In this document: piece after piece, positions 1-45,026 of the stretch
Layout: each line of letters opens with the position of its first letter
How positions within the stretch are numbered: position 1 is the stretch's first letter
NCBI GenBank assembly: GCA_946407095.1
Contig: CAMJMR010000019.1
Span: forward strand, 1 to 45,026
From: an uncultured Selenomonadales bacterium
GTDB lineage: Bacteria; Bacillota; Negativicutes; Selenomonadales; Selenomonadaceae
Reading direction: 5' to 3'
DNA length: 45,026 nucleotides
The notes under the pieces: generated by a model
What the model saw: only the letters and a program-made list of their open reading frames with translations
Told to the model about the DNA's origin: nothing
Database searches by the model: none
Made by a program: the position numbers and the translations under genes

Positions 1-200
1 ATTTTGGTTTGAGAGTAGAGATAAGTAAGAAGTTAAAGCCGCACGGCTGGCAAGTTTTACCAAAGCGGTGGATAGTGGAGCGGACTTTTTCTTGGCTCAA
101 TCACTCTCGGCGACTTAGCAAAGACTACGAGCTGACGGTTGCTTCTGCCGAGACCTTGATTAAGATTTCTCATATTCACACTTTGCTTAATCGTTTATGA
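1..200 (+). pseudogene. IS5-family transposase, C-terminal fragment cut by the window edge
   Basis: The reading frame is open to the left edge of the window and ends at the TGA at 198-200. It carries the C-terminal part of a DDE transposase of the IS5 group. The stretch [15 protein letters not shown] followed by RRLSKDYE matches the conserved region around the last catalytic glutamate (the E of VERTF) of that family. Only about 65 residues are visible, so an intact gene continuing leftward cannot be told from a relic. The element's right inverted repeat should lie between 200 and 230, but it cannot be recognised without the other end. Confidence 0.75.
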
Positions 201-230
201 ACACTGATTCTTACAATTTAACAACAGACC

Positions 231-1199
231 TTAAGAGCGATAGCCCAGAGCCCGTGCCTTGTTCAAATCTTCCTGCGCGCCGTAGTAGTCACCCAGACGT
301 TGGCGGCAAACACCGCGATTGTAGTAGCTGTCGGCGTCATTGACATTGCGTTGAATCGCGCCGCCGAAATCCTCCGCCGCCTTGCGGAAGTCGTTCAGCT
401 TCACGCGAGCCAGCCCGCGATTGTAGTAGTTGCGGTAGTCGCCGGGATTGAGTTCGACCGCCTTGTTGAAGTCGGCTATCGCGCTGTTGTAGTCGTTTAG
501 CCGATAGTAAATCGCACCGCGAATCGAATAGGCGGTTGCGTTGGCGGGATTGAGTTCAATCGCTTGCGTGCAGAGCGTGACTGTGCCGCGCAGGTTGCCT
601 TGGTAGTAGAGCGGGGCAACTTCCATCAGCTTTTGGTTGGAAAGGAAGACTTTATCTTCGACGGCTATTTGCGCGGAAATTTTTTCGGCGTCCTTGGGCT
701 TGGCGGCCAGTTGCCTTTTGAGTTCGGCGATTTGCGCATCCTGCGCGGCTATCGCCTTTTGCAATTCGATATTCTGCGCCACGAGTTCGGAGCGTTCGCC
801 TTCGCCGCGATTGAACCACTTGCCCACGTCGTCGGTGTCGATGTCGGCTTTGACCGTCGCTTGAACGATGAAGCTTTTGCCGCCGGCAATTTCGGTGAGC
901 TTATACTGCACGTCGACGATTTTCAGGATGCCGCTCGTCATGGTGCGAATTTCGTCCTTTGTGACCATCATGTTGACGACTTCGGTATTCGACTCGACGA
1001 AGACGCCAGCCTTTTCCTGCGCGGCGCGTTCGGCCTTCTGCTTAGCGCGTTGCTTTGCCACGTCGATTGTCTCGAATTCGCTCATGATGTATTCGTCGGT
1101 ACCTTCGTAAGTTCGGATTTCGGCGTCGACGGGCGCAGCGATAAGCAGACTGCCCGCGATTAGCCCCGCCGCCAAAAGTTTCCGCAAAGTTTTTCTCAT
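231..1199 (-). CDS. Exported TPR-repeat protein with LPP20/FlgT-like N-terminal domain
   Basis: The predicted protein has 322 residues. Residues 1-26 form a signal peptide (basic start, hydrophobic core, cut near VDA). Residues 27-125 resemble the LPP20/FlgT-type envelope domain, with an EYIMSEFETIDVAKQRAK helix followed by beta strands. About residues 140-170 form a Glu/Gln/Ala coiled coil. Three to four TPR units follow from about residue 195 to the end (for example AIELNPANATAYSIRGAIYY and DYNSAIADFNKAVELNPGD). The ATG at 1199 is preferred to one nine codons upstream because GGAGG lies 8 bases before it. It should be periplasmic and mediate protein contacts; no enzyme motif is visible. It lies downstream of the fabD terminator and is probably transcribed separately. 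The function is unknown. Confidence 0.75.
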   Translation of the reverse strand: MRKTLRKLLAAGLIAGSLLIAAPVDAEIRTYEGTDEYIMSEFETIDVAKQRAKQKAERAAQEKAGVFVESNTEVVNMMVTKDEIRTMTSGILKIVDVQYKLTEIAGGKSFIVQATVKADIDTDDVGKWFNRGEGERSELVAQNIELQKAIAAQDAQIAELKRQLAAKPKDAEKISAQIAVEDKVFLSNQKLMEVAPLYYQGNLRGTVTLCTQAIELNPANATAYSIRGAIYYRLNDYNSAIADFNKAVELNPGDYRNYYNRGLARVKLNDFRKAAEDFGGAIQRNVNDADSYYNRGVCRQRLGDYYGAQEDLNKARALGYRS

Positions 1200-1275
1200 G
1201 ACTTGCACCTCCACAAAATTTTTCACATTCTAAAGCGTGAAGTTAAGAGCACTCTAAGAAACGGGCTTGGACGGC

Positions 1276-1314
1276 AAAAAAAATCCCCGTTGCTTTGACG
1301 GGGAATAATTTTTT
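1276..1314 (-). terminator. Rho-independent terminator of fabD
   Basis: On the minus strand a 6-bp GC-rich stem (CCCCGT/ACGGGG, 1285-1290 with 1298-1303, 7-base loop) is followed by a run of eight T. It begins just after the fabD stop codon and closes the asd-to-fabD gene group. Confidence 0.8.
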
Positions 1315-2247
1315 TCAAGCCCTTAGCGCGTCCAGAGTTTTCTTCAAGGTGTTGAGGTTTTCGACGTTGAGACTGCGGATTGTCTTGTCGATGCGCCGAT
1401 TGAAGCCGCAAAGGGTTTTGCCGGGGCCGCATTCGATAAAGACTTCCGCGCCGAAATTTTTCATTGCCGCCACGCAGTCAATCCACTTGACGGGATGATC
1501 TGCTTGCGCCACGAGGTTGGCTTTAATCTGCGCGGCCGCCGTCTCAAGTGCGCCGTTGAAGTTGGCCGCTATCGGGAAGGAGGCGTCGTGAAGTTCGACC
1601 TTGTCCAGTTCCGCCGCGAGCTTTTCAGCCGCAGGAGCCATAAGCGTGCTGTGGAAGGGTGCGCTAACGGGCAGGATGACCGCCTTCTTTGCGCCCGCTG
1701 CCTTCAACTTGTCGACCGCTGCTTCGACGCCCGCCACTTTGCCCGCGATTACCGTTTGACCGGGGCAGTTGAAGTTGACCGCCTGCACTTCGCCGACCGC
1801 CGACGCCTCCGCGCAGATTTCGATAATCTTTGCGTCGTCGAGCCCGATGATAGCCGCCATAGCACCTTCGCCGACGGGAACCGCCTCCTGCATGAATTGC
1901 CCGCGCTTGTGCACCAAAACGACCGCGTCACGGAATTTGAGCGAGCCCGCCGCTACCAAAGCCGAATATTCGCCGAGGCTGTGCCCGCCGCCGATTTGCG
2001 CCGTAATGCCTTCCGCCTTGAGCAATTCGCTGACAATCACGCTGACGACCAAAATCGCAGGCTGCGTGTTCGCCGTGAGCTTCAAATCGTCCTCCGAGCC
2101 GTCGAAACACATGCGGCTAATCGAATAGCCCAGCGCGTCGTCCGCCTCGTCGAAAAGTTTCTTGGCCGCGTCGAAGTTGTCGTAAAAATCTTTGCCCATG
2201 CCGACTGCCTGCGCGCCTTGGCCGGGGAAAACAAACGCCGTCTTCAT
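1315..2247 (-). CDS. fabD: Malonyl-CoA:acyl carrier protein transacylase
   Basis: The 310-residue protein has the normal FabD length. It transfers malonyl from CoA to ACP for fatty acid elongation in the cytoplasm. The N-terminal FPGQGAQAVGMGKD motif, the nucleophile elbow GHSLGEYSA (Ser90), Arg115 in HKRGQFM and the catalytic His199 in SAPFHSTLM are all present. The gene starts 3 bp after the fabK stop codon with GGGAGG just upstream, so the two genes are almost certainly translationally linked. A strong hairpin terminator follows. FabG, AcpP and FabF, which often follow fabD in Firmicutes, are absent here. Confidence 0.97.
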   Translation of the reverse strand: MKTAFVFPGQGAQAVGMGKDFYDNFDAAKKLFDEADDALGYSISRMCFDGSEDDLKLTANTQPAILVVSVIVSELLKAEGITAQIGGGHSLGEYSALVAAGSLKFRDAVVLVHKRGQFMQEAVPVGEGAMAAIIGLDDAKIIEICAEASAVGEVQAVNFNCPGQTVIAGKVAGVEAAVDKLKAAGAKKAVILPVSAPFHSTLMAPAAEKLAAELDKVELHDASFPIAANFNGALETAAAQIKANLVAQADHPVKWIDCVAAMKNFGAEVFIECGPGKTLCGFNRRIDKTIRSLNVENLNTLKKTLDALRA

Positions 2248-2250
2248 GCG

Positions 2251-3204
2251 TCAACCCTCCCCGTACTTGCGCTGAATCGAATCGACTACGGGCGCAATGC
2301 CGTTGACAATGTCGTCGATAATTTCCTTGACGGTCTTTATATCGTCGAGCATACCCGAAATTTGCCCAATCATGACCGAGCCGTTTTCGACGTCGCCCAA
2401 GTGAGTGGCCTTGTGTAACGCGCCCGTGCCCAACGCCTCCAGCTCTTCATTTGACGCGCCCGCTGCCTCCATCTCAAAAAATGTGCGCGTGAGTTTGTTG
2501 GCGAGGACGCGGACGGGATGACCGAGCGTCCTGCCGGTGACGACCGTCGACCTGTCCTTAGCCTTGAGCACCAGGTTTTTGTAATTGGGATGAGCAATGC
2601 ACTCTTTGCTGAGGACGAAACGCGTGCCCATTTGAATGGCGGAGGCTCCGAGCGCGAAGGCAGCAACTATCCCGCGAGAATCGGCGAAACCGCCCGCCGC
2701 TATGACGGGGACATCAACCGCGTCGACGACTTGAGGAATGAGCGGCATTGTGGAAATTTCTCCGATATGACCGCCCGATTCGCAACCTTCGGCAATGACG
2801 GCATCCGCGCCGCTTTTGACGAGACGTTTGGCCAAGGCGACGCTTGCCACGACAGGAATGACTTTCGAGCCGATAGCCTTCAGCGAGGGGACGTATTCGC
2901 CGGGATTACCCGCGCCCGTCGTGACCACGGGAACTTTTTCGTCGACCATGAGCTGCATGACTTCCTTGACAAACGGCGACATCAGCATAACGTTGACGCC
3001 GAAGGGTTTATCCGTCCAAGCTTTGCACTTTTGGATTTCTTTATGCAGGACGTCGGGGGGCATGTGTCCCGCGCCGATAAGTCCCAAGCCGCCCGCGTTC
3101 GACACCGCCGAGGCGAGCTCCGCCGTTCCTATCCACGCCATGCCGCCTTGAAATATCGGGTACTTGATGTTCAGCAACTTACAGATGGCGTTATTTTCAA
3201 ACAT
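2251..3204 (-). CDS. fabK: FMN-dependent enoyl-ACP reductase II
   Basis: The 317-residue protein catalyses the last reduction of each fatty acid elongation round, using FMN and NAD(P)H. It belongs to the nitronate monooxygenase/FabK TIM-barrel family. The start IKYPIFQGGMAWIGTAELAS is diagnostic, and flavin phosphate contacts are expected around AAGGFADSRG and ALGASAIQMGTRF. The neighbours plsX and fabD support FabK over a true nitronate monooxygenase. The start is supported by GGAGGAG seven bases upstream. It is separated from plsX by 354 bp holding an R1 repeat, an unusual gap inside such a tight cluster. Confidence 0.93.
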   Translation of the reverse strand: MFENNAICKLLNIKYPIFQGGMAWIGTAELASAVSNAGGLGLIGAGHMPPDVLHKEIQKCKAWTDKPFGVNVMLMSPFVKEVMQLMVDEKVPVVTTGAGNPGEYVPSLKAIGSKVIPVVASVALAKRLVKSGADAVIAEGCESGGHIGEISTMPLIPQVVDAVDVPVIAAGGFADSRGIVAAFALGASAIQMGTRFVLSKECIAHPNYKNLVLKAKDRSTVVTGRTLGHPVRVLANKLTRTFFEMEAAGASNEELEALGTGALHKATHLGDVENGSVMIGQISGMLDDIKTVKEIIDDIVNGIAPVVDSIQRKYGEG

Positions 3205-3284
3205 TTAATCTCCTCCTCAACGGTTGCTCAATCGGGCTTAAGTTATACGAATCTGCCGCATTTGTCAATGGCCGCGGTGTCCTT

Positions 3285-3378
3285 TCGTTTGCTAAGCAAA
3301 AGGGCTCAAAGACAGCTCGGCTTGACGGCGGCGGGCGTGCCCTTCGATTCGATGGTTCAATAATTTTATGTTTTGAAT
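3285..3378 (+). repeat. Left arm of the R1 repeat (outer segment)
   Basis: This stretch precedes the R1 hairpin core. Positions 3291-3317 are identical over 27 bases to 13700-13726. The word CCCTTCGATTC at 3340-3350 recurs at 15605-15615 and, inverted, at 26977-26987, each time at the same side of an R1 core or R1 remnant. The repeated unit is therefore longer than its three-hairpin core. Confidence 0.65.
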
Positions 3379-3540
3379 CTACTTTCTTTTGCACACCCAA
3401 AAGAAAGTAGCAAAGAAAAAGGTGCCTCGCAGGGGCGAAGGGTCGCAACCTGCGCCGCCCGATAGTTTCAGCGTGCTCGCGCCGACGGTTTTTGCATCAC
3501 GCAAAAGCGTCGGCGAGAGGCCGTCATCCATGACGGCCTC
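3379..3540 (+). repeat. R1 structured repeat, copy A (subclass I)
   Basis: It fills the fabK-plsX gap and has three hairpins in order. H1 (3379-3410) has arms CTACTTTCTTTT/AAAGAAAGTAG. H2 (3481-3514) has GCCGACG/CGTCGGC closing around the apex GCATCACGC. H3 (3517-3540) is a perfect 11-bp stem ending in GGCCTC around a central CC. Read along the minus-strand genes, H3 comes first. The rest of the 3205-3558 gap holds the R1 left arm and no gene. Confidence 0.85.
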
Positions 3541-3558
3541 TAAATTCGCGGCGTGCGC

Positions 3559-4545
3559 TTATAACATGGCTCTGATTCGCTCCAAAATTTTGCTGTCGAC
3601 GTAGTTGCGGGCAACGCCTATCGCCGAACAAATCGCCCGCCTGTCGGACGAGCCGTGGCTTATTATACAACAGCCGTCGACGCCCAAAAGCGGGGCTCCG
3701 CCGTTTTCCGACACGTCCAGCCGCTTCGACAGGTTGTGAAAGGTCGAATCAAGCAACTCTTTGCCCAAAAGTTTTGCGCCGCCGTTGGCAGTCAATTCCT
3801 CAGTCAAAAGCTTCATAATCGTTAAGGCAAGCCCTTCGCCGAACTTCAACACGACGTTGCCGACAAAGCCGTCGCAAATCACCACGTCAAACACGCCGCG
3901 CGGAATGTCACGTCCTTCAGCGTTGCCCGCGAAATTTATCGTCTTCAAGCCCTTGAGCAGCTTGTAAGTCTCTTTCGCCTGTTCGTTGCCCTTAGTTTCC
4001 TCCTCGCCGATATTCAACAGCGCAACCGAGGGATTTTCAATGCCCAGGACGTGTTCGGCGTAGAACGAGCCCATTATCCCGCTTTGAATCAGATGTTCGG
4101 GCTTGCTGTCGACGTTGGCGCCGCTGTCGAGCAAAAGGGTCGTGCCGCGCGGCGTAGGAATGGGCGTGGCAATGGCGGGACGTCCTATGCCGTGAATCCT
4201 TTTGAGAATCAGCTGAGCCGCCGCCACCGACGCGCCCGTCGAGCCCGCCGAAAGTACCGCGTCGCATTCGCCGTCCTTTACCATTTTCGTCGCCACGACT
4301 ATCGACGAATCTTTTTTGACGCGCACGGCATCGGCGGGGTGTTCGCCCATAGTTATGACTTCGCCCGCGTGACGAATCGTTATCGGCAAGCCGCCGCCAC
4401 CCGCCGCGTCGAGTTCGCTGCGGATTTTGTCCGCGTCGCCGACCAAAACTATTTCGCACGAATATTTTTGCGCTGCCAGAATCGCGCCCTTAATTATTTC
4501 CGACGGGGCTTTATCACCGCCCATGGCATCGACTGCTATTTTCAC
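3559..4545 (-). CDS. plsX: Phosphate acyltransferase PlsX
   Basis: The 328-residue protein converts acyl-ACP and phosphate to acyl-phosphate, the acyl donor for PlsY in phospholipid synthesis. It is a peripheral membrane enzyme. The N-terminus KIAVDAMGGDKAP, the GEHPADAVRVKKDSS stretch, SAGSTGA and the C-terminal GVDGCCIISHGSS are typical of PlsX. The GTG at 4545 is chosen because AAGGAGGAG lies five bases upstream; an 83-codon in-frame extension upstream only translates repeat DNA. In many Firmicutes fapR sits between rpmF and plsX; here that place is taken by an R1 repeat. Confidence 0.95.
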   Translation of the reverse strand: MKIAVDAMGGDKAPSEIIKGAILAAQKYSCEIVLVGDADKIRSELDAAGGGGLPITIRHAGEVITMGEHPADAVRVKKDSSIVVATKMVKDGECDAVLSAGSTGASVAAAQLILKRIHGIGRPAIATPIPTPRGTTLLLDSGANVDSKPEHLIQSGIMGSFYAEHVLGIENPSVALLNIGEEETKGNEQAKETYKLLKGLKTINFAGNAEGRDIPRGVFDVVICDGFVGNVVLKFGEGLALTIMKLLTEELTANGGAKLLGKELLDSTFHNLSKRLDVSENGGAPLLGVDGCCIISHGSSDRRAICSAIGVARNYVDSKILERIRAML

Positions 4546-4582
4546 TTTTGCTCCTCCTTGGGGATTAGGATTAGAATTTAGA

Positions 4583-4745
4583 GGCGCGCAAGGACGCGCG
4601 CCGCCGGCAACAGAAACAAGGATGTTTCTTTGCCGGCACAGACGGCTGCGGGTAGGCGCAACGTTTCGCCGACGATGACTTAACGCCCCCGCGAGGCACC
4701 TTTTCTTTTTGCTACTTTTTCTTTGGGCGCGCAAAGAAAAAGTAG
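4583..4745 (-). repeat. R1 structured repeat, copy B (subclass II, inverted)
   Basis: It fills most of the 317-bp plsX-rpmF gap (4546-4862), where no gene is seen. Order on the plus strand: H3 (4583-4602, stem GGCGCGC/GCGCGCC), H2 (4603-4637, stem GCCGGC/GCCGGC continued by a GAAAC/GTTTC inner stem) and H1 (4712-4745, CTACTTTTTCTTTG/CAAAGAAAAAGTAG). It is the only intra-operon copy whose H1 comes first in the direction of transcription. Confidence 0.85.
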
Positions 4746-4862
4746 TTAATAAAAATTGAATTGAACTCATCAACCGCAGTACTGACCAACCCAAAATCTC
4801 CGTTCCCTAACAAAAAAAATAAGCAGGTGTTCAATGCCTGCCTAAAATAATTTCCTCCGTCT

Positions 4863-5039
4863 TCAAGCCGTTTCAATGACTTCTTTCCCGTCATAGTAAC
4901 CGCATTCCAGGCACACGTGGTGTTGGAGTTTAGGTTCATGGCATCTCGGACATTTTACGTAGTTCGGAGCTTCCAACTTCCAATTGGCACGCCGCCTGTC
5001 GCGTCTGCTTTTGCTGAGTTTTCTTTTAGGTGCCGCCAA
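4863..5039 (-). CDS. rpmF: 50S ribosomal protein L32
   Basis: This 58-residue protein was read directly from the minus strand. It starts MAAPKRKLSKSRRDRRRANW, the signature of bacterial L32. Two CxxC pairs (Cys30/33 and Cys43/46) form a zinc ribbon, so this is the zinc-binding C+ form. The start is TTG at 5039, eight bases after GGAGG. It lies 13 bp downstream of yceD, the usual pairing. No functional doubt; only the non-ATG start is inferred. Confidence 0.93.
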   Translation of the reverse strand: MAAPKRKLSKSRRDRRRANWKLEAPNYVKCPRCHEPKLQHHVCLECGYYDGKEVIETA

Positions 5040-5052
5040 CGCTCACACCTCC

Positions 5053-5505
5053 TCACGATAGATTTAAATCTTTTAACGCCGCAAGTCGCGGGTCGACGAT
5101 ATGTTTATCGCAACCGCAATCGCCGTCGTTCAAATTCGCGCCGCAAACGGGACACAAGCCCTTACAGTCCGCCTTGCAAAGATTTTTCATTGGCTGAGCG
5201 GCAAGCAACTCGTCCCGCAAAAGTTCAGTCACGTCAAGCAAGTCGTCAACCGCCTCCGACTTATCGAACTCTTCGGCGAACTTGTGCACTTGCCTTTCCG
5301 TCGCTTGAGTCAAACATCTGTCGCACGTGAAACTTTTTTGACACTCGATGCGCCCGCGAACGACGTAATTCTTGCCCGCGTCCTCGACTTCGCCGAAAAT
5401 CTTTATATCCGTGAAGTCGTCCAGAGGCTCGCCGAAAAGTTTTTCCGCCGCCGCGCTGAACTCGAAAGGAGCCTTGTCGCCCCTTGCCGTTGGCACTTTC
5501 GGCAT
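5053..5505 (-). CDS. yceD: YceD/DUF177 family protein
   Basis: The 150-residue protein has the DUF177 core: FTCDRCL in the middle and a C-terminal CKADCKGLCPVCGANLNDGDC metal-binding region. YceD-family proteins are almost always encoded just before rpmF, as here, and have been tied to 23S rRNA accumulation. An ATG 19 codons upstream exists, but the ATG at 5505 is preferred: AAGGCGG lies eight to nine bases before it and the family starts near this point. It is 37 bp downstream of asd and likely cotranscribed with it. Confidence 0.88.
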   Translation of the reverse strand: MPKVPTARGDKAPFEFSAAAEKLFGEPLDDFTDIKIFGEVEDAGKNYVVRGRIECQKSFTCDRCLTQATERQVHKFAEEFDKSEAVDDLLDVTELLRDELLAAQPMKNLCKADCKGLCPVCGANLNDGDCGCDKHIVDPRLAALKDLNLS

Positions 5506-5542
5506 TTTACAACACCGCCTTTTTTGTGTCAATGAAAATTTT

Positions 5543-6574
5543 TCAGACCAGCCCGTTGGCAATCATGTATTCGGCGATTTGCAAAGCGTTGAGTGCCGCG
5601 CCCTTGCGAATCTGGTCGCCGCAGACCCAAAGGTTCAAGCCGTGTTCAATCGAAAAATCTTTCCGAATGCGCCCGACTTCGACATCATCCTTGCCCGACG
5701 TCTCAAGCGGCTGCGGGTAAATCATTTCGGCGGGATTGTCGCTGACTTTGACACCGGGGAACTTTTCCAGAGTAGCGCGCGCCTCCTCGACCGAAACTTC
5801 GTCCGCGAATTCGACGTTGACGCTTTCGGCGTGTGAGCGATAGACGGGCACGCGAATCGTCGTGGCGGTGACTTTAAGCGCGTCGTCCTCCATGATTTTC
5901 TGTGTCTCGTTGACCATCTTCATTTCCTCTTTGGTGTAAAGATTGTCTTGGAAAACGTCTATCTGCGGCAGGAGGTTCGACGCGATTTGATAATGCTTGT
6001 CCAGCTTGGCGACGGGCAAAACTTTCGCCTCGACCTCCTCGCCGCGCGCCAATGCGTCCAGCTGCGATTTGAGTTCGTCCATGCCCTCGCGGCCTGCGCC
6101 CGACACCGCTTGATACGTCGACACGACCACTCGCTTGATTTTCGACAGGTTGTAAAGCGGCTTGAGTGCCATGACCATGATTATCGTTGAGCAGTTCGGG
6201 TTGGCGATGATTCCTTTGTGCCGTGCGATGGCTTGCGGGTTGACTTCGGGGACGACCAGCGGGACGTTCGGGTCCATGCGGAAGTTCGACGAATTGTCTA
6301 TGACAACCGCGCCCGCCTTGACTGCCGCCGGGGCAAAGAGTTTGCTCGCCGCGCCGCCCGCGAACAGCGCGATTTTCACGCCGTCGAAGGATTTTTCAGT
6401 CGTCTCCTCGACCGTGTAGTCTTTGCCCATGAAATGTATCGTCTTGCCCGCTGAACGCGCGCTTGCCAACATTTTCAGCTCGCCGAACGGGAAATTGCGT
6501 TCCTCGATGAGTTTCAAAAATTCTTGACCGACTGCGCCCGTTGCGCCGACTATTGCCGTGTTGTATCGTTTCAT
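5543..6574 (-). CDS. asd: Aspartate-semialdehyde dehydrogenase
   Basis: The 343-residue enzyme reduces aspartyl phosphate to aspartate semialdehyde with NADPH, feeding lysine, diaminopimelate, threonine and methionine synthesis. Residues 10-16 (GATGAVG) are the dinucleotide-binding loop and Cys128 in NPNCST is the catalytic thiol. The catalytic histidine is probably that in YRSHAES. Length and motifs fit the Gram-positive type. It heads the minus-strand group that continues into yceD, rpmF, plsX, fabK and fabD, so amino acid and lipid genes probably share a promoter (TTTACA/TATCAT just upstream). Confidence 0.96.
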   Translation of the reverse strand: MKRYNTAIVGATGAVGQEFLKLIEERNFPFGELKMLASARSAGKTIHFMGKDYTVEETTEKSFDGVKIALFAGGAASKLFAPAAVKAGAVVIDNSSNFRMDPNVPLVVPEVNPQAIARHKGIIANPNCSTIIMVMALKPLYNLSKIKRVVVSTYQAVSGAGREGMDELKSQLDALARGEEVEAKVLPVAKLDKHYQIASNLLPQIDVFQDNLYTKEEMKMVNETQKIMEDDALKVTATTIRVPVYRSHAESVNVEFADEVSVEEARATLEKFPGVKVSDNPAEMIYPQPLETSGKDDVEVGRIRKDFSIEHGLNLWVCGDQIRKGAALNALQIAEYMIANGLV

Positions 6575-6600
6575 TCAATCAGCCTCCGTTTCTGCGCGCT

Positions 6601-6629
6601 ATGATAGCGAATCGGCGGCTGATTGTAAA
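6601..6629 (-). promoter_or_regulatory. Probable sigma-70 promoter of the asd group
   Basis: On the minus strand TTTACA (6624-6629) and TATCAT (6601-6606) are 17 bp apart and lie just upstream of asd. Five of six bases match consensus in each box. Confidence 0.6.
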
Positions 6630-6653
6630 GAAAAAAAACTAGTCCCTAGTCCC

Positions 6654-6682
6654 TTGTCCCTAGTCCCTTTGTCAATTATAAT
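6654..6682 (+). promoter_or_regulatory. Possible promoter of nrdG
   Basis: TTGTCC (6654-6659), a 17-bp spacer and a perfect TATAAT (6677-6682). The predicted start of transcription falls almost at the ribosome binding site of nrdG, so the leader would be very short, which lowers confidence. The stretch 6639-6670 is a run of imperfect GTCCCTA units. Confidence 0.4.
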
Positions 6683-6703
6683 CGGCGGCGGAGGTTGATT
6701 GCA

Positions 6704-7198
6704 TTGCAAATCAGAATCGCGGGATTGGTGCCCGAAAGCTACGTGGACGGCGACGGGATACGCTATGCCGTTTTCATGCAAGGATGTTTGAGGAACTGCG
6801 CGGGCTGCCACAATCCCGACACTCACGACCTGCGCGGCGGACGGCTGATTGACACGGACGAAATTGTTTCCGCGATAAAAAAAAATCCGCTCTTGGACGG
6901 AATAACGTTGACGGGCGGCGAACCGCTTTTGCAAATCGCTCCTGCCGTTGAGTTGGCTCGCGCCGCAAAAAGTTTCGGGCTCAGCGTGTGGTGCTACACG
7001 GGCTACACTTTTGAGGATTTGCCCGCCGAAGCCGCGCCCTTGCTCGAAAACGTCGACGTGCTCATTGACGGCGCGTTCGTCGAAAGCCTGCGCGATTTGG
7101 ATTTGCAATTTCGCGGCTCGCGCAACCAACGAATCATTGACGTGAATAAAAGTCGCGTTCAAAATAAAATCGTGCTGTGGTCGGAAATCGGGGGTTAA
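6704..7198 (+). CDS. nrdG: Anaerobic ribonucleotide reductase activating enzyme (radical SAM)
   Basis: The 164-residue protein is a small radical SAM enzyme with the cluster motif CLRNCAGC (Cys28, Cys32, Cys35) and the SAM-contact TGGEPLLQ. Length, the N-terminal IRIAGLVPESYVDGDGIR pattern and HNPDTHD fit NrdG, which puts a glycyl radical on NrdD. The TTG at 6704 is chosen because GGAGG ends nine bases before it; the TTG three codons upstream touches the Shine-Dalgarno. No nrdD is present in the window, so the partner must be encoded elsewhere. The next gene starts 4 bp after the stop. Confidence 0.88.
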   Translation: MQIRIAGLVPESYVDGDGIRYAVFMQGCLRNCAGCHNPDTHDLRGGRLIDTDEIVSAIKKNPLLDGITLTGGEPLLQIAPAVELARAAKSFGLSVWCYTGYTFEDLPAEAAPLLENVDVLIDGAFVESLRDLDLQFRGSRNQRIIDVNKSRVQNKIVLWSEIGG

Positions 7199-7202
7199 AG
7201 TA

Positions 7203-7493
7203 ATGGGCTTTGGAGAAGTCGGCAGTTCGGTCGGCGAAGCGTTTGAAGGAGTCTTCGTCATGCCGCCCGTTGATGTTATCGTCGGCATGGTCGGCATTTT
7301 GTTTTTCGGAGCGGTGCTGGGCGCGCTTATGTACTTGCCGGTCGCGCGGAAGGCGTCGAAGCTGCCGCTGGAATATTTGAGCGGCGAACTCATTTGGCGC
7401 ATGAGACCCGATTGGTGGATTTTCTTTCTCGGCTGCGTGCTGTTCCTTATCGTCAGTTTCATGATGGTCAGCGGCTACTTGCGGGAGCTGTAA
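7203..7493 (+). CDS. Small two-helix membrane protein, unknown function
   Basis: The 96-residue protein has two clear hydrophobic segments (about residues 25-47 and 73-91), separated by a charged loop with the sequence YLPVARKASKLPLEYLSGEL. It is probably an inner-membrane protein. It starts 4 bp after nrdG and ends at a shared terminator, so the two form a short operon. I do not recognise the family. The conserved-looking WRMRPDWWIFF stretch before the second helix could serve as a query. Confidence 0.7.
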   Translation: MGFGEVGSSVGEAFEGVFVMPPVDVIVGMVGILFFGAVLGALMYLPVARKASKLPLEYLSGELIWRMRPDWWIFFLGCVLFLIVSFMMVSGYLREL

Positions 7494-7533
7494 AAAAATT
7501 AGGGATTAGTTCAAACGCTAATCCCTATTTTTT
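7494..7533. terminator. Bidirectional terminator between the nrdG operon and the 7525 gene
   Basis: A perfect 10-bp stem TAGGGATTAG/CTAATCCCTA (7500-7509 with 7518-7527) is flanked by an A run on the left and a T run on the right, so it can end transcription in both directions. The convergent genes end on either side. Confidence 0.85.
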
Positions 7534-8601
7534 GTCCGTAGCTTGATTGAGCCATTCTTTGAGGTAATCGCCGATAGCCTTCGTGATTTGCGATTCGCGT
7601 ATCGTCTTCGCTATGCTGAACAGTTTCAAGCCGCCGTTGAACACGTATTTGCCGATAAGCTCGCCGATTTTGTCGGCAACCATGCGCGCGATAACGAACA
7701 GGATTATCGAAACCTTAATGCCCAAGACCGTCAGCGCGATACCGCCGAACAGCGGCAACAGGAAAATCATCGCCAACTTTATCAGCAGGAAGGAAAATGC
7801 CACGCTTACCGCGCCGCGCGCCAAGCGAATGAACATCGGGGCTTTGCTGCGAACGTATTTGCGCGTATCGTCGAAGGCAAGGCGCGGATGCTTTATCGCC
7901 CGCACAACGAACGCCGCCGTCCGTTTGGCGTAGAACGTGAAGAATTCGCCGATTTTCTGAATCAGCTTGTTTATGTCCGTCGGAATGCTCGTTACCGTCG
8001 CGATTATCATTTGCGGATTGAAGTCGGTGACGAAGCCGCGCATTGAGCTGAAGGCCGTGCCCAAGAACGCGGGCGGCTTGCTCATGTTCGCCACGGCGTC
8101 GGGTATCGGCAGGGCGGGTATGAACGCCATCAAAACGTACAGCACGATAGCCAACACGCGTCCCATTATCAAGCCGAGAAAATATTTTATGACGGCGCGA
8201 GGGTTGCGCTTGAAGGCGGCGGGGAAGCTCCGAATTCTGCGCGGAACTTTTTTCTTGACTTTGTCGATTTTCTTTTCGTGCCGCTTAGCCTCCGCTTCTT
8301 TTTCCGCCTCTTCGCGGGCAAGCTGCTCTTCGTTTTCGACTTCAAGCGAACGAGACAGCCGCATCATTTTCTGGAAGGCGTCGGCAATATTTTGTTCCTG
8401 TTCCTTCTGCCGAGCCTCAACCTCTTGGTCGAACGAGCGCGTCACGTTAATCATCTTTTGGAAGGCGTTTTGCAAGTCGGCTGATTTGGTCGTCTGCATC
8501 ATGCGCTGGAGGGCGCGTTCCAAGTCTGATTGTTTGGTCGTGCGAAGCATTTGCTGAAGATTTTTTTGCAAGTCGCAAGATTTTTTTTCGTTATCGTCCA
8601 A
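7525..8601 (-). CDS. Membrane protein with four N-terminal QKM-type repeats
   Basis: The predicted protein is 358 residues. The first 90 residues hold four copies of a short motif built on (A/L)xQxM...T(K/R)S: LQQMLRTTKQSDL, LQRMMQTTKSADL, FQKMINVTRSFDQ and FQKMMRLSRSLEV. A charged Glu/Lys coiled coil follows, then hydrophobic segments near residues 145-170 and 265-315, and an amphipathic tail. The TTG at 8601 is chosen because GGAGG lies eight bases upstream; a GTG three codons earlier overlaps that site. It is monocistronic between terminators. I do not recognise the family. The repeats look helical and may form a cytoplasmic self-assembly stalk. Confidence 0.7.
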   Translation of the reverse strand: MDDNEKKSCDLQKNLQQMLRTTKQSDLERALQRMMQTTKSADLQNAFQKMINVTRSFDQEVEARQKEQEQNIADAFQKMMRLSRSLEVENEEQLAREEAEKEAEAKRHEKKIDKVKKKVPRRIRSFPAAFKRNPRAVIKYFLGLIMGRVLAIVLYVLMAFIPALPIPDAVANMSKPPAFLGTAFSSMRGFVTDFNPQMIIATVTSIPTDINKLIQKIGEFFTFYAKRTAAFVVRAIKHPRLAFDDTRKYVRSKAPMFIRLARGAVSVAFSFLLIKLAMIFLLPLFGGIALTVLGIKVSIILFVIARMVADKIGELIGKYVFNGGLKLFSIAKTIRESQITKAIGDYLKEWLNQATDKK

Positions 8602-8668
8602 TCGCGCCACCTCCGCCGAAAAATTTATCGTTCATATCTTAACATAAGCGAACGCCAAAAGCCATTGC

Positions 8669-8700
8669 AAAAAAAAAGCCGCACCCGCTTGGGGCACGGC
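8669..8700 (-). terminator. Rho-independent terminator of tkt
   Basis: On the minus strand GCCGTGCCC pairs with GGGTGCGGC (8678-8700, two G-U pairs) and is followed by about nine T (8669-8677). Confidence 0.8.
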
Positions 8701-8722
8701 ATTGATTCAAATCCTTATGGGC

Positions 8723-10708
8723 TTACAGGTTTTCGATAACGGACTTCATGACGCGGGCAACGTTTTCCTTCGTGAAGCCGAACTTTTCAAAGAGGACGTT
8801 GGCGGGCGCAGATGAGCCGAAGCCCTTCATTGTGACGGTCGCGCCGTCAAGCCCTATATATTTTTGCCAGCCGAAGTCGGACGCCGCCTCGACTGCCACG
8901 CGCGCCCGAATCGCTTTCGGCAAGACGCTTTCCTTGTAGTCGTCGCTTTGAGCGTCGAAAATTTCTTGGCAGGGCATGGACACGACGCGGACGAAAATTT
9001 TTTCCTCGGCAAGCAGGGCTTGGGCGTCAAGAGCCGTCGCCACTTCAGAGCCCGTCGCTATCAATATGCCCGCGCAGGTGCCCGCCGCCTCCGATATGAC
9101 GTAGCCGCCCTTCAACGCGTCTTTGCTTGAGCCTTTGATTGTCGGGAGGTTTTGTCTCGTCAAGATTAAAGCTGTCGGCGTTTCCTTGGCTGTCGCGGCA
9201 AGATACCAGCCCGCCGCCGTCTCGACGGAATCAGCCGCCCTGAAGACGTTCAAGTTTGGTTGAGCGCGCAACATCGCAAGCTGTTCAATCGGCTCGTGAG
9301 TGGGTCCGTCTTCGCCTACGCCTATCGAATCGTGCGTGAAAATGTACGTCACGGGCAATTTCATCAACGACGCCAGCCGCATCATCGGCTTCATGTAGTC
9401 GACGAAGACAAAGAACGTCGCGCAGTAAACCTTGAGCCCGCCGTGCAGAATCAAGCCGTTGGTTATCGCCGCCATTGCCATTTCGCGGATGCCGAAGTGC
9501 AAATTGCGCCCGCCGTAATTGTCCTTGCCGAAGTCGCCCGCGCCCTTCATGACGGTTTTGTTCGAGGGGCCCAGGTCGGCACTGCCGCCGATTAAGTTCG
9601 GCAGAATGTCTTTGAGCCGATTGATTATGACGCCCGAACTTGCGCGAGTGGCTTGCGGCTTGTCGTCGAGGGGCTTAAAAATTTCGGCGGCGAGCTTTTC
9701 AACGTCGGCGGGCGCGTAGTATTCGTCCCAAAGCTTTTTGTCGTCAGGGAATTTTTCCGCGTAGTCGGCGAAGAGTTTATCCCATTGCGCTTGAGCAGCC
9801 GCGCAGGTTTCGGCGAGCTTGCCATAGTGAGCGTAAACGTCGGCGGGGATGAGGAAAGTTTCTTCGGGCTTATCCCAGCCGAGATTTTTTTTGAGCGCGA
9901 TGACATTTTCTTCGCCGAGTGGTTCGCCGTGAGACGACGCCGAGTCTTGCTTGGGCGAGCCGTAGCCGATATGCGTTTTGACGATAATGAACGACGGACG
10001 AGTTTTGTCAGCCTTCGCCTCTTCGATAGCCGCGCCGATTTCAGCGAGATTGTTGCCGTCTTCGACAGTCAAAGTCTGGAAACCGAATGCCGCCACGCGT
10101 TGCCGAACGTCCTCCGTGAAGGCGATATCGGTCGAGCCTTCGATTGTGATTCGGTTGCTGTCGTAAAGGACAATCAGCTTGCCGAGCCCGAACGTGCCCG
10201 CCAACGACAACGCCTCCGAGGAAATGCCCTCCATAAGGCAACCGTCGCCGCACAGCACGAAAGTATAGTGGTCGACAATCGGGAAGCCGGGCTTATTGAA
10301 CTTCGCGGCGAGATGAGCCTCCGCCATAGCCATGCCGACGCCCATGCCGATTCCCGAACCCAAAGGCCCCGTCGTAGCCTCAACGCCCGCCGTGTGTCCG
10401 TATTCGGGATGACCCGGCGTCAACGAGCCGTCTTGCCGAAAATTTTTCATATCGTCGAGCGTGAGCCCGTAGCCGAAAAAGTGAAGCAACGAATACAGCA
10501 TGGCCGAGCCGTGACCTGCCGACAAGATGAATCGGTCGCGATTAGCCCACTTTGGATTTTTTGGGTTGTGATTCATGTGGCGAGCCCAAAGTTCGTAAGC
10601 GATGGGGGCGGCTCCGAGTGCCATGCCGGGATGACCCGACTTCGCCTTTTGAATCGCGTCAGCCGACAAAACTCTTATCGCGTTGACGCATTTGTTTTCG
10701 ATGTTCAT
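8723..10708 (-). CDS. tkt: Transketolase
   Basis: The 661-residue protein is full length for a thiamine-diphosphate transketolase of the non-oxidative pentose phosphate pathway. Visible marks are KSGHPGMALGAAPIAYELW at the start, SAGHGSAMLY, the diphosphate-binding GDGCLMEGISSEA and the transketolase pyrimidine-domain stretch THDSIGVGEDGPTHEPIEQL. The ATG at 10708 is preferred to one five codons upstream because GGGAGG lies eight bases before it. It is flanked by its own terminator and appears monocistronic. No sugar-pathway genes are adjacent. Confidence 0.97.
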   Translation of the reverse strand: MNIENKCVNAIRVLSADAIQKAKSGHPGMALGAAPIAYELWARHMNHNPKNPKWANRDRFILSAGHGSAMLYSLLHFFGYGLTLDDMKNFRQDGSLTPGHPEYGHTAGVEATTGPLGSGIGMGVGMAMAEAHLAAKFNKPGFPIVDHYTFVLCGDGCLMEGISSEALSLAGTFGLGKLIVLYDSNRITIEGSTDIAFTEDVRQRVAAFGFQTLTVEDGNNLAEIGAAIEEAKADKTRPSFIIVKTHIGYGSPKQDSASSHGEPLGEENVIALKKNLGWDKPEETFLIPADVYAHYGKLAETCAAAQAQWDKLFADYAEKFPDDKKLWDEYYAPADVEKLAAEIFKPLDDKPQATRASSGVIINRLKDILPNLIGGSADLGPSNKTVMKGAGDFGKDNYGGRNLHFGIREMAMAAITNGLILHGGLKVYCATFFVFVDYMKPMMRLASLMKLPVTYIFTHDSIGVGEDGPTHEPIEQLAMLRAQPNLNVFRAADSVETAAGWYLAATAKETPTALILTRQNLPTIKGSSKDALKGGYVISEAAGTCAGILIATGSEVATALDAQALLAEEKIFVRVVSMPCQEIFDAQSDDYKESVLPKAIRARVAVEAASDFGWQKYIGLDGATVTMKGFGSSAPANVLFEKFGFTKENVARVMKSVIENL

Positions 10709-10811
10709 GATGTTGCCTCCCAAAGTGAATTGATAAGCTTAAAAATATAATGTGACGAGGAATTTTTTCGTATGGCGAGGCGCAAGCGCGAAGGCGTACT
10801 AAGAACGACGC

Positions 10812-10838
10812 CAGGCGGAAAAATAACCGTCACTGTTT
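10812..10838 (-). repeat. R3 short repeat, copy 1
   Basis: These 27 bases are the exact reverse complement of 36105-36131, more than 25 kb away. A shorter piece of the same word (GTGACGGTTATTT) recurs at about 44951-44963. It lies between mqnC and tkt in a gap without a gene. Confidence 0.7.
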
Positions 10839-10855
10839 GATGCTATCAACAGCCC

Positions 10856-11878
10856 TTAAAAAGTTTTCAGCACTTCGTAGCGTGTATTGCGTTGCGCGGG
10901 GATTCGTCCCGCCGAGCGAATCAAATCAATCATTTTGCGCGTCGACATGTCAAAGGAGGTGCCCGCCGCCCTTACGACGTTTTCTTCGAGCATGATTGAG
11001 CCGAGGTCGTCCGCGCCGAAAGCCAACGTCAATTGCCCGATGCGTTCGCCCTGCGTGACCCACGAGCCTTGAATGTGAGCGATGTTGTCAAGGAAAATTC
11101 GCGTCATGGCCAGCGTGCGCATGTAATCCTGCGCTGAAACCTTTTCGCCGCCGAGCGCGGTATAGAGCGGCTGATAAGTCCAGGTGATGAAAGCGCGGAA
11201 GCCGTCCGTTTCGTCTTGGAGGTCGCGAATTTTTTTCATGTGTTCAAGGCGTTGGGCAAGCGTTTCGCCGAAGCCGATAACCATAGTGGCGGTCGACTTC
11301 ATGCCGATAGAGTGCGCAGCCCGCATGACGCTAAGCCAATCGTCTGTCATGATTTTTTTTGGGCTTATGCGCCGCCTTATTTCGTCGACGAGAATTTCTG
11401 CGCCTCCGCCCGGCAAGCTGTCCAATCCCGCCTCCTGCAGACGTTTGAGCGTGTCGAGGATTGATAAACCTGCGCGGCGCGCGAAGTGTTGAATTTCGGT
11501 CGCGGTGAACGAGTGAATCGTTACGTCGAAATTTTTCTTGATGAGGCGGAGCATGTCTTCGTAGTAGCTCAGCGGCAAGTCGGGGTGCAAGCCGCCTTGA
11601 ATCATGACTTGAGTGCCGCCCGCGTCGACGGTCTCTTGAACCTTGCGCAAAATTTCTTCGTGCGTCAAAAGGTACGCGCCCTGCTGATTCTTTCGGCGGA
11701 AGAACGCGCAGAATTTGCATTCGTTTTGGCAGACGTTGGTGTAGTTTATGTTTCGGTCGATGATGAAGGTCGTCACGTTGCCAAAAATTTTTTTGCGTAT
11801 GGCGTCCGCCGCCTTGCCCAGCTCCAGAAGGTCGCTGCCCGCGAAAAGTTTCAAAGCCTCGTCTTGCTTAAGTCTCAA
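10856..11878 (-). CDS. mqnC: Dehypoxanthine futalosine cyclase (radical SAM)
   Basis: The 340-residue radical SAM enzyme cyclises dehypoxanthine futalosine in the futalosine route to menaquinone. The cluster motif is CQNECKFC, preceded by NINYTNV. The downstream GGLHPDLPLSYYEDML, SFTATEIQHFA, LDSLPGGGAEI and MVIGFGET favour MqnC over MqnE. MqnE itself is encoded at 43812. The start is probably the TTG at 11878, with GAGG nine bases upstream; a longer reading frame begins at 11908 in the repeat array. The gene has only a few bases between the metK terminator and its ribosome binding site, so the promoter must lie in the repeat array or expression depends on read-through. Confidence 0.9.
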   Translation of the reverse strand: MRLKQDEALKLFAGSDLLELGKAADAIRKKIFGNVTTFIIDRNINYTNVCQNECKFCAFFRRKNQQGAYLLTHEEILRKVQETVDAGGTQVMIQGGLHPDLPLSYYEDMLRLIKKNFDVTIHSFTATEIQHFARRAGLSILDTLKRLQEAGLDSLPGGGAEILVDEIRRRISPKKIMTDDWLSVMRAAHSIGMKSTATMVIGFGETLAQRLEHMKKIRDLQDETDGFRAFITWTYQPLYTALGGEKVSAQDYMRTLAMTRIFLDNIAHIQGSWVTQGERIGQLTLAFGADDLGSIMLEENVVRAAGTSFDMSTRKMIDLIRSAGRIPAQRNTRYEVLKTF

Positions 11879-11896
11879 AGTGATTCGCCTCGCTCC

Positions 11897-11919
11897 AAAA
11901 AAAAGCAACGTGACGTTGC
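11897..11919 (-). terminator. Hairpin plus T8, probable metK terminator made of repeat sequence
   Basis: On the minus strand GCAACG/CGTTGC (loop TCA) is followed by eight T. The hairpin is the head of the repeat unit. The same hairpin appears without a T run at 12049, 12188 and 12332, so only the last copy before mqnC can act as an intrinsic terminator. Confidence 0.7.
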
Positions 11920-12470
11920 ATCCAATGGACGCCCCTCCACGTTGCGCTATTTGAAATTAATTGCCGCGCTTGAACGCAATGCTGCGCATTTCCAGCCGCG
12001 TGATTAGAGCCCTGCCGCTTTCCTCAACGCGTCGGCTTTATCGGTGCGGCAACGTGACGTTGCATCCAATTAGCGCGCCGTGGTGTCCGACGACTTTAAA
12101 GGTTATCGCCGCGCCGATTCGCAACAGCCAACAGCCCTAAGCTTAGAGCCCCGCCGCTTTCCTCAATGCGTCGGCTTTATCGGTGCGGCAACGTGACGTT
12201 GCATCCAATGGACGCCCCTCCACGTTGCGCTATTTGAAATTAATTGCCGCGCTTGAACGCAATGCTGCGCATTTCCAGCCGCGTGATTAGAGCCCTGCCG
12301 CTTTCCTCAACGCGTCGGCTTTATCGGTGCGGCAACGTGACGTTGCATCCAATTAGCGCGCCGTGGTGTCCGACGACTTTAAAGGTTATCGCCGCGCCGA
12401 TTCGCAACAGCCAACAGCCCTAAGCTTAGAGCCCTGCCGCTTTCCGCAGGGCGTCGGCTTTATCGGTGCG
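11905..12470 (-). repeat. Two 283-bp tandem repeats (A-B-A-B) containing copies of the metK 3' end
   Basis: Unit 1 is 11905-12187 and unit 2 is 12188-12470. Each splits into a 144-bp half A and a 139-bp half B. Every half starts with GCAACGTGACGTTGC and ends with a copy of the metK tail that reads, on the minus strand, DKADALRK followed by a short C-terminus and a stop. The last half overlaps the real metK end (12426-12470). The tail copies end near 12048, 12187 and 12331 and differ from the real tail at a few bases in one place. The 547-bp gap 11879-12425 contains nothing else. Confidence 0.9.
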
Positions 12471-13613
12471 TTCCCATGTGAAGTCGGCGTCCGTCCTGCC
12501 GAAATGACCGTAAGCCGCAGTTTGCTTGTAAATCGGGCGGCGCAAGTCGAGCATCTTAATAATCCCTGCAGGGCGCAAGTCGAAGTGCTCTTTAACGATC
12601 TGTTCAATGCGCGCCTCGTCGATTTTGGCTGTACCGAAACTTTCGACGCGAACGCTGACGGGATAAGCGACGCCGATGGCATAGGCAAGTTGAATTTCGC
12701 ATTCGTCGGCCAAGCCTGCCGCCACAACATTTTTCGCAACGTAGCGCGCCGCATAAGCCGCAGAGCGGTCAACCTTCGTGGGGTCTTTGCCGCTGAAGGC
12801 TCCGCCGCCGTGCCGCGCCCAGCCGCCGTAGGTGTCGACGATTATTTTTCTGCCCGTCAAGCCGCTGTCGCCTTGCGGGCCGCCGATAACGAACTTGCCC
12901 GTAGGATTGACGAAAAATTTTGTCTCAGCAGTCAAAAGCTCGGCGGGGACAACTGGCTTAATGACGTATTCAATCATGTCGCGCTTAATCTGCTCAAGCG
13001 TCACGTCGGGATTGTGTTGCGTGGAAATGACAATCGTATCGACGGCAACGGGCTTGCCGCCCTCGTAGGCAACAGTGACTTGCGTTTTGCCGTCGGGGCG
13101 CAGATAGTCAACCTCGTGCGTGACTTTGCGGACTTCAGCCAAACGGCGGGCCAGCTTATGGGCAAGCGATATGGGCAACGGCATGAATTCGGGCGTTTCG
13201 TTGGTCGCGTAGCCGAACATCATCCCCTGGTCGCCCGCGCCGATAGCGTCTTCGACAGCCATTTCGCCTTCGCGCGCCTCAATGGACAAGTCAACGCCCT
13301 GCGCGATATCGGGCGATTGTTCGTCCAGGGAAATGAGCACGCCGACGGTCTCGGCGTCGAAGCCGTAAGCCGAATTAGTGTAGCCGATGTCGCGAATCGC
13401 TCCGCGAATGATTTTTGCTATGTCGACGTAGCAAGTCGTAGAAATTTCTCCGACGACGTGAACTTGACCTGTCGTGACGAGCGTTTCGCAAGCCACGCGC
13501 CCGACGGGGTCTTTAGCGATGATTGCGTCAAGGATACTGTCTGAAATTCTGTCCGCGACCTTATCGGGATGACCTTCCGTCACGGATTCGGATGTGAATA
13601 ACATTCTGCGCAT
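12426..13613 (-). CDS. metK: S-adenosylmethionine synthetase
   Basis: The 395-residue enzyme makes SAM from methionine and ATP. The motifs [26 protein letters not shown] and [22 protein letters not shown] are intact and the length is normal. The ATG at 13613 has GAGG seven bases upstream. A TTGACA/TAGCTT promoter lies close by. I saw no SAM riboswitch in the leader, although many Firmicutes place one here. The last 15 codons are repeated three more times in the downstream array. SAM made here serves the radical SAM enzymes MqnC, MqnE and NrdG. Confidence 0.97.
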
Positions 13614-13648
13614 TCTTATACCTCACTTTCAAAATATGTTGCGTCGAC

Positions 13649-13677
13649 AAGCTAGCACGTTTGATTAGGACTGTCAA
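13649..13677 (-). promoter_or_regulatory. Probable promoter of metK
   Basis: On the minus strand a perfect TTGACA (13672-13677), a 17-bp spacer and TAGCTT (13649-13654) with an upstream TGC, an extended -10 pattern. The metK start codon is 36 bp downstream of the -10 box. Confidence 0.6.
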
Positions 13678-13680
13678 GGC

Positions 13681-13807
13681 GATAGCCGCCTTTTCGTTGG
13701 CTAAGCAAAAGGGCTCAAAGACAGCTTTGAAATTCGCGGCGGCGGTCGTATCCTTCGATTCGGTGAGTCATTTGTTCTTATGATTAGGATCTACTTTTTC
13801 TTTGGGC
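13681..13807 (+). repeat. R1 left arm and H1 half, remnant interrupted by an IS30 relic
   Basis: Positions 13700-13726 are identical to 3291-3317. The segment then runs through TCCTTCGATTC to CTACTTTTTCTTTG, the left arm of hairpin H1. The matching right arm CAAAGAAAAAGTAG lies at about 14280-14294, beyond the IS30 relic. Confidence 0.7.
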
Positions 13808-14277
13808 GCGCGAATAGTCAAGCTAAGTGCAACGTAGTGGAAAAATATACTTCTGCGGGTGTTCTATAACCCAAACATTTTCTGGGACGGTGATTTAGTT
13901 GGTCAACGACTTTTTGTAAGTCTTCCTTGCTAAGGCGCGTGATGCTACCGGCGGAAAGTAGAACTCAACGCCCAACTCCGTCGTTACCTTGCCCTCTGTC
14001 AGGGGTTATCGTGTAGAGCGGTTGACACTGAAATACCTCAATGAACGTTTTTGTTCCGGCGTATCCCTGCGTAGATTGCTATCGTCCTGTAACTTATCTG
14101 AATCGGATAATTTTCGAGCTTGAGACGATTGGCAATTTGTTCGGGCGGCATTTTTTACGTCTTCGCGTGTAGCGCGCTTGCGCGCTGCTTGGCAAGTATT
14201 CACCACCATTACGATAAACATCTTAGCAGGAAACTATGAGCTTTTCATTGTTTTGCACTTACATTGTACATTCGCGC
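13808..14277 (-). pseudogene. Degenerate IS30-family element, copy 1
   Basis: The 470-bp relic is bounded by imperfect inverted repeats (13808-13832 and 14253-14277, 20 of 25 positions equal). On the minus strand, in shifting frames, it encodes pieces of an IS30 transposase: MPPEQIANRLKLE, TPDRGREFQL, TTELGVEFYFPP and LNHRPRKCLGYRTP before a stop. Large internal parts of the transposase are missing, so it is not active. Compared with copy 2 it lacks about 21 bases near 13996 and has an extra 20 bases near 14171-14190. It sits in the loop of an R1 H1 hairpin. The rest of the 13614-14345 gap holds the metK promoter and R1 fragments. Confidence 0.8.
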
Positions 14278-14345
14278 AAGCAAAGAAAAAGTAGATGCTA
14301 GACAAAATAATTCTTTGAGAACTTTCTTGCACGGGAAGAAAGGCA

Positions 14346-15440
14346 TCACTTTGACGCTCGCCAGATAAGTATCGCACCCGACAGCAAGCCTATGACGTTC
14401 GGAATCCAGACGGCATACATCGGCGGAATGGCTCCGCTACGCCCTATCGCGTTCGCCAACGTCATTATCGCGTAGTAGAGGAAAATTATCACGACGCTAA
14501 GCGCGAAACCCATTGACGACGGCGTTCTCGTCGGTTGCAGGCCAAGCGGCACACCGATTAGCGCGAAGATTAAGCTTGCCATGGGCACCGTGATTCGCTG
14601 ATAAAGTTCCGTCTCAAGCGCGTTGGTGTTGGCGTATTGCGCCTTCATGATTTGAATTTGGTCTTTGAGCTCGCGCATCGTCAATTCCTCGGTCTTTTTC
14701 TGTTCGCGAACGATTTGGCGCGGGCTCGCCTTGACGGGCAAAATTTGACGGTCGAATTTCATGGTATGAGTGCGTTGGTCGTCGGCAAGGTCGTAAATCA
14801 TTCCGTCGTGCATAATCCATTTCTCGTCGCGCCACTCGGCGAAGGTCGCGTTCTCGACGTGCGTAACCTTGCCCTCCTCGTTGAAGACTTGCATCGTCAC
14901 GCCTTCCAAAATTTCGTCGCGGGCATTGTATTGGCGGGCGTAAATCAGTCGCTCCATCCTGTCGCCCGCCAGCTCCTTGACGATAATGTGGTCTTGCGAT
15001 TTGAGCTCGGTGTTGCCCTGAATTTCGTAGTAGACGACGTTATTGTAGGCGGTGTTCGACCACGGCACGACGTGTTCGTTGAAGAGAATGGCGCAAACCG
15101 TGACGATAAAGCCCAAGACAATCGCGGGGGCGGCAATGCGGCTGAAACTTATCCCGCAAGACTTCATGGCAGTTATCTCGCTTGAACTCGACAGCCGCCC
15201 GAAAGTCAGCAGGGTAGCCAACAGCATCGACATTGGGAACGTCCACATGATTATGCTCGGCAACCCGTAGATAAAAATCTTCACCACGGAGGAAAAGCTC
15301 GCGCCGTAGTCGGTTATATACTTGGCGATTCTGAAGAGCGTCCCCGAACCAATAAACACCGCCGTGAACGCGCAAATCGCGAAGAGAAACGCTAAGACGA
15401 CTTCCCGAAAAATATATTTGTCAAGTATTCTAAGGCGCAT
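14346..15440 (-). CDS. lptF: LPS export permease LptF/LptG
   Basis: The 364-residue inner-membrane protein belongs to the YjgP/YjgQ family that works with LptB to extract LPS and push it to LptC and LptA. It has three N-terminal helices (from LDKYIFREVVLAFLF on), a periplasmic beta-jellyroll region (about residues 130-260) and three C-terminal helices ending in LLSGAILIWRASK. Only one such gene is visible, whereas enterobacteria have an LptF/LptG pair; whether this one acts as a homodimer or has a distant partner is unknown. AGGAGG lies seven bases before the start. A 5' leader full of repeats and an IS30 relic separates it from lptB. Confidence 0.88.
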   Translation of the reverse strand: MRLRILDKYIFREVVLAFLFAICAFTAVFIGSGTLFRIAKYITDYGASFSSVVKIFIYGLPSIIMWTFPMSMLLATLLTFGRLSSSSEITAMKSCGISFSRIAAPAIVLGFIVTVCAILFNEHVVPWSNTAYNNVVYYEIQGNTELKSQDHIIVKELAGDRMERLIYARQYNARDEILEGVTMQVFNEEGKVTHVENATFAEWRDEKWIMHDGMIYDLADDQRTHTMKFDRQILPVKASPRQIVREQKKTEELTMRELKDQIQIMKAQYANTNALETELYQRITVPMASLIFALIGVPLGLQPTRTPSSMGFALSVVIIFLYYAIMTLANAIGRSGAIPPMYAVWIPNVIGLLSGAILIWRASK

Positions 15441-15474
15441 TCAATGACCTCCTGTTGGGAACGTTGCCCTTTCG

Positions 15475-15573
15475 CCCGCTTTAAAAGCGGGGGAACAGCG
15501 GACGCGCCTCAACGTTCCGACGGTTGAAAGTGGCTGCCCGCGCTTATACGCAACGCTGGCGCATTGCTAGCCT
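15475..15573 (-). repeat. R2 repeat, copy in the lptF leader
   Basis: On the plus strand it begins with CCCGCTTTAAAAGCGGG (15475-15491), continues through GGGAACAG and ends near a GCAACGCTGGCGCATTGC hairpin. These are the tail and head of the R2 unit seen at 31492 and 31669, in inverted order. It lies just upstream of the lptF ribosome binding site and would be in its 5' leader. Confidence 0.65.
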
Positions 15574-15574
15574 C

Positions 15575-15667
15575 ACAGCTAAGCTTGTCGTGACGGTAGC
15601 GCGTCCCTTCGATTCAGCGATTCGATAACTTTTATTTTTTGAAATCAACTTTTCTTTGACCGCGCGA
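15575..15667 (+). repeat. R1 left arm remnant before IS30 relic 2
   Basis: It contains CCCTTCGATTC (15605-15615) and a decayed H1 left arm (CAACTTTTCTTTG), in the same arrangement as 13681-13807. Confidence 0.6.
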
Positions 15668-16133
15668 ATAGTCAAGCTAAGTGCAACGTAGTAGAAAAAT
15701 ATACTTCTGCGGGTGTTCTATAACCCAAACATTTTCTGGGACGGTGATTTAGTTGGTCAACGACTTTTTGTAAGTCTTCCTTGCTAAGGCGCGTGATGCT
15801 ACCGGCGGAAAGTAGAACTCAACGCCCAACTCCGTCGTTACCTTGCCGTGAAGTTGAAATTCTCTTCCTCTGTCAGGGGTTATCGTGTAGAGCGGTTGAC
15901 ACTGAAATACCTCAATGAACGTTTTTGTTCCGGCGTATCCCTGCGTAGATTGCTATCGTCCTGTAACTTATCTGAATCGGATAATTTTCGAGCTTGAGAC
16001 GATTGGCAATTTGTTCGGGCGGCATTTTTTACGTCTTCGCGTGTAGCAAGTATTCACCACCATTACGATAAACATCTTAGCAGGAAACTATGAGTTTTTC
16101 ATTGTGTTGCACTTACATTGTACATTCGCGTGT
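15661..16133 (-). pseudogene. Degenerate IS30-family element, copy 2
   Basis: It is nearly identical to the relic at 13808-14277, with the same orientation, terminal repeats and transposase fragments (PPEQIANRLKLE, FYFPP, LNHRPRKCLGYRTP). It keeps about 21 bases that copy 1 lost and lacks a 20-base insertion present in copy 1. It starts after an R1 left arm; the expected right arm of H1 has decayed to CCAAAGA. Together the two relics bracket lptF. Confidence 0.78.
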
Positions 16134-16331
16134 CCAAAGACGAACAGTGTGGACGCGGCGCGCTATCTGGGTCAAGACTTCATGCTTGCCAACGCGCATT
16201 CTCCGTTGCCAAAAAAGAAAAGGCGTTCATACCGACCACCGCCGAAACGCCCGCGCTTCCCGCAGCCGCTTGTGCCCGCTGTTTAAGACGCGGACGACAT
16301 CGCTGGCGGCCTCAAGATTCGCGGCGCGCCT
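16134..16331 (+). repeat. Decayed R1-like sequence upstream of lptB end
   Basis: This part of the 15441-16331 gap has no supported gene. The stretch around 16225-16290 (ACCGACCACCGCCGAAACG and GCAGCCGCTTGTGCC) matches, in the opposite orientation, the part of R1 between H2 and H1 seen near 31595-31645. H1 and a clean H2 are missing. Confidence 0.5.
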
Positions 16332-17051
16332 TCACAAAGTGAAGTTGCTGCCCAGATAAAACTTTTTGGCAAGCTCGCTGTTGGCAATCACGTCGGCAGA
16401 GCCTTCAAGCAAAATTTTGCCCTCGTTTAGGATGTAAGCGCGGTCGACGATGTGCAAGGTCTCGCGGACGTTGTGGTCGGTTATCAGAATGCCCATGCCG
16501 CGCTTGCGCAAGTATTTGATAATTTCTTGGATGTCGGCAACCGCCAACGGGTCGACGCCGGCAAAGGGCTCGTCAAGCAAGATGAATTTCGGCTCCAATG
16601 CCAAACACCGCGCTATCTCCACACGCCGCCGCTCGCCGCCCGAAAGTTCCGTGCCTTTGCGCGTCTCGACGTGCCGTATGTTGAATTCCCTAAGTAGCTC
16701 GTTGAGTTTCTTTTGCCGCTCGGCTTTGTTGAGCTTAAGCGTCTCCAAAATCGCCATGATGTTTTCTCGGACTGTCAGCTTGCGGAAAATCGACGCCTCC
16801 TGCGTAAGGTAGCTTATCCCCAACTCGGCGCGGCGATACATCGGCAACTTTGAAATGTTGACGTCCGAAATGAACACGTCACCCGAATCCGGTCGCTCCA
16901 GCCCGACTATCATGTAGAACGAAGTCGTCTTGCCCGCGCCGTTCGGGCCAAGCAAGCCGACTATCTCGCCCGTCTCCACCTTGAGCGAAACTTTGTTGAC
17001 GACCGTGCGCCCTTTGAACGACTTGACTAAATCGCGCGCCTCAATGTTCAT
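16332..17051 (-). CDS. lptB: LPS export ABC transporter ATPase LptB
   Basis: The 239-residue ATPase powers LPS export with LptF-type permeases. Walker A is GPNGAGKTT (residues 35-43), the signature is [16 protein letters not shown], Walker B is [13 protein letters not shown] and the switch histidine is in LITDHN. The order of motifs and the [19 protein letters not shown] start are typical of LptB. The ATG at 17051 overlaps the lptA stop by 11 bases, so translation is coupled; the longer in-frame extension only translates lptA in another frame. Confidence 0.95.
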
Positions 17052-18072
17052 TGCTCGTCGCCTCGTCAGCAGGATTAATCGTAACGGTCTCGTCAGCAGA
17101 TTTTTCGTCGGCGGCGGGCTTATCAATCTGCGCGGCGTCTTCAACGTTTGCGGGCTTATCGTCGGTGGCAACGGGTTTATCAAAAGCTTCGTCGACTGTC
17201 GGCAACGTCGGGATGTCAAACTTCGGCACGTCAAGCTTGGGCGTGGTAACCTCTTCGGCCTTCAAGCTCCCGTCGTCGGCAAGGTAAACCGTCAAGCGAT
17301 TGCCGCGAATCCTGTTGTTGTCCTGATAAGCCCAGGCGTTGCCGCTAAGGACAGCTTTGCCCGCCTCCTTGCCCAGATAGTCGACTTGGTCGCCGCCCGC
17401 CTCCATATTCCGCGCAGGGCTCACCAGGTGCGCGTTGCCTCTGCCGATATAGTGTTCGTCGTCAATCCAGCCCTCCATTTGGTCAGCGGTGAATGTCCCG
17501 TCGACTTCGCTTTTGGCAACGCCGCCCGTCGGGATGATGAAATGTTTCTTGTCGTCGGGGAAGTAGTCAATGCGCTCGCTGGTGAAAGTGCGCGTGTCGC
17601 CGTTGGGATACTTTTCGCCCGGCGCAACCGTCTGCGTCGCGATAACATTGCCGTCCGCCACCATGTAGCCTTGCCCGTTGCTCGTCAGCGCGTTGCAGGT
17701 TATGCGCATATCGTCTCGCACGACAATCACGTTGCCGATAAGATGAGCCTGCTTGGTTATCACGTTGAACATGGCATGAAGCCCCGTCGCCCTGGTCGCG
17801 CCGTGTTTCAGCAGAATATTGCCCGCCGCCGCCACCAGTCCCGTATTCATGTCGTATTCGACGGCGTCGGCGTTCAGCTCGGATATGGCGTCGGGTTTTT
17901 CGTCGGTGCCGTGCTTGACGAAGACTTGACCCGTCGCCGTAGCTTTTTTGGTCGCGGCGTTGTATTCGACGGAATCAGCCTCCAATTCGGAGGGTGCCTC
18001 GTCAGCCGCCATTGCCGCCGAACTTATCAGCATTGCCGTCAAGCAAGCCGCGCAGATTTTTTTTAGTGCCAT
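17041..18072 (-). CDS. lptA: Long LptA/OstA-type periplasmic LPS transport protein
   Basis: The predicted 343-residue protein has a signal peptide (cut near AMAA) and a beta-rich OstA domain. It is much longer than the roughly 185 residues of enterobacterial LptA. The motif [20 protein letters not shown] is followed about 40 residues later by a related [14 protein letters not shown], so the first strand pair is duplicated. From about residue 275 the chain turns into an acidic, Pro/Asp/Lys-rich tail with no predicted fold. It should bridge LptC to the outer-membrane LptD. The ATG at 18072 has GGAGG nine bases upstream. It overlaps lptB. Confidence 0.85.
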
Positions 18073-18096
18073 TAAAACTTTCCTCCGCAAAATTTA

Positions 18097-18911
18097 TCAC
18101 TTGAAAGTCACCACGTTATTGTATCGCCTGTTCCAAAAGCCCAACGGAATTTCGGGACATCCCTTCGCGTTCGGTTGGTCAAGCGGGATTGGCAGGAAAA
18201 TGTTTTCGTCGTCGACAAGCTCGTAGTTTGAAGTCTTGACGTAAGTCAGCTCAAAGGTGCTCGGAAATAAAATCTTGTCGTCCAAAATCAGAAAAGCATC
18301 GTAATTGTTCGGGTGCAGATGAACCAATGAGTGCGTTCGATTTATCTTTTCGACACCGGCAACGACGGCGTTCGTTTGATCCTGCGTTTTCGGTCTGATT
18401 ACGGAATGAAACTCGAAAACAATCTGGTCAAACTTGTTCAGCGTCTCGGAGGATACCGACTTCAAAAAATTCCACTCTGCGCCGTCGACGTCCATTTTCA
18501 AAATCATATTCGACTTGTCCGAGTGCCCGTTCGCCGCCATGAAATGTTCCAGCGTGTTCAAATGTTTTTTCGCATTCTCTTCGCCGTCGATGCCCTCCTT
18601 GACGAAATGGAAGCGTTCATTTTCCTGCGGCAAGCCGTCAATCGTCGGGTCATACATAAAAATTTCGTAGCCGCGCGCCGTCATATCCGAATCCCACGAA
18701 ACGTCGTCGTTGAGCCCGAACGAATAGGCAATGCCGCCGTTGCTTTGGAAGTTGTCGACCATTATGTAGCCGCCGTCGTTTTCCTTGCCGAGGCGCACGA
18801 AATTCTTGCCGACAATTTTTTTATCTTGAGTGACCAACGAAGCCGCTCGTAGTATTCGGGCGTGGCGTTAATCTTTGTCAGCGCATTGAAATCGAAATAG
18901 GTAACGTTCAC
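18097..18911 (-). pseudogene. FkbM-like methyltransferase, apparently frameshifted near its N-terminus
   Basis: The main frame (18097-18837, 246 residues) has no ribosome binding site at its start. A good start does exist at GTG 18911, with GGGAGG upstream, and encodes a segment containing VTYFDFNALTKINATPEYY, but in the other frame. Joining the two needs one extra base near 18838-18842. The joined protein would run from there into the segment that contains KNFVRLGKENDGGYIMVDNF. The LKMDVDGAEWNFL motif matches the SAM-binding acidic loop of FkbM-type methyltransferases. It lies between lptC (20 bp gap) and lptA (24 bp gap) in the LPS operon, which suggests a surface glycan or lipid substrate. 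The cause may be a real frameshift or a base-call error. Confidence 0.65.
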
Positions 18912-18930
18912 TGCGTTTTCCTCCCAAAAT

Positions 18931-19512
18931 TCATTCCGTCGCCTCGTCGTCGTCCTTGACGCCCTTCAAGATTTTGGCGTTGCCCAAAAGCCCGAACTTG
19001 CTCAAAGCCGTTTGCGAATAAGCCATATCGCCGTAAGCGCGCAGGTCGTCCTTGGAAATTTTGACGTTGCCCGTGGCGATTAAGGCTCCCTGCTCGGCCA
19101 ACCAGTCCAGTTTGTCGCTCAAGAGTTCGGCACCGTCGCTGTTCTTGACGACGACATCGCCTTCGACGTGAATGACCTTGTTGACTTGATAGTAGACGCC
19201 CTTCGCCGCCGTCAGCTCCCAAGTCTTTTCCTCGTCGGTTTCCTTGTCGCGCTGATAAAATTTCGCCGATACGCCGTCCAGCTCGACGTTTTGCGTCAGC
19301 ATGTCCAGCCGCATTTTTTCGCACGTCAGCTCCCAAATGATGCGCCCGTCCTTTTCCTCGACAAGCGTGTTGCCCTCATATTCCATGACGGTCGGCGGCT
19401 CAAGCTTTTCAATGGGCGGAGGCGTCGGCGGCGTAGTCCTCACTGCCCACACCACGACGCACACAAAAAAAATTACTGCCGTCGCTGCCAAAATTTTTTC
19501 TCGTGTGCTCAT
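18931..19512 (-). CDS. lptC: LPS export protein LptC
   Basis: The 193-residue protein has one N-terminal membrane anchor (about residues 7-26), a Pro/Thr-rich linker and a periplasmic beta-jellyroll region of the LptC/OstA type (WELTCEKMRLDMLTQNVELD, then GVYYQVNKVIHVEGDVVV). LptC takes LPS from the permease and hands it to LptA. Its ATG shares four bases (ATGA) with the lpxL stop codon, so the two are translationally coupled. The C-terminus is acidic. Confidence 0.9.
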   Translation of the reverse strand: MSTREKILAATAVIFFVCVVVWAVRTTPPTPPPIEKLEPPTVMEYEGNTLVEEKDGRIIWELTCEKMRLDMLTQNVELDGVSAKFYQRDKETDEEKTWELTAAKGVYYQVNKVIHVEGDVVVKNSDGAELLSDKLDWLAEQGALIATGNVKISKDDLRAYGDMAYSQTALSKFGLLGNAKILKGVKDDDEATE

Positions 19513-20435
19513 GTCGTCTCCTCTTTAGGCTTGTGCCGTCCCTTAACCGTGTGGTGCTTGTTAGTCTTTTGCATTTCGGGCGGCGTGTTCCACCGCTTTT
19601 GGAACCAGAGCCATTGCGTCGGGTTTTCGCGGATAACTTCCTCCAAAATGCGCGTCATCTTCTCGGTGAAGCGCAACAAGTCGGCGTCGGTGTCGCCCGT
19701 GTCCTCGAAGTGCATGGCCTCGCCGATTTTGACAAGGTGTCGCCCGTCCTCCTTGCGCAGGATGAACGCGGGGACTACAGGCGCATTGAATCTTCGGGCG
19801 AAGACTGCGGGACCCAGCGGCGTCGAAGCGGTCTTGCCCAAAAATTTTATGAAGGCTCCGCCGGGGCCTGCGTCTTGGTCGGCAAGGAAGCCCAAAATTT
19901 TTCCGTCCTTGAGCGCGCGCCCTGCCGCCCGCAGCTCGTTCGTGCCGCGATTGAAAATTTCTACGTGAATCGTCGCCCGCAAGTCGTCAAGTGCCCGCGA
20001 ATACTGCGCGTTGGGTTGAAGTTTTGCTATGGCGGTAACGGGCATTCCGTTCAGCGAAAAAGCCGCGCTAAGCCATTCCCATGTGCCGATGTGCCCCGTC
20101 AATACGACGACGCCGTTATCTTCGTCCAAGGCCGCCCGCATTCGTTCCAGGTGGTCTATTTCTATGTAGTCCGACAAATTTTTTTCGTTGAGGTTGGGCA
20201 TGTAAAAAATATCGAGCATGTTGCGCGCCAAGTTGACGAACGACGCCCGCACGAGTTTACGCGCCTCCGCCTCCGAAATGTTCAGCGCAGGCATCATTTG
20301 CGCGACTGCCCGCTCCCGCTGCTTTTTGACCAGCAGATAATACAAATTCCCAAGCACGCGTCCCGCGAACAGCAGCACGTCGTAGGGCAACAGCCGTATT
20401 ATTCTGCTAAGCATCATCAGCGCGTTGTAAAGCAT
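19509..20435 (-). CDS. lpxL: Lipid A acyltransferase, LpxL/HtrB family
   Basis: The 308-residue protein belongs to the lysophospholipid acyltransferase family that adds secondary acyl chains to Kdo-lipid A at the inner membrane. It has an N-terminal hydrophobic segment (about residues 10-35) and the catalytic pair His115/Glu120 in GHIGTWEW (HX4E). The downstream FLADQDAG and NAPVVPAFILRKEDG stretches are also family-typical. The tail after residue 290 is basic. It is located between the PP-loop genes and lptC and overlaps lptC by four bases. Which acyl position it modifies cannot be read from the sequence. Confidence 0.92.
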   Translation of the reverse strand: MLYNALMMLSRIIRLLPYDVLLFAGRVLGNLYYLLVKKQRERAVAQMMPALNISEAEARKLVRASFVNLARNMLDIFYMPNLNEKNLSDYIEIDHLERMRAALDEDNGVVVLTGHIGTWEWLSAAFSLNGMPVTAIAKLQPNAQYSRALDDLRATIHVEIFNRGTNELRAAGRALKDGKILGFLADQDAGPGGAFIKFLGKTASTPLGPAVFARRFNAPVVPAFILRKEDGRHLVKIGEAMHFEDTGDTDADLLRFTEKMTRILEEVIRENPTQWLWFQKRWNTPPEMQKTNKHHTVKGRHKPKEETT

Positions 20436-20500
20436 ATTTTCCTCCGTTTTAGCTTTCAGCTTTCAGGGTGTGTTGGTAAATTGAATTTGTCGTTTAGAAT

Positions 20501-20659
20501 CTACTTTCTTTGCTTGCCCAAAGAAAGTAGCAAAGAAAAGGCACCTCGCGGGGGCGTAAAGGTCGTAACCCGCGCCGTCCGATATTTTCAGCGTGGCTGC
20601 GCCGACGGTTTTTGCATCACGCAAAAGCGTCGGCGGCGGGCGCGCGTCCATGCGCGCCC
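20501..20659 (+). repeat. R1 structured repeat, copy C (subclass I)
   Basis: It fills the gap between lpxL and the first PP-loop gene. H1 is 20501-20530, H2 is 20601-20634 (same stem as copy A, apex GCATCACGC) and H3 is 20638-20659 with stem GGGCGCGC/GCGCGCCC. Relative to the minus-strand genes, H3 comes first. Confidence 0.85.
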
Positions 20660-20689
20660 TTTTAATGTGCGTGTCGATTTTAACTGCTC

Positions 20690-21871
20690 TTACATGACGA
20701 CGACTTGACCGTTGAGGACGTAGCAAGTTTTCTTCGTCGGCATGGCGAAATTTTTTTCAGCCGCCAAGTCGACAAGCTCACGGTAAAAAGTTTCGGTGTC
20801 GGCGTTCTCCAAGACGTGAGCCTTATACATGAGCGATTCCTTCCGATATTCTTCGACGGGGAACACCGCCGCGAAGTCGTCAAGCTTGCCCATAATCTCC
20901 AAAGCCAACATCGTCCGCAAACACTTTGAGCACTTGCCGCAATTCGTAGAGTCCGCGCCCTTCTGAAGCAGGCAAACGTTCAAATATTTTCGCGCAACGT
21001 CCCAATCGGTCATGGCGGCAATTTTATCGACGCGCCGCCGCTGACAGCCGTCGACTATCAATTCGGTGCGCTCGGTCTGAATCAGCGGGATAAGGTACGA
21101 ATCGCACGCCGTCGCCAAGTCGTTGTGATGAGCCCTGTCGCCGTAGTCCTTTATGCCCTGATAGCTGCAGCCGCTGGGAATGTAGTAGCGTTTGACGGCG
21201 TTCTGCAAGCTGAGCACGCAAGAATACATCGACAGGAACAGCAGGGTAACTTTGTTGTCTTCGCGGCGGAAGCTGTGGAAATTCGTATCAATGACGATTA
21301 GCGGCAAGTTCAATTCGTTGGCAACGGCAATGGCGCGCCGAACTCTGCTGCCGAAGACGATTTGCGTGTCGGGCGAATCGTATTTGCCGTGAGAGCCGCA
21401 GTTGAAAATGAACAGCGAATTTATTCTGTAATCGGGGTCGGTCTCCTTGACGAAGCGGTCTTGAACCGTCGACAGCGAATCGACGCCGCAAGATATGCCC
21501 GTGCCGATTAAAAGCCCGTTGCCCTTTGTCGTCGCGTAGCCGTCAACGATAACTTCGACGGGCGCGAGCAAATCGGAAAAGTCGCACAAAATTTTTTGAA
21601 TGTACCATTGCGCATTCTTGAAGAGCTTTTTGGAAACGTTGCCGCGAATCTTCAGCGGCGTCTTGTGATACATCGCCAAATGCAGACCGACAAGGAAAAA
21701 CGCGTCGTAGGTATCGTCAGAAAACATCGCGCCGTAGTCTTGCCTTATCTCCAGGTAAAGCGTGTCGGCGGGGTAAGCGGCGTACACGTCGACGAATTTT
21801 ATATCCGCCTCCAAGCGAATGCCTTTCCCGTTGGCGACAGCGTATTTGCGCAAGCCGGAAATTTCTATCAT
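20690..21871 (-). CDS. PP-loop (QueC-like) ATPase paralogue 1, unknown function
   Basis: The predicted protein has 393 residues. A novel-looking domain of about 115 residues is followed by a PP-loop-type motif GTGISCGVDSLST (residues 123-135), a variant of SGGxDS in which the second position is Cys. Near the end Cys300, Cys311, Cys314 and Cys317 (CGKCSKCLRT) form a likely zinc site spaced as in QueC. PP-loop enzymes adenylate a carboxyl or carbonyl group for amidation or thiolation. It is paralogous to the gene at 21985. The ATG at 21871 has GGAGG seven bases upstream. The position in the Kdo/lipid A operon suggests modification of an LPS sugar or lipid; this is inference. Confidence 0.75.
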   Translation of the reverse strand: MIEISGLRKYAVANGKGIRLEADIKFVDVYAAYPADTLYLEIRQDYGAMFSDDTYDAFFLVGLHLAMYHKTPLKIRGNVSKKLFKNAQWYIQKILCDFSDLLAPVEVIVDGYATTKGNGLLIGTGISCGVDSLSTVQDRFVKETDPDYRINSLFIFNCGSHGKYDSPDTQIVFGSRVRRAIAVANELNLPLIVIDTNFHSFRREDNKVTLLFLSMYSCVLSLQNAVKRYYIPSGCSYQGIKDYGDRAHHNDLATACDSYLIPLIQTERTELIVDGCQRRRVDKIAAMTDWDVARKYLNVCLLQKGADSTNCGKCSKCLRTMLALEIMGKLDDFAAVFPVEEYRKESLMYKAHVLENADTETFYRELVDLAAEKNFAMPTKKTCYVLNGQVVVM

Positions 21872-21883
21872 CGTCAAGCCTCC

Positions 21884-21983
21884 CTACTTTTAAAAAGTAG
21901 CAAACAGCGAACGCGCTCCAACGTTACGACGATTGAAATTAACCGTCCGCGACGGAACGCAACGCTGGCGCATTGCTAGCCTC
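21884..21983 (+). repeat. R2-like repeat between the PP-loop paralogues
   Basis: It begins with a CTACTTTTAAAAAGTAG hairpin where other R2 copies have CCCGCTTTAAAAGCGGG: the stem is kept although its bases changed. It ends with GCAACGCTGGCGCATTGC just before the stop codon of the second PP-loop gene. The middle matches the copy at 15475. Confidence 0.65.
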
Positions 21984-21984
21984 G

Positions 21985-23160
21985 TCACATATATATCAAG
22001 TCTTCGCCCAACAGGTAAGCCTCTCGCTTCTCCGGCATGGGGAAATTGTTTTCCCGCGCAAAGTCGACGTTCTCCGTCTCGAAGGGGTCTTTGCCGTAAT
22101 TTTTCAAGCAGTGGATTTTGTAGCGGAAGGAAAGCGCGTGGTACTTTTCAATGTCGAACACCGCCACGAAGTCGTCAAGCTTGCCCATAATCTCCAAAGG
22201 CAACAGCGTCCGCAAACACTTGCCGCAACCTCCGCAATTTGAGCCGTCGGGCGTGTATTGCCAACAGACGTTCAGATATTTCCGCGCAATGTCCCAATCG
22301 ACGATATTTTTCAGCTTGTCGACGCGCCGATATTGGCAACCGTCGATAATCAGCTCGGTGCGTTCCGTTTGAATCAGCGGGACAAGATACGACTCGGCAA
22401 AGCCCGACATGTCTCTGTTGTGATAGTGGTCGTTGAATTGCTTAATCTCCTGATAATTGGTGCCGCTGGAAATGTAGTAGCGCGAAACGGCATTGCCCAA
22501 ACTCAACGCGCAAGAGTAGACCGCGATAAAGTTCAGCTTGTTCATGTCGGCAAGCTTGCGGAAGGCGTGCAGGTTTGAGTTCAGGTAGTAGCAGGGCAAA
22601 CCCAAATCCTTGGCGGCGCGTTTGCCGGGCTCGTTGCGGTTGAGCGTCAGTTCAAGCCATTGCGGGTCGCCGAATTCGCCGAAGATGCCGCAGTTGAAGT
22701 AGAACAGCGCGTTGATTCGGAAATTGGCGTCTCGCTCGCGGATGAAGTGGTCGTAAATCGTCGACAACGAATCTACGCCGCAAGATATGCCCGTGCCGAT
22801 GAGTTTGCCGCGTTTCTTCGGCGGAGGGATAAAGCCGTCGACAGTGAAGTTTATCGGCGACAAGCCGTCGTAGAAATCGCACCAAATCTTTTGGACGTAC
22901 CATTTGATATTTTGGTAGAGCTTGGCGGAAATGCGTCCGTGAATGTGCAGGTCTTGCTTGTGAAGCATGGCAAGGTACAGCGGAATCAAAACGAACGCGT
23001 CACAGGTGTCGTCGGCAAGCATGTAAGAAAATTTCTTGTCAATCTCGAAGTAAAGCGTCCGCTCGGAATAGGGCGACTCCATGTCGGTAAAATTTATGTC
23101 GACCTCAAGACGCGTCAAGTCTCCTCGTGTGTACTTGCGAAGATTGGAAATTTCTATCAT
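21985..23160 (-). CDS. PP-loop (QueC-like) ATPase paralogue 2, unknown function
   Basis: The 391-residue protein shares its whole architecture with the neighbour at 20690. It starts MIEISNLRKY, has GTGISCGVDSLST at residues 122-134, the strongly shared LIQTERTELIIDGCQYRRVD, and a likely zinc site at Cys299, Cys309, Cys312 and Cys315 (CGGCGKCLRT). Identity to paralogue 1 is high in the PP-loop and zinc regions and lower in the N-terminal domain, so they are diverged duplicates, perhaps a heterodimer. AGGAGG precedes the ATG. No queD, queE or queF is nearby, which argues against queuosine synthesis. The gene lies between kdsC and paralogue 1. Confidence 0.75.
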   Translation of the reverse strand: MIEISNLRKYTRGDLTRLEVDINFTDMESPYSERTLYFEIDKKFSYMLADDTCDAFVLIPLYLAMLHKQDLHIHGRISAKLYQNIKWYVQKIWCDFYDGLSPINFTVDGFIPPPKKRGKLIGTGISCGVDSLSTIYDHFIRERDANFRINALFYFNCGIFGEFGDPQWLELTLNRNEPGKRAAKDLGLPCYYLNSNLHAFRKLADMNKLNFIAVYSCALSLGNAVSRYYISSGTNYQEIKQFNDHYHNRDMSGFAESYLVPLIQTERTELIIDGCQYRRVDKLKNIVDWDIARKYLNVCWQYTPDGSNCGGCGKCLRTLLPLEIMGKLDDFVAVFDIEKYHALSFRYKIHCLKNYGKDPFETENVDFARENNFPMPEKREAYLLGEDLIYM

Positions 23161-23231
23161 GGCTCAGCCTCCTGTTGGCAATTAAGTTGTCGGCTCTGAT
23201 TCGGCGTTTCAATGGCTTTAATGTTTAGGAT

Positions 23232-23391
23232 CTACTTTCTTTCACCGAGGAAAGAAAGTAGCAAAGAAACTCGCCTCGCAGGGGCAGATATCAATCGTGG
23301 ACGAAGTGTCCGCGCTACCCGAAGCCGCTCGTTGCCGCTCACGACGCATCACGCGTCGAAACGCGGCACGGGGCGCGCGTCCATGCGCGCC
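23232..23391 (+). repeat. R1 structured repeat, copy D (subclass I)
   Basis: It lies between kdsC and the second PP-loop gene. H1 is 23232-23261. H2 (23334-23367) has an outer GCCGC/GCGGC and inner GACGC/GCGTC stem, different in sequence from copies A and C but with the same ATCAC apex. H3 is 23372-23391 (GGCGCGC/GCGCGCC). Confidence 0.85.
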
Positions 23392-23407
23392 TCCTTACTT
23401 CAGCAAA

Positions 23408-23980
23408 TCATTGATTCATGGCCGTCAATTCCTTGTCGTCGAATTCGGGCGCGGTGTAGCGTTCGATAATCCCCGCCCAAAATCCTTTTGCCTTCAAAAT
23501 AAATTCTATGACCTCGCGGACGGCTCCGTGCCCGCCGAAATTGTTCGATACGAAGTGCGCGCGCTCGACGACTTCAACTGCAGCATCGCCGACCGCCGCC
23601 CGAAAGCCCACTTGCACGAAGACGGGTAAATCAATCACATCATCGGCAACGTAGCAAATTTCCTCGTCTTCAAGCCCGAATTGCGCCTTGATTTGCTTGT
23701 AGGCGTCGCGCTTGTTCATTTGCCCTTGGACGACGGCGTCAATCTTCAGCTCGGCGGCTCGCCACGTCGTAATGACGGACGTCCTGCCCGTGATTATCGC
23801 CGACTTAATTCCGCACGAGTGCGCAAGCGTTATCCCAAAGCCGTCTCGGCAATGAAATGCCTTGAACAGCTCGCCTTCCGCTCCGTGATAAATTCCGCCG
23901 TCAGTCAGCACGCCGTCCACGTCGAAGATTATCAGCTTGACGTTCTTCGCTCTCTCGACGGCATCGCCCGAAATTTTCAT
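23408..23980 (-). CDS. kdsC: 3-deoxy-D-manno-octulosonate 8-phosphate phosphatase
   Basis: The 190-residue HAD phosphatase removes phosphate from Kdo 8-phosphate. The nucleophile motif is FDVDGVLTDG (Asp20 and Asp22), followed by FHCRDGFGI, ITGRTS and the metal-binding ADDVIDLPVF. The last segment (GGHGAVREVIEFILKAKG) is typical of KdsC, where it closes the active site of the tetramer. GGAGG precedes the ATG. It sits downstream of kdsD across an R1 repeat. Confidence 0.95.
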   Translation of the reverse strand: MKISGDAVERAKNVKLIIFDVDGVLTDGGIYHGAEGELFKAFHCRDGFGITLAHSCGIKSAIITGRTSVITTWRAAELKIDAVVQGQMNKRDAYKQIKAQFGLEDEEICYVADDVIDLPVFVQVGFRAAVGDAAVEVVERAHFVSNNFGGHGAVREVIEFILKAKGFWAGIIERYTAPEFDDKELTAMNQ

Positions 23981-24017
23981 GTCTCTTCCTCCGAATGTCC
24001 TTTAATTAACTGATTAA

Positions 24018-24174
24018 CTACTTTCTTTCAGCGAAGAAAGAAAGTAGCAAAGAAATTCGCCTCGCAGGGGCGGAAGCCGACCACTTGTCCAACGCCCGCG
24101 TCCCAGTCAGCCGTGTGTGCGCCGCTACTTCGCATCACGCTCAGTACGCGGCGCGGCCGTCATCCATGACGGCC
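24018..24174 (+). repeat. R1 structured repeat, copy E (subclass I)
   Basis: It lies between kdsD and kdsC. H1 is 24018-24047. H2 (24119-24154) pairs GCGCCGCTACT with AGTACGCGGCGC, with one bulged C, around GCATCACGC. H3 is 24155-24174 (GGCCGTCAT/ATGACGGCC, as in copy A). Confidence 0.85.
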
Positions 24175-24222
24175 TCCGTCCCCTGCAACGTCTTCGTTAA
24201 TTTACCAACAGCCCTTAATGCC

Positions 24223-25191
24223 TTAAACGACTCCTTGCCGTAGTAAATCGGTCAAGTGAATCATGCCGACGGGATAATTGTTGGCGTCAATGACGGGCAA
24301 AACCGTGACGGGGCGCGGCTTATGCTTTTCCATGACAGACAACGCCGCAGCCGCCAACTTGTCGGCACTGATTATCAACGGCGTCTTGAACATGATGTGC
24401 TCGACGGGCTCGTCAATGAAGGAACGCTTTTTCTCCAAGGCGCGGCGGATAATCCCGTCAGTGACAAGCCCGACGAATTTATTGCGCTTATCGACGACCG
24501 ACACCGCTCCCAAGCCCTTAGCCGTCATCTCGAACAGCGCGTCCTTAGCCGTCGCTCCGACTTTGACAATCGGGTTATCGTCGCCGCTGTGCATTACGTC
24601 GCCGACCGTCAGCAAAAGTTTTCTGCCCAACGCGCCGCCGGGGTGGAACAAGGCAAAATCGTTCGACGTAAATTTTTTCTCCGCCATCAAAGCCATAGCC
24701 AACGCGTCGCCCATAGCCAAGGTCGCAGTCGTCGAAGCGGTCGGCGCAAGCCCTAACGGACAAGCCTCGCGTTCGACGCCGATGTCAATGAAGTAGTCGC
24801 AATTTTTGCCCAGCGTCGAAGAGCGTTTGCCGCACATGGCGATAATCCCCGCGCCGATTCGCCTCACGACGGGCAGGATGTTCACAATCTCGGACGACTC
24901 GCCGCTGTTGGATATGGCAATCAGTACGTCGTTTTCGGTCAGCATTCCCAAGTCGCCGTGATAAGCCTCGGCGGGGTGCATGAAAAATGACGGCGTGCCC
25001 GTCGACGAAAGAGTTGCCGCGATTTTCCTGCCGACGTGACCCGATTTGCCCATGCCCGTCACCGCCACGCGCCCTCGACAGCTCATAATGCTTTCGGTAG
25101 CCGCAATAAATTCGTCGTCGACGCGGGCAATCAGAGCCTCGACCGCCGCCGCCTCAATCTTTAAAGTCTCAATCGCTTTTTCTTTAATCAT
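24223..25191 (-). CDS. kdsD: D-arabinose-5-phosphate isomerase
   Basis: The 322-residue protein interconverts ribulose 5-phosphate and arabinose 5-phosphate, the first step to Kdo. It has an SIS domain (residues about 30-165, with [20 protein letters not shown] and [14 protein letters not shown]) and two CBS domains (about 205-320). The [12 protein letters not shown] stretch before the CBS pair is typical of KpsF/GutQ/KdsD. Its ATG overlaps the kdsA stop by four bases. The operon context (kdsA, kdsB, kdsC) supports KdsD over GutQ. Confidence 0.95.
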
Positions 25192-26012
25192 ACTGCCTCC
25201 AAAGTTTTCGTGACGTTGTGAACTGCCAACGCGTCCGTCAAAAGTTTTTCCAGTTCGTCAAGCGGAATCATGTTCGCGCCGTCCGAAAGACCCTCGGCGG
25301 GGTTGTCGTGCACTTCCAAAAACAAACCGTCGACGCCGACCGCGCAGGCCGCCCTAACCAACGGCGCAACGAATTCCCTTTGCCCGCCCGAAGAACTTCC
25401 CGCGCCGCCAGGCAACTGTACGCTGTGCGTGCCGTCGAAAATCACGGGGCAACCGAAGCCGCGCATTATCGGCAAGCCGCGCATGTCGACGACCAGATTG
25501 TTGTAGCCAAACGACGTGCCGCGCTCGGTCAGCAAAATTTTTTCCGTTTGACTGCGCAACTTCTCGACGACGTTAATCATATCCCGCGCAGAAAGGAATT
25601 GCGCCTTCTTGACGTTGACGACCTTGCCCGTCTTGGCGGCGGCGATAAGCAAATCGGTTTGCCTGCAAAGGAACGCGGGTATCTGCAGAATGTCGGCGAC
25701 CTCGGATGCCTGCGCGGCTTGATGAGTTTCGTGAATGTCCGTGACTATCGGGACGTTCAGTTCGCGCTTAATGGCGTCCAGAATCTTCAAGCCCTCGACG
25801 AGGCCGGGGCCGCGATAGCTTTTGATTGACGAACGATTTGCCTTGTCGAACGACGCCTTGAAGACGTACGGGATGCCCAACTTGTCGGCGATTGCTTTGG
25901 CGCGTCGACCAATCTTCAAACTGCGCTCAAAGCCCTCAAGCACGCACGGACCCGCAAGCAATACCAACTTGCCGCCGCCAATCTCAATGCCTCCAACCTT
26001 AACCGTGTTCAC
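25188..26012 (-). CDS. kdsA: 3-deoxy-8-phosphooctulonate synthase
   Basis: The 274-residue enzyme condenses arabinose 5-phosphate with phosphoenolpyruvate to Kdo 8-phosphate. [40 protein letters not shown] and [11 protein letters not shown] are standard KdsA motifs, and the length is normal. The start is a GTG that shares four bases (GTGA) with the kdsB stop; GGAGG lies inside kdsB. Whether the enzyme is of the metal or non-metal type was not resolved. Confidence 0.96.
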
Positions 26013-26746
26013 GACGCTTCCTCCTGTCGATAGATTTTATTGACGAGTTCCAAATCCTCTGCCGTGTCGACGCCCACGAATCGGCACGAAGACTTTATCA
26101 CGCGGATTTTGTAGCCGTTCTCCAAGGCGCGCAACTGTTCGAGCGATTCGACTTGCTCAAGCGGCGTCGGCTCCATTTTGGCGTAAGTCAGCAGAAAATC
26201 GCGGCGATAAGCGTAAATGCCAATGTGCTTGAAGACGGCCGCCTTGCCCGCGTTGCGAGGGTAGGGAATCAGCGAGCGCGAAAAGTACAGGGCATTGCCT
26301 GCGCGGTCGACGACGACTTTGACGTTGTTGGGATTTTGCATTTCGTCAGCAGCGGTGAGTTCGGTGGCGACGGTTGCCATTTGAAGAGCGGCGTCGTTTG
26401 AGAATTCGGCGACAAGCTCATCAATCAGCGCGGGCTCAATCAGCGGCTCATCGCCCTGCACGTTGACGATAACATCGGCGTCAGGGAATTTCGTTGCCAC
26501 TTCGGCGAGGCGGTCGGTACCGGTCTTGTGGTCGGCGCGCGTCATCATTGCCTGCCCCGAATGCTTTTCGACGGCTTGAAGAATTCTTTCGTCGTCGGTA
26601 GCCACGATAACTTCAGCCACGGACGCCGCACGACTTGCCCTTTCCCATACGCGACAAATCATCGGCTTGCCGCAAATATCTTTGAGCGGCTTACCGGGCA
26701 GGCGCGTCGACGAGTAGCGGGCGGGTATCACGCAAATGGTTTTCAT
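26009..26746 (-). CDS. kdsB: CMP-Kdo synthetase
   Basis: The 245-residue nucleotidyltransferase activates Kdo with CTP. The N-terminal [17 protein letters not shown] and the [16 protein letters not shown] stretch are diagnostic, and [12 protein letters not shown] is also family-typical. The ATG at 26746 has GGAGG seven bases upstream; the 26-codon extension upstream only translates an R1 repeat. It is the first gene of the minus-strand LPS operon and is translationally coupled to kdsA. Confidence 0.96.
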
Positions 26747-26787
26747 ATCATAACCTCCAAAAATTTTAAGGTTTGTTGCAGAAGGGA

Positions 26788-26947
26788 GGCGCGCATGGAC
26801 GCGCGCCGCCGGCAACAAAAACATGGAAGTTTTTTTGCCGGCACGGGCGATTTCGGGTTGCGCGGACGTTTCGTCAACGGTTAGTATCCGCCCCGCGCGT
26901 AGCGGTGGCTTTCTTTGCTACTTTCTTTCGCCGGTGAAAGAAAGTAG
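26788..26947 (-). repeat. R1 structured repeat, copy F (subclass II, inverted)
   Basis: It lies in the divergent 358-bp gap between kdsB and ctpA, which holds no gene. H3 is 26788-26807 (GGCGCGC/GCGCGCC), H2 is 26808-26842 (GCCGGCAA/TTGCCGGC with an A/T-rich inner stem) and H1 is 26918-26947. The left arm with GAATCGAAGGG follows at 26977-26987. Confidence 0.85.
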
Positions 26948-27067
26948 TTAATCAACTTAAAAGCTATTGAACCGCCGAATCGAAGGGACGCGCCCGCCGT
27001 CTTATCCTAGCACAATCGGCAAAGCGCGGCAATAAACGGCTTTAATAAACTTTTCAGACAAAGTTGG

Positions 27068-27073
27068 TATAGT
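27068..27073 (+). promoter_or_regulatory. Possible extended -10 promoter of ctpA
   Basis: TATAGT is preceded by TGG, an extended -10 arrangement. No good -35 box was found. The TTG start of ctpA is 31 bp downstream. Confidence 0.35.
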
Positions 27074-27104
27074 GGCAAAAATTTTGGCGGAGGGGGGTCA
27101 CGAC

Positions 27105-28328
27105 TTGAAGGATATGAAGAAAAAAATTTTCGCGGGAGTAATTTTTGGAGCACTGATAAGCGCGACGTTGACATTGGTACTTGTCTGCTTGCTTTTGGGC
27201 ATAACCTCGACGAATGCGCTCGACCTCGGCAGATTCTTCGTTGCGCTGCGATTTATTGAAAGCAATTATGTTCAAAACGTTGAGCGTCGACAATTAATCG
27301 ACGGAGCGATAAGCGGCATGGTCAATTCGCTCGGCGACCCGCATTCGATTTATCTTGCGCCGCAACTCTACAGCCAGCTGCGCGCCGAAACGACGGGTGC
27401 CTTCGGCGGAATAGGCGTGTACATGGGCTTCAAAAACGGCGGCGTGCAAGTCATGAGCGTCATTCCCGACGGACCGGGGCAACGCGCGGGTCTTCAAGCC
27501 GGCGACGAAATTTTGGCGGTGGACGGTCAGCCCGTCGAAGAAATTTCGCCAGCCGAAGTTGCGCTGAAGATTCGCGGACAAATCGGCACGCCCGTTGAGC
27601 TTTTGATTCATCGCGAAGGCGCGGAGGATAAGACTTACAACTTGACGCGCGAAAACATTCACGTCCAGACGGTGGCGGGCACAATGCTTGACGACCGCCT
27701 TGCCTACGTGAAAATTTCCAACTTCAGCGAAAACACGGGCGACGAATTCAAAACGAAGCTCGGCGAACTGGAACGCGCGGGCATGAAGGGCTTTATCCTC
27801 GACTTGCGACAAAATCCCGGCGGCGTCATAACCGGTTGCATCGAAATTGCTCAACAGCTCGTGCCAGCCGGAACTATCGCCTCGGTGATTAAGCGCGACG
27901 GCTCGAAGGAAGTTTACACGTCGAATTTGGCGGCGGCGAAGTTCCCTATCGTCGTCCTGATTGACCACAACAGCGCAAGTGCCTCCGAACTTTTGAGCGG
28001 TGCCCTGCAGGACACCAAGGCGGCTCTTGTCGTCGGCGAAACTTCCTACGGCAAAGGCTCCGTGCAGACGCTGATTCCCATGGCGCACGACGACGGCTTG
28101 AAGCTGACGATTGCCAAGTACTACACGCCAAGCGGGCGGTGCATTGACGGCGTCGGCATTGAGCCCGATGTCGAAGTCAAATCGCCTGCAGTAGTTCACC
28201 CCATGTACGACTTGAACCTTGACGCGCAAAACGACCCGCAACTCGCCAAGGCAGAAGAGCTTTTGACTCGGCAAGTCGACGCGGGCAAAATTCTTTTCAC
28301 CGATAACTTTTGGAAGGCCGATTCGTAA
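27105..28328 (+). CDS. ctpA: Carboxyl-terminal processing protease (S41 family)
   Basis: The predicted 407-residue protein has an N-terminal membrane anchor (about residues 8-32), a PDZ domain (about 90-170, GGVQVMSVIPDGPGQRAGLQ) and the S41 protease core. The catalytic serine is in NSASASE and the lysine in SYGKGSVQT. It should cut C-termini of periplasmic proteins. The TTG at 27105 is chosen because a GGAGGGGGG tract ends seven bases upstream; the ATG three codons later is too far, and the upstream GTG at 27072 has no ribosome binding site. It lies just upstream of the Tad locus but has its own upstream signals. Confidence 0.92.
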   Translation: MKDMKKKIFAGVIFGALISATLTLVLVCLLLGITSTNALDLGRFFVALRFIESNYVQNVERRQLIDGAISGMVNSLGDPHSIYLAPQLYSQLRAETTGAFGGIGVYMGFKNGGVQVMSVIPDGPGQRAGLQAGDEILAVDGQPVEEISPAEVALKIRGQIGTPVELLIHREGAEDKTYNLTRENIHVQTVAGTMLDDRLAYVKISNFSENTGDEFKTKLGELERAGMKGFILDLRQNPGGVITGCIEIAQQLVPAGTIASVIKRDGSKEVYTSNLAAAKFPIVVLIDHNSASASELLSGALQDTKAALVVGETSYGKGSVQTLIPMAHDDGLKLTIAKYYTPSGRCIDGVGIEPDVEVKSPAVVHPMYDLNLDAQNDPQLAKAEELLTRQVDAGKILFTDNFWKADS

Positions 28329-28372
28329 GCAGAAAACCGCTTTGCGTCTTGAAGCGCGGGAGGAAAATCATC

Positions 28373-28400
28373 TTGACAAATGCCCGCAGTAGAATAGAAT
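28373..28400 (+). promoter_or_regulatory. Sigma-70 promoter of the Tad pilus locus
   Basis: A perfect TTGACA (28373-28378), a 16-bp spacer and TAGAAT (28395-28400) lie 45 bp before cpaB and after ctpA. This is the likely start of the cpaB-cpaC transcript. Confidence 0.7.
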
Positions 28401-28444
28401 GTCGAACATAAATTGACAGATTTTATCGTAAAAGAGGGGTCGCC

Positions 28445-29527
28445 ATGCTTCAGAAACTGATAAACAAATTGAACGACTTGCGGCCTCGGCAGCTGGCTAT
28501 GCTGGCGGTCGGCGCGGCAGTGCTGATGTTCATTACGGTCTATTTCGGCATGAGTTTGCTGACAAAGCAAGAAATTATCGTTCAGCCCGAAACGCCTCCG
28601 CCGCCTCCGCCCGTGGAGGAAAAAGTTGCGGTCGTCGTCGCCAAGACAAGTATCCCGCCGCGCACGCGCATTCAAGAAACCATGCTCCAAATGAAGGAAT
28701 TGCCGCCCGAATTGGTGCCCGAAGGCGCTATTAAAAGTTTCAGCGACGTGCTGAACGTTCAGGTCAAAGTTTCCATTTTCCCCGGCGATGTGCTCACGAT
28801 TCAAAAGGTTTTCGCCGATAAAAGCGCGGAGGGCTTCGTCGGGACAATCCCGCCCGAATGCCGCGCAGTTTCCATAAACGTAAACGAAATTACGGGCGTG
28901 GCGGGCTTCGCGAAGGCTGGCGACTTCGTCGACTTGATGCTCACGGAAAAAAGCGACTACAGCGCGACGACCACCATTATCCTGCAAAACGTGCAGCTCC
29001 TCGGCATAAATCAGGATATGGGCAACAGCATGCTTGATACGGGCAGCGGCTCGGCGATAAGCAACCCGACTATCGCGACGTTCGCGCTCTACCCAGACGA
29101 CGTGCTGAAATTAATTTCCGCGTCGAAGCTCGGCGATATCTACATGTCACTGCGCCCCGCCAATCCTTACAACAATTACGTCGACAAGGTAGAGTATACG
29201 ATTGAATCAATCAACGCGCCGCCCAAACCGCAGCCTGTAGTCGTTCCTGCCATCCCCGATGCAAATCTGCCGCAATTACCCAACGGATCCGTGACGTTGC
29301 CCACGCCGAAAATCGAAATCATTCAAGGCGACGAAATTGTTCAGAAGGTGGTGGAGGCTCCCGTTATCGTGATGCCTTCAGACAGTAGCTCGCCGACGGG
29401 TACCAATCCTCCGTTGCCCGTCATACCTTCGCGCCCGTCAGCACCCGTTCAGGCCTCGCCTGCCTCGGCGGCTCTGGCGGACGTGCCTTTTGCCAATTCT
29501 CGCGTCATCGCGGGCGGCAATCGTTAA
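28445..29527 (+). CDS. cpaB: Flp pilus assembly protein CpaB/RcpC
   Basis: The 360-residue protein has a membrane segment (about residues 16-40), a run of prolines (PPPPPP), an SAF domain (about 60-125, with the pattern ARTRI-like IPPRTRIQETML and FPGDVLTIQKV) and the RcpC-type beta domain (CRAVSINVNEITGVAGFAKAG). The last 90 residues are rich in Pro, Ser and Ala. CpaB/RcpC works with the secretin in the envelope part of the Tad apparatus. GAGGGG precedes the ATG by five bases. The secretin gene starts 15 bp after its stop, so the two are cotranscribed. Confidence 0.93.
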   Translation: MLQKLINKLNDLRPRQLAMLAVGAAVLMFITVYFGMSLLTKQEIIVQPETPPPPPPVEEKVAVVVAKTSIPPRTRIQETMLQMKELPPELVPEGAIKSFSDVLNVQVKVSIFPGDVLTIQKVFADKSAEGFVGTIPPECRAVSINVNEITGVAGFAKAGDFVDLMLTEKSDYSATTTIILQNVQLLGINQDMGNSMLDTGSGSAISNPTIATFALYPDDVLKLISASKLGDIYMSLRPANPYNNYVDKVEYTIESINAPPKPQPVVVPAIPDANLPQLPNGSVTLPTPKIEIIQGDEIVQKVVEAPVIVMPSDSSSPTGTNPPLPVIPSRPSAPVQASPASAALADVPFANSRVIAGGNR

Positions 29528-29542
29528 TGTTGAGGACTTATC

Positions 29543-31432
29543 ATGAATCATTCATTCTTAAAAAATTTTTTCTTGACGGCGGCGGCGTTTTCTTGTCTCG
29601 CGTCGACCGCGCAGGCCATGCCCGAAACTTTAAGCATAAATCTCAAAACGTCTCACTACATGGATATGAAACAGCCCGTCAAGCGAATCGCCGTAGGCAA
29701 TCCGACTGTGGCGACGGTCATTCAGTTGCCGGGCTCGGTCAGCGAATTTTTAATCGTTACTAAAGAAAATCCCGGCTCAACCGCGCTTTACGTCTGGACT
29801 GCCGACGGCACTCGTCACGAATATCTGATCGTCGTCACGCCCGAAGACCCGGGGCAAGCCATGCTTATCGAACAGGCTATCGGGCTCCCCGATGTTCACG
29901 TCAAAATGGTCGGGCAACGCATCCTGCTCACGGGCACCGTCGAAAATCAATACGAAAAAAATTACGCGCTTCAAACGGCGCGGCTTTTCGTCAATGCAGG
30001 CTCGGACAGCAGTTTGCTTGTCGGCAGCGGCTTCGATATGGACTTGGAAACCGATACCGCGCAGAGTGCAGAGAGCGGCAGGTCGGGCACGCTTGAGGCA
30101 AGCAAATCCGAAACGAACGGTCAAATCATTGACTTGTTGCAAATCCGTCACCCGACGCAAATTCGCCTTGAGGCTCAAATCATCGAAATCAATTCCGACA
30201 ACGCGAAGGACTTGGGGCTTCAATACGGCACGAGCGGCAGCGGCGGCGTCTTCAGCTTCGGCGAAGGCTATACCGACCGCTTGCACACCTCCGTAACGGA
30301 AACTTGGACGGAAAGCGGCTCAGGTGCTTACAACAGCGGCAATTCCAACACTTTCAGCGGCAGTGCTAACGATTCTTACAGCGGCTCCAACACGAATTCT
30401 TACAGCGGCGGACGAACGAATTCCTACAGCGGCTCCACTTCGAGCGATTCGGGCAACAGCTACACCACCGGCTACAACAATTCCTATACCAACGGCTACA
30501 GCGACTCTTCCGGCAACGGCTACAACAACAGCTACAGCGGCAGCAGGAATGACGCTTACAACGACAGCCTCAATCAGCAATTCAGCCGCGTGATAACGTC
30601 GTCGTGGAACGATATGGTTCAGTTCAGCAACAACCCGCTCAAGTGGATTGGTCAGCACTTCGCGCCCGTCAATGCCACGCTTAACCTTTTGGTCACGCAG
30701 AACAAGGCAAGAATTCTTTCGCGACCGAGCGTCATGACATTAAGCGGCGAGCAGGCGACGATTCAAATCGGCGGCAAAATCCCCTACGAAACGACAAGTG
30801 CCGTCGGCTCTTCCAACGTCTCCTTTGAAAATTACGGTATCATTTTGCAATTCAAGCCCATCGTCGACGCGCAGAATCGAATCAACTCAATGATTCACGC
30901 CGAGGTCAGCAATATCAGCGGGCAAGCAGTCAACGGCAGACCGATTATCTCCACGCGCAGTGCCGATTCGGTTATCAGCTTGAATTCGGGCGCGCCCGTC
31001 GTTATCGGCGGACTGATGGACTCATCCGAGACAAAGACCGTTGAAAAAATTCCGTTCCTTGGCGATATCCCGATTCTGGGCGAATTCTTCAAGCACACGT
31101 CAAAATCCAGGGACAAGCGCGAAATTATAATCGTCGTGACGCCCTACCTTGTCGGCGAGGATGAAATTGCTCAAACGCCGATGTCCAGACCCATGCGCGA
31201 ATGGATCCTTCAAGAGTACGATTATCGTCAAGCAATGGAAAACGTCGACATGACCAGACCTTACGAAGAGCCCGAACTTGTCGACGAAGCGCGCGATAAA
31301 GATTCGGATAGAATTTTGCCGCCCAGCCGCCTCAAGCCCAAGACGGACAAGCTTGACGAAAAATCCGACGACGAGTCCGAAGACGACAACACCGTTTACA
31401 TTGCGCCCGAAAAAGCGGAAGATCCCTTTTAA
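29543..31432 (+). CDS. cpaC: Tad pilus outer-membrane secretin CpaC/RcpA with a Tyr/Ser/Asn/Gly-rich insert
   Basis: The 629-residue protein has a signal peptide (cut after AQA, residue 25), an N-terminal pilus-assembly/BON-like region (26-165), a low-complexity insert (about 250-345), the secretin domain (about 375-535, with LSRPSVMTLSGEQATIQIGG and the closing IPFLGDIPILGEFF) and an acidic tail. It should form the pilus channel in the outer membrane. The insert is made of short NSYSG/NTNSYSG-like units and lies just before the secretin core. Usual family members are about 450-520 residues; the insert and tail explain the excess. Confidence 0.93.
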   Translation: MNHSFLKNFFLTAAAFSCLASTAQAMPETLSINLKTSHYMDMKQPVKRIAVGNPTVATVIQLPGSVSEFLIVTKENPGSTALYVWTADGTRHEYLIVVTPEDPGQAMLIEQAIGLPDVHVKMVGQRILLTGTVENQYEKNYALQTARLFVNAGSDSSLLVGSGFDMDLETDTAQSAESGRSGTLEASKSETNGQIIDLLQIRHPTQIRLEAQIIEINSDNAKDLGLQYGTSGSGGVFSFGEGYTDRLHTSVTETWTESGSGAYNSGNSNTFSGSANDSYSGSNTNSYSGGRTNSYSGSTSSDSGNSYTTGYNNSYTNGYSDSSGNGYNNSYSGSRNDAYNDSLNQQFSRVITSSWNDMVQFSNNPLKWIGQHFAPVNATLNLLVTQNKARILSRPSVMTLSGEQATIQIGGKIPYETTSAVGSSNVSFENYGIILQFKPIVDAQNRINSMIHAEVSNISGQAVNGRPIISTRSADSVISLNSGAPVVIGGLMDSSETKTVEKIPFLGDIPILGEFFKHTSKSRDKREIIIVVTPYLVGEDEIAQTPMSRPMREWILQEYDYRQAMENVDMTRPYEEPELVDEARDKDSDRILPPSRLKPKTDKLDEKSDDESEDDNTVYIAPEKAEDPF

Positions 31433-31491
31433 TTAGGAAGACGTTGCAGGGGACAGAGGCGCGCATGGACGTGCGCCGCCGGCAACAAAAA

Positions 31492-31586
31492 GCAACGTGA
31501 ACGTTGCATCCAGATTGCGCGTTGAAAATTGTCGACGGCTATAGGGTGTCGCCACGCCCTTACTGTTCCCCCGCTTTCAAAGCGGG
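31492..31586 (+). mobile_element. R2 unit 1, inserted in the H2 loop of R1 copy G
   Basis: It is about 95 bp, starts with the hairpin GCAACGTGAACGTTGC and ends with the hairpin CCCGCTTTCAAAGCGGG. It carries no reading frame. The flanks join into an intact H2 stem if it is removed. Confidence 0.75.
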
Positions 31587-31668
31587 TTTTTGCCGGCACA
31601 GACGGTTTCGGGTAGCGCGGACGTTTCGGCGGTGGTCGGCTTCCGCCCCTGCGAGGCGGGTTTCTTTG

Positions 31669-31763
31669 GCAACGTGACGTTGCATCCAGATAGCGCGTTG
31701 AAAGTCGTCGACGGCTTAAGGGAGAACGCCGCGTCCCAACTGTTCCCCCGCTTTTAAAGCGGG
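31669..31763 (+). mobile_element. R2 unit 2, inserted in the H1 arm of R1 copy G
   Basis: It is about 95 bp, same ends as unit 1 (GCAACGTGACGTTGC, CCCGCTTTTAAAGCGGG) and the same orientation. The middle differs from unit 1 at many positions, so the two are separate insertions or an old duplication. Confidence 0.75.
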
Positions 31764-31828
31764 TCTTTCGCCGGTGAAAGAAAGTAGATTTAACTGCCAA
31801 CAAACACTTATGGAACGGAGGGAATTTT

Positions 31829-32677
31829 ATGGCAGTCGCAACACAAAATTCTATCGAACGCGGCAGCGTTATAATCAGCGTATTCAGCACGACGCCCGGT
31901 ATCGGCAAAACCATTATCGCCATTAATTTGGCGGCGGGCTTGGCGCATGAAGGGTACAAAGTCTGTCTTGCCGACCTCGATTTGCAATTCGGTGACGTGT
32001 TGAATTACCTGAAACTTTCCTCCGTCAACACGGTTGCGGGTGCTCAACGCGCCATGCTTGACCACCCCGACAAATTTCGTATCGGCGATTTTCTTATGGA
32101 ATACAATCACAGCGGCGTAAGCTTTTTCATTTTGCCCGCGCCGCTCTACGTCTATGACGCCTATCAGACCGACATTCAAATCGTCTCCGATATCATCACT
32201 CACCGCCTGAATTACTTCGATTACGTCGTCCTGGATTTGAATTCCATGTTCAGCGCGCTGAATTTGGCCATGCTAGACGTAAGCACGGTTATAAACTACG
32301 TCGGCGTTATTGACTTCCTGCCCGCACTAAAAAATTACAAAATCGGCTACGACACGCTGATTCGCTTTGAATACGAGGAAAGTAAGATTCGGCTTGTCGA
32401 AAACCGCGCAGATTCGCAGAAACTGATTGAGGGCAGCGACGTCGAAAGACTTTTGGGCGAGCCGTTCTATCACCGCCTGCCCAACGATTATCCTTCCGTC
32501 AACAAGTCAATCAACACGGGGCAGCCGCTGATGTTCGCCGCGCCCGATTCCAAGCTGACCAAAAGCTTCGATGCGCTTGTCGGGCTCTACACCAATCGCC
32601 AAGGCACCGGCAAACCCGCAACGTTGACTGACGGCGGCGGGTTCTTCGGCGGTATCAAAAAATTTTTCGGCTTCTGA
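31829..32677 (+). CDS. tadZ: TadZ-like MinD/ParA-family ATPase lacking the signature lysine
   Basis: The 282-residue protein lacks a receiver domain. Its deviant Walker A reads TTPGIGKT (residues 21-28): the P-loop lysine (Lys27) is present, but Thr22 stands where the signature lysine is expected. The LADLDLQFGD (47-56) and YVVLDLNS (132-139) stretches give the switch and Walker B-like parts. The last 14 residues (269-282, ending IKKFFGF) look like a MinD-type amphipathic membrane anchor. In the Tad family such proteins place the pilus machine at a cell pole or site. ACGGAGGG precedes the ATG. The next gene encodes a second, complementary ATPase. Confidence 0.85.
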   Translation: MAVATQNSIERGSVIISVFSTTPGIGKTIIAINLAAGLAHEGYKVCLADLDLQFGDVLNYLKLSSVNTVAGAQRAMLDHPDKFRIGDFLMEYNHSGVSFFILPAPLYVYDAYQTDIQIVSDIITHRLNYFDYVVLDLNSMFSALNLAMLDVSTVINYVGVIDFLPALKNYKIGYDTLIRFEYEESKIRLVENRADSQKLIEGSDVERLLGEPFYHRLPNDYPSVNKSINTGQPLMFAAPDSKLTKSFDALVGLYTNRQGTGKPATLTDGGGFFGGIKKFFGF

Positions 32678-32725
32678 AGTTTTGAGTTAGGGCATGTTGG
32701 TAAGGAACAAGTTGCAAAGGACGAG

Positions 32726-32907
32726 GCCGCCCATGGATGGGCGGCGCGAACGCTTACCAGCGCGCGTTCGCCCACTTGAAACCTGGAAGGTTTCATAGCG
32801 GCACGAGCGGCTTCGGGTTGCACGGGCGTTTCGGCGGTAGTCGGTATCCGCCCCACGCGCAGTGGTGGCTTTCTTTGCTACTTTCTTTCGCCAGTGAAAG
32901 AAAGTAG
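32726..32907 (-). repeat. R1 structured repeat, copy H (subclass II, inverted)
   Basis: It fills the 315-bp gap between the two ATPase genes (32678-32992), which holds no gene. H3 is 32726-32745 with stem GCCGCCC/GGGCGGC, a sequence found in no other copy. H2 is near 32770-32803 (inner stem GAAACC/GGTTTC). H1 is 32878-32907. An extra CGAACGC/GCGTTCG stem lies between H3 and H2. Confidence 0.85.
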
Positions 32908-32992
32908 TTAAACTGATTTAAAAGTCATTGAAACGCCACGTCGGAGCCGACAACTTGCCAATACACCCCTTGTCCCTTAGGAGGTTTAAGCT

Positions 32993-34117
32993 GTGGCTTA
33001 TCGAGTCATAATAATCGAAGACAATCAAGACCTTTTGGACGACATGGTTGTTACGCTCAGGCGTTCGCCCGATTTTGAAGTCGCGGCAACCTACAAGAAC
33101 GCCAACGCCGCGATTAATCCGTCGTCGATGTTCCACCCCGACCTGTTCCTTATGAACGTTGAGGATGACGATTCCATTGAAATTATTCCTGATTTCGTAG
33201 CCCGTTTCCCCGGCGCGTTTATTCTCGGCATGATGAGCAATTGGGATGCGCTCACTGCCCGCAACGTCATGCAGGGCGGAGCAACGGGTTGCATTCTAAA
33301 GCCCTTCACTGCCAAAGACGTCCTGGAATATCTGCAACTCTATTCCGCGCGCGGTCAACGCAAACCTGCGCGGCTAATCTCGTTTTTCAGCCCCAAGGGA
33401 CGCGCGGGCAGGACGACACTCGCGGCGATTCTTGCGCTGTTGCTCGCCGAAAAGACCGGCGAACGCGTCGCGCTGATTGATGCCGATTTGCAATTCGGAG
33501 ACTTGCCGATTTTCTTCGACGTGGAGCCCAAACGCACCGTCGTCGACGCCACGCAGGATATCGCCTTGCTGACGCCCGTGACGTTCGCGCCGTATTTCTT
33601 CCCGATTAAAGACGGCGTTTCGCTCTTGAGCAGCCCCGAACGTCCCGAATATGCCGAACTCGTCGCGCCCGAAGCTTTAACCGATGTCGTATTGATGTCG
33701 GGCAATATTTTCCGCTACGTCCTTGTCGACTTGCCCGCGGGTTTCAATCCCATTACGCTCAACATCTGCCGCATTTCCGACGTCGTCTTCGTCACGACGA
33801 TGATTAACAGCGGCTTTGAAGTCAACCACACTCGCAAGACCATGGAAATGTTCGCCGCGCAGGACGACGGCCGCCGCAAAGTTCATACGGTGTTCACGCG
33901 TGTCAATCCCTTCACCGAAGAAGAACGCCTGAAAATTTCGCTTAACCTCGGCTTCCCCGTCGACGTGATGATTCCGAACGAATACCGCATGATTTCCGTC
34001 GCCAACAGCGGACGCCTCGCCAAGGGCTTGCCAATGGATACTCTGCTCATGAAGACGATTAGCGGCATGGCCGACAAAATCATTGACGCGGGCGATAAAG
34101 CGGCGGCAGCAACGTAA
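32993..34117 (+). CDS. cpaE: CpaE/TadZ: pseudo-receiver plus MinD-like ATPase lacking the P-loop lysine
   Basis: The 374-residue protein has a receiver-like domain (1-118) and a ParA/MinD-like domain (125-374). In the receiver the acidic pocket (Glu9, Asp10) and Lys103 are kept, but the phospho-acceptor position is Asn55, so it is probably not phosphorylated. The deviant Walker A is PKGRAGRTT (134-142): the signature lysine (Lys135) is present but the P-loop lysine is Arg140. LIDADLQFGD (161-170) follows. It should direct Tad pilus localisation. TAGGAGG lies nine bases before the GTG start. It is separated from the first ATPase gene by an R1 repeat. Confidence 0.9.
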   Translation: MAYRVIIIEDNQDLLDDMVVTLRRSPDFEVAATYKNANAAINPSSMFHPDLFLMNVEDDDSIEIIPDFVARFPGAFILGMMSNWDALTARNVMQGGATGCILKPFTAKDVLEYLQLYSARGQRKPARLISFFSPKGRAGRTTLAAILALLLAEKTGERVALIDADLQFGDLPIFFDVEPKRTVVDATQDIALLTPVTFAPYFFPIKDGVSLLSSPERPEYAELVAPEALTDVVLMSGNIFRYVLVDLPAGFNPITLNICRISDVVFVTTMINSGFEVNHTRKTMEMFAAQDDGRRKVHTVFTRVNPFTEEERLKISLNLGFPVDVMIPNEYRMISVANSGRLAKGLPMDTLLMKTISGMADKIIDAGDKAAAAT

Positions 34118-34157
34118 CTTGTTCCTTGTTCCTAGTTCCTTACAGGAGGCAATTACC

Positions 34158-35117
34158 GTGATTGTCTTAGTGGCGTTTTTGTGTGCATTGGAGTTTTTCC
34201 TGGTCGTATTCTTCGGGCTGATGTTCTTCAGGCAAAATCGCAGCTTAAATCTGTTGCACCGCTTGCGCCGCCACGTCGACGACGACTCAAACCGATTCCA
34301 ACAGAGCGAAGACATCTACCGCCGCGCTATCAAACTGCTAAAGCGCACCGCAAAACCGCTCGGCAGATTCAATTTCACCAAAAGCCTCGACTTCAAGTTG
34401 CGGCAGGCGGGCATTCCGCTTTTCGGCGCGGAATTCATTATCGTTTCGCTTATCTGCGCATTCTTGGGCGTCATCCTGCTTTACGTCATTACGCTCAACG
34501 TTTCAATCGCGATGGCAACGGGTTTCGCAATACCGTTGCTCTTATGGCTGTGGGTCGTGGTTTTGGTTAATCGGCGGCGCAAGGCTTTCACCGAACAGCT
34601 CGGAGATTGCTTGACGACGGTCGCCAATGCATTGCGGGCGGGCTACAGCTTCCAGCAGGCAATGGACGTTGTCGCGAAGGAAATGGAGCCGCCTATCAGC
34701 ACCGAATTTGAACGCATGTCAACTGACGTGGCAATGGGCGTGACGCTCGAAGACGCCATGGAGCAAATGAACAAGCGCGTCGGCAGTGCTGACTTTGACT
34801 TGGTCGTCACGGCGGTTTTGATTCAGCGCGAAATCGGCGGCAACCTCGCTCAAATCCTCGACACCATAAGCGAAACCATTCAAGAGCGCATCCGCATGAA
34901 ACGCGAAATAAACGCGCTCACCGCGCAGGGCAGATTTTCCGCCGTCGTCCTGCTCATGTTGCCTATCGTCGTCGCCGTCTTCTGCTGGATTTTCAACCAC
35001 GAACAAATGCAACTCTTCGTCACCGAGGAGGTCGGCCATATCGCTATCGGCGTCGCCATAGTCTTGGAGATTCTCGGCTATATCATTATCCAACGAATCG
35101 TCGACATTGAAGTATGA
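34158..35117 (+). CDS. tadB: Tad pilus inner-membrane platform protein TadB
   Basis: The 319-residue protein has an N-terminal membrane helix, two more helices near residues 95-135 and a type II secretion F domain (about 150-275, GDCLTTVANALRAGYSFQQA and REIGGNLAQILDTIS), then two C-terminal helices. It pairs with TadC under the TadA ATPase. The GTG at 34158 is chosen because AGGAGG lies eight bases upstream; an upstream extension overlaps the cpaE end. Unusually, flp and tadE come between it and tadA. Confidence 0.93.
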   Translation: MIVLVAFLCALEFFLVVFFGLMFFRQNRSLNLLHRLRRHVDDDSNRFQQSEDIYRRAIKLLKRTAKPLGRFNFTKSLDFKLRQAGIPLFGAEFIIVSLICAFLGVILLYVITLNVSIAMATGFAIPLLLWLWVVVLVNRRRKAFTEQLGDCLTTVANALRAGYSFQQAMDVVAKEMEPPISTEFERMSTDVAMGVTLEDAMEQMNKRVGSADFDLVVTAVLIQREIGGNLAQILDTISETIQERIRMKREINALTAQGRFSAVVLLMLPIVVAVFCWIFNHEQMQLFVTEEVGHIAIGVAIVLEILGYIIIQRIVDIEV

Positions 35118-35148
35118 AAATATTATGAATTAAGATTTCATTAAGTAC

Positions 35149-35176
35149 TTGCATTTTTCCGCGCAAGGTGTATAAT
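35149..35176 (+). promoter_or_regulatory. Strong promoter of flp
   Basis: TTGCAT (35149-35154), a 16-bp spacer and a perfect TATAAT (35171-35176) lie in the 121-bp gap before flp. A separate strong promoter fits the need for much more pilin than assembly protein. Confidence 0.75.
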
Positions 35177-35238
35177 ACACATGCTTGAGTAATGATTAAG
35201 CACGTGATTAATTAAATCTCAAGAAGGAGGAGATAATC

Positions 35239-35445
35239 GTGTTACAGTACATCACTAAGCTTCTCAAGAAGCTCAAGAGTTCCGAAAAGGGACAAGGCAT
35301 GGTCGAGTACGCGCTCATCATCGCTTTCGTCGCGGCAATCGCCATCTTCGTCCTCAACGGCGGCCTCAGGAGTGCAGTCAGCAGTGCCTTCGACACCGCA
35401 AGCCAGGCAGTCAACAGCGCGGCAGCTGTGTCCACCTCTAAATAA
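35239..35445 (+). CDS. flp: Flp-type major pilin
   Basis: The 68-residue precursor has a short charged leader and a processing site KGQGMVEYALII: cleavage after the first Gly places Glu at +5 and Tyr at +6, the Flp signature. A hydrophobic helix (about residues 24-40) and an Ala/Ser-rich tail follow. It should be cut by a TadV prepilin peptidase, not encoded in the window. The GTG start has AAGGAGGAG upstream. It has its own promoter. Confidence 0.95.
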   Translation: MLQYITKLLKKLKSSEKGQGMVEYALIIAFVAAIAIFVLNGGLRSAVSSAFDTASQAVNSAAAVSTSK

Positions 35446-35560
35446 GTCAAAACTGACGGCTGATTAAGCTCTGTTGACGGAACTCACAAAAACCAAGACG
35501 GCGGGTCAATTCTGCCGGAAAACCAAGAACGACTAACCTAAACGAAAGCAAAACAAGGAA

Positions 35561-35608
35561 GCGGCGATAATTCTCCTGCCTGCAACGGGCTACGGGAAAT
35601 ATCGCCGC
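35561..35608 (+). terminator. Stem-loop between flp and tadE
   Basis: A perfect 9-bp stem GCGGCGATA/TATCGCCGC encloses a 30-base loop. Only a broken T run follows (CTTGCTTTTAA), so it may be an attenuator or an mRNA stabiliser and not a full terminator. Confidence 0.5.
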
Positions 35609-35664
35609 TACTTGCTTTTAACGCCGAAAAATGCAATAATCCCCTTCGAAAGGCGGTGACTGAA

Positions 35665-36087
35665 ATGAAGAAGCAACGAGGTCAAACTTTAGTAGAATTT
35701 GCGCTGATGGCACCGATGATTTTCCTGCTCGTCTTCGCCATGATTTACGGCGGCGTCATGTTCATGGACTATCTGAACTTTTGCAATGAGGCTCGCACGC
35801 TTGCCCGCCGCATTGCCGTGGCAGACACCAATACACGCGCGGAATTGATGGCAACGTACAACACGGACACCGGTAAAGAGTTCGCGCGCTTTTACACGGT
35901 GAACATGACAGCCGGTTACAACTACGACGAAGACGATACTGAACAGAACACGCCCGTTGACGCAGTCGTTACGGTCACTTTTAATCGCGACAACAAAGAT
36001 TTGCCGTGGGTGGTTTATAAAATCGGCTTCCCGCCCGAAACATTCAGTATTAAGTACAGCATGAAGCTTGAGAAAGACAGAAGTTAG
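35665..36087 (+). CDS. tadE: TadE-like pseudopilin
   Basis: The 140-residue protein starts MKKQRGQTLVEFALMAP, a TadE-type prepilin site (Gly, then Glu at +5 in QTLVEF), followed by a hydrophobic helix. The rest is a small soluble domain with acidic residues (DEDDTEQ). Pseudopilins of this class are processed by the same peptidase as Flp. The ATG at 35665 is preferred to a GTG three codons upstream because AAGGCGG lies before it. It is followed by a 259-bp gap with R3 and R2-tail remnants. Confidence 0.88.
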   Translation: MKKQRGQTLVEFALMAPMIFLLVFAMIYGGVMFMDYLNFCNEARTLARRIAVADTNTRAELMATYNTDTGKEFARFYTVNMTAGYNYDEDDTEQNTPVDAVVTVTFNRDNKDLPWVVYKIGFPPETFSIKYSMKLEKDRS

Positions 36088-36104
36088 CGGCAGTTGGTAA
36101 TGTC

Positions 36105-36131
36105 AAACAGTGACGGTTATTTTTCCGCCTG
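36105..36131 (+). repeat. R3 short repeat, copy 2
   Basis: It is the exact inverse of 10812-10838 over 27 bases. The rest of the 36088-36346 gap includes GCGGGAAGCTAG (also near 44967) and a CCGCTTTCAAAGCGG hairpin like the R2 tail, but no gene. Confidence 0.7.
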
Positions 36132-36346
36132 ACTTCGTTGCCGCGCGCTCGACGGTCGCTTTTTAAGCGGGAAGCTAGAAATGCGCCGGCATTTCGTAAC
36201 GGCGCGGCGATAACGTTCAAAGTGTCGGACAGTGCGGCGCGCTATCTGTTCCGCCGCTTTCAAAGCGGCCGCCTCGTCATACGAAAAAATTCCTCGTCAC
36301 ATCCCGATTTTGAATTTACCGGCACGCTACAGCGGAGGGAAAATTT

Positions 36347-37885
36347 ATGGCGAGACCCTTATCTTTGCTTGAACGCTTGGGCGGCAAAAGGCAAGAGCCT
36401 CAAAAACAGCCCGAACGTCCGAACATACCGAAGCCCGAATCGCCGCAGCCGTCACAACAAGAGCAGCAACCGCCGCATCCGCAGCATCCGCACTTTCAGC
36501 ACCACGAACACGAAACTTATACGGAAAAGCAAATCCAACAGGAACGCGAGGCGGCAGTCGAAGCGTCGGCGTTCGCGGGCAAACGTTTATCCTCTTCCAA
36601 AAGCGACACCATGCAAGAAATCAAGTTGGCAGTGCACCGCCGCATTGTCGACGAAATGACGCCCGAAGAGCAACAAATTTTGGTGCGCGGCGAAGAGGCT
36701 CGCGAACAGATTAAAAATATCATTTCGGTGTACAGCGGGCGCGAATTGGCGGAAAGTGCCTACACCCTGACGCGCGGCGAACGCATTCAGCTCGTCGACG
36801 ACATAAGCAACGAATTGCTCGGCTTGGGGCCGCTTGAACCGCTCCTTCAAAACGACAGCATAACTGAAATCATGGTCAACGGTCCGCGACAAATTTTCAT
36901 TGAACAGCGCGGCAAGCTCAAACTGACGGACATCCACTTTTACGACAACGCGCACTTGATGAACATAATCGAACGAATCTTGACGCCGTTGGGCAGGCGC
37001 GTCGACGAAAGCAGTCCTTTGGTAGATGCCCGCCTTGCCGACGGCTCGCGCGTCAATATCATAATTCCGCCGCTGTCACTGGTTGGCCCCGCCGTCACTA
37101 TCCGAAAGTTTTCCAAAAAGGCACTGTCGATTGACGACCTGGTAGGCTTCGGCACGCTCAGCGACGATATGGCGACTTTCCTTGACGCGTGCGTTCGGGC
37201 GCGGCTGAATATCTTGGTAAGCGGCGGCACGGGCTCCGGGAAAACCACGACGCTCAACGTCCTGTCGTCGTTCATACCGCACACCGACCGAATCGTTACG
37301 ATTGAGGACGCGGCGGAATTAAAACTTCAACAGACGCACGTCGTGACGTTGGAAAGCCGCCCCGCCAACTTGGAAGGAAACGGCGCGATAACCATTCGCG
37401 ACCTGGTTAGGAACGCCTTGCGCATGAGACCAGACAGGATTATCGTCGGCGAAGTTCGTTCGGGCGAGGCTCTTGACATGTTGCAGGCGATGAATACCGG
37501 TCACGACGGCTCCTTGACGACAGCCCACGCCAATTCCCCGCGCGACGTTGTCAGCCGCCTTGAGACGATGGTTTTGATGGCGGGCATGGAATTGCCTGTC
37601 CGCGCCGTCCGCACGCAAATTTCTTCCGCTTTGGATTTGATTATTCAGCAGTCCCGCATTCGCGACGGCTCCCGCAAGATAACTTACATCACGGAAGTGC
37701 AGGGCATGGAAGGCGATACGATTGTTTTGCAAGACCTGTTCCGCTACGTGCAGGACAGCATTGACGAGTACGGCAAATCCGTCGGTCACTACGAAAGCTT
37801 GGGCTTGATGCCGAACTTCATGGACAAGTTCAAAATGAACGGCGTCGACCTGCCCAGGACGTTTTTCACCAGCGGGCGGAGGTGA
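36347..37885 (+). CDS. tadA: Tad pilus assembly ATPase TadA/CpaF
   Basis: The 512-residue protein is a type II/IV secretion ATPase of the CpaF group. A Pro/Gln/His-rich N-terminus (about residues 15-65) is followed by a helical N-domain and the ATPase core: Walker A GGTGSGKTTT (about 291-300), TIEDAAELKL, the RMRPDRIIVGEVRSGEA Walker B region and the histidine in TTAHANS. It drives pilin polymerisation with TadB and TadC. GGAGG precedes the ATG. The gene stops six bases before the tadC start. Confidence 0.95.
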   Translation: MARPLSLLERLGGKRQEPQKQPERPNIPKPESPQPSQQEQQPPHPQHPHFQHHEHETYTEKQIQQEREAAVEASAFAGKRLSSSKSDTMQEIKLAVHRRIVDEMTPEEQQILVRGEEAREQIKNIISVYSGRELAESAYTLTRGERIQLVDDISNELLGLGPLEPLLQNDSITEIMVNGPRQIFIEQRGKLKLTDIHFYDNAHLMNIIERILTPLGRRVDESSPLVDARLADGSRVNIIIPPLSLVGPAVTIRKFSKKALSIDDLVGFGTLSDDMATFLDACVRARLNILVSGGTGSGKTTTLNVLSSFIPHTDRIVTIEDAAELKLQQTHVVTLESRPANLEGNGAITIRDLVRNALRMRPDRIIVGEVRSGEALDMLQAMNTGHDGSLTTAHANSPRDVVSRLETMVLMAGMELPVRAVRTQISSALDLIIQQSRIRDGSRKITYITEVQGMEGDTIVLQDLFRYVQDSIDEYGKSVGHYESLGLMPNFMDKFKMNGVDLPRTFFTSGRR

Positions 37886-37890
37886 GCGGC

Positions 37891-38880
37891 ATGATTTTCC
37901 TTGTCGCTCTGCTGACGGCGTTGTTGTTCGGAGTGTTCGTCTTCGCCTTGCTGAATTTGCGAACGAGCCCCGAAGCGCAGCTTAGGCAACGCCTGAACGA
38001 AATGATAGACAAAGCGGAGGCGGATCGTGCTTTAAACCCTAAGCAGCGGAAAAACGTCAAGCCGACCGTCGTCGAGATGCCGAAAATCGTTGAGCAGACA
38101 TTTTCGCGCCACAGAGAATTTCTCAATCGGGTAGTCCGCCCGTTTTTTGAATCGTTGAGCGAACGCCTGCAAAGGTTCGCGCCCGCCGAAATTCGCCTTC
38201 AGCTGGAGGATAAAATCTTCCACGCGGGCAAGCTCGGCGTCTGGGGCTTGAAGCGTGTCATAACGATTTGGTGCTTGTCGATTGTCGTTGCAACAGTCTT
38301 GGCAATCATGCTGATTCAAAGCACGGACTTGCACCCGCTGCAACGAATCATGACGATATTAATCGGCGCGTTCATCGGCGCGGTCATTCCGTTTGCGGTA
38401 TTGAACTCGGCGGTAAGGAACAGGCAAAAGGCACTTCGCAAGCAGTTGCCGGAATTCTTAGACCTTCTGTGCGTGAGCGTGCAAGCGGGCTTGTCATTCG
38501 ACGGCGCAGTAGGTAAAATGACGCGGCGAATGCGCGGACCGCTTATCGACGAGTTCAAGCGAATGCAAAACGACATTGCGCTGGGAATGACGCACCAATA
38601 CGCGCTGACGAACTTGGCGCGGCGTTGCGATTTGGAGGAAATTTATCTCTTCACGACCTCGGTAATACAAGCGGAAAAGTTAGGCACGAGCATGACGCGC
38701 ACGCTGAAGCAACAAGCGGACAACATGCGCGACCGTCACCGCCAGCACGTCAAGGCACAAGCTCTGAAAGCACCCGTCAAAATAATCTTCCCAATGGTTT
38801 TGTTTATCTTCCCGTCAATGTTCGTCGTGTTGCTCTTCCCTGCCGTATTATCGCTCCTTAGGAATTTGGGCGGAGGTTGA
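37891..38880 (+). CDS. tadC: Tad pilus inner-membrane platform protein TadC
   Basis: The 329-residue protein has an N-terminal helix, helices near residues 120-170, a type II secretion F domain (about 185-300, LPEFLDLLCVSVQAGLSFDG and EKLGTSMTRTLKQQ) and a C-terminal helix. The ATG at 37891 is used because GGAGG (ending in the tadA stop) lies eight bases upstream; a GTG three codons earlier overlaps that site. Coupling to tadA is likely. Confidence 0.93.
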   Translation: MIFLVALLTALLFGVFVFALLNLRTSPEAQLRQRLNEMIDKAEADRALNPKQRKNVKPTVVEMPKIVEQTFSRHREFLNRVVRPFFESLSERLQRFAPAEIRLQLEDKIFHAGKLGVWGLKRVITIWCLSIVVATVLAIMLIQSTDLHPLQRIMTILIGAFIGAVIPFAVLNSAVRNRQKALRKQLPEFLDLLCVSVQAGLSFDGAVGKMTRRMRGPLIDEFKRMQNDIALGMTHQYALTNLARRCDLEEIYLFTTSVIQAEKLGTSMTRTLKQQADNMRDRHRQHVKAQALKAPVKIIFPMVLFIFPSMFVVLLFPAVLSLLRNLGGG

Positions 38881-38897
38881 ATTGGTTTTAAGGCATC

Positions 38898-40496
38898 ATG
38901 GAAATTAACAAGGGTATTCGGGCGAGGGTTTTCTTTTTCTTTGCAATGATGGGAGCAATCCCGTTTTTGATTCTGGTTATCGCGGGCGGCTACAATGCCG
39001 TCGACGAGCTGGAAGACTTCAGCAAACAAAACAGCCTGCTGAGGAACGCAATTATTTCCGAACACGTGACAGACTTCATTTCCAAAAATCAAGCCGTATT
39101 GCGCTCGATCGCCTTGAGTCCGAAGCTTATCGAATATCTTCAGACACCGACCGACGAAGGGCGCGCATACGTCTCGAAATTGCTTTACGACACAGATTTT
39201 ATCTTCGACGACAATAACGTTACCGCTTTGACGGGTGCCGACGGTTGGCAAATCATTCGCACGGACGGCGCGACGCTCGTCAACTTGACCAAACGCCAAC
39301 ACTTCCAAGAGGCAATGAAGGGCAGAGGCTACATTTCCGACATTATCTCAAGCATGGCGACGGGCAAGATGATTATCGTCATAGAGGCTCCCGTCGTCGA
39401 CGCGAACGGCAAGGCGATAGGCATGGTGCAAAGGAATTTCAACCTTGCCGCCCTGCAAGACTTTGTTCAGAATCTCGACGACAGCGAAAGCTCAATCGTC
39501 GTCATGGACAGGACGGGGCGCATTATCGCCAATTCCGACAACATTCCCGGCCTAAGCGGCGGCTACAACATGGACAACAATTACAAGTTCCTTTTGGACA
39601 GGATTTACAACAGCAGCGGCGTCCTGCGCGATAACATTAACGGCGAAGATTCTTTGGCGACGTATTCGCGCAATATGGACACGGGCTGGATGATTGTCAC
39701 GATTCGCCCTTACCATTTCATTATGGATCAGGTTTACGACAAGGCGACCAAGGCGATTCTCTTCGGGCTGTTCATGCTGATTATCGGGATGCTGTTGGCT
39801 TATCTGCTTACCATTCGCGTGACCAAGCCTATTATCGAAATGACCGAGGTCGTCGACGAAATTGTAAGCGGCAAAATGCCCTCCGGTGAACTGGAAGTCA
39901 AAGGCGACGACGAATTCAAGCAGGTGGCGGTTGCCGTCAACAAACTCCGCTCCGAGCGCGACGCCTATCAGCTTGAATCCGAGCTGGACAAACTCACCGA
40001 GCTTTTCAACAAGAAGACCATGGAAAACCTTTGCAAGATGAAACTCAAGACTTTCAACGAGAACGAGTCGGCAAATGTTTTCATGGCACTCTACGTGATT
40101 GACCTTGATCATTTCAAGGAAGTCAACGACTTGTTGGGGCACCAGTTCGGCGATAAAGTCCTTGTCGAGTTCGCGAAGGGCTTGCGAAAAATTTTCCGCC
40201 CCAATGATTGTATCGGACGTTTCGGCGGCGACGAATTCGTCATCATCGTAGACAGCCTGCCGAATATGGAGGTCGTGATTCGCAAGGCGGAACAGATTAA
40301 ACAAATCGCTTTCAATCTGACGGTGGAGGACAGCTCAAAGTTCGTCACGGCGAGCATAGGCATCGCCATAGCACCGCAGAACGGGCGCACCTATGACGAC
40401 CTGTTTGCTTCGGCGGACAAGGCACTCTACCACGTCAAGCGCAACGGCAAGAACGGCTACTATTGCGAGCTGTTCGATACGGAAAGCGAGGCTTAA
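38898..40496 (+). CDS. Membrane diguanylate cyclase (Cache-HAMP-GGDEF)
   Basis: The 532-residue protein has a membrane helix (about 12-32), a periplasmic Cache-type sensor region (about 35-285), a second helix (287-306), HAMP (about 307-360) and a GGDEF domain. The active site RFGGDEF (Gly443 onward) is intact and RPND just upstream fits an inhibitory RxxD site, so c-di-GMP synthesis with product feedback is expected. It lies 17 bp after tadC and before the large TadG-like gene. This suggests that the signal controls pilus use locally. The ligand is unknown. Confidence 0.9.
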   Translation: MEINKGIRARVFFFFAMMGAIPFLILVIAGGYNAVDELEDFSKQNSLLRNAIISEHVTDFISKNQAVLRSIALSPKLIEYLQTPTDEGRAYVSKLLYDTDFIFDDNNVTALTGADGWQIIRTDGATLVNLTKRQHFQEAMKGRGYISDIISSMATGKMIIVIEAPVVDANGKAIGMVQRNFNLAALQDFVQNLDDSESSIVVMDRTGRIIANSDNIPGLSGGYNMDNNYKFLLDRIYNSSGVLRDNINGEDSLATYSRNMDTGWMIVTIRPYHFIMDQVYDKATKAILFGLFMLIIGMLLAYLLTIRVTKPIIEMTEVVDEIVSGKMPSGELEVKGDDEFKQVAVAVNKLRSERDAYQLESELDKLTELFNKKTMENLCKMKLKTFNENESANVFMALYVIDLDHFKEVNDLLGHQFGDKVLVEFAKGLRKIFRPNDCIGRFGGDEFVIIVDSLPNMEVVIRKAEQIKQIAFNLTVEDSSKFVTASIGIAIAPQNGRTYDDLFASADKALYHVKRNGKNGYYCELFDTESEA

Positions 40497-40530
40497 AGTC
40501 ACTTCGTCGGCACGAGGGAGGCGAGCGACT

Positions 40531-40584
40531 ATGCTGAAACATTTTTCCAAACAGCGCGGGCAAGCATCGATTTTGTATGCTTAG
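40531..40584 (+). pseudogene. Vestigial 17-codon copy of the start of the TadG-like gene
   Basis: With its own ribosome binding site it reads MLKHFSKQRGQASILYA and stops. It matches the first 17 residues of the gene at 40726 (MLKHLSRQRGQAMVLYA). About 35 bases upstream are also similar (about 40497-40530 versus 40692-40725). It is a remnant of a duplicated 5' end, or a very short translated leader. Confidence 0.7.
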
Positions 40585-40725
40585 CCTTTCACGCTGTTAT
40601 TTTTTTAGGAGGAAGCTTGCGCTTTAAAGGCAGCAACGACTGAAGCAAACATTCAACCAACGATTTCGAGACGAAAGGAAGCGAGACTTAAAGGCACTTC
40701 GTCAGCATGAAGGAGGCGGGCGACT

Positions 40726-43700
40726 ATGCTGAAACATCTTTCAAGACAGCGCGGGCAGGCAATGGTTTTGTATGCGTTGCTAATGCCGATATTCTTACTT
40801 TTCGTCGGCGTGGCTTTGGATTTGGGCTGGTATTATCTGAACGTATCGCGCCTGCAGAATGCGGCGGATGCGGCGGCTTTGGCGGGAGCGAATGCTCTGG
40901 TTGAGGAGAACGAGGCGTTTAGTGATTATTACGTCTTTTCGTTGGCAAGTAACGAGTTGCCCGCCGACTTCGACGACTACAAAAACATTTTCACCAGCGA
41001 CAAATACAAGTTCGGAGTGCGGAACTACTACAAGACAACCGACGACATCGAGAAGCCGCTTTATGACGGACGAGACGCCGTCGAAGAGTACACGCGGAAA
41101 AATTTATCGGACTTTGACGCCGTCGACACCGACGCCGATAATCAATACGAGATCAGCGCGACGGACGGCTGGAGCATTTCCAAAGGCGACGGCAAGCACG
41201 TCACGGGCAAAATCGAGCTCAAGTTCAAGATAATCGACGCCAAAAATGACATCTACGGGCCGCTGTATTACGTCGTTTCGCTCAATGAGAAAATCAGGCA
41301 TTTCTTCTTGCCGGGCTGGTTCCCCGCCATGGACGCGCCCGTTAAAGCCGTTGCACTGCTTGAGCCGCATTCCAACGACTTGGTCACGACCATGCAGAAA
41401 TTGGAGCGCACAATGGTCATCGACAACTGGGAATATCAAGACAAGTTCAAAGGCACCGCAGGTTTTTACAGCGGCAACTGGAATCACTACCAGGCGGGCA
41501 CCAGAGGCGACCACAACAAGAGTGTACGATACATAAGCGGCAACCCCAATCGAACGGAAAGCGTAATTGTCAAGACGACCGAGGCGGACAGCGACGGAGC
41601 CTCAACCTCTGCAAACGGCGGTAAATTTTTCTCTGCGGACAAAGTGGATTCGATAAACATTGACTTTCGCGCCGAAACTATAAAATCATTCCAGACCGAC
41701 TGGGATCTCGGTCAAGCCTTGGAAGGTCAGTCATACGAATTTAATAAGGAAGACGGCTACAAGTGGGATAATGGTAACGGCGACGACAAACGAATTCTTT
41801 TCAATGCGGAATTTAACGACAGGTTCCCGACGCGTCACCCCGAAGATGAAGCCGATATCCTTTGGACGCGCATTGAGAGCGACCCGATACTTTCTCTTTT
41901 ATATGTCGGGAAGCCCGACCACAAAAGTTACAACTCCGTGCGACAAGTCACGCTCAACTTTAACGTCGACAACACCGAAAAATATCCCGAAGGTCACAAG
42001 CACGCGGGCAACTACATGTACCGCCCGTATTGCATTTTCTACACGGGTCCCGAAAATATCGACTACGCAACGGACTCAAACGGCGTTTTGCTCCGTCACT
42101 CGCAGACCGTCGTCGTCAATCTGAATGCCGACACCAACGCCATTATGTATTTCCCCAACAGCCCCGTCGTCCTTAACGGCAACAATCACAGATGGCACGG
42201 CTTCATTATCGCCAGATGCTTTTTGAAAGCGGTGACGGAAGAGGACATGACAAACAGCGGTTCTTTCCGGTTTTACGACGGCTTCAAGACGCCGACGCCT
42301 TTCACCGGCAACTACACCAAAGGCACCGACTTCAACGGCAATGACGTTTATTTCAAGTTGAGCGACCTCCTTACGCGGGACAAAGTCGAAGAGCAACATC
42401 CCAACACGACGATAACTGCCGATGAACAATCGAATATCCTTTCCGTCACTGAAAAAATTCAAGTTCCCGAACAAGCCGTAATCAGCTTTAAACAGAGCGA
42501 CTACGCCGACTGTACGGATCTCGCCGACTACTACACGAGGACTGCCGCCCACTTCAACAGCACCTATACCACAGAAAAATTTAAGCAGTTCACGGGGCTT
42601 ACAGACGCGCAAGTTTCAATTATCACTTTTCCCAACGAAAACGATAACAACACCGACTTGGCGGTTCCCGTTGCCACAGCCGACTTGTCGGACAGCGACG
42701 GCGACCCCGCCGGCACAGCGCCCAAGGACGAAAAATACGTTAAAGTCATGCTCGGCGACAAGGTTAAGTATATCGCCAAGGCGAAGTTGCCCTACGTAAA
42801 AATCAGACGAAACAACGTGTACCCGTATGTTTGTATCTACGACCTCAAGAAAAAGAACACGTCAAGCACGCCCACAGGTTTCTCCGGTCTCAGAATCATT
42901 GACGACAGCATTGACGAAAGCACCATTGTAGTAACCAACTCAAACAAAGAATCTACGGCGGACATTTTTAAAAACAAAGCCGACACATATTGGAACAGCT
43001 GGAACATCAACAAGGATTTGGTGGAAAAAACGTACTATGCTCAATATGTTTCAAGCAAGTTGCAGTTTTCCGAAAGAGACGGCGTCAAATATTTCATGCT
43101 CAATAAGGACGTGAACGAAGCTGAAAAGCAAAAGTCGAAACTTATCGCCAAGTATCGCAAAGTCACGGTAAACGGCGAGGACAAGTACGTCAAAGAGGGC
43201 GATAATCTCTACTTCACGAAAGTTTTCAACAACGCCAACAATCCTAACAACTACTTAATCGTCGACGAAAAAGGCAACCCGCTGACCAAGCCCGTCACGG
43301 CTCCCGAAGTTTTGGGCGTCGGCACCGCGACGGGCAATGACGCCTTGACCGCGCAGCTGGCGGCGTCGACGAGCAGTATGGAACTTAGCAAGTATTGGAA
43401 TGTGTACACGCGCGCTCCCAACGGCACGCCCGGTACTTCCAACGTTCACGATACGCCAAAAGAAATTCCCAAAGACGATTTCAAAAACATAATCGACGAC
43501 AAGTACAGAGGAAGTGACGACAATCACAAGGACAGAGATTATCGCATTCCGGTATTGGAGCGCGTCTACAAAAAGGACGTCTTCAAGCTCAAGGACGATT
43601 CGCATTACAGCTTCTTCCAAATCCCCGAATTGGGGCGCGTCAATTACATTTACTTGAACGTGAACGAAAACAGGCATACGGTGCACGGCGAAGACAGCGA

Positions 43701-43758
43701 CGATTGGTCGGTCGGCGATATGTTCTTCACGACGAAACGCGCCGCTTGGGTCGACTGA
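40726..43758 (+). CDS. tadG: Very large TadG-like Flp pilus protein
   Basis: The 1010-residue protein begins MLKHLSRQRGQAMVLYALLM, with a membrane helix (about 15-37) followed by LQNAADAAALAGANAL, the signature of the TadG/TadE N-terminal domain. The remaining 940 residues are hydrophilic, rich in Asp, Lys, Asn and Tyr, with no domain I recognise and no clear repeats; TadG proteins are often about 400-600 residues. By analogy it sits in the inner membrane with a large exported part, perhaps a pilus anchor or tip adhesin. AGGAGG precedes the ATG. It is the last gene of the locus and is followed by a terminator. Confidence 0.8.
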   Translation: MLKHLSRQRGQAMVLYALLMPIFLLFVGVALDLGWYYLNVSRLQNAADAAALAGANALVEENEAFSDYYVFSLASNELPADFDDYKNIFTSDKYKFGVRNYYKTTDDIEKPLYDGRDAVEEYTRKNLSDFDAVDTDADNQYEISATDGWSISKGDGKHVTGKIELKFKIIDAKNDIYGPLYYVVSLNEKIRHFFLPGWFPAMDAPVKAVALLEPHSNDLVTTMQKLERTMVIDNWEYQDKFKGTAGFYSGNWNHYQAGTRGDHNKSVRYISGNPNRTESVIVKTTEADSDGASTSANGGKFFSADKVDSINIDFRAETIKSFQTDWDLGQALEGQSYEFNKEDGYKWDNGNGDDKRILFNAEFNDRFPTRHPEDEADILWTRIESDPILSLLYVGKPDHKSYNSVRQVTLNFNVDNTEKYPEGHKHAGNYMYRPYCIFYTGPENIDYATDSNGVLLRHSQTVVVNLNADTNAIMYFPNSPVVLNGNNHRWHGFIIARCFLKAVTEEDMTNSGSFRFYDGFKTPTPFTGNYTKGTDFNGNDVYFKLSDLLTRDKVEEQHPNTTITADEQSNILSVTEKIQVPEQAVISFKQSDYADCTDLADYYTRTAAHFNSTYTTEKFKQFTGLTDAQVSIITFPNENDNNTDLAVPVATADLSDSDGDPAGTAPKDEKYVKVMLGDKVKYIAKAKLPYVKIRRNNVYPYVCIYDLKKKNTSSTPTGFSGLRIIDDSIDESTIVVTNSNKESTADIFKNKADTYWNSWNINKDLVEKTYYAQYVSSKLQFSERDGVKYFMLNKDVNEAEKQKSKLIAKYRKVTVNGEDKYVKEGDNLYFTKVFNNANNPNNYLIVDEKGNPLTKPVTAPEVLGVGTATGNDALTAQLAASTSSMELSKYWNVYTRAPNGTPGTSNVHDTPKEIPKDDFKNIIDDKYRGSDDNHKDRDYRIPVLERVYKKDVFKLKDDSHYSFFQIPELGRVNYIYLNVNENRHTVHGEDSDDWSVGDMFFTTKRAAWVD

Positions 43759-43777
43759 TAACCTATTCAAACAAAAA

Positions 43778-43812
43778 AGCCTCCGCAAATCTGCGCGGGG
43801 GCTGATTTTTTT
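43778..43812. terminator. Bidirectional terminator between the TadG-like gene and mqnE
   Basis: A 9-bp stem AGCCTCCGC/GCGGGGGCT (43778-43786 with 43795-43803, one G-T pair) has six A on its left and seven T on its right, serving the convergent genes on both sides. Confidence 0.8.
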
Positions 43813-44888
43813 CAGTGACGGTCAAGCGTCATGTTGACAGGAATGCGTCCCGCCTCGCGAATGATTTTGATAATTTCGTTCTCGGCAAGGCGGCGCGGCG
43901 ATGTGGCTCCCGCGTCGTGCAAAATGTTTTCTCGGTGAATCGTCCCGTCAATGTCGTTGGCTCCGAAACTCAACGCAACCTGCGCGACCGGCACCGTCAA
44001 CATAACCCAATAGGCCTTGATGTTGCGGAAGTTGTCAAGCATGAGCCGCGAAATCGCTATCGTGCGCAAGTCGTCCCACATCGACGTTTGCTTGATGTCT
44101 CGTTCAAGCGCGGTGTTCTTCGGCAGGAACGGAAAGCAGATAAACGTTTGGAAGCCGCCCGTCTCGTCTTGCAAGGCGCGCAGTCTGATTAGGTGGTCGA
44201 CGCGTTCGGCGAGCGTTTCGATGTGGCCGTAAAGCATGGAGGCGTTCGTCTTCAAGCCGAGCTTGTGCGCCGTGCGTGCCACGTTGAGCCATTGGTCGGC
44301 AGTAGCTTTTTTCGGGCAAAGCAAATTCCTCACGCGGTCGGATAAAATTTCTGCGCCGCCGCCCGCTATCGCCTGCAAGCCCGCCGCCTTCAGCCGAATA
44401 AGAACTTCTTCGACGCTCAAGCCGCTGATATCGGCGAAGTGCTGAATCTCGACGCCCGTAAAGCCTTTGACGTGAAGCGCAGGGAATTTTTTATGCAACG
44501 TCTCAACGAACTCAACGTAATGTTCAAAGCTCCAAGTCGGGTGCAGGCCGCTGACTATATGCAAGCCCGTCAAATGCGGGTCGCGGCTCGCCTCGGTCAC
44601 CAAGTCAATCGCGTCGTCAAGCGTCATTGCGTAGGCTCCGCGATTGTCGGCGTCGCGTCCGAAGGCGCAGAACTTGCAACGCGATACGCAAATGTTGGTC
44701 AGGTTGACGTGGCAGTTGACGTTGTAAAGAACCTCCTCGCCGCAAATCTTTTTCCGTACAGAATCGGCAAGCGCGCCCAACCAACTCAACTCGTGGCAGG
44801 CAAAAAGTTCCTCGCCGTCCTCCCGCGTAAGCCGTTCGCCGCGCAGGACTTTGCTTTCAATCTTCTCAAGCTTTCCTCTCACAAACAA
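43812..44888 (-). CDS. mqnE: Aminofutalosine synthase (radical SAM)
   Basis: The 358-residue radical SAM enzyme makes aminofutalosine, an early step of the futalosine route to menaquinone. The cluster motif is CVSRCKFCAFGRD, followed by GLHPTWSFEHYVEF, GFTGVEIQHFADISGLS, AIAGGGAEILS and MLYGHIETLAERVDHL, a set that marks MqnE and not MqnC. The TTG start at 44888 has GGAGG seven bases upstream. Its partner MqnC is 32 kb away in the window, and mqnA, mqnB and mqnD are not seen. Confidence 0.93.
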   Translation of the reverse strand: MFVRGKLEKIESKVLRGERLTREDGEELFACHELSWLGALADSVRKKICGEEVLYNVNCHVNLTNICVSRCKFCAFGRDADNRGAYAMTLDDAIDLVTEASRDPHLTGLHIVSGLHPTWSFEHYVEFVETLHKKFPALHVKGFTGVEIQHFADISGLSVEEVLIRLKAAGLQAIAGGGAEILSDRVRNLLCPKKATADQWLNVARTAHKLGLKTNASMLYGHIETLAERVDHLIRLRALQDETGGFQTFICFPFLPKNTALERDIKQTSMWDDLRTIAISRLMLDNFRNIKAYWVMLTVPVAQVALSFGANDIDGTIHRENILHDAGATSPRRLAENEIIKIIREAGRIPVNMTLDRH

Positions 44889-44939
44889 AGCATTTCCTCC
44901 CGTCCGATTAGTCGAAAAATATTTTAGGTGCAGTTGGCA

Positions 44940-45026
44940 ACTTTAGCAAGTGACGGTTATTTAAGCGGGAAGCTAGGGGTTGTTGGTAAATTAAAAGTGA
45001 ATAACGACAGAAGCAAGTAAAACAAA
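44940..45026 (+). repeat. Repeat fragments at the right edge
   Basis: GTGACGGTTATTT (R3 core) is followed by AAGCGGGAAGCTAG, also found near 36167, and by TGTTGGTAAATT, also found at 20471 and, inverted, near 24198. No gene is visible. Confidence 0.5.

Follow-up and report, generated by a model that had tools for sequence, protein, structure and literature searches.

Two adjacent TadZ/CpaE-like ATPases in a Selenomonadaceae Tad locus: a split pair with a possible composite ATP site

In a Selenomonadaceae genome of the Quinella type, the Tad pilus locus carries two neighboring genes, here called A and B, for TadZ/CpaE-like ATPases in which the two lysines of the Walker A motif are reciprocally distributed. 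Among 146 A-B pairs, the 144 A proteins with a readable motif all retain the P-loop lysine and all lack the signature lysine (0/144), and the signature lysine is present in every B protein (146/146), with the P-loop lysine kept in 77 and lost in 69. These counts give good support at the sequence level to the conclusion that A and B are a split pair. The evolutionary pattern also suggests that the two proteins share a composite site, which is the best of the explanations that we considered. We see about an even chance that A and B represent a single TadZ/CpaE protein split in two and form a heterodimer with one working composite site. More tentative, and short of an even chance, is the full account in which they are an obligate heterodimeric ATPase of the MinD/ParA type with a single composite site, derived from a duplicated TadZ by stepwise reciprocal loss, in which B first gave up its tail and A its signature lysine, A next lost its receiver, and B finally, several times over, lost its P-loop lysine.

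Results

The pair within its Tad locus

The window, by which we mean the whole stretch of 45,026 nucleotides that was analyzed, belongs to a draft genome of 2.6 Mb in 101 contigs (89% complete). Its nearest named relatives are Selenomonadales and Selenomonadaceae genomes, many with a ruminant origin in their titles and some named Quinella. Pfam matches of the neighbors and the list of open reading frames define a Tad pilus locus at 28445-38880 (Table 1), in which A and B adjoin the secretin gene and are accompanied by the platform proteins and CpaF that are expected around a TadZ/CpaE protein. Sequences resembling Shine-Dalgarno sites, read by eye, precede both start codons (GGAGGG before the ATG of A and AGGAGG before the GTG of B). 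The reading frame of the first platform protein probably has its true start downstream of 34117, and the short frame that follows it is presumably the Flp pilin, an assignment that we make from its GQGMVEYALI motif.

Table 1. Features of the Tad locus and of the A-B pair, in window coordinates.
Feature	Position	Strand	Description and basis
RcpC/CpaB	28445..29527	+	Pfam RcpC, SAF
RcpA/CpaC secretin	29543..31432	+	Pfam Secretin
Gene A	31829..32677	+	282-aa TadZ/CpaE-like ATPase without receiver; ORF, Pfam, alignments
A Walker A segment	31889..31912	+	TTPGIGKT, residues 21-28; translation, alignment
A C-terminal tail	32630..32674	+	DGGGFFGGIKKFFGF, putative amphipathic membrane anchor; sequence character
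A-B intergenic region	32678..32992		315 bases with 1 hairpin-repeat copy (32878-32907); sequence scan
Gene B	32993..34117	+	374-aa receiver plus TadZ/CpaE-like ATPase, no C-terminal tail; ORF, Pfam, alignments, fold match
B receiver domain	32993..33346	+	about residues 1-118; Pfam, alignment
B Walker A segment	33389..33418	+	SPKGRAGRTT, residues 133-142; ORF, alignment
TadB/CpaG platform protein	34083..35117	+	Pfam T2SSF; Tad name inferred from gene order
Probable Flp pilin	35212..35442	+	short ORF with GQGMVEYALI; ORF list
TadE-like minor pilin	35656..36087	+	Pfam TadE
TadA/CpaF motor ATPase	36347..37885	+	Pfam T2SSE
TadC/CpaH platform protein	37882..38880	+	Pfam T2SSF; Tad name inferred from gene order

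Two further features of the region were observed. Directly after the second platform gene lies a gene for a dCache-HAMP-GGDEF protein (38898-40496), so that these pili may be under c-di-GMP control. A short hairpin repeat, CTTTCGCC[AG]GTGAAAGAAAGTAG, occurs at 23232-23261, 24018-24040, 26918-26947, 31765-31787 and 32878-32907 (8 matches at these 5 places with up to 3 mismatches), and gene A is flanked by copies. Genome-wide, the repeat gave 70 matches with up to 2 mismatches on both strands, a count in which a near-palindromic copy can appear twice, and the reversed control gave 0.

Two proteins with opposite Walker A defects

The sequence-only reading had described two open reading frames with opposite Walker A defects, and alignment to KGGVGKT confirms both. 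Protein A has FSTTPGIGKT, which aligns as T22-P-G-I-G-K27-T, such that the P-loop lysine (K27) is present and a threonine (T22) replaces the signature lysine. Protein B has FSPKGRAGRT, aligned as K135-G-R-A-G-R140-T, with the signature lysine (K135) present and an arginine in place of the P-loop lysine. Neither protein of the window thus carries the full deviant Walker A motif of the ParA/MinD family (KGGXGK[S/T], with both lysines in one protein).

A ParA/MinD-type ATPase domain is recognized in A by sequence only (Pfam CbiA, AAA_31 and ParA) and in B both by Pfam (CbiA/ParA) and by the fold match of its modeled half. Of the pair, only B also matches Response_reg, and A has no receiver domain. 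Among the NCBIfam matches listed (for B the best 25 of 30), neither protein reaches the cut-off of any model. The model for KGGVGR-motif variant AAA ATPases (NF047398, cut-off 90) gives 36.1 bits for B and 20.1 for A, and B is therefore not a member of that family.

At its C-terminus, A has a basic tail rich in phenylalanine and tryptophan that ends in GGGFFGGIKKFFGF. The earlier description of this end as MinD-like holds for its sequence character, and the tail is a putative membrane anchor. The proposal that B carries a pseudo-receiver fares less uniformly. Position 55, which we take to be the phospho-acceptor of the receiver, is asparagine in the window, but aspartate stands there in 34 of the 67 order-level B rows with a non-lysine P-loop and in 58 of the 63 rows with lysine.

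Apart from the signature lysine, A appears to retain its nucleotide site. Residues N33, D49, D51, D56, D136, N192 and R193, which are presumed to line the nucleotide site, are kept nearly throughout, R193 less strictly than N192, and the Walker A and aspartate residues are among the invariant or nearly invariant columns of A. We rejected the idea that A gained a replacement lysine of its own, because no lysine conserved in more than 90% of A rows is absent from unpaired TadZ proteins. An older lysine, K168, is found in 133 of the 134 order-level A rows (arginine in the other) and is kept in unpaired TadZ proteins as well; it could substitute for the missing signature lysine.

A and B are inherited together

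Searches of 189 genomes of the order located at least 150 places with A, in at least 130 genomes, and 146 places with B, in 128 genomes (E values up to 1e-30). Among the places listed, only five A genes and one B gene are unpaired, each of them at the end of a contig. A and B are thus a paralogous pair inherited together, as expected for a heterodimeric NTPase, and A-B pairs also occur in further families of the class. Two genomes of the class (G195 and G205) each hold a pair and an unpaired TadZ in separate loci. Other loci of the class have one TadZ of 387-442 aa, or of 963 aa in L207, where it is fused to the secretin; this single frame (L207, 1973-4861), comprising the secretin and a receiver-ATPase TadZ, could be genuine or could have arisen in assembly.

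No third TadZ was seen in the 89% complete genome of the window, in which the other matches have E values of 2.5e-5 or weaker. Two scans of viral contigs for additional rows found no relative, and a plasmid search with A returned 12 records, all below 60% identity.

The 146 pairs comprise 129 distinct order-level and 17 class-level pairs. The order-level set has 134 A rows, of which four have no B and two end before the motif and are hence unreadable, and the window's own pair is in it twice (as L002 and L007). The class-level count leaves out L182, where B is cut, although the motif of L182 resembles those of its sisters L181, L183 and L184. Also outside the pair counts, but included in the tree, is L206, where three tandem TadZ genes (2330-5976) show a one-sided pattern like that of the pairs: the first lacks the signature lysine, the second has both lysines, and the third has glutamine in the P-loop. 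In a further locus (L107), a gene for an OrfB/TnpB-type transposase (2910-4019; Pfam OrfB_IS605 and Cas12f1-like_TNB) lies between A and B, both of which are open.

One loss is universal and the other recurrent

At the order level, the signature lysine is absent from A, and the P-loop lysine kept, in 127 of 127 readable rows. With the class included, all 144 readable A rows show this state, which is therefore not a matter of chance. In B, the signature lysine is present in 129 of 129 order-level rows, and the P-loop position holds lysine in 63, arginine in 61, glutamine in 3 and serine in 2. The 17 class-level pairs have an intact P-loop in 14 B proteins and arginine in 3. The two substitutions had been read as complementary and matched, which describes the window but is incomplete elsewhere, given that 62 of the 127 order-level pairs with both motifs readable combine the loss in A with an intact P-loop in B. 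When co-occurrence of the two substitutions was checked across pairs, it did not hold: that of A is universal and that of B is found in 69 of 146.

The history of the losses was followed on a quick tree that covers 168 ATPase domains, omits the motif columns and has SH-aLRT as its only support measure. The A rows, B rows and unpaired TadZ proteins fall on single sides with supports of 85, 62 and 51, respectively, and the rows of L206 form long branches. On this tree the signature lysine requires one change, which the A rows share with the first gene of L206. The P-loop lysine requires five changes, none of them among A rows; placed by motif, they lie in the Quinella-type clade, in L181-184, in L167, in L206 (its third, B-like gene) and in the unpaired TadZ of L219. 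Monophyly of the changed B rows was rejected (p-AU 0.020). Joining the main clade with L181-184 gave p-AU 0.033, and joining it with L167 gave p-AU 0.061, which is not a rejection. A joint origin of the two substitutions was rejected, because every readable pair has that of A, which also predates that of B on the tree. The substitutions are thus not one event, with that of A universal and older and that of B later and repeated.

K135 is kept in all 67 order-level B rows that have lost the P-loop lysine (the window counted twice), which argues that the signature lysine of B is retained for something other than a lysine-type site of its own. The replacement is mostly arginine (62 of the 67 changed order-level rows, again with the window counted twice). 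T141, D163, D170 and D246 are present in 67 of 67 order-level rows with a non-lysine P-loop and D165 in 66 of 67; D165 is changed only in L181, L183 and L184 (glutamate) and in L167 (asparagine). Since these other site residues are kept and arginine is a mild change, B can likely still bind nucleotide. N146, the asparagine of the main helix, is lost in the Quinella-type clade and kept in L167 and L181-184. Decay of the B site is therefore not uniform, because L181, L183, L184 and L167 keep only N146 and have D165 changed. At the position of A's N192-type asparagine, B has threonine or serine in most rows.

Two other positions near the motifs were compared. Residue 137 of B is basic in 130 of 130 order-level rows and glycine in 41 of 41 unpaired TadZ proteins, and in the outlying pairs it is asparagine (L195) or glycine (L196). 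Residue 24 of A is glycine in 66 of 66 readable rows whose order-level B partner has a changed P-loop, and in 10 of 62 whose B partner is unchanged. The link between this glycine and the change in B is weak, since it fits only two of the three events in pairs.

The features of one TadZ are divided between two proteins

For comparison we used 62 unpaired TadZ proteins, from 21 loci of the class and 40 loci of the same phylum with 41 genes, the latter loci chosen from the matches as 20 top-ranked and 20 lower-ranked. Of these 40 loci outside the class, 39 have one TadZ gene and one (L233) has two, about 3.7 kb apart. None of the 62 proteins has lost the signature lysine. Three of them (L219, L244 and L246) have an arginine P-loop (KGGVGR), with no partner seen. 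Relatives that hold a single gene with the same substitutions had been named as the case against a shared site. Among the places listed, A and B are apart only at contig ends, and the signature lysine is never lost in an unpaired TadZ, but the arginine P-loops of these three proteins do occur outside pairs.

The median start of the Walker A motif is residue 22 for A, 136 for B and 159 for unpaired TadZ proteins (n=41 for the unpaired), and the C-terminal extension has a median length of 29, 11 and 28 residues, all measured on stop-to-stop frames. At least two phenylalanine or tryptophan residues are found in the extension of 56 of the 59 A proteins measured, in that of none of the 59 B proteins and in that of 22 of the 41 unpaired ones (the rows of the window lying outside this count), and at least one in 59 of 59, 26 of 59 and 38 of 41, respectively. 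The amphipathic C-terminal tail of the TadZ/CpaE type is accordingly seen, as sequence character, in A and not in B, and the N-terminal receiver is present in B and absent from A, with the exception of L195 and L196. In these two outlying pairs, A still has a receiver and lacks the signature lysine, and B is already without the tail. They look like earlier stages, and the order of the stepwise losses is taken from their intermediate states. Searches confirmed a receiver in few unpaired TadZ proteins, namely those of L207 (Pfam) and L209 (CheY-type matches), and the unpaired TadZ of L248, at 247 aa, is too short for one. In two loci (L229, 3962-6532; L245, 3752-5932), TadZ ATPase domains form the last part of long open frames (857 and 727 aa, respectively).

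Fold models of A and B joined by a linker and read through gave a mean pLDDT of 60.9 and a pTM of 0.47 for the window, and 62.1 and 0.51 for L043; these are low-confidence values from alignments of 41 mostly close rows. In the window model, only the B half was comparable with known folds, matching ParA/MinD folds and CheY-type receivers.

Discussion

A possible composite site and its alternatives

If A and B form a face-to-face heterodimer of the MinD/ParA type, then the sandwich would hold four Walker A lysines, two at each site. Of these four, K27 of A and K135 of B are never lost in the rows compared, and the pair belonging to the opposite site consists of those that are. At the working site, nucleotide would sit on the P-loop of A, with K135, and possibly also the basic residue 137, contributed by B. 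At the second site, nucleotide on B would receive no signature lysine from A, and this site would be catalytically dead. The P-loop lysine of B would have become free to change once A had lost its signature lysine, since the second site was dead from then on, although B may still hold a nucleotide that stays unhydrolyzed. The earlier proposal of a composite-site heterodimer thus survives in its central point, that every readable pair keeps the P-loop lysine of A and the signature lysine of B and that the losses fall on the other two lysines, but not in the strict co-occurrence of the two losses. Retention at one site and loss at the other is seen for two lysines only, and B keeps most of its other site residues. 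By analogy with Caulobacter, A-B units might take the place of CpaE dimers around CpaF, with a tail, a receiver and a working ATP site present once per unit. MinD tails are reported to bind membranes only in two or more copies (PMC6803595), and an A-B dimer with its one tail would therefore need such a ring for firm anchoring.

Several observations count against this proposal, including the arginine P-loops without a partner, the two genomes that have an unpaired TadZ in addition to a pair, and the fact that loss of a lysine need not end activity. In particular, McdA (SGGQGKT) is reported to be a strong ATPase without a signature lysine (PMC9178275, PMC6328274), E. rectale TadZ to be active despite the loss of both lysines, through compensation by a lysine of an adjacent helix, and a mycobacterial MinD homolog to remain active when either lysine is mutated singly (both PMC10482377). 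It is thus conceivable, if unlikely in our judgment, that A and B are two separate homodimers in the same machine with no shared active site, where A would be active alone like McdA, perhaps by means of the nearly invariant K168, and B would be a receiver-bearing TadZ with a weak P-loop. The site residues that most B rows keep are compatible with this arrangement, as are the three unpaired proteins with an arginine P-loop, and a B protein with an intact P-loop (63 of 129 order-level pairs) could form its own homodimer. However, separate homodimers leave unexplained why B keeps its signature lysine constantly after the P-loop lysine is gone, why A never loses its P-loop lysine, and why receiver and tail are divided between the two proteins; nor does A have a conserved lysine that unpaired TadZ proteins lack.

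Alternatively, hydrolysis might be of little importance, with both proteins serving as scaffolds that place the pilus machine and their lysines drifting under weak constraint. A TadZ with Walker A deviations is reported to localize despite little or no ATPase activity (PMC13189830), and TadZ has been described as having an atypical Walker A motif and as binding ATP but showing low ATPase activity (PMC6668835). We consider drift improbable, because the pattern is one-sided, with five P-loop changes and one signature change of which none affects the P-loop lysine of A or the signature lysine of B, and because A is invariant or nearly so at its Walker A and aspartate positions. Less probable still is that A and B share one ring as alternating homodimers, or by receiver or tail contacts, with no nucleotide sandwich between them, for although six CpaE dimers, predicted to be homodimers, have been fitted around CpaF in Caulobacter with neighbors thought to touch through their receivers (PMC13170226), such a ring would leave the reciprocal lysine pattern unexplained.

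Because TadZ/CpaE is homodimeric and its Walker A motif erratic, what ATP binding and hydrolysis contribute to its function is unsettled. If nature has placed the nucleotide side and the trans-acting lysine on separate partners, the two roles could be mutated independently, and the pairs with an intact (77/146) and a changed (69/146) P-loop in B are a ready comparative series.

Comparison with known systems

In the mainly open-access literature that we searched, we found no description of a tandem pair of TadZ proteins and, among pilus-positioning ATPases, no heterodimer with split lysine roles. S. meliloti cpaE1 and cpaE2 are reported to belong to two separate clusters (PMC10934763). The closest relatives of A and B are the TadZ/CpaE proteins, such as E. 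rectale TadZ and Caulobacter CpaE, which they resemble in the position of their genes by the secretin and platform genes of a Tad locus, in the ParA/MinD fold, in an atypical Walker A motif, in the receiver (of B) and in an amphipathic-looking C-terminal tail (of A). The C-terminal amphipathic helix of Caulobacter CpaE is thought to reach the membrane (PMC13170226). TadZ/CpaE is, however, one protein for which homodimers are predicted or solved, whereas here two proteins divide the receiver, the tail and the Walker A lysines.

McdA, which positions carboxysomes, is like A in keeping the P-loop lysine and replacing the signature lysine, by serine in McdA and by threonine in A. Unlike A, McdA binds DNA, its partner McdB is unrelated, and the available portions of the McdA reports describe no paralogous partner ATPase. 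Going by the family name, the KGGVGR-motif variants of NF047398 resemble B in having a signature lysine and an arginine in the P-loop. The deviant Walker A ATPases of the MinD/ParA group, which are homodimers in the best-known cases, differ from the pair of the window in that neither A nor B has both lysines. Two paralogous NTPases of the SIMIBI class act as one unit in the Cfd1-Nbp35 complex and in the SRP54-FtsY heterodimer. These function in iron-sulfur cluster assembly and protein targeting, respectively, and their likeness to A and B would be one of mechanism only.
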